The notes under the pieces are model-generated. The model was given only the letters and a program-made list of their open reading frames with translations. It made no database searches and was not told the DNA's origin. The position numbers were made by a program, and so were the translations under genes. From a virus, in the IMG/VR virus record IMGVR_UViG_3300009068_000173, positions 1 through 25,458 of that record: a stretch of 25,458 nt of DNA; one strand, given 5' to 3'. Below are positions 1 to 25,458 of this stretch, one piece after another; position 1 is the first letter of the stretch, and every line of letters starts with the position of its first letter.

Positions 1-156
1 AAAATTAGGATTTACCAGGGCGATTTGATCCGCAATGATGGTTGTAGCCAAATCTATGGCGATTTCCGGAGTGTAAAGTCCGGACTGGATCACGCAAGAT
101 TTCGCTAAACTTAAAGCTCCGGCGATCAATTCGTAGTCTTTTTTGGTCATAGCCAT
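1..156 (-). CDS. Partial small phage protein, function unknown
   Basis: A leftward open frame starts at 156 and runs off the left edge, so only the first 52 residues are visible. It begins MAMTKKDYELIAGAL and has a helical, amphipathic look. The pattern, a short 'M(T)xxDYxLIAxAL' start followed by helices, is one I associate with small uncharacterised actinophage proteins, but I cannot assign a function. It starts 2 bases after the stop of the leftward gene at 159-656, so the two are probably co-transcribed and translationally coupled. An alternative start is the second ATG at 148-150. The C-terminus lies outside the window. Confidence 0.6.
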   Translation of the reverse strand, partial: MAMTKKDYELIAGALSLAKSCVIQSGLYTPEIAIDLATTIIADQIALVNPNF

Positions 157-158
157 GT

Positions 159-656
159 TTATGCACCAACCTTCATCAAAAGTGCATCGGCGCGGACATA
201 TTTCTGGATTGAAGAGTCCCAAACTTCCGCTGTTGGAAGTTGGTTTACAATGGAGTAAAGCGCGTTTGTGTCCGCAATTGTTGCATTTTTCAATTTATAT
301 TGTTCGACGTTTGGTAATCCAGGGTAAATCTCGTCGCCAACAACACGAACAACAATGGATTTCTTGGAATCTTTATTGTTTTCAGAAATTTCAATAATCA
401 ATTCCACTGCCATTTCTTCAGAATTTTCGTCATTCTTATGACGTTCAGTCCAATGTCCTTCGCAGTTTTCTAAGAACCATTCGCGAAGACGCACAATTTC
501 TGAATCTTTATCGTCGATCCAACTGATCCATAATGATCCGCCGTTACCCTGATCCTCAACGGTTGCAATTCGCTTTCCGTCACGGTAAAGAGTTCCAGTT
601 AGTGCAACTCCATTATGAGTTGAAAGCTTCTTGATGTTTTTCATTTCGTATGTCAT
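159..656 (-). CDS. Hypothetical phage protein, 165 aa
   Basis: This is the first gene of the leftward operon. The start at 656 is preceded by an AGAAGGG-type ribosome binding site (667-673, read on the minus strand). A second ATG four codons in is a possible alternative start. The protein has no membrane segment or recognisable catalytic motif. The N-terminal third is beta-rich with a TLYRDGKRIATVEDQGNGG stretch, followed by an acidic middle (residues about 70-100) and a mixed C-terminus. The early part resembles uncharacterised phage proteins with a small beta-barrel next to an alpha/beta tail, but I do not recognise a named family. It diverges from the + strand operon across the 657-886 control region. 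Confidence 0.7.
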   Translation of the reverse strand: MTYEMKNIKKLSTHNGVALTGTLYRDGKRIATVEDQGNGGSLWISWIDDKDSEIVRLREWFLENCEGHWTERHKNDENSEEMAVELIIEISENNKDSKKSIVVRVVGDEIYPGLPNVEQYKLKNATIADTNALYSIVNQLPTAEVWDSSIQKYVRADALLMKVGA

Positions 657-712
657 TTGTCTTACCCTTCTGTATATCCACCGAGCCCGTCGCCCGGTTT
701 CATAGGATCATT

Positions 713-729
713 CTACTCCCGTGGAGTAG
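713..729. promoter_or_regulatory. Perfect 7-bp inverted repeat in divergent control region
   Basis: CTACTCC and GGAGTAG flank a 3-base centre, a perfect dyad. Read leftwards, it lies a few bases downstream of a TATACT hexamer (744-739, minus strand), so it could be an operator or a 5'-end hairpin of the leftward transcript. No poly-T follows on either strand, which argues against a simple terminator. The function is inferred only from position and symmetry. Confidence 0.4.
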
Positions 730-762
730 GAAAAGCACAGTATAGATAGGTACGTTTCTTAG

Positions 763-784
763 AGGGGGGAGCCCCCCCTATTTT
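763..784 (+). terminator. GC-rich hairpin followed by T-run, candidate terminator or attenuator
   Basis: Bases 763-769 (A plus six G) pair with 773-779 (six C plus T) across a 3-base loop, followed by ATTTT. This is a textbook intrinsic terminator shape for rightward transcription. No + strand gene lies upstream in the window, so it may insulate the rightward operon from read-through. It could also attenuate a transcript started at the TATAGAT sequence at 741-747. Confidence 0.45.
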
Positions 785-811
785 GAACGTAAAATTTAGA
801 TCCAGGATACT
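783..811 (+). promoter_or_regulatory. Candidate sigma-70-like promoter for the rightward early operon
   Basis: TTGAAC (783-788) and GATACT (806-811) are separated by 17 bases. Each matches the -35 or -10 consensus at 4 of 6 positions. A start near 818 would give a roughly 70-base leader before the ATG at 887, which has the good ribosome site AAAAGGGG. It lies just downstream of the candidate terminator. No other pair in the 657-886 gap looks better, though TATAGA at 833-838 is another possible -10. Confidence 0.35.
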
Positions 812-886
812 TCCCTTTAGCTAATCCCTGGGTATAGAGTAAGGACATCGATCTGGACGAACGGGAAGGATCGAAAAGGGGTAAAA

Positions 887-1153
887 ATGTTAAAAGAAAG
901 CAAAGTTTTTAATGGAACTTGGTTAAGTCGTCCAGGAACTTCATATTCAATTCGCAAAGGACGTTTCATGATTTCAGAAAGAATTGATGTGCATGTTTGG
1001 ACAGATACAAACGAAATGGTGCTTTCGCATATTGAAGGCGATGGACGCGACAAAGAAAACTTTAAGCGTTTTGATACAAAAACCATATTTAACGGAACGC
1101 GCGAAGATGTAAAAAATTACGTAAAAGAACGTTTGGGAGAGGAAATCGCATAA
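887..1153 (+). CDS. Hypothetical protein, first gene of rightward operon, 88 aa
   Basis: The ATG at 887 follows AAAAGGGG at a suitable distance. The 88-residue product is beta-rich in its first 65 residues (alternating hydrophobic strands, R/K/D-rich) and ends in a short helix (EDVKNYVKERLGEEIA). No cysteines, membrane segments or catalytic motifs are seen. The stop overlaps the next ATG by one base (TAATG), so it is coupled to the 52-residue gene that follows. As the first gene after the control region it is likely expressed very early. The function is unknown. Confidence 0.7.
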   Translation: MLKESKVFNGTWLSRPGTSYSIRKGRFMISERIDVHVWTDTNEMVLSHIEGDGRDKENFKRFDTKTIFNGTREDVKNYVKERLGEEIA

Positions 1154-1311
1154 TGACTACAAAAGAAGAAGCTTTGAAGTTATACGACGAGGGAATTCCC
1201 ACAACAATTGAAGACAATTTTTTACGATCCATGTTAAATGGACATCGTTGGGGTTGGCATCAAACTCTATTCATGATGTGTCCAGCGTGCGAGCGAAAGG
1301 CGGCAGAATAA
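1153..1311 (+). CDS. Small hypothetical protein, 52 aa, with CPxC motif
   Basis: This short gene is joined to both neighbours by TAATG overlaps at 1151-1155 and 1309-1313, which is the main evidence that it is real. The protein is mostly helical, begins MTTKEEALKLYDEG, and ends with MMCPACERKAAE, a single CPxC pair that could be half of a zinc site in a dimer or a redox pair. Its last 20 residues include several Trp and His. I cannot name a family. Confidence 0.6.
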   Translation: MTTKEEALKLYDEGIPTTIEDNFLRSMLNGHRWGWHQTLFMMCPACERKAAE

Positions 1312-1586
1312 TGTCTTATACACTCACAGAACTTATTGAAAAATTAGAAGAATTAGTAGAGGAATATCCGGATCTGGCGGATCAGAAAGTCAATATGGCT
1401 TTCCAAGAGAACTATCCGCTAGCTGGTTTGATCACTTCGGTGACCGTAATTGAGGACGACGAGGACTCAGATTGCGAATGTCCGTCTACAAAATCGTGCG
1501 ACGAATGCCCTAAACCGAAGCTTTGGATCGGAATTCAGGATAACTACAACACTCCATACGCGCCAAAAGAGGCATGGAATGATTGA
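1311..1586 (+). CDS. Acidic cysteine-containing hypothetical protein, 91 aa
   Basis: The start is taken at 1311, the ATG overlapping the upstream stop, rather than an in-frame ATG at 1248 that would lie inside the preceding gene. The first 25 residues form a Leu/Glu-rich amphipathic helix (LTELIEKLEELVEEYPDL). Residues 61-73 hold a cluster of four cysteines (CECPSTKSCDEC) within a very acidic stretch, followed by PKPKLWIGIQDNYNTPY. The layout, 'helix, beta hairpin, Cys loop, beta', is seen in unnamed phage proteins. It may bind a metal. The next gene begins inside its last codons (1579). Confidence 0.65.
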   Translation: MSYTLTELIEKLEELVEEYPDLADQKVNMAFQENYPLAGLITSVTVIEDDEDSDCECPSTKSCDECPKPKLWIGIQDNYNTPYAPKEAWND

Positions 1587-1803
1587 TCCTCTTGTAAAAA
1601 TTCTAAAAGATGCTCACAAGGATCTGAAACGAGCTATCGATGACGTTGAAAAACGTAAAAAAGACTTCTTAGAAATCTTGCTTATTGCCAGAAATAAGGA
1701 GGGTTGGACCTATCAAGAGATTGCCGATGTTCTCGGTATCTCTACATCAAGGGTTCAACAGTTGGTTCGTCAGGCCCAGGGTAAGAAAAGATCCAATAGA
1801 TGA
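1579..1803 (+). CDS. Small helix-turn-helix DNA-binding protein
   Basis: This is a 74-residue protein. Residues 1-35 form a charged helix (DPLVKILKDAHKDLKRAIDD), and residues 39-65 form a classic helix-turn-helix of the sigma-70 region 4/LuxR type: GWTYQEIADVLGISTSRVQQ, with the recognition helix at STSRVQQLVRQA. The end is basic (GKKRSNR). The start at 1579 overlaps the stop of the upstream gene by 8 bases, and the stop overlaps the deaminase start (ATGA). It could be a small regulator of the early operon or a factor acting on host transcription. It is much too short to be a complete sigma factor. Confidence 0.7.
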   Translation: MIDPLVKILKDAHKDLKRAIDDVEKRKKDFLEILLIARNKEGWTYQEIADVLGISTSRVQQLVRQAQGKKRSNR

Positions 1804-2231
1804 GGCTTGAATGGCCAGAATATGCGTTGGCTTTGGCTGACGTTGCTGCGCTGAGAAGCGAAGATCCGTGGCTCAAGGTTGGCGCCGTAGTCCTTCGACC
1901 AGATAATTCGGTTGCAAGTATTGGTTATAACGGAGCGCCTTCTGGGATCCAGATTAACTGGAACGATCGGGAAGCTAGACGTCCGTTTGTGATCCATGCT
2001 GAAGTAAATGCTTTGAGATATACAACGCCTTCGGAGGTCCGTGGCGGCTTTATTGCCATTACCCATCGACCTTGCCAGGCTTGTATTCCTCTTATAGCTG
2101 CTTATGGAATCCGCCGGGTATTCTTCGGTGTTTCTCTTGATCCGCAAGTGTATTCTGAGGATCTGCTTGATAACATTGCTGGTCAACTCGACGTCAAAGT
2201 CGTGAACATTCCGAGGGGGAAAAATGCTTAA
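1800..2231 (+). CDS. Deoxycytidylate (dCMP) deaminase family protein
   Basis: This is a 143-residue zinc-dependent cytidine/dCMP deaminase. Family motifs are clear: HAE at residues 66-68 (zinc His and proton-shuttling Glu) and PCxxC at 91-95 (two zinc Cys), with GYNGAPSG at 42-49 forming part of the substrate site. The family converts dCMP to dUMP, the substrate of thymidylate synthase. Length is close to that of bacterial and phage dCMP deaminases. The gene starts in an ATGA overlap and is followed by the pyrophosphatase, kinase and ThyA-family genes, so it belongs to a nucleotide-metabolism cassette. It could act on free cytidine or a modified base instead, but the order of genes favours dCMP. 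Confidence 0.88.
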   Translation: MRLEWPEYALALADVAALRSEDPWLKVGAVVLRPDNSVASIGYNGAPSGIQINWNDREARRPFVIHAEVNALRYTTPSEVRGGFIAITHRPCQACIPLIAAYGIRRVFFGVSLDPQVYSEDLLDNIAGQLDVKVVNIPRGKNA

Positions 2232-2673
2232 TCTTATATTCGAACGCCAAAAGAAGCTCCAGGAGGAGTCATTTGGCATCGATTTTACGGATCTTTCTGA
2301 TGAAGAAAGATCGCAATTTATTAAAGATATGGTCCTGGCTGCTACGGACGAGCTACATGAGGCACTTGCTGAAGTCGGTTGGAAACCCTGGGCGACGTCC
2401 CGACACATAAATCGCGAAGCTTTTGTTGGCGAATTAGTCGATGTTCTTCACTTTATTGTCAATTTGTGGCTTGCTGTAGGCGCAACTCCGGAGGAAGTTG
2501 AGCAGCGTTACCTAGAAAAGGCTACAAAAAATGCTCAACGTCAGAAAGAAGGATATGACGGCATTTGGGGTAAATGTCCGGTTTGTAAGCGCGCCCTTGA
2601 TGATGCCGGTGTTATGTGCTCGGCTTCAGAAGGATGCGAGTATAAAGATGGTTTTTACAACGAGGATTGCTAA
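2224..2673 (+). CDS. All-alpha dUTPase/MazG-like nucleotide pyrophosphatase with zinc ribbon
   Basis: This 149-residue protein has a helical NTP-pyrophosphohydrolase core. The metal-binding ExxE (E43, E46 in TDELHEALAE) and ExxD (E70, D73 in GELVDVLHF) motifs are those of dimeric dUTPases and MazG enzymes. It also has the WKPWATSRHINREAF loop typical of the actinophage version. Residues 118-138 add a zinc ribbon (CPVC and later C132, C138). The family hydrolyses dUTP or related nucleotides to the monophosphate and PPi. All-alpha enzymes also include T4-type dCTPase, so dCTP is a second possible substrate, which matters given the Asp in the neighbouring ThyA-family protein. It overlaps the deaminase by 8 bases. 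Confidence 0.82.
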   Translation: MLNLIFERQKKLQEESFGIDFTDLSDEERSQFIKDMVLAATDELHEALAEVGWKPWATSRHINREAFVGELVDVLHFIVNLWLAVGATPEEVEQRYLEKATKNAQRQKEGYDGIWGKCPVCKRALDDAGVMCSASEGCEYKDGFYNEDC

Positions 2674-3146
2674 TGATTACGATCCTAGAAGGCGTTGACG
2701 GCGTAGGTAAATCAAGCCACGCTGCCTGGTTAGCTAAAGAGCAAAATGCCAAAGTCCTTCATGCGGGTATTCCTCAGCATACGCATTGGTTTGGAGAGTA
2801 CATAAAGCCTTTATTAGAACTTCCAGAGGATCAAAACGTGATTTTGGATCGATGGCATCTAGGAGAGGCAATTTGGCCTTTTGTTTTTAACCGTAAATCA
2901 TTATATTTACGTCCAGAATCGCTTAAACTTTGCCACAAGACTCTAGAAGAATTAGGTGCTAAAATTATTTTTATCTATCGGGACGCTGATTCCATTACAA
3001 GTACCCTGATGCTTCGCGGCGAACAGGATCAGATTGACACAGTTATTAAAGCTCAAGATATGTATTTTGATCTAGTAGCTACTTTAGACAATATCCAAGT
3101 AGTAAATTCAAACGATTTGCAGCGGGAGTTACCTGATGTACATTAA
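2673..3146 (+). CDS. Deoxynucleoside monophosphate / thymidylate kinase-like P-loop kinase
   Basis: The 157-residue P-loop kinase has Walker A at residues 7-14 (GVDGVGKS), a DRWH motif at 59-62 in place of the DRY/DRH base-binding signature of dTMP and deoxynucleoside kinases, and an arginine-containing LID-like stretch around residue 115 (TLMLRGEQDQ). It should phosphorylate a dNMP using ATP. I start it at the ATG overlapping the previous stop (TAATG). A TTG two codons upstream is possible. At 157 residues it is shorter than typical Tmk (about 210), so the substrate is uncertain: dTMP, or a modified dCMP as in T4 gp1. Confidence 0.75.
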   Translation: MITILEGVDGVGKSSHAAWLAKEQNAKVLHAGIPQHTHWFGEYIKPLLELPEDQNVILDRWHLGEAIWPFVFNRKSLYLRPESLKLCHKTLEELGAKIIFIYRDADSITSTLMLRGEQDQIDTVIKAQDMYFDLVATLDNIQVVNSNDLQRELPDVH

Positions 3147-3972
3147 ACTAGACACACCCTCTGAAGTTGTTGAAGTAGCTATTGGAACTTGTATTAATTA
3201 CGGATCGCCAACAACGCCTCGCGGTCAATCTACTCTTGAAGTAAATAACGTTACTTTTGAGATTCAAAGACCCTGGTTAATGCCTTTTGACGTCAAATAT
3301 AGGGACATGAAACCCTTTATTGGTGCAGTCGAAGCGCTTCAATTAGTGGGAATGACTACTGCTCCTGAGCTTGTAGTCTCCGGATCTAAAGTCTTTGGAA
3401 ACTACTTAGACGGCGGCATCTTTCACGGCGCTTATGGTCCAAGAATCTATGGACGACTCCAGCCTTTAGTGGATCTGCTCAAATCAGATCCGGATTCACG
3501 CCAGGCTGTTTTAACCATATTTGACTCTCGTCAGGATCTAGGAGCAAATGTAAAAGATGTTCCTTGTACCCTGGCACTGCAGTTCTTTGTCCGCGACGAT
3601 AAGCTTTGCATGAGAACAACCATGCGATCCAATGATGTTTGGCTAGGTTTGCCATACGATTTGGTTCAGTTTACTGCGCTTCAAGGAGCTATTGCCGCAG
3701 CTTTAGGCATTGAAATGGGTTGGTACGCTCATTCCGTAGGATCGCTGCATTTATACGCAAGAGATATGGAACAGGCTGAACAGATCCAAGCAAACTATGA
3801 CCAGAACTGGGACTATGAACCACTTTGGTCACGAGATACAATTGAACTTATATCTGGCACAGCTAGAGGAATTCTCTATGGTTGGCAGGCTAATATGTAT
3901 CTTGCCGGTTTGACCAAGTTTGAAACCTGGTTAGAGAATGCAGTTTTCCAGGCTAGAGAACGGATTATATGA
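3136..3972 (+). CDS. Thymidylate synthase / dCMP hydroxymethylase family enzyme
   Basis: This 278-residue ThyA-fold enzyme has the catalytic cysteine in DVPCTLALQFFVR (C144), the phosphate-binding arginine in SRQAV (R122), Glu66 in the 'VEALQ' helix, AYGPRIYG (99-106), RSNDVWLGLPYDL (164-176) and the folate/nucleotide loop HSVGSLHLY. The family methylates or hydroxymethylates C5 of a pyrimidine monophosphate with methylene-tetrahydrofolate. Residue 175 (codon 3658-3660) is Asp where dUMP-specific thymidylate synthases have Asn. Asp at this position is the mark of dCMP-specific enzymes such as T4 gp42. The specificity is therefore open. It overlaps the kinase gene by 11 bases. Confidence 0.88.
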   Translation: MYIKLDTPSEVVEVAIGTCINYGSPTTPRGQSTLEVNNVTFEIQRPWLMPFDVKYRDMKPFIGAVEALQLVGMTTAPELVVSGSKVFGNYLDGGIFHGAYGPRIYGRLQPLVDLLKSDPDSRQAVLTIFDSRQDLGANVKDVPCTLALQFFVRDDKLCMRTTMRSNDVWLGLPYDLVQFTALQGAIAAALGIEMGWYAHSVGSLHLYARDMEQAEQIQANYDQNWDYEPLWSRDTIELISGTARGILYGWQANMYLAGLTKFETWLENAVFQARERII

Positions 3973-4325
3973 GTCAACACCGTAAGCATCGAGGATACGC
4001 AACCCAGCGGATCTTAGCTAAGTTTTTGCAAGAAAACGGGTTTCCTTATGCTGAATCCACTGGTGCAGGTCGATCGGGTACCGATGTCACCGGCACGATT
4101 GGGATTGATTGGGAAGTAAAGGCTCGGCGTGGGTTTCCTGTTGTTGAAACAATGGAGCAACTTAGCGAGCGAGCAAAAGAAGGTTTAGTTGGAATTGCTG
4201 TACTCAGGCCTGATGGTTGGGGTCCAGCAAAGATAGCTGATTGGCCGGCAATCGTACCTTTGAGCGTCATTGTGAAGCTCTTGCGAGAAGTCGGCTATGG
4301 AGATCCAATCGAAGGGGAAAAATAA
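3969..4325 (+). CDS. PD-(D/E)XK nuclease, Holliday-junction-resolvase-like
   Basis: This is a 118-residue small nuclease. The catalytic signature is AGRSGTDVTG (D39) followed by GIDWEVKAR (E49, K51), the D...ExK core of the PD-(D/E)XK fold, with an N-terminal helix (ATQRILAKFLQENGFPYAE) typical of Hjc/Mrr-type phage resolvases. It would resolve branched recombination intermediates or trim concatemers. It begins in an ATGA overlap with the ThyA-family gene and its stop overlaps the exonuclease start, placing it in the recombination part of the early operon. Confidence 0.75.
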   Translation: MSQHRKHRGYATQRILAKFLQENGFPYAESTGAGRSGTDVTGTIGIDWEVKARRGFPVVETMEQLSERAKEGLVGIAVLRPDGWGPAKIADWPAIVPLSVIVKLLREVGYGDPIEGEK

Positions 4326-5083
4326 TGGCATCACCAGCTTTAGCGGTTACTGTTGGTACTGGTCGTGGATACGTCCACCCAGTTACACAAGTTATAGTTC
4401 CGTCTGTAACAACAATACTTCAAGTATTAGACAAACCGGCGCTTCCGCGTTGGGCAGCTAAATCTGTAGCAGAATTTGCTGCAGCAAATAAGGATTCGTG
4501 GGTTAATTTACCCGACGATGCAGCGATTGATTTACTCAAGGGTTCACCCTGGCGTACAAGAGATCGTGCAGCTGAAGCAGGTACCAATGCTCACGAATAT
4601 TGCGAAGCTTTACTTAACGGAGAAGTGAGTATTGATGCGCAATTTGATCCACCCGGTTTAGGTGAAGCAGCTAGGAATCTTCGGGGAATTTTGAAGGCTG
4701 TGCAACCTCAACCGCTTGTCATCGAAGGGACGGTATGGTCACATAAGTATGGCTATGCCGGTTCCTTCGATGGGATCCACATTATTGATGGAGTAATCAC
4801 TCTTGTTGATCTGAAAACATCGACCGGAGTTTACTCTGATTACTCGATCCAATTGGCTGCATATAAGTATGCTGACATGATCCTTAAGCCAGATGGAACC
4901 GAAGTACCGGTTCCTCCAATTGAAAAGTGCCAAATTTGGCACGCACCTAAAGAAGGATCATGGAGCGTCGTAGAAATGGACGTTACTGAGGCGGAGTTTG
5001 GCGTTTTTTTAGCGGCACTTGAAGTATTCAAGTGGAAGAACGAACGCTCAAAAAAAGTGATGGGTAAAAAAATCCGCTCATAG
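4325..5083 (+). CDS. Cas4/RecB-like PD-(D/E)XK exonuclease
   Basis: The start at 4325 is chosen because it overlaps the resolvase stop (TAATG). The longer frame would add 28 residues inside that gene. The 252-residue product carries the motifs of phage RecB/Cas4-type exonucleases in order: VTTILQVLDKP near the N-terminus, GTNAH at 86-90, E134, GSFDG at 147-151 (D149), VDLKTS at 161-166 (D162, K164) and QLAAYKYAD at 176-184. These give a metal-dependent nuclease core. There are no four-cysteine iron-sulphur ligands, so it is the phage exonuclease type rather than true Cas4. Together with the next gene it suggests a recombination pair of exonuclease plus ssDNA-binding or annealing partner. Confidence 0.82.
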   Translation: MASPALAVTVGTGRGYVHPVTQVIVPSVTTILQVLDKPALPRWAAKSVAEFAAANKDSWVNLPDDAAIDLLKGSPWRTRDRAAEAGTNAHEYCEALLNGEVSIDAQFDPPGLGEAARNLRGILKAVQPQPLVIEGTVWSHKYGYAGSFDGIHIIDGVITLVDLKTSTGVYSDYSIQLAAYKYADMILKPDGTEVPVPPIEKCQIWHAPKEGSWSVVEMDVTEAEFGVFLAALEVFKWKNERSKKVMGKKIRS

Positions 5084-5125
5084 CTTTGCAAAAGCAAAAA
5101 CAAACAACCAATCGAAGGGAAAACC

Positions 5126-5632
5126 ATGTTCGAACAACCAAAATCGGGCGGTGGCTTTTTTAAGCCAGCCGACCACCAGGGACATCTTGTCCTATTTACT
5201 AATGTAAAATCATCAGCGCGTCGTTATGACGAACTCCGTAAGGGAGAAATTGATGAGTTTACAGTTGACTTCGTCGATCTTGACGGAGACCAGCAGATAC
5301 AAACTGATGTAAAAGTTGGACACGTTGGTATTACTAATAAGCTAACTGTTGGATCTAAAAACGTCTTAGCGCGAGTTGGGACCGTCGACACTGGAAAAGG
5401 AAATCCTGCATGGGTTCTCAATAATTTCCAAGATGCTGACGTTGCTCGCGCCCAGGCATGGGTTGAAGCACAAGCACAAAAAGCTTTTGCTCAACCAGCT
5501 GTTGCGGCCGTTCCTGCAGCAGCGCCGGTTAATACTTCGGCACAATCCGCGGTTACGGGGGGAATGACTCAGGAGCAAATTGCATTACTTATGCAACAGC
5601 TTGGAGCCACGCCGGTAACGCCGAAGTTCTAA
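5126..5632 (+). CDS. Putative ssDNA-binding protein
   Basis: The 168-residue protein is preceded by GAAGGGA. Residues 1-115 are beta-rich (HQGHLVLFTNV, EIDEFTVDFVDLDGD, VKVGHVGITNKLTVGSKNVLARVG), compatible with an OB-fold-like domain. Residues 116-152 are an Ala/Pro/Gln-rich flexible linker, and the end is GMTQEQIALLMQQLGATPVTPKF. An OB-like core plus disordered tail and terminal motif is the layout of phage SSB proteins, and it sits next to a RecB-like exonuclease. The OB fold cannot be proven from motifs, so the call rests on layout and context. A 42-base gap separates it from the exonuclease. Confidence 0.5.
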   Translation: MFEQPKSGGGFFKPADHQGHLVLFTNVKSSARRYDELRKGEIDEFTVDFVDLDGDQQIQTDVKVGHVGITNKLTVGSKNVLARVGTVDTGKGNPAWVLNNFQDADVARAQAWVEAQAQKAFAQPAVAAVPAAAPVNTSAQSAVTGGMTQEQIALLMQQLGATPVTPKF

Positions 5633-5640
5633 CCAAATAG

Positions 5641-5685
5641 ATGCGTGCAGGATCGGTGATACCTTTCCGCTGATCCTGTACGCAT
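5641..5685. terminator. Long hairpin, probable terminator at end of the recombination block
   Basis: The arms 5641-5654 and 5672-5685 pair over 14 positions (13 Watson-Crick and one G-U). Four further inner pairs, two of them wobble, leave a loop of about 9 bases. There is no T-run on either side, as is common for actinobacterial terminators. It lies 8 bases after the stop at 5632 and 22 bases before the next gene. A processed or regulatory RNA structure is an alternative. Confidence 0.5.
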
Positions 5686-5706
5686 TACTTATCCTGAAGG
5701 GGAATT

Positions 5707-5859
5707 ATGTTTGAATTTATATCTGGAATGTTTATATCTTTCCTATTGATCCAAATGATTAATAGGTTTTCACTAACTCGTCCAATCAAGATTGACACAA
5801 GCGAAATGGAGTCACTAGAAAAGCTCGGTCAAGCAATTGAGAGAAAGAGAGAAAGATGA
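5707..5859 (+). CDS. Small membrane protein, 50 aa
   Basis: The ATG at 5707 follows GAAGGGG with good spacing. Residues 2-18 (FEFISGMFISFLLIQMI) form one membrane-spanning segment, followed by a short charged cytoplasmic tail rich in Glu, Lys and Arg. The stop overlaps the start of the muramidase-like gene (ATGA). Being coupled to a cell-wall enzyme with its own membrane anchor suggests that the pair acts at the envelope. No family is recognised. Confidence 0.6.
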   Translation: MFEFISGMFISFLLIQMINRFSLTRPIKIDTSEMESLEKLGQAIERKRER

Positions 5860-6293
5860 AAGTACACGTCAATATCCGATTTGTGATTACGCTAGTGATA
5901 ACTTCACTAGCTTTTTACGCTGTAGGAGTAAATCATTCTAAAGAAATAGAGCAGAAAAATTCAGCGTTGGAGTATATTAAAGCAACAACGGAAAGCTTTC
6001 AGGTAAATGAGGCTCGTTACCTAGCTTTTCAACTACTAACAAGCAAGCAATTTGAATGCTTAGACTATGTGTTAACGCACGAATCTCACTGGAACTCAAA
6101 GGCAAAAAACCCTAATAGTTCAGCAAAAGGAATCGGGCAGTTATTAAACGACACATATCGCAACATTGGTATGAAGCATTCGACAGATAGTCGAGCGCAA
6201 CTTATAGCAACGCTTGCGTACATAGGCCGATGGTACGGATCGGCGGGCCCATGTGGAGCAAAAGCTCACTGGTTAAAACATAAGTGGTATTAG
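5856..6293 (+). CDS. Membrane-anchored lysozyme-like / APF-type transglycosylase domain protein
   Basis: The 145-residue protein has an N-terminal membrane segment (residues 8-24, FVITLVITSLAFYAVGV), a short spacer, and a C-terminal lysozyme-like domain. The HESHWNSKAKNPNSSAKGIG stretch (75-94) is typical of actinobacterial resuscitation-promoting/aggregation-promoting-factor C-terminal domains and SLT enzymes, with E76 as the probable catalytic Glu and C68 and C138 possibly paired. The expected substrate is peptidoglycan outside the membrane. It lies in the early half, away from the structural genes, so a role in envelope remodelling or superinfection exclusion is as likely as lysis. No holin-like gene adjoins except the 50-residue membrane protein upstream. 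Confidence 0.75.
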   Translation: MKVHVNIRFVITLVITSLAFYAVGVNHSKEIEQKNSALEYIKATTESFQVNEARYLAFQLLTSKQFECLDYVLTHESHWNSKAKNPNSSAKGIGQLLNDTYRNIGMKHSTDSRAQLIATLAYIGRWYGSAGPCGAKAHWLKHKWY

Positions 6294-6304
6294 GAGAGGA
6301 TCAA

Positions 6305-6424
6305 ATGAAAAAGATTAGTGCTTATGCAGGGTGGAACTGGAACGGCTTTGGTATCGGATTTCACTTTGATAAGTGGCATTTTTCCATAGATTTAGGCTTT
6401 GCCTGGATCTCGTTTGAATGGTAA
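6305..6424 (+). CDS. Aromatic-rich miniprotein, 39 aa
   Basis: A 39-residue frame starts at 6305 behind GAGAGGA. The product is unusually rich in Trp and Phe (five Trp, six Phe; for example GWNWNGFGIGFHF and LGFAWISFEW) with alternating small residues, suggesting a beta hairpin or membrane-surface peptide. The tight fit between neighbours (11 bases after one stop, 3 before the next start) and the ribosome site support it as a real gene. Function unknown. Confidence 0.5.
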   Translation: MKKISAYAGWNWNGFGIGFHFDKWHFSIDLGFAWISFEW

Positions 6425-6427
6425 GCA

Positions 6428-6595
6428 ATGCCAACGTACAATTTTAAATGTAATTCCTGCGGGATTACAGTCGAAGTCACCCGGAGTGTAGATGAAGATT
6501 CTGCGCTCCGGTGTGACTGCGGCGAAATGATGTCTAAGATGTTTTCTGTACCAGGTATAGTTTTTAAGGGAACGGGTTGGGGAGGAAAGCTATGA
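6428..6595 (+). CDS. FmdB-like zinc-ribbon protein, 55 aa
   Basis: The sequence begins MPTYNFKCNSCG, the hallmark of FmdB-type regulatory zinc ribbons (CxxC at residues 8-11), with a second pair CDCG at 29-31. It continues with the usual 'KMFSVPGIVFKGTGWGGK' ending, where FmdB-family proteins often have FKGxGW. It should fold around one zinc. Roles in this family are poorly known (transcription or protein interaction). The start is 3 bases after the previous stop and the stop overlaps the next gene (ATGA). Confidence 0.72.
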   Translation: MPTYNFKCNSCGITVEVTRSVDEDSALRCDCGEMMSKMFSVPGIVFKGTGWGGKL

Positions 6596-6873
6596 GTATT
6601 GATTGGTCAAGAGTTAGAGCATGCAAAGATTGCTGCGACATACGCAAAGCTACGGATTTAGAAGTAAACAATTACATCGAGGATCACGTTTCACGCGATG
6701 ATGAAATTTGGTATTGTGGCGGTTGCCGGAATTCAAAAAACGAGTGGGTAATTGGAGAGATGCTTTGGGACATAGAAAATGAATTTTTAGTAACTCCATG
6801 TTGTCATACGGAGGCAGCAGAAGCGCTAAATAGCTACGATCCATCGGCTTACCGAACAAAGAGTAAAATATGA
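6592..6873 (+). CDS. Cysteine-rich hypothetical protein, 93 aa
   Basis: The start at 6592 is chosen because it overlaps the previous stop (ATGA) and has GGAGGAAA just upstream, whereas the longer TTG form would begin before this site. Cysteines occur as CKDCC (11-15), CGGC (42-45) and CC near residues 69-70, so one or two zinc sites are likely. The middle is acidic and aromatic (DDEIWYCGGC, WVIGEMLWDIENEF). No family is recognised. It is one of four consecutive mini-genes, three of them with Cys pairs. Confidence 0.6.
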   Translation: MSIDWSRVRACKDCCDIRKATDLEVNNYIEDHVSRDDEIWYCGGCRNSKNEWVIGEMLWDIENEFLVTPCCHTEAAEALNSYDPSAYRTKSKI

Positions 6874-6968
6874 GTAATTGTACGCGCTGCGATGAAAAAC
6901 TAGAAGAAGATACAGGTATTCGATTACTAAACTGGATTCTTTGCGAAATTTGTTTTGACGATATTTAA
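6870..6968 (+). CDS. Zinc-finger miniprotein, 32 aa
   Basis: The frame starts in an ATGA overlap with the preceding gene. It contains CTRC at residues 4-7 and CEIC at 25-28, a complete CxxC...CxxC zinc-knuckle spacing in 32 residues (MSNCTRCDEKLEEDTGIR then LLNWILCEICFDDI). The stop-start overlap and the paired cysteines support it as real. Probably a single zinc finger used for protein or nucleic-acid contact. Confidence 0.5.
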   Translation: MSNCTRCDEKLEEDTGIRLLNWILCEICFDDI

Positions 6969-6992
6969 CTAAATTGTTTGAAAGGGGAGAAG

Positions 6993-9155
6993 ATGAATCC
7001 AGCTGAAGAAGTAGCCGTAATGGGTCCTTACGAAAGATCCGCCAAAGAGTATAGAGCTTTGGGTTGGCTTGACGTATTGCCTTTACCGGCAGGTAAAAAA
7101 AGCCACCCGCCAACAGGATTTACAGGCAAGAGATTTGCACACGTATCTCCAGACGATGATCAGATCCTGAATTGGATCAAGAATAAAGGTCTTGGAAATA
7201 TAGCTTTGCGCATGCCCGCTAATGTGCTTGGGATTGACGTTGACGCATATGGCGATAAAGCCGGATCTGAAACCTTGACACGAGCCATAGCAAGTTTGGG
7301 TCCGCTGCCAGATACCTGGAGAGTTACTTCTCGCGATGACGGTACTAGCGGAATCAGATTTTACCGAGTTCCCGAGGGTCTTCAGTGGCCCAATCAGGTT
7401 GGCCCTGGTATTGAAACAATTCATCGAGGACATCGATATGCTGTAGTTTGGCCCAGCCTTCACCCTGAGGGAAGGGTTTATCGTTGGATCGGTCCGGATA
7501 ACATGACTGCAATTGGCACCGGACCATCACCAATGATCCTTCCCGAGCTACCTTCAACCTGGGTTCAAGAACTTACTCACGGTCAACTTGCCACGGCAGC
7601 CACCGAACGGTCTGATGCGAACGCTGAAGAAATGGCTGTTGCATTTGCCGAATGGTGTACGCCAGGTAATCCTTGCGCTTTAGTTAATAGGAAAATTGAG
7701 GATCTAAACGAAGCTTTATCTGGTCGTTTAGGATCGCGACACGATGCCGTACGAGATCTTATGCTAAGCTTATTGCGGCTTGGTCAAACAGGTCATACTG
7801 GAGTGAATTATGCATTACAAAAAACTGGTCAAGATTTTTCGGCAATTGTCGGGGCTGATCGAGGATCTGTAACGGCAGATCTTGAGTGGCGTCGTATGTT
7901 ACTTGGCGGTATCTCTATTATTCTGGCTAATCTTCACCCGCATGAGATTTGTCACGGGAAGGATTGTGACGGTAAGCTTAAAGGCATGGAGTTCAACGTA
8001 ACCGAATTCCTGGCAGCACCAGCTCCAAACGCTATTGCAGATCGTGAATTAGATGAAGAAGTATCTATTTACGCCGATCTGTCGTGGTTACTGACCGGTA
8101 AGACTCCCGTTATTGATCCTCCGACTTGGATCACAAGATCTGATGGAGCTTCACTCTTCTATCAGGGTCGAATTAATGGTGTGTTTGGTGATCCGGAAAC
8201 GGCTAAATCTTGGCTTGCAATGTGCGCCGTGGTTGAAGGACTTCAGAAGGGCCGCAAAGCAGTCTACTTAGACGTGGATCACAACGGATCGGGTGAAATA
8301 GCTACTCGCCTTATCTCTCTTGGTGCTCCGATAGCTTTTGTGGCTAATCCTGAGTATTTTAGGATCGCAGAACCCGAAGACATCATTGGACTTCGATCTT
8401 TTATTCATGATATGCTTGAATGGAAACCGGAGATAGCGATTGTAGATTCTTTAGGTGAAATTGTGCCTATGTTGGGCCTTAAATCTACAGATAACGATGA
8501 TATTACTAAAGCTATTCGAGCTATCTGCAAGCCTTTGGCTCACGTGATTGGCGCCTGTGTTATTACGATTGACCATTTACCAAAAGGCGTTGATGCCAGA
8601 TCCTCCGGTTATGCCATTGGCGGCACGGCTAAGAAACGCGCTGTTGACGGATCATACTTATCAGCTGAAGTTCTATTGGCTCCAGCGCCTGGTAAGCTAG
8701 GCAAGATCAGCCTTTCTATTGAAAAGGATCGTAACGGAGGACTTAGATCTGCCTCTCCTGGTAAGCATGCTGGAACGTTTGTCCTAGATTCAACAGAAGA
8801 GGGCAGAACTAAATGGCATATAGAAATGCCGACACTTTCCCACGATGGCAAGATGCGACCTACTCTTCTTATGGAAAGATCGTCCAGATTTGTCCTTGAA
8901 TGGATCGGTGAAGATGCTCCGACCCGAAACGAGATCGTGAAGGGCGTAAAAGGCAAAGATTCGGCCGTAGGTCTTGCAATTGACGTTCTCGTTGAGGAAG
9001 GTTATCTATCCGAGACAAAAGACGGAGAATCTAAGAATTCAGCCCGTCGCTTTACTTCGATCAAGGCGTATTCAAGCGCTAATGATCCTTTATCTGATAA
9101 TAACAAATCGTTATTTACTCAACCAAGGGGAAAAAATGACTTATACTTCGATTGA
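6993..9155 (+). CDS. Bifunctional primase-polymerase / RepA-like helicase
   Basis: The start at 6993 follows AAAGGGGAGA; a TTG five codons upstream lies before this site. In 720 residues, the N-terminal 170 form an archaeo-eukaryotic-type prim-pol domain: GIDVDAYGDK (catalytic D82, D84), TSGIRFYRVP (118-127) and IHRGHRYAVVWPSLHPEGRVYRW (143-165 region). Residues about 385-545 form a RecA-fold ATPase of the RepA/AAA_25 type: P-loop GDPETAKS (399-406), Walker B IAIVDSLGE (D485) and TIDHLPKG (525-532). The C-terminal third is likely a winged-helix domain. It should unwind DNA and prime replication. The P-loop has Ala404 where Gly is usual. No separate DNA polymerase is in the window. Confidence 0.85.
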   Translation: MNPAEEVAVMGPYERSAKEYRALGWLDVLPLPAGKKSHPPTGFTGKRFAHVSPDDDQILNWIKNKGLGNIALRMPANVLGIDVDAYGDKAGSETLTRAIASLGPLPDTWRVTSRDDGTSGIRFYRVPEGLQWPNQVGPGIETIHRGHRYAVVWPSLHPEGRVYRWIGPDNMTAIGTGPSPMILPELPSTWVQELTHGQLATAATERSDANAEEMAVAFAEWCTPGNPCALVNRKIEDLNEALSGRLGSRHDAVRDLMLSLLRLGQTGHTGVNYALQKTGQDFSAIVGADRGSVTADLEWRRMLLGGISIILANLHPHEICHGKDCDGKLKGMEFNVTEFLAAPAPNAIADRELDEEVSIYADLSWLLTGKTPVIDPPTWITRSDGASLFYQGRINGVFGDPETAKSWLAMCAVVEGLQKGRKAVYLDVDHNGSGEIATRLISLGAPIAFVANPEYFRIAEPEDIIGLRSFIHDMLEWKPEIAIVDSLGEIVPMLGLKSTDNDDITKAIRAICKPLAHVIGACVITIDHLPKGVDARSSGYAIGGTAKKRAVDGSYLSAEVLLAPAPGKLGKISLSIEKDRNGGLRSASPGKHAGTFVLDSTEEGRTKWHIEMPTLSHDGKMRPTLLMERSSRFVLEWIGEDAPTRNEIVKGVKGKDSAVGLAIDVLVEEGYLSETKDGESKNSARRFTSIKAYSSANDPLSDNNKSLFTQPRGKNDLYFD

Positions 9156-10281
9156 TTGCCAATCGTTCGCAGGCGGATTTACTTTAGGAGCTAAGCTAGC
9201 AGGATTTGAAATCATCGGTAAGCGTGAAGCTACCGGAGGGTTTGGAGTCCCAGCGGTAAAAGGTAACAAAAAGTTACTTGGCGACTTCAGCATAGAAGCT
9301 GGCGCTCCAGATACCTGGACGCCTCTTAAAGCCGATCTTGTCTTCGGAAATCCCCCGTGCTCAGGCTTTTCTAATCGATCCAGTATGGTCCGAGGACTAG
9401 ACGAGAACGGAGAGATCCAAAGAGTTCAGTACACCGGATACGCAGCGGCGCCTAACCAATGTATGTGGGATCTGATCGAATACGCTGCTAAATGTGATCC
9501 TGAGATTGTTATGTTTGAGTCCGTCCAGGGCGCCTATAACAAGGGTCGAGACCTCATGCAGGATCTAAGAAATAGCCTTGAGATGAAAACCGGCAGCCAA
9601 TACCACCTTTATCACGTTCTTCATGATGTAGCTAAGCTAGGCGGAGCTCAGGAACGCAAGAGATATTTCTGGGTTGCTGCCAGGATCAAGTTCGGAGTCG
9701 ATCCGGTCGAGATCAGCCCTACTACGGTCAAAGATCGCATCGGTGACCTTGAGAACGTTGCTCTAGGATCGATGAACGGTCACCAGATCGAGGATACTCC
9801 CCGAGGTCGTCGGGTAACTGAGCTAGCGTCCAAGGTGGAATGGAAAGCGAACGAGGTATCAGGAGACGTGTATCGACGGGCTCTGGATCTTGGTGCTGAT
9901 CTTGCCCTTTGGGACGATGATCTGAAAAGTGATAAGGGTATTACCCAATTTGCTCCGAAAAGACTGAGCTATGATACCCCTTCAAATGTTCTCGCCGGAG
10001 ATGCCCTTTGGCGTCAGGTTCACCCAACTTTGCCCCGGACTTTGACACATCGGGAAGTTGCTCGGCTGTCCGGGTTCCCCGATGATTGGGACTGCAAGCC
10101 GTATCAGGATCGTAAAACTAATGCGTATTGGTGGGGAAAAGGGATCTGTATTGAAGCTGGAAAATGGATCTCGACTGCGGCTTACGATGCCATTTCAGGT
10201 CAATCTCAAGCTTACCAGGGCGAACTTATTGGTGACCGAGAGAGTCTTATTGACTTCAGCAAGACTAAAAAAAATGGATAA
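9136..10281 (+). CDS. C5-cytosine DNA methyltransferase
   Basis: The start at 9136 has AAGGGG upstream and overlaps the helicase gene by 20 bases. The 381-residue protein carries C5-methyltransferase motifs: SFAGGFTLGAKLAGFE (motif I, SAM binding), GNPPCSGFS (motif IV, nucleophile C75), FESV (motif VI, E128; the usual ENV has become ESV), QERKRYFWVA (motif VIII), a variable target-recognition region around residues 190-300, and THREVARLSGFPDDW plus a GKGICIEAGKW segment at the end (motifs IX/X). It methylates a specific DNA site, probably to protect phage DNA from host restriction. No cognate endonuclease is adjacent, so it is an orphan. Confidence 0.85.
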   Translation: MTYTSIDCQSFAGGFTLGAKLAGFEIIGKREATGGFGVPAVKGNKKLLGDFSIEAGAPDTWTPLKADLVFGNPPCSGFSNRSSMVRGLDENGEIQRVQYTGYAAAPNQCMWDLIEYAAKCDPEIVMFESVQGAYNKGRDLMQDLRNSLEMKTGSQYHLYHVLHDVAKLGGAQERKRYFWVAARIKFGVDPVEISPTTVKDRIGDLENVALGSMNGHQIEDTPRGRRVTELASKVEWKANEVSGDVYRRALDLGADLALWDDDLKSDKGITQFAPKRLSYDTPSNVLAGDALWRQVHPTLPRTLTHREVARLSGFPDDWDCKPYQDRKTNAYWWGKGICIEAGKWISTAAYDAISGQSQAYQGELIGDRESLIDFSKTKKNG

Positions 10282-10531
10282 ATTTAACACTTGTGCTGAT
10301 TGCGGAAGGTTAAATCTTGGTCTTTGGCGTTGCAATTGCACCCAAAACGGATCAGTTCCTCCCACTCCTCCTAGTTCCTCCCAGGTTCCTCCCAGCCTAA
10401 CCTCTGATGACCCAAAAAGAGGTTCCTCCCGTTCCTCCCGTTCCTCCTTAAGAGGAGGAACGGAGAAGGAGGAATCTCTTGGATCAGACAATGATATAAA
10501 TATCAAAAGCTCTTCCCAAGATTTTAAATGA
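10274..10531 (+). CDS. Low-complexity Ser/Pro/Arg protein carrying iteron-like DNA repeats
   Basis: An 85-residue frame overlaps the methyltransferase end by 8 bases. Residues 1-30 have CADCG and CNC (a possible small zinc site), and residues 28-58 are low-complexity (VPPTPPSSSQVPPS, GSSRSSRSSLRGG). The low-complexity part comes from a DNA repeat read in two frames, so the peptide sequence there may be a by-product. The stop overlaps the next gene (ATGA). It is probably translated, given the coupling, but the functional element may be the DNA. An opposite-strand frame here (10195-10536) looks like a shadow. Confidence 0.55.
   Translation: MDKFNTCADCGRLNLGLWRCNCTQNGSVPPTPPSSSQVPPSLTSDDPKRGSSRSSRSSLRGGTEKEESLGSDNDINIKSSSQDFK
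10355..10474. repeat. Iteron-like array of GTTCCTCCC, six direct copies plus inverted copies
   Basis: GTTCCTCC[C/T] occurs at 10355, 10374, 10385, 10422, 10431 and 10440. The last three are tandem at a 9-base period. An inverted copy GGAGGAAC lies at 10454-10461, making an 11-bp perfect stem with 10438-10448 around a 4-base loop. A degenerate inverted copy is at 10468-10474. Copies 1 and 3 are read as Val-Pro-Pro and copies 2, 4, 5 and 6 as x-Ser-Ser, so the DNA word is kept while the frame differs. This suggests a protein-binding or origin element close to the primase-helicase. Confidence 0.65.
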
Positions 10532-10839
10532 GTCAAACCTTCATTGACACGGCGCTAGAAGAAGCAATGTGCGCGAAATGTGATGCATCACTTTGGGCAG
10601 GTCATTCCGGGGGATTTCTAGTTAAGCTCGATAGAATTCTGTTATCTAAGTTCGATGAGCTTCAGATCCAACTCGGCGGAGGATCGACCTACCGTTTGGA
10701 AACGACAAGCAAGGGCACCATTGCTAAGCATCGCAGCCTTTTGGATCTGCGGTCTGGAATCAATAAAACCCAACCTTTGATCGTGTCCTTGCATGTCTGC
10801 AAAGAAAGCGATATTAAAGATGCTACGCTCCCGTTCTGA
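10528..10839 (+). CDS. Hypothetical protein, 103 aa
   Basis: This starts in an ATGA overlap with the repeat-bearing gene. Its 103 residues include a CAKC pair near the N-terminus (residues 15-18) and a final region LIVSLHVCKESD, so a zinc site is possible. The middle (ELQIQLGGGSTYRLET, KHRSLLDLRSG) appears alpha/beta. No known family is recognised. The next gene starts inside or just after its 3' end, which indicates tight coupling. Confidence 0.6.
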   Translation: MSQTFIDTALEEAMCAKCDASLWAGHSGGFLVKLDRILLSKFDELQIQLGGGSTYRLETTSKGTIAKHRSLLDLRSGINKTQPLIVSLHVCKESDIKDATLPF

Positions 10840-11431
10840 GTTGATGACAACGCTCATTAACGACGTTGCTAAGCTTACGAAAGCTTACGATCACGAAGAG
10901 CCAATGGACAACGGTAAGACGCACGTCTCAAGGCATCAGGGCCTACTTCAGCAGCTTTGGGTTGAGATAAATGAGTCTACACCCGCACCAGATCCAGAGG
11001 GGTCCTCTAGATCGTCCTCGGCGCGTTCTAAACCGCCAATGAGCGAAGAATTACTTGGTTATCTAATTCAAGGTCAAAAGCTAGCGATTTCGTTGGTCAT
11101 GATGTCAGGGGGTAAGCTTGCCACAAATACGGCTGAGAATTATTGGCAGCTTCCTAATTTAATGATTAATGCAACTGATGAGCTCGTGGATCATGTATCT
11201 GGACAGGTAGCTTACTATAAAAATCAATTAGAACTAATTCTTACCTGGAAAGAGGAACCTCGTAGGATCCCTGGAGCATGCCCGATGTGTGACATGAAAC
11301 ACGCAATTATTATTCAAATGGATCGGCATGGACCCATCTCAGCTAAATGCGTTAAATGCCATGCTGAATGGGATAAAACAAAGCTAGGCGTCCTGGCTGG
11401 ATCATTAAAGTATGAAACACCGGAGAGGTAG
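10820..11431 (+). CDS. Hypothetical protein with C-terminal zinc ribbon, about 203 aa
   Basis: Three in-frame starts are possible: 10793 (overlapping the previous gene by 47 bases), 10820 (20 bases) and 10844 (4 bases after its stop). None has a strong ribosome site. I use the middle one. The protein is largely helical, with a Ser/Arg-rich linker (EGSSRSSSARSKPP) that separates an N-terminal helical part from a core (LLGYLIQGQKLAISLVMM, YYKNQLELIL). The C-terminal 55 residues hold CPMC and CVKC pairs about 24 residues apart, a zinc ribbon. It closes the replication block. The helical-core plus zinc-ribbon shape suggests a nucleic-acid-associated role, which is inference only. Confidence 0.65.
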   Translation: MLRSRSELMTTLINDVAKLTKAYDHEEPMDNGKTHVSRHQGLLQQLWVEINESTPAPDPEGSSRSSSARSKPPMSEELLGYLIQGQKLAISLVMMSGGKLATNTAENYWQLPNLMINATDELVDHVSGQVAYYKNQLELILTWKEEPRRIPGACPMCDMKHAIIIQMDRHGPISAKCVKCHAEWDKTKLGVLAGSLKYETPER

Positions 11432-11443
11432 CTCGTATCAGAT

Positions 11444-11518
11444 ATGGCAAAATTAGCACAAACATGGTATAAATATCCCCGGCGAGTTGTTTCTAAATTA
11501 GGTTGGACCCTAGAATGA
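11444..11518 (+). CDS. Possible 24-residue leader-type peptide upstream of the peptidase
   Basis: A 25-codon frame (MAKLAQTWYKYPRRVVSKLG, then WTLE) ends in an ATGA overlap with the peptidase start, the same junction used throughout this operon. It is basic and aromatic. There is no strong ribosome site (GGAGAGG lies about 18 bases upstream), so coupling by overlap is the main support. It could regulate translation of the peptidase or be a small phage protein. Confidence 0.4.
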   Translation: MAKLAQTWYKYPRRVVSKLGWTLE

Positions 11519-12117
11519 CAACTTTGATTGCTTACCAGGGTGAAGGCTTTTGTGTTATAGCCGCAGATTCACAAACTACTTTTAATAACATGAGTGCAGA
11601 TTGTTCTCCTATGGGGAAAATTGCAGTTAATGGAAAGTTCCTTGTATCAGCTGCAGGAACAGTACGTGGAATGAATTTAATTCAGCATTCATTTCGTCCG
11701 CCTGCACTACGATCCACAACGGATCTAGATAGCTACATGATTAATAAATTTGTTCCGGCATTACGTAAAATATTTATAAGTGCTGGTTATGATATTAAAG
11801 ACAGCGCGGATATTGCTTCGCATGAGAATGATTTTATTGTTGCTATTAATGGAACATTGTTCTTTGTTGATTCAGTATATGGCGTTGAACGTAATAAAGA
11901 TAATATTCATATAACCGGATCTGGTCAATCGCTTGCTCTTGGCGCAGCTTATGCATTAGGTATTAAAGATGCAGATGACTACGAAGAAGTTGTAGATATA
12001 ATCGTTCAATCAGTACAAACAGCAATTAAGTTTGATATCTATTCAAGCGGAGCAGTACAGATCGCGGTGCAATTCACCGATGGCAAAATACTTATGACTA
12101 CATTAGACGATGAATAA
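11515..12117 (+). CDS. HslV / 20S proteasome beta-like Ntn-hydrolase peptidase
   Basis: The 200-residue protein begins Met-Thr-Thr, so Met removal would expose Thr2 as an N-terminal nucleophile. Counting from it, Asp18 (in IAADSQTT) is position 17 and Lys35 (in MGKIAV) is 34, very close to the Thr1/Asp17/Lys33 triad of proteasome beta subunits and HslV. KFLVSAAG (residues 41-48) matches the strand before the conserved Gly, and ITGSGQSLALGAAYAL (about 137-152) matches the HslV 'IGSGGPYAQAAARAL' segment. Length fits HslV (about 175) plus a short extension. No propeptide and no HslU-type ATPase are nearby, so a host unfoldase or an independent role is implied. The start at 11515 is preferred to a TTG at 11503. 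Confidence 0.75.
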   Translation: MTTLIAYQGEGFCVIAADSQTTFNNMSADCSPMGKIAVNGKFLVSAAGTVRGMNLIQHSFRPPALRSTTDLDSYMINKFVPALRKIFISAGYDIKDSADIASHENDFIVAINGTLFFVDSVYGVERNKDNIHITGSGQSLALGAAYALGIKDADDYEEVVDIIVQSVQTAIKFDIYSSGAVQIAVQFTDGKILMTTLDDE

Positions 12118-12418
12118 ACCATGCTTAGATTGTGGTGTGTTAGCAAACAAACCTAGATGTTCTATTTGCAATAAGAAGTATGAGAAGTTCAAAGCAACTT
12201 CTCGTCCCTCACGCGCAGATAGAGGTTACGATGCAAATTGGAAAAGGTTATCAAAACAACTTAGATTGCTACAACCTTATTGCACTATTTGTAAAGCAAC
12301 TAACGATTTGACCGTGGATCACATAATCCCTTTATCAGGTGGTGGTCTCACGGTCCAATCCAATCTTCAAGTCTTATGTAGACGATGCAACAGCAGCAAA
12401 GGAACTTCTTCTTCCTAG
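12110..12418 (+). CDS. HNH endonuclease
   Basis: In 102 residues, an N-terminal zinc-binding part (CLDCG at 5-9, CSIC at 17-20) and a basic linker (RPSRADRGYDANWKRLSKQL) lead to a second Cys pair (CTIC) and the HNH core: VDHIIPLSGGG, SNLQVLCRRCNSSKG, with the catalytic His in DHI and the final Asn/His-equivalent in CNSSKG. It is a compact nuclease of the kind found beside terminases in HK97-like phages, where the HNH protein takes part in genome packaging and end cleavage. It overlaps the peptidase gene by 8 bases. The terminase genes start 150 bases later. Confidence 0.85.
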   Translation: MNKPCLDCGVLANKPRCSICNKKYEKFKATSRPSRADRGYDANWKRLSKQLRLLQPYCTICKATNDLTVDHIIPLSGGGLTVQSNLQVLCRRCNSSKGTSSS

Positions 12419-12427
12419 ATAACGATT

Positions 12428-12436
12428 TGTTATACT
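12428..12436 (+). promoter_or_regulatory. Candidate extended -10 promoter for the late (structural) operon
   Basis: TGTTATACT contains TATACT with an upstream TG one base before it, the extended -10 form. There is no good -35 hexamer 17 bases upstream. It sits just after the HNH stop in the largest gap of the right half, and transcription from about 12443 would cover the terminases and head genes. Confidence 0.4.
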
Positions 12437-12442
12437 AAATCT

Positions 12443-12569
12443 TATAGAACGCCCACGGGCAGACATGGTACGGGCTAAAAGTACGTGTACAAGCTGCCCC
12501 AGTTACCCCGCAGCCCCGATAGCGCGTAAAGTATCAAAATTATGAAATTGACAAAACTGGAGGATTTTG
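12443..12569 (+). other. Leader region with imperfect hairpin and a 26-codon open frame
   Basis: GGGCAG (12457-12462) pairs with CTGCCC (12494-12499), and inside it two further 4-bp helices (12463-12466 with 12485-12488; GTAC 12468-12471 with 12481-12484) leave a 9-base loop. A 26-codon frame at 12465-12545 (MVRAKSTCTSCPSYPAAPIA...) resembles the Cys-containing start of some phage HNH proteins, but has no ribosome site. This stretch is more GC-rich than its flanks. It could be a 5' leader structure, a packaging-site element or a gene remnant. The role is not established. Confidence 0.35.
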
Positions 12570-13031
12570 ATGACGGCGGGTCGTCCACGCAAACCCATTG
12601 AACAAAAGCGCAAAACGGGTCGAACTCCTACAACGGATTCAGGAGGTCGCAAACTTCCTGATGTTCAGAAGATCACAGTATTGCCGATGGCCGATGGTAT
12701 TCCGACTCCTCCTATGGATCTAGGTTTAGAAGGTAGAGAGCTTTGGGGAAAAGCATGGGATCGAGCTATTACCTGGCTTTCTCCCGTAAGTGATTTAACA
12801 CAAGTTCATCACGCTTGCAGAGTTGCAGATGATCTTAATTTAGCGAGAACAGTTTACAATACGACGCATGACTCACAAGACGGGCGGCTTGTGGTTGCAC
12901 TAAGTAAGTCTTTTCATGAAGCTTTGGCTTCATTAGGATTTACACCTACATCTCGCTCGCAATTAGGCGTAGCGGAGGTTAAGCGTGTCACAGCTCTCGA
13001 ACAACTTATTGCTACCAAACGAGCCAAGTAA
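12570..13031 (+). CDS. terS: Terminase small subunit
   Basis: The ATG at 12570 has GGAGG (12559-12563) well placed. The protein has 153 residues: a basic, disordered N-terminus (TAGRPRKPIEQKRKTGRTPT) typical of P27-type small terminases, a Pro-rich linker, then helices (EGRELWGKAWDRAITWL, VHHACRVADDLNLARTVY) and a C-terminal helical segment. It would recognise the packaging site and load the large subunit. Its position directly before the large terminase and after an HNH endonuclease matches the HNH-TerS-TerL order of HK97-like phages. The P27 assignment is by pattern only. Confidence 0.8.
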   Translation: MTAGRPRKPIEQKRKTGRTPTTDSGGRKLPDVQKITVLPMADGIPTPPMDLGLEGRELWGKAWDRAITWLSPVSDLTQVHHACRVADDLNLARTVYNTTHDSQDGRLVVALSKSFHEALASLGFTPTSRSQLGVAEVKRVTALEQLIATKRAK

Positions 13032-14547
13032 TTCGTGGCCGCCCAAGTGGCTTACACCTGTATCTGAAGAGGATCAACAACGAGGCGACGGTCCTGTCTT
13101 TAAACAGTTTGCTGAAACAGTTTGTCGCGTTACCAAAGACTCATTAGGTGGTCAAGCTGGAGAGTTAATTCGTTTTCGCAGTTGGCAAGAGAATCTTCTT
13201 AATCACGCTTTAGCAAGAAAAGAAAACGGTAGATTTAAACATCGCATTGCCTTGATTGGCATGGCACGTAAAAATGGTAAGTCTGCTCTTGGTGCTTCGG
13301 TCGGTCTAGCAGGTTTAACGCTAGGCGGACAAGGTTCTGAGATCTATTCATGCGCAGCGGATCGAGATCAAGCACGAATTGTGTTTGGTACTGCTAAGCG
13401 AATGGTTGAATTAGACGAAGAACTATCTAAAATGTTTACTCTTTACCGTGATGCAATTGAATATAAAGATACAGGTTCTGTCTATAAAGTCCTCTCGGCA
13501 GAGGCTTACACAAAAGAAGGTCTCAATCCGTCACCTCTTGTGATCTTCGATGAAGTCCACGCGCAGCCAAATCGCGAACTTTGGGATGTAATGTCTCTTG
13601 CCGGAGGCGCAAGAGCCGATTCTTTACTGTTTGGTATTACTACTGCTGGTGTAAAAACGCAGACTGATGGTCAAGATTCTTTGTGTTATTCACTTTATCA
13701 GTACGGTCAGCAGCTAGTTAAAAAAGAATTAGAAGATCCGTCATTCTTCTTTGCTTGGTGGGAACCCAAAAATGTAGAAGCGGATCATCGAGAACGATTT
13801 ATGTGGGAAGAATCAAATCCAGGTTTTAACGACATTGTTGACTCTGAAGATTTTGAGTCTTCTGTACTTAGAACACCAGAAGCAGAATTTCGAACTAAGC
13901 GAACTAACTGCTTTGTTTCAACATCTACCGCATGGCTTCCTACCGGAAGCTGGGACGCGTTGATTGACAAAGACAGAGTGCCAATGCAAGGCGAAAATGT
14001 AATTCTTGCATTTGATGGAGCTTTCTCTAATGACTCTACAGCTCTAGTTGCGTGGCTTATTGGTTCTGAAAAACCACATTTAATGGTTGTAGGACTATGG
14101 GAAAGACCGATTGATGCTGATCAGTCTTGGCACGTGCCTGTTGCAGAGGTTGAAAAGACTATTATTGATGCCTGTAGAGATGGCAGATTTAACGTAAAAG
14201 AGATCGTTTTTGATCCTGCACGATGGAATAGAACTTTTATGGTTTTAGATGAAGATGGTTTGCCATGTGTTTCATATCCAAACTCAGCAGAACGTATGGT
14301 TCCCGCAACACAAAAGTTTTATGAAGCAGTAGTAAATCAATCATTTACACACGATGGTGATGAACGTCTTGCAAGACATGTAGCTAACTGTGTGACAAAG
14401 CAATCATCACGTGGTGTCATGGTTGCTAAAGCTTCTTCTCGAAGAAAAGTAGATGCTGCGGTTGCTTCGATCTTTGGTTATGACCGAGCAACACAACCAC
14501 CCGAACCCAAAGAACCTGTTGCCAGGTATTTCTCAATACAAGTATGA
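12985..14547 (+). CDS. terL: Terminase large subunit
   Basis: This is a 520-residue packaging motor. The ATPase domain has GMARKNGKSAL (Walker A, residues 92-102), VIFDEVHAQPN (Walker B, about 186) and GITTAGV (coupling motif). The RNase H-like nuclease has ILAFDGAFSNDSTALVAW (first Asp near 343) and EIVFDPARWN (near 407). It translocates DNA into the capsid and cuts the concatemer. The start used is a GTG at 12985, overlapping TerS by 47 bases; a later TTG at 13009 would shorten the overlap. The next gene starts 8 bases after the stop, and its ribosome site overlaps the stop codon. Confidence 0.92.
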   Translation: MSQLSNNLLLPNEPSNSWPPKWLTPVSEEDQQRGDGPVFKQFAETVCRVTKDSLGGQAGELIRFRSWQENLLNHALARKENGRFKHRIALIGMARKNGKSALGASVGLAGLTLGGQGSEIYSCAADRDQARIVFGTAKRMVELDEELSKMFTLYRDAIEYKDTGSVYKVLSAEAYTKEGLNPSPLVIFDEVHAQPNRELWDVMSLAGGARADSLLFGITTAGVKTQTDGQDSLCYSLYQYGQQLVKKELEDPSFFFAWWEPKNVEADHRERFMWEESNPGFNDIVDSEDFESSVLRTPEAEFRTKRTNCFVSTSTAWLPTGSWDALIDKDRVPMQGENVILAFDGAFSNDSTALVAWLIGSEKPHLMVVGLWERPIDADQSWHVPVAEVEKTIIDACRDGRFNVKEIVFDPARWNRTFMVLDEDGLPCVSYPNSAERMVPATQKFYEAVVNQSFTHDGDERLARHVANCVTKQSSRGVMVAKASSRRKVDAAVASIFGYDRATQPPEPKEPVARYFSIQV

Positions 14548-14555
14548 GGAGCATC

Positions 14556-14696
14556 ATGAAAAAACTTGACTTTGCTTTATTAACAGAATTGGCAGGAGTA
14601 ATTCTTGTCGCAATTGGGGTCGCTATGTTCTCTGTTCCACTTTCTTTTATTACGGTGGGTGGATTTCTTATTTGGGCTACAGAAAAGGCTAACTGA
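14556..14696 (+). CDS. Small two-helix membrane protein, 46 aa
   Basis: The ribosome site GAGGAG overlaps the terminase stop. The 46-residue product has two hydrophobic segments (about 12-26, LAGVILVAIGVAMFS; and 28-42, PLSFITVGGFLIWAT) with a short Pro-containing turn and a charged end (EKAN). The stop overlaps the next start (TGATGA). Small membrane proteins of this size next to terminase genes are common in phages, but their roles are not known. It could be holin-like by topology, but nothing here proves lysis function. Confidence 0.65.
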   Translation: MKKLDFALLTELAGVILVAIGVAMFSVPLSFITVGGFLIWATEKAN

Positions 14697-15046
14697 TGAC
14701 AGCTGGAATTTATAACGCAACCATAGATCAAGGTGCTACGTGGAGCGTTACGGTCACATATAAAGATTCAAATGGTGCGCCAATTAACTTAACTGGTTAT
14801 ACAGCAGCAATGCAAGTCCGTCAGCAATATAGTTCTACAGATGCAGATCTAACATTGACCAGTCCAAGTGGCGGAATTGTAATTACGCCGTTAACGGGAG
14901 TTATTGTCATTACAATGTCAGCTACACAAACACTTTCTTTATCAGAAGGTTTTTATGTATACGATGTTGAACTTACATCAGGAACTTTTAAGGACCGTAT
15001 GATGCAAGGGCAATTAACCGTTGCTCCAGAGGTGACGCGTGTCTGA
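14696..15046 (+). CDS. Beta-sandwich fibre/adaptor protein, 116 aa
   Basis: The protein starts MTAGIYNATIDQGATWSVTV and continues with YKDSNGAPINLTGYTAAMQV, a segmented beta-sandwich of the type found in phage baseplate or fibre adaptor proteins (BppU-like). The C-terminus VYDVELTSGTFKDRMMQGQL followed by VAPEVTR is also typical. It probably links a fibre to the tail or a fibre to a neighbour protein. It starts in an overlap with the membrane protein gene and ends overlapping the collagen-like fibre gene, which fits a structural partner role. Exact attachment point unknown. Confidence 0.7.
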   Translation: MTAGIYNATIDQGATWSVTVTYKDSNGAPINLTGYTAAMQVRQQYSSTDADLTLTSPSGGIVITPLTGVIVITMSATQTLSLSEGFYVYDVELTSGTFKDRMMQGQLTVAPEVTRV

Positions 15047-16682
15047 TAATCAAGTCACTATTGTTAAAGATATTAACACAGTAACTATTGCTGATGCTGG
15101 TACTCAAGGTCCTTCAGGTGCTCAAGGCATAACAGGTTCTCAAGGAATACAAGGTATACAAGGTGCGCAAGGCGTTCAAGGCGTTGTTGGCACACAAGGA
15201 CTTGTTGGATCTCAAGGTTTGCAAGGTACACAAGGTGTAAACGGTGTTCAAGGAATTACCGGCATTCAAGGTACACAAGGTTTACAAGGTAATCAAGGAA
15301 CGCAAGGTGTAGTTGGCTTACAAGGTTTAACTGGGATTCAAGGCACTCAAGGTCTTACTGGTTTACAAGGAGCAACAGGTACTCAAGGAACTCTTGGAAC
15401 TCAAGGCACTACTGGAACTCAAGGCACTACTGGAACTCAAGGATTGCAAGGTCGCCAAGGTACAGTTGGTAATCAAGGAACTATTGGCACACAAGGAACA
15501 ACCGGTTTACAGGGAACTACCGGTGCGCAAGGTTTAACTGGCACGCAAGGTTTAACTGGAATTCAAGGATCTGTCGGTATTCAAGGCACAGTTGGATCTC
15601 AAGGTTTAACTGGTACCCAAGGAATTCAAGGAATACAAGGACTACAAGGTTTAGGCGATAGATACCAAACAACGTCTACTACTTCTATTACACTTCCAGC
15701 ATCTGGTGTTGTGGCTTTAATTGTAGGTGCTAATCTTTCTTACTCAACTGGTCAAACCGTTTCTGTTGCAAACACCGTTGCCCTCTATTTTATTGGCGAC
15801 GTCGTCAGCTACAACGTCAGCACTGGAGCGCTCAGCGTCTCAGTCACTCGCACCAACGGTACTGGCCTTTACTCCTCTTGGGCTGTAAACCTTGACGGCG
15901 CAGTCGGTATTCAAGGTGTTCAGGGAACTCTTGGAAATCAAGGAACACTTGGCGCGCAAGGTACTACAGGACTGCAAGGTTCTACTGGCACACAAGGCGT
16001 GACTGGATTACAAGGATCTCTTGGTCTGCAAGGTAACACTGGAACTCAAGGTGTTACTGGTTTACAAGGTTTTAACGGAACACAAGGAACTTTAGGAACA
16101 CAAGGTTCTACAGGCACTCAAGGTATTATCGGTGTTCAAGGAATTACTGGCACAACCGGTAATACAGGTCTTCAAGGTACTACTGGAGCACAAGGAACTA
16201 CTGGAGAAACTGGTCTACAAGGTTTAATTGGTTTGCAAGGAAATTCTGGAACTAATGGTACAAATGGTGCACAAGGAACTACTGGAACCCAGGGTCTTGT
16301 TGGAAATCAAGGAACTATTGGACAACAAGGTGTTACAGGTTTTCAAGGTACTACTGGCGTAAACGGCACTCAAGGCTTAATAGGTACCCAAGGATCAGTA
16401 GGTACGCAAGGAACTGATGGTATAACAGGTAATCAAGGCACTCAAGGCATTCAAGGTACGCTTGGTTTGCAAGGTACAACTGGACTACAAGGATTCTTTG
16501 GAACTCAAGGCGTTGGTGGAGTACAAGGCACAACTGGTGAAAACGGCAATGCTTATATCGTTGACTTCTTAGATGGCGGTTCTTCACCAATAATTCCAGA
16601 CATTATTTATGATTCTGGTGTTTCAACCACCTTAACATGGACTTACACCATTGACGCAGGTGGCGCAACGGTTTCATTCTAA
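15039..16682 (+). CDS. Collagen-like fibre protein with Gly-X-Gln repeats
   Basis: This is a 547-residue protein with a GTG start at 15039. A short non-collagen head (MSDNQVTIVKDINTVTIADA) leads into Gly-X-Y repeats at residues 21-206, an interrupting domain at 207-286 (DRYQTTSTTSITLPASGVV...), a second Gly-X-Y block at 287-504, and a C-terminal beta domain (about 505-547). The Y position is very often Gln (GTQGLQG, GITGIQG), with Thr also frequent; Pro and Lys are scarce. It should form a long trimeric rod, probably a tail or head fibre carrying a tip domain. Part of the interrupting domain (DNA 15780-15900) is visibly more GC-rich than its flanks. Confidence 0.85.
   Translation: MSDNQVTIVKDINTVTIADAGTQGPSGAQGITGSQGIQGIQGAQGVQGVVGTQGLVGSQGLQGTQGVNGVQGITGIQGTQGLQGNQGTQGVVGLQGLTGIQGTQGLTGLQGATGTQGTLGTQGTTGTQGTTGTQGLQGRQGTVGNQGTIGTQGTTGLQGTTGAQGLTGTQGLTGIQGSVGIQGTVGSQGLTGTQGIQGIQGLQGLGDRYQTTSTTSITLPASGVVALIVGANLSYSTGQTVSVANTVALYFIGDVVSYNVSTGALSVSVTRTNGTGLYSSWAVNLDGAVGIQGVQGTLGNQGTLGAQGTTGLQGSTGTQGVTGLQGSLGLQGNTGTQGVTGLQGFNGTQGTLGTQGSTGTQGIIGVQGITGTTGNTGLQGTTGAQGTTGETGLQGLIGLQGNSGTNGTNGAQGTTGTQGLVGNQGTIGQQGVTGFQGTTGVNGTQGLIGTQGSVGTQGTDGITGNQGTQGIQGTLGLQGTTGLQGFFGTQGVGGVQGTTGENGNAYIVDFLDGGSSPIIPDIIYDSGVSTTLTWTYTIDAGGATVSF
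15099..16551 (+). repeat. Imperfect 9/18-bp tandem repeats encoding Gly-X-Gln triplets
   Basis: Two long blocks (15099-15656 and 15897-16551) are built from short units such as GGTACTCAAGGT. One 18-base unit (TGGAACTCAAGGCACTAC) is repeated exactly around 15397-15432. Most Gln codons are CAA. The repeats follow the coding frame, so they are best explained by the collagen-like protein. Length change by slippage or recombination between units is likely over time. A third, shorter block occurs in the next gene (16866-17125). Confidence 0.8.
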
Positions 16683-16703
16683 CTACGGCTAAAGGACAAA
16701 AAT

Positions 16704-17429
16704 ATGACATCACGCTTACAAAATCGCCGCGATACAGCTGCAAACTGGACCGCTAATAATCCAACACTTGCTGCTGGTGAGATTGGGCTTGAAACTGATA
16801 CAGCAAAGTTTAAGATGGGCAATGGATCAACAGCTTGGACTTCACTTGCGTACGCGTACACAGCGGGTGCGCAGGGCACTACCGGCACTCAAGGTTTAAC
16901 TGGCGCGCAAGGAATACAAGGTACAACAGGCTTACAAGGCACTACTGGTTTTCAAGGCACTACCGGAACGCAAGGTATTACCGGAACGCAAGGTATACAG
17001 GGAACACAAGGAATACAAGGTACAACAGGCTTACAAGGCACAAGTGGATCTCAAGGCACTACTGGAACTCAAGGCATTCAAGGAACGCAAGGAATACAAG
17101 GCATCACTGGCACTACTGGCGGTGGAATTGCAGGATTTAACGCACAATCTGGTTCAACCTATACTCTTGTTCTTGGAGATCTAAATAAATTAGTTACAGC
17201 ATCAATTGCAAATACAATTACAGTTCCACCATCAGTTTACTCAGCAAATGATGTAATCAATATTCAACAGATTGGCACAGGACAGATAACATTTGCGGCT
17301 GGCTCTGGTGTAACAATTACTTCAAATGGAGCAACTAGTGCGGCACCAAAAACTAGGACTCAGTATTCAGCATGCAGTGTTATTTGTACAGCTGCAAACG
17401 TGTTTACTATTATTGGTGACATTGCCTAA
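16704..17429 (+). CDS. Fibre protein: Mtd-like N-terminal domain, collagen-like middle, beta C-terminal tip
   Basis: The 241-residue product has three parts. Residues 1-52 (RLQNRRDTAANWTANNPTLA, then GEIGLETDTAKFKMGNGSTA) match the widespread tail-fibre attachment repeat seen at the start of major-tropism-determinant-type and other phage fibres. Residues 55-141 are Gly-X-Gln collagen-like triplets matching those of the preceding protein. Residues 142-241 form a beta-rich tip (YTLVLGDLNKLVTAS, VINIQQIGTGQITFAAGSG) of a type common at fibre ends. It probably forms a second, shorter trimeric fibre or pairs with the neighbour. Its stop overlaps the glycine-rich adhesin start (TAATG). Confidence 0.82.
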   Translation: MTSRLQNRRDTAANWTANNPTLAAGEIGLETDTAKFKMGNGSTAWTSLAYAYTAGAQGTTGTQGLTGAQGIQGTTGLQGTTGFQGTTGTQGITGTQGIQGTQGIQGTTGLQGTSGSQGTTGTQGIQGTQGIQGITGTTGGGIAGFNAQSGSTYTLVLGDLNKLVTASIANTITVPPSVYSANDVINIQQIGTGQITFAAGSGVTITSNGATSAAPKTRTQYSACSVICTAANVFTIIGDIA

Positions 17430-19156
17430 TGCCAATTTTAGGAATTGTAGCTAGTCAGATTTCTGGCCACCTTAATCTTGTAACAGACTTTCTTGTTATT
17501 GCAGGCGGCGGTGGCGGTGGTGGAAATCTTGCAGGTGGCGGTGGTGCTGGTGGGCTTGTTTATACCGCAGCACAGAAACTTTCTTTTAACACTTCCTATA
17601 CAGTAACAGTAGGACCTGGCGGTGCAGGAGCATCAAGCGGTGGGCCAAGTGGAACTGCTGGCACAAACTCTAATGTTACTGGAACTGGATTGTCTTTAAC
17701 TGCTGCCGTTGGTGGTGGAGCTGGCCAAGGAGATTCATACTTAACGGTCGGATTAAACGGCGGTTCAGGTGGCGGTGGTTCCCGTGCTAGTGGCAATTTT
17801 GGAACTGGAACTTCAGGGCAAGGCAATAATGGCGCGGCTGGGTACGGTACACCGTACCAAAACGGCGGAGGCGGCGGTGGTGCGGACGCCGCTGGATCTA
17901 CTAATAGCGGTAGCTATAACGGCGGTGCTGCTGGTAATGGTACAAATACATATTCAACCTGGGCAAGTGCAACATCATCAGGTGTAAGTGGATATTATGC
18001 AGGTGGTGGTGGTGGCGGCGGTGGAGCAAGCGGAAGTGCTAACGGCGGTGCGGGTGGTGCAGGTGGTGGTGGTAACGGTGGTGGAACATCAGCCGCTCCA
18101 ATCGCAGGAACAGTCAATACTGGCGGCGGCGGCGGCGGTGGCTATTGGGATTCTTATTCTCCGAAGCACCTTGGCGCGGCTGGAGGATCAGGAATCGTGA
18201 TTACTCGCTATTCAGGAGCACAAGCTGCCAATGGTGGAATTGTAACTGCATCTGGTGGCTATACGTATCATAAGTTTACTTCTGATGGCAATTTTGTAAC
18301 TTTAGCTTCAGCTGCAAAAGCATCAGGCGGTACTGTTGTACTTTCTGGTGGTTATTTTTATCACACATTTTTATCAGATGGAACATTTACACCTGCATCA
18401 TCAACATTGACTTGTGACGTGCTTGTTATTGCAGGCGGCGGAGCTGGTGCATATTTGTACGGAGGAGGCGGTGGAGCTGGTGGAGTTTCTTATCAAACTG
18501 GAAGATCAGTAACTACTGGTGCCAAAACAGTAACCGTTGGTGGTGGTGGAACTGCACCTGGAACTACTGGCAATGGCGGCAATGGAAATAACTCTGTATT
18601 TGATACCATTACTTCAAACGGAGGTGGTGGCGGTGGCGCATGGATAGCAAGCACAGGAACTAACGGTCTTGCTGGCGGTTCTGGTGGTGGAGGATCTATG
18701 GGAACTAGCTCTGGAAATACAACATCAGGCGGCACTGCAAATCAAGGTTCCTCAGGCGGAGCAACTGGCTATGGAAACAATGGCGGCGGCGGCCTTCGCG
18801 GTAGTGGTAGCACTTATTTTGGCGGCGGCGGCGGCGGTTCAGGATCAGTAGGCACGTCAGCGGTTGCAGGACAGGGCGGCGCGGGTGGAGCAGGTAAAAA
18901 TGATTGGTCAACTTGGGCATCCGCAACTAGTACTGGTGTTTCTGGTTATTACGCTGGAGGTGGTGGTGGTTCAGGAGAAGGTGGTGGAACTGCTCCTGCT
19001 GGTGGTTCTGGTGGCGGAGGAAGAGGCCAACTTTACGACACTGTTGGCGCGGTATCTGGAACCGTTAATACAGGTTCGGGCGGAGGCGGACTAGCAAATA
19101 ATGCAACACCCGGTAATGGTGGTTCTGGCATTGTTATTATTCGATACGCAATCTAA
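17429..19156 (+). CDS. Duplicated glycine-rich (polyglycine) tail adhesin
   Basis: This 575-residue protein is dominated by runs of Gly. Two similar domains are visible, about 20-262 and 330-575. Each starts with [LF]VIAGGG, contains STWASATSxGVSGYYAGGGG, and ends with GSGIVIxRY. Between them lie two shorter ~30-residue repeats of the form GGxxxASGGYTYHKFTSDGNF. Glycine-rich domains of this kind form polyglycine-helix sandwiches at tail tips, as in T-even gp38 adhesins, and bind receptors. The gene follows two fibre genes and overlaps the previous stop. The duplication may allow two binding surfaces or give raw material for variation. Confidence 0.82.
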   Translation: MPILGIVASQISGHLNLVTDFLVIAGGGGGGGNLAGGGGAGGLVYTAAQKLSFNTSYTVTVGPGGAGASSGGPSGTAGTNSNVTGTGLSLTAAVGGGAGQGDSYLTVGLNGGSGGGGSRASGNFGTGTSGQGNNGAAGYGTPYQNGGGGGGADAAGSTNSGSYNGGAAGNGTNTYSTWASATSSGVSGYYAGGGGGGGGASGSANGGAGGAGGGGNGGGTSAAPIAGTVNTGGGGGGGYWDSYSPKHLGAAGGSGIVITRYSGAQAANGGIVTASGGYTYHKFTSDGNFVTLASAAKASGGTVVLSGGYFYHTFLSDGTFTPASSTLTCDVLVIAGGGAGAYLYGGGGGAGGVSYQTGRSVTTGAKTVTVGGGGTAPGTTGNGGNGNNSVFDTITSNGGGGGGAWIASTGTNGLAGGSGGGGSMGTSSGNTTSGGTANQGSSGGATGYGNNGGGGLRGSGSTYFGGGGGGSGSVGTSAVAGQGGAGGAGKNDWSTWASATSTGVSGYYAGGGGGSGEGGGTAPAGGSGGGGRGQLYDTVGAVSGTVNTGSGGGGLANNATPGNGGSGIVIIRYAI

Positions 19157-19168
19157 ATAGGGGGCAAT

Positions 19169-19369
19169 ATGAAAAACAATGTAACAAAGATTAAAGAAAG
19201 CAAAACAACACAATGCTTTTCATACGAGATCAGTATGCTGGTTCATGTTATTGCAGACAATGAGGAAACAGCTAAGTCTCAATTAGATGAAAAAGGCGGA
19301 ATTGTTACCAAGCGTGATGTTAAGTTAGTAAACACAGTAACGCTTTACGGCGAAGATAAGGATAAATAA
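19169..19369 (+). CDS. Hypothetical protein, 66 aa
   Basis: ATAGGGGG precedes the ATG at 19169. The 66-residue protein looks like a small alpha/beta fold: a strand (YEISMLVHVIA), a helix (EETAKSQLDEKGG) and two further strands (IVTKRDVKLVNTVTLYG), with a charged Lys/Asp end. The beta-alpha-beta-beta pattern is also typical of small phage proteins of unknown role. It ends immediately before the next ATG (19370), so they share an mRNA. Function unknown. Confidence 0.65.
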   Translation: MKNNVTKIKESKTTQCFSYEISMLVHVIADNEETAKSQLDEKGGIVTKRDVKLVNTVTLYGEDKDK

Positions 19370-19708
19370 ATGTCACATTGGGCAAAAGTAGAAGATGGTG
19401 TAGTCACACAGGTTAATGTAGTTGAAGATGAGTTTCTTTATGCCAATCCTGATCGATACACAGGCACTTGGATCAAGACTTCTTATAATACACACGGCGG
19501 AGTTCATTCTTTAGGTGGAACACCATTAAACAAAAACTATGCAGGCGTTGGATATACATGGGATGGTACAGGATTTGCTGCACCACAGCCATATTCTTCT
19601 TGGACTTTAAACTCAGAAACTTATATTTGGGAAGCACCAACTGTAATGCCTATTGATGGCAAATTATACACTTGGAATGAAGCAAGTCTTTCCTGGGTTG
19701 AACTATAA
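19370..19708 (+). CDS. Conserved phage structural-region protein, 112 aa
   Basis: It begins MSHWAKVEDGVVTQVNVVED and has SYNTHGGVHSLGGTPLNKNY, then AGVGYTWDGTGFAAPQPYSS and WEAPTVMPIDGKLYTWNEAS. This pattern (SHWAKVE..., NTxGGVH, PLxKNYAGxGYTxD, APxPxPxDGKLYxW) is one I recognise from many marine and freshwater tailed phages, where the protein lies among tail and fibre genes. It is probably a small virion or fibre-associated protein, but its role is not known. It starts directly after the upstream stop with no gap. Confidence 0.75.
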   Translation: MSHWAKVEDGVVTQVNVVEDEFLYANPDRYTGTWIKTSYNTHGGVHSLGGTPLNKNYAGVGYTWDGTGFAAPQPYSSWTLNSETYIWEAPTVMPIDGKLYTWNEASLSWVEL

Positions 19709-19709
19709 T
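19704..19709 (+). promoter_or_regulatory. TATAAT hexamer, candidate promoter for the glycan-type cassette
   Basis: A perfect TATAAT overlaps the stop of the 112-residue protein and is followed by an A/T-rich run and then GTCGGGGGAC, a strong ribosome site, before the ATG at 19733. No good -35 is seen 17 bases upstream. It could give the three-gene cassette at 19733-21918 its own promoter, as in morons. Confidence 0.3.
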
Positions 19710-19732
19710 AAAATAAAAAAGTCGGGGGACTA

Positions 19733-20722
19733 ATGAATCTAGTTAAAAAAGCAGTAAAGTTTGGTGGTAAATTAGCACCACTAGTTATTTCAGAAGGTCT
19801 TACCTCTGGAACTGGTTTAATGAATCCGTCAGTTTTTATAGATAACGATGGCGACATACTCGTCAATCTGCGCCATGTGAACTACACGCTTTATCACGCA
19901 GAGAGCACTCAGCGATTCCCGTCTCGGTGGGGCCCACTTGGGTACCTGCACCCAGAAAAAGACCAGCGACTGGTCACAGAGAATTACGTTTGCAGGTTGA
20001 ACTCAGACCTTGAAATAACAGACCACGCAAGAGTTGAGATGCTCGAGTTGCACACTCCGATTTGGGAGTTCGTGGGACTTGAGGACGCTAGACTAGTGCA
20101 GTGGGACGGAGAATACTCCATCATTGGAGTTCGCAGAGACACGACCACAAACGGCGTCGGCCGCATGGAGAAGTCAATCATCAAGCTTGACAAATCCAAG
20201 TGGAGTGCCAAAGAGGTCAAGCGCACGCGCATTCCAGCTCCAGATCCAAATGAGTCATATTGTGAAAAAAACTGGATGCCAGTTGTAGAAAGACCAAATC
20301 AGTTTATTAAATGGACTAGTCCAGTTGAAGTCGTTGAATTGCAAGGCAATAAGTGTATTCAACTTGCGGTCAAACAAGGTATAAAGCCAAACAAAGATCA
20401 AAGAGGTGGCTCACAAGTTATTAAGTGGGGCAACGTCTACATTAGCGTTACGCACGAAGTTGACTTGTTTAAGAACTATCTAGAACAAAAAGACGGTCTG
20501 TACCGCCACCGCTTATGCGTATGGGACAATCAACTTAATCTTGTGGGTCTTGGTCAACCGTTTAGTTTCTTAAATGGAAACATTGAGTTTTGTGCTGGCG
20601 CTGCAGTCTTTGAGGGCGACCTGCTCATTTCGTTTGGCTTTCAGGACAACGCGGCCTTTATACTGCGGACACCAAAAGCTGTAGTTGAAGACATGATTGT
20701 TGAGGCACTCGATGCTAATTGA
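19733..20722 (+). CDS. GH130-like beta-propeller glycosidase/glycan-associated protein
   Basis: GGGGGAC lies upstream of the ATG. The 329-residue sequence shows repeated beta strands with motifs of five-bladed propeller enzymes: TGLMNPSVFIDNDGDILVNL near the start, GLEDARLVQWDGEY (115-128), EKNWMPVVE (178-186), RGGSQVIKWGNVYISVTHE and EFCAGAAVFEGDLLISFG. The 'E-D-x-R' and 'KNW.P' signatures are those of GH130-type phosphorylase/hydrolase folds, which act on mannosides. It probably processes or builds a glycan on the virion or host surface, but the active residues are unproven. Roughly 19855-20240 is more GC-rich than flanking sequence. The next gene overlaps its end by 11 bases. Confidence 0.6.
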   Translation: MNLVKKAVKFGGKLAPLVISEGLTSGTGLMNPSVFIDNDGDILVNLRHVNYTLYHAESTQRFPSRWGPLGYLHPEKDQRLVTENYVCRLNSDLEITDHARVEMLELHTPIWEFVGLEDARLVQWDGEYSIIGVRRDTTTNGVGRMEKSIIKLDKSKWSAKEVKRTRIPAPDPNESYCEKNWMPVVERPNQFIKWTSPVEVVELQGNKCIQLAVKQGIKPNKDQRGGSQVIKWGNVYISVTHEVDLFKNYLEQKDGLYRHRLCVWDNQLNLVGLGQPFSFLNGNIEFCAGAAVFEGDLLISFGFQDNAAFILRTPKAVVEDMIVEALDAN

Positions 20723-21230
20723 GTCTCTCATAGTCAGCATATCGCGTGATCCATTTAACCCAGAACTTAACTTTCAAGCAGCAACTGAGTATGAAAAACT
20801 TGGACAAACTGCAAGTGCTGTTTCATTTTACTTGCGAACAGCAGAGTATGGTTACGAATCACACCAAGATCTAGTTTACCTTTCGCTGTTAAGACTTGCC
20901 TCCTGCTTTAACGATCAAAATGACAGACTTGCCACTGTGTCAAATTCACTTTTGCAAGCTGTAGCTTATCAACCTCACAAGGCAGAAGCATATTTTCTTT
21001 TGTCCGAATTCCATGAAAGACAAAAGAACTGGCAAGAGTGTTATACTTTTGCAGCAATTGGTCTTGGACTAGATCCTAAAGACTACCGGCTCCAGTTTGA
21101 AAAAGCTGTAAGTGGTTGGTGGATTGGCCGTGCTGAAGAGTCAAAAGAACTGTTTCAATCTTTGCTTAAACGCAAAGATTTATTACCGCACTATAAAAAA
21201 GCAATTGAGTTAAATCTTGATTCTATTTGA
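20712..21230 (+). CDS. TPR-repeat protein of the glycan cassette
   Basis: The ATG at 20712 is used; a TTG five codons earlier is possible. The protein has 172 residues made of helical pairs of the tetratricopeptide type: PELNFQAATEYEKLGQTASA, AEAYFLLSEFHERQKNWQEC, and a final EESKELFQSLLKRK. This resembles the TPR half often attached to family-2 glycosyltransferases in phages and cyanobacteria. No catalytic half is present here. It probably acts as a scaffold for the two enzymes flanking it, since the three genes overlap (20712-20722, 21217-21230). The role is inferred from this linkage. Confidence 0.65.
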   Translation: MLIESLIVSISRDPFNPELNFQAATEYEKLGQTASAVSFYLRTAEYGYESHQDLVYLSLLRLASCFNDQNDRLATVSNSLLQAVAYQPHKAEAYFLLSEFHERQKNWQECYTFAAIGLGLDPKDYRLQFEKAVSGWWIGRAEESKELFQSLLKRKDLLPHYKKAIELNLDSI

Positions 21231-21918
21231 TATCGGCGCCAATCGTGGCGATGCCGTGATTGCAGGTCTTAAACAAGGTTATAAAGTTATTGCAATTGAA
21301 CCTTCCCGCATTTTTGGCCAACTTGTTAAGAACTTTGTCTACAACTCTAGTGTTATACCGCTAAGGTATGCAGTATCTAATACAAATGATGAGTTAGTTG
21401 AGTTTTACGAAGCAGAAGAAGACGGCTTAAGTACTCTAAACAAAAACTGGCTAACTTCAGATGAAATGCCTTATAACGGAAAATTTTACAGAACAACTTA
21501 TGCAAGTACAATTACAATTGATTACCTTGCATATAAGTATGGACATCCTGATCTTATAAAAATAGATGTTGAAGGCGCTGAATGGAACGTTTTAAAAGGA
21601 ATGACTAGATCTTATGGTGTTGTGACTTTTGAATGGACTTTAGCTACTATGAATGAACATCAAAAGCAGTTAGAGTATCTTGCTAGTTTAGGTTACACAG
21701 AAGTAGGACCTCAGTTTATCGAGCATCACTTGCAACCACCAAGCGAGTGGTTTAATCTTTCCAACTTTGATTTCATTGGTTGGCGCACCGCAAATGCGCA
21801 CTACTGGGAAACAGACGGCTGGAAAGTTTCAATGCTACGACCTACCTCCGATGTTGGTATGGTTTGGGTAAAATGCAACAATGAACATCAACTTAAGACA
21901 GAAAAGGCTACTAAATGA
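21217..21918 (+). CDS. FkbM-family methyltransferase
   Basis: The only usable start is a TTG at 21217, because an in-frame TAA stands two codons upstream. The 233-residue protein has FDIGANRGD at 4-12 (SAM-binding loop), VIAIEPS at 24-30 (acidic end of the second strand), and LIKIDVEGAEWNVLKG at 113-128, the signature of FkbM methyltransferases. These O-methylate sugars or natural products. Being coupled to a TPR protein and a propeller glycosidase-like gene, it likely methylates a sugar on virion or host surface glycans. Its stop overlaps the portal start (ATGA), so it is co-translated with head genes. Confidence 0.85.
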   Translation: MILFDIGANRGDAVIAGLKQGYKVIAIEPSRIFGQLVKNFVYNSSVIPLRYAVSNTNDELVEFYEAEEDGLSTLNKNWLTSDEMPYNGKFYRTTYASTITIDYLAYKYGHPDLIKIDVEGAEWNVLKGMTRSYGVVTFEWTLATMNEHQKQLEYLASLGYTEVGPQFIEHHLQPPSEWFNLSNFDFIGWRTANAHYWETDGWKVSMLRPTSDVGMVWVKCNNEHQLKTEKATK

Positions 21919-23360
21919 GCTTATCAAATAGACTGCGAAAAACAGGAGAAAAAAGAACTAATAATCAGTTCTTAGAACCATTTTTGCCTGGTCGTGCTTT
22001 GTACGCAACTCCAGCAGGAGTAGATGTAAACTCTGATACTGCAATTCGCATGTCAACTGTTTACGCTTGCGTACGACTATTAGGTGACACTATTAGTTCT
22101 CTTCCACTATCTGCTTATGTTCGTCGTGGACGTTCAAGAATAAATTATGCAACTGTTTATGGTGAATTGCCGGCATGGATCAACAAACCAAATCCTGATT
22201 CAACTCGTTTAGAGTTTTATGAGCAAGTAATCTCATCGCTAAACCTTCATGGCAATGCATTTATTTTAACCGTACGTGACGATATGGGCGACGTTCAAGA
22301 GCTTTACTGCATAAACCCACTTCAAGTTCGTATTCGTCGTCCTGATCCAATGGGTGAAATTGAGTACATAGTTACTATTGGTCAAAACGCACAAGATCCA
22401 GTAAATCAGTTCTACGACAATGCACAACCTTTTGATCCACTATCAGTTAAAACAATGGTTCTAACAAAGAATGAAATTTTACACATTCCTATGTTTAGAC
22501 TACCCGGTCAATTACTTGGACTTGGTCCAATTGCAGCAGCTCGCATTACTTTAGGATCTGCTATGGCCGCAGAAGTTTATGCAGCAAGTTACTTTGGAAA
22601 TGCAGCAAATCCTGGTGGAGTTATTGAATCTCCAGGTGAAATGACCGAAGAACAAGCTGCTGACATTGCACGAAACTGGAATATGTCACACACAGGACCT
22701 TATCGTGCTGGAAAGCTAGGTATTTTAACTAGCGGCGCAACATTTAAGCCACTTACTCTTAATGCTGCTGATGCACAACTTCTAGAAGTACGTCGATTTG
22801 GTGTAGAAGAAATTGCTAGACTATTCCGTGTACCTGTATCTTTACTTGGTCACCCCGTTGCCGGCGCGATGTCATTTGCATCTGTTGAAGCTCAGAACTT
22901 GTCATTTGTTCAGCATTCATTGCGCCCTTTGCTTGAAAGACTAGAACAAGCACTTTCACCGTTGCTTCCTGAGTCTGATGGATTTATGAAATTTAATCTA
23001 GATGCGTTACTACGTGGAACAACACTAGAACGCTACGATGCTTACACAAAAGGTCTACGCGAAGGTTTCTTAAGCCTTAACGATGTCCGTTATGTAGAAG
23101 ATCTTGCGCCTCTTGGAGAACCTGGCGATCAATACCGAGTTCCATTGCAGAATATTGATGCAGCAGACGCAAAAGATGTTGGCTTAAACCTACGCGCTGA
23201 CATTGCATCTAAGTTGATTCAAGTAGGTTTTGATCCAAAATCCGTAATTGAGGCTGTTGGTTTGCCTGATATGAATCACACGGGAGTTCCTTCGGGTCAG
23301 TTGCAACAGATTTCAACGATTGACCCAGGTGATCCTGGATCTGTTTATGAGGTTCAGTAA
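21915..23360 (+). CDS. Portal protein (HK97 family)
   Basis: The 481-residue protein starts in an ATGA overlap with the methyltransferase gene. Its first third has typical portal features: RMSTVYACVRLLGDTISSLP, the LPAWINKPNPDSTRLEF loop, SSLNLHGNAFILTVRDDMG, and later GVEEIARLFRVPVSLLGHP with SFASVEAQNLSFVQHSLRPL. These are the stem, wing and clip regions of Phage_portal/HK97-type proteins. It forms the dodecameric channel at a capsid vertex through which terminase pumps DNA. The C-terminus (GVPSGQLQQISTIDPGDPG) is flexible. Its stop shares a base with the protease start (TAATG). Confidence 0.92.
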   Translation: MSLSNRLRKTGEKRTNNQFLEPFLPGRALYATPAGVDVNSDTAIRMSTVYACVRLLGDTISSLPLSAYVRRGRSRINYATVYGELPAWINKPNPDSTRLEFYEQVISSLNLHGNAFILTVRDDMGDVQELYCINPLQVRIRRPDPMGEIEYIVTIGQNAQDPVNQFYDNAQPFDPLSVKTMVLTKNEILHIPMFRLPGQLLGLGPIAAARITLGSAMAAEVYAASYFGNAANPGGVIESPGEMTEEQAADIARNWNMSHTGPYRAGKLGILTSGATFKPLTLNAADAQLLEVRRFGVEEIARLFRVPVSLLGHPVAGAMSFASVEAQNLSFVQHSLRPLLERLEQALSPLLPESDGFMKFNLDALLRGTTLERYDAYTKGLREGFLSLNDVRYVEDLAPLGEPGDQYRVPLQNIDAADAKDVGLNLRADIASKLIQVGFDPKSVIEAVGLPDMNHTGVPSGQLQQISTIDPGDPGSVYEVQ

Positions 23361-24748
23361 TGCCGTTTTCTGCACCTGAATATATGCAAGCCAATGCAGC
23401 AAAAGGTTTGAAATATCTTGATGAAGGGTTTGGGGGAGATGGATTAACTGACGGCACAAAGCGTGAAGCACGCGAGATGGCTGCAGGAAATATATCTGAC
23501 AACAAAGTTCGCAAAATGGCACCGTGGTTTGCTCGTCACAAGGTTGATGGACAAGCCCCTAAAAATAGTAATTCATCCGATCCTCAATACCCAGGCGCAG
23601 GTTTAGTTGCTTGGTTGTTATGGGGCGGAGATTCCAACTTCAGTAATAGAGCGCAAGACTGGGCGCAGAGCAAGATTGATGCACTAGATGCTGAAGCCGA
23701 CTCAAGGAGCAAAATGAAAAAAATCGAACGACGCACATATACTGTGCAAGATGTTGAAACTCGGGCAGATGACGATGGAAAGCTACGCTTGTCAGGATAT
23801 GCAGCAAAGTTTGATAGTCCTAGCGTTCCTCTACCATTTATTGAAACAATAGCTCAAGGTGCATTTAGAAAAACATTAACTGAAATACCTGATGTCCGAT
23901 TACTAGTTAATCATGAAGGACTTCCATTAGCTCGTACTAAAAATGGCACAATGACGCTAACCGAAGATGATATTGGATTAAGATTTGATGCTGAATTAGC
24001 AGATACTCAAGAAGCAAGAGACTTGCATGCTTTAATTGCTAGAGGCGATGTAGATCAAATGAGTTTTGCTTTCCGTGTAATTAGACAAAAGTGGAATGAA
24101 GATCGCACAATGCGCACGCTAACAGAAGTATCATTAGCTGATGGAGATGTTTCAGTAGTTACTTATCCAGCTTATCCAGCTACTTCAGTTGAAGCTCGTG
24201 AGCATCTAAAAAATGCTATTATAGCCGTTAAAGAAGGAAGAGAAGTATCCGGAGATTCTTTGTTAGTCTTAAAAAGCATTTTTGAAGATCTAAGTGAAGG
24301 TCATGACTATGTAATGAAGTCAGTTGAACTAATGGCGCAGCTTTTAGGAAATACGGAAGTAGATATGGAAGATGTTGTAGAAGATGCAACTTACATGCAC
24401 AATGAAGAAGAAAAATTGTCTGTCCGTGCGGTTGATACAGTTGGAAGTTTTGTTTCATGGGGTTCATCTGGCGGAACAGCAAGAGGTAAAATTGTAAGAG
24501 TTGTACGTGAAGGTGATCTTAATGTACCTGGCACCGACTTCTCAATTACAGCCGAAGAAGATAATCCTGCGGTTCTGATCCAAGTCTACGATAAAGTAAG
24601 AGATGGATATGAACCTAGTGACACACGAGTAGGACATAAAGCATCTACTTTAACTGCAATTGATTCATTACCAGAACCAAGTCCTGAAGAAGCTGGCCGT
24701 AAGATCTCATTGCGTTTAGCACAGGCAATTATAAACAACACAAAATAA
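23360..24748 (+). CDS. Prohead protease (HK97/S78 type) with extra N- and C-terminal domains
   Basis: The 462 residues split into three parts. Residues 1-115 are an extra domain (EGFGGDGLTDGTKREAREMA, GAGLVAWLLWGGD) of unknown role. Residues about 120-285 are the capsid maturation protease: LSGYAAKFDSPS, LLVNHEGLPLARTKNG (H185), VDQMSFAFRV (S235), SVVTYPAYPATSVEAR. Residues about 355-450 contain GSFVSWGSSGGTARGKIV and RVGHKASTLTAI, a small beta-barrel of the TUDOR-like type seen in phage and 'hypervirulence' proteins. It cleaves scaffold and the capsid delta domain during maturation. A second ribosome site and ATG at 23714 may produce a shorter 344-residue form lacking the first domain. Confidence 0.88.
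   Translation: MPFSAPEYMQANAAKGLKYLDEGFGGDGLTDGTKREAREMAAGNISDNKVRKMAPWFARHKVDGQAPKNSNSSDPQYPGAGLVAWLLWGGDSNFSNRAQDWAQSKIDALDAEADSRSKMKKIERRTYTVQDVETRADDDGKLRLSGYAAKFDSPSVPLPFIETIAQGAFRKTLTEIPDVRLLVNHEGLPLARTKNGTMTLTEDDIGLRFDAELADTQEARDLHALIARGDVDQMSFAFRVIRQKWNEDRTMRTLTEVSLADGDVSVVTYPAYPATSVEAREHLKNAIIAVKEGREVSGDSLLVLKSIFEDLSEGHDYVMKSVELMAQLLGNTEVDMEDVVEDATYMHNEEEKLSVRAVDTVGSFVSWGSSGGTARGKIVRVVREGDLNVPGTDFSITAEEDNPAVLIQVYDKVRDGYEPSDTRVGHKASTLTAIDSLPEPSPEEAGRKISLRLAQAIINNTK
23704..23716 (+). promoter_or_regulatory. Internal ribosome binding site and in-frame ATG inside the protease gene
   Basis: AAGGAG at 23704-23709 lies four bases before an in-frame ATG (23714-23716, codon 119), just at the junction between the extra N-terminal domain and the protease domain. 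This is a stronger site than the one at the gene's own start. It predicts a second product of 344 residues. Confidence 0.5.
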
Positions 24749-24751
24749 TAT

Positions 24752-24774
24752 TCTGTTAGCAGATAGTTAACAGA
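24752..24774. promoter_or_regulatory. Inverted repeat in the protease-capsid gap
   Basis: TCTGTTA and TAACAGA form a 7-bp dyad around a 9-base centre directly after the protease stop. It may be a weak terminator, a transcript-processing site or an operator. The 114-base gap that follows also contains a 12-base word (GCGCCGTGATGC, 24808-24819) repeated inside the capsid gene (24889-24900). Confidence 0.35.
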
Positions 24775-24862
24775 TACCGAAGTCGGAGCGAGACTCACAC
24801 CCCGAAAGCGCCGTGATGCTTATCGCCACCACCTCGACCAAACTCATAAGGAGCAGAATACA

Positions 24863-25458
24863 ATGTCATACCTTGACAAAGTAATCGAGCGCCGTGATGC
24901 AGTTAAGGTAGAAATGGATACAGTTCTTGAAGCGGTTGCCGCTGAAGAACGTACCGACCTTACTGCAGAGGAGACCGAGAAGGTTGACGCTCTTGTAGAA
25001 GAGTCACGTTCACTCGATTTAAAAATCGAAAAGCTAAAGACACAAGCTGATGCAGACGCTAAGGCTGCAGAGATCCGTTCAGCAGTTGCACCAGTTGCAA
25101 CTCCAGTAGGTGGCGCACGCGTCATCTCTGAAGCACGTACATACACACCAGAAGCAGAAGCTTCATTCGTAAAGGATGCGTACAACGCACAATTTAAGAA
25201 TGACTTTGCTGCATCTGAGCGTCTAGCTCGTCACATGCGTGAAGAGAAAGTCGAAAACCGCGCAGTTGCCACTGGTAACTTTGATGGTCTTGTAGTACCA
25301 CAGTACTTAACAGATCTAGCTGCACCATACGCACGTGCTGGCCGTCCATTCTTGGATGCTGCTACAAACAAGCATGCGCTACCTGCAAGCGGAATGACAC
25401 TGAACATCAGCCGCATGACAACAGGCACAACAACTGCAATCCAAGCAACAGAAAACGC
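24863..25458 (+). CDS. Major capsid protein (HK97 fold), N-terminal part
   Basis: AAGGAG lies 9 bases upstream of the ATG. The frame is open to the right edge (198 codons), so the gene is cut off by the window. Residues 1-75 are a charged helical region (VIERRDAVKVEMDTVLEAVA, EETEKVDALVEESRSLDL) that matches the delta/scaffolding domain of HK97-type capsid proteins, removed by the protease encoded just upstream. Residues after about 130 (ENRAVATGNFDGLVVPQYL, AGRPFLDAATNKHALPASGM) correspond to the N-arm and the start of the mature shell domain. Position after portal and protease confirms the call. Confidence 0.9.
   Translation, partial: MSYLDKVIERRDAVKVEMDTVLEAVAAEERTDLTAEETEKVDALVEESRSLDLKIEKLKTQADADAKAAEIRSAVAPVATPVGGARVISEARTYTPEAEASFVKDAYNAQFKNDFAASERLARHMREEKVENRAVATGNFDGLVVPQYLTDLAAPYARAGRPFLDAATNKHALPASGMTLNISRMTTGTTTAIQATEN

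Follow-up and report, generated by a model that had tools for sequence, protein, structure and literature searches.

The closest described systems for the gene analyzed here are gp42, the dCMP hydroxymethylase of phage T4, and MilA, the CMP hydroxymethylase of the mildiomycin pathway. For gp42, it was proposed that water is preferred to hydride owing to Asp145 (site 143; sites are given in E. coli ThyA numbering) and the loss of Trp83 (PMC6400193). In MilA the preference for ribose is determined by Ala176 and Lys133, and reversing both residues shifts the enzyme towards dCMP (PMC5175136). On a broader scale, the MetaGPA study of 2021 found that sites 147 and 177 separate cytosine-modified from unmodified phage contigs, and linked Asp at site 177 and the partner domains dCMP deaminase and pyrophosphohydrolase to the modified contigs (PMC8670742). 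That Asp177 marks dCMP enzymes is established knowledge, and the protein described here adds a member to this group. DNA of the Stenotrophomonas phage AXL3 is cut only by TasI and Tru1I, which have A/T-only sites, and not by 35 enzymes whose recognition sites contain G/C; the authors of that study read the ThyA-like gp28 as a dTMP-making enzyme (PMC7504290).

A ThyA-family gene in an overlapping phage operon

The analyzed window is the whole 25,458-base virus record IMGVR_UViG_3300009068_000173, which is probably a genome fragment of an uncultured phage with a probably actinobacterial host. No DNA-level relatives of the window were found among named phages. A near relative, G001 (36.4 kb), appears to be circularly permuted and close to complete, because the 5' end of the window matches the 3' end of G001 and the part that follows matches its start.

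The open reading frame at positions 3136–3972 (plus strand, as for the operon genes, the residues and the methyltransferase-like gene described below) starts with ATG preceded by GGGAG, and encodes a protein of 278 amino acids that matches Pfam Thymidylat_synt (E = 7e-20). Based on this match, MAFFT alignments and an AlphaFold2 (AF2) model, we predict that the protein is a dCMP 5-hydroxymethylase. Its gene is one of five overlapping genes in the same direction, which encode a dCMP deaminase, a dUTPase/dCTPase-like enzyme, a kinase-like protein, the ThyA-like protein and a resolvase-like protein (from 3969). The deaminase (1800–2231, 143 aa) was recognized by Pfam dCMP_cyt_deam_1 (3e-16) and MafB19-deam (9e-7) and by phrog_174 (8e-32). 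The all-alpha NTP pyrophosphatase (2224–2673, 149 aa), which overlaps both neighbours, matches Pfam dUTPase_2 (1e-13) and phrog_18650 (6e-37), and the P-loop kinase (2667–3146, 159 aa) resembles thymidylate kinases (Pfam Thymidylate_kin 3e-4, below the cut-off; phrog_761 3e-6); the assignments of these two proteins are weak. A profile built from the pyrophosphatase and its relatives matches the T4 gp56 frame at 3e-6, which is consistent with a dCTP activity, and homologues in Microbacterium phages carry a dUTPase annotation. The kinase is presumed to be a dNMP kinase for 5-hydroxymethyl-dCMP. This neighbourhood is conserved: of 80 viral contigs with a ThyA-like gene, 78 have a kinase homologue next to it and 75 a dCMP deaminase gene nearby.

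The gene content resembles that of T4, where dUTPase/dCTPase-like, kinase-like and deaminase functions also accompany the hydroxymethylase in the precursor pathway, but in the window the genes are packed into one overlapping operon and the host is probably actinobacterial. The ThyA-like proteins of the MetaGPA study (PMC8670742) likewise have Asp177, a changed site 147, and co-occurring dCMP deaminase and pyrophosphohydrolase domains. Unlike those contigs, the window is known from sequence and not from enzymatic selection, and no carbamoyltransferase was identified among the genes scanned in this genome fragment.

Elsewhere in the window, about 7 kb (14696–21918) with collagen-like/Mtd_N tail-fibre, glycine-rich, TPR and FkbM methyltransferase genes lie between the terminase and portal genes, whereas in G001 the portal gene directly follows the terminase gene. 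A proteasome/HslV-like peptidase gene at 11503–12117 (phrog_1040, 3e-22) is unusual for a small phage genome.

Conservation of an aspartate at the base-discriminating site

The initial annotation had placed Asp175 at the position that discriminates dUMP from dCMP. Alignment with ThyA and gp42 bore this out: codon GAT at 3658–3660 encodes residue 175, which shares its MAFFT column with E. coli ThyA Asn177 and T4 gp42 Asp179. The catalytic nucleophile, described earlier as intact, is indeed present as Cys144 (3565–3567); it aligns with E. coli Cys146 and T4 Cys148 and is invariant, as is Glu66 (3331–3333; E. coli Glu58, T4 Glu60), which serves cofactor activation.

Of 98 family members in an alignment, 96 have Asp at site 177, and only E. 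coli ThyA and the SPO1 dUMP hydroxymethylase deviate; as some loci overlap and the survey was partly seeded with patterns from Asp-type proteins, this count describes constancy inside the clade and not the frequency of Asp across all ThyA proteins. Since Asp175 is also invariant in ten divergent relatives and in a set of 28 aligned rows, it reflects neither chance nor a sequencing error.

Further active-site positions were tabulated alongside those of enzymes whose function is known or assigned by family. Most true thymidylate synthases combine Leu143 with His147 and Asn177, the phi3T-type enzymes and EfaM_A2 having Val at site 147. The dUMP hydroxymethylases of SPO1 and, by family assignment, of Vi01 and M6 have Asp143, Asn147 and Asn177. 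The combination Asp143, Thr147 and Asp177 is found in T4 gp42, in MilA, and in the window protein together with almost all of its relatives. In the window protein these residues are Asp141 (3556–3558; T4 Asp145, E. coli Leu143), the hydroxymethylase marker discussed for gp42 (PMC6400193), Thr145 (3568–3570; E. coli His147), the second cytosine marker from MetaGPA, and Asp175. Asp141 and Thr145, as well as Asp167 at the pterin-binding site (3634–3636; E. coli Asp169), are markers beyond those initially recognized. The Trp83 column contains Tyr90 and the Trp80 column a gap.

An alternative reading is a normal thymidylate synthase in which Asp at site 177 is tolerated. Such enzymes are characterized by Asn177, His147, Leu143 and Trp83. 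Here the four residues are Asp, Thr, Asp and Tyr, respectively, and Asp at site 177 does not vary within the family. Scores against the NCBIfam thymidylate synthase equivalogs were also far below every cut-off (for example, 68.5 versus 327 bits and 67.8 versus 108 bits), and two relatives, phages AXL3 and GMA2, possess a separate ThyX as dTMP synthase; a search for ThyX in G001 found none. Relatives do carry the annotation "thymidylate synthase", and a dTMP supply pathway could likewise include neighbours of the dCMP deaminase, dUTPase-like and TMK-like kinds. In particular, the adjacent dCMP deaminase is equally expected in a dTMP pathway and speaks against a hydroxymethylase to that extent. 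Overall, we regard a thymidylate synthase as highly improbable. At the level of sequence, Asp175 and Thr145 support the proposed preference for dCMP over dUMP.

Sugar specificity and structural similarity

The AF2 model of the window protein (pLDDT 89.6) had MilA as its best match among the PDB matches listed (Z 26, 265–269 residues aligned), followed by the flavin-dependent hydroxylase AfhB (Z about 22) and thymidylate synthases (Z 19–20). T4 gp42 was absent from the best 50 structural matches listed, which excludes nothing. MilA was also the best match by sequence (26% identity), so that a CMP hydroxymethylase of the MilA type was considered. The residues that determine ribose use in MilA differ, however: Ala176 is replaced by Ser165 (3628–3630; E. 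coli Ser167), a marker for deoxyribose, and Lys133 by Arg122 (3499–3501; E. coli Arg126). Both are the forms found in deoxyribonucleotide enzymes, and it is their introduction that moves MilA towards dCMP (PMC5175136). Moreover, the window gene resides in a phage replication operon and not in an antibiotic gene cluster. A preference for CMP appears extremely improbable on these grounds.

Chromosomal ThyA-like proteins with Asp143, Thr147 and Asp177 were found mostly in Streptomyces genomes (loci L229-L242, L249, L253, L256 and L277). Most of them have Gly at the Ser167 site, in contrast to the Ser of the phage proteins, as if they were tuned for ribonucleotides like MilA; they possibly belong to nucleoside-antibiotic genes.

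The window protein also shares with T4 gp42 the catalytic Cys and Glu, Asp at sites 143, 169 and 177, Thr after the Cys, and the Ser and Arg sugar determinants. It is only about 19% identical to gp42, belongs to another branch of the family and has Pro instead of Met before the Cys. In the family tree gp42 sits on a very long branch without a stable place.

Hydroxymethyl, methyl or hydroxyl product

The initial annotation had left the product as either 5-hydroxymethyl- or 5-methyl-dCMP. Of these, the hydroxymethyl product is favoured by Asp141 and the missing Trp83, in agreement with the gene context and the restriction-resistant DNA of AXL3, and the methyl product is disfavoured. A dCMP 5-methylase of the phage Xp12 type would make the same choice of base and form 5-methyl-dCMP by hydride transfer. 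According to literature cited in PMC8670742, the exchange N177D alone converts a thymidylate synthase to a dCMP methylase, and a ThyA on a random viral contig, L358 (G066), has Leu at site 143, Tyr after the Cys and Asp at site 177 (motifs CLPPCYYS and LGLPSD). Because this protein combines the Leu143 and Asp177 sites, Asp177 alone leaves the product unsettled; the L358 protein is a candidate dCMP methylase rather than a hydroxymethylase. The window protein, by contrast, has the hydroxymethylase features common to T4 gp42, MilA and the dUMP hydroxymethylases, namely Asp141 at the Leu143 site and a residue other than Trp at the Trp83 site (PMC6400193), which makes a methylase unlikely.

AfhB of phage HY126 (9iqu, 9iqc), a dCMP-binding protein with the ThyA fold, ranks among the structures nearest to our model. 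A flavin-dependent dCMP 5-hydroxylase of this kind would yield 5-hydroxy-dCMP. AfhB and its counterpart in Acinetobacter phage AM101 have Asn169, Glu143 and Phe209, a class definition that is our own reading of these two sequences, whereas the window protein has Asp167, Asp141 and Tyr207. A flavin hydroxylase is hence a very unlikely interpretation.

The residues at sites 143, 147 and 177 taken together with Ser165, Arg122, Asp167 and Tyr207 point to 5-hydroxymethyl-dCMP as the product and folate as the cofactor. We infer from these residues that the ThyA-family protein is, with high probability, a folate-dependent dCMP 5-hydroxymethylase.

Predicted pathway

In the predicted reaction, Cys144 would attack C6 of dCMP, and Asp175 with Thr145 would hold and protonate cytosine, not uracil. 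Methylene-tetrahydrofolate, activated via Glu66 and held by Asp167, would donate the one-carbon unit. As Asp141 is present and Trp is absent from the Trp83 site, the exocyclic methylene would be resolved by water and not by hydride, yielding 5-hydroxymethyl-dCMP. The upstream kinase and a host NDP kinase could then convert this product to the triphosphate. Meanwhile, the pool of dCTP would shrink through the dUTPase/dCTPase-like enzyme, which would regenerate dCMP, and the deaminase would adjust the ratio of dCMP to dUMP, as in T4. The 5-hydroxymethyl-cytosine nucleotides are very probably made for the phage's own DNA, where the modified base may block restriction and could be decorated further.

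Phage AXL3 offers a close parallel in a cultured phage. Its gp27–gp30 comprise the same four functions in one cluster, and its ThyA-like protein has the same marker residues, including Asp143, Thr147 and Asp177. Differences from the window are an identity of 30%, a longer kinase (327 aa) and the additional ThyX. The restriction resistance of AXL3 DNA could have another cause.

Two relatives contain genes of interest in this context. In L005, a relative with 53% identity, a PLP-enzyme-like (threonine dehydratase-like) gene at 6632–7540 lies directly 5' of the kinase–ThyA pair; it is a possible further modification enzyme. In G001 (L021), two glycosyltransferase-like genes at 7037–7747 and 12397–13449 (one Anp1-like, a weak match, and one GT2) could decorate either hydroxymethylcytosine or the virion, and were not assigned to DNA modification because they are located among structural genes.

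A C5-methyltransferase-like companion protein

The window encodes a second protein of potential relevance to cytosine, a divergent C5-cytosine methyltransferase-like protein of 381 amino acids (9136–10281; Pfam DNA_methylase, 4e-21) from a phage-only subfamily. Its AF2 model (pLDDT 89) matches M.HaeIII with Z 28.8. Cys75, the presumed nucleophile (9358–9360), Glu128 of motif VI and the motif VIII residues Arg174 and Arg176 are invariant in all 85 subfamily sequences. Where canonical enzymes have PCQ, ENV and the Asn of motif X, the subfamily has PCS (PPCS in the window protein), E(S/C)V and Lys335 (10138–10140), respectively, with Lys in 83 of the 83 sequences that have a residue at the last site. 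The Glu that binds the SAM ribose is kept in the window protein and is Thr in 50 of the 85 sequences. A scan of prokaryote genomes found no relative, and matches on plasmids were generic methylases at 22–26% identity.

In the collection of named phages, strong and nearly full-length matches occurred in DSL-LC01, in Micrococcus phage Kurnik and in the Gordonia phages GMA2, Mareelih, Forza, BlueNGold, Boopy, Sixama, GodonK and Phendrix. DSL-LC01 and the Gordonia phages with this companion also carry relatives of the window ThyA, and Asp175 was confirmed in DSL-LC01, GMA2, GodonK and Forza. Kurnik has a ThyA of the T4 gp42 type (1.6e-62 to 1b49) and a companion that falls inside the companion family tree. 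The companion is thus conserved across two ThyA lineages, which rules out that all carriers share one.

Among 20 larger viral contigs chosen for the companion, 17 contained a ThyA; all 17 of these had Asp177 and Thr147, and 16 had Asp143. Only one of 30 random viral contigs of at least 25 kb contained a ThyA. The association yielded p = 2e-9 in a Fisher test, which is not a true probability as the contigs are related. The converse did not hold, with the companion in 22 of 34 Asp-type contigs tested, although many contigs are fragments.

Lys335 corresponds to M.HhaI Asn304 and to Arg350 of CmoX, the carboxymethyltransferase of Synechococcus phage S-B43, and at this site the engineered M.MpeI N374K gained use of carboxy-SAM (PMC12783734). 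The companion resembles CmoX in that both are phage proteins of the C5-methyltransferase fold and have a basic residue at the Asn304 site. It differs in having Lys instead of Arg and in being tied to a dCMP hydroxymethylase, and the Cx-SAM synthase CmoA (TIGR00740) was not found in 19 records, including window relatives and G001; the host may supply a CmoA. We rejected a CmoX-like function with carboxy-SAM based on the Lys and the missing CmoA.

A methyltransferase-like gene that should require a free C5 fits awkwardly with full replacement at this position and speaks against the hydroxymethylase prediction. Most simply, the companion would methylate residual cytosine or that of the host in the ordinary way. 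C5-methyltransferases can also act on 5-hydroxymethylcytosine in vitro, whereby the hydroxymethyl group is lost as formaldehyde (PMC11347137). It is conceivable, albeit doubtful, that the companion acts on 5-hydroxymethylcytosine in DNA, where the Cys/Glu site and the altered cofactor pocket with Lys at the Asn304 site would strip off or exchange the hydroxymethyl group at selected positions. The companion would then follow the hydroxymethylase as the second of two enzymes in a cytosine pathway, instead of being an ordinary methylase.

Implications

The label "thymidylate synthase" appears to be misleading for this protein family, and we replace it with the prediction of 5-hydroxymethylcytosine DNA in this phage and broadly among its relatives. 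These include cultured phages, namely the Gordonia phages GodonK, GMA2 and Forza as well as AXL3. The residues at sites 143, 147, 169 and 177 may tell apart methyl, hydroxymethyl and hydroxyl products within the ThyA fold. The association with the methyltransferase-like companion is the part of this work that deserves follow-up, as its pairing with a ThyA of the dCMP hydroxymethylase type raises the question of what role such a protein would have where C5 of cytosine should already be occupied.
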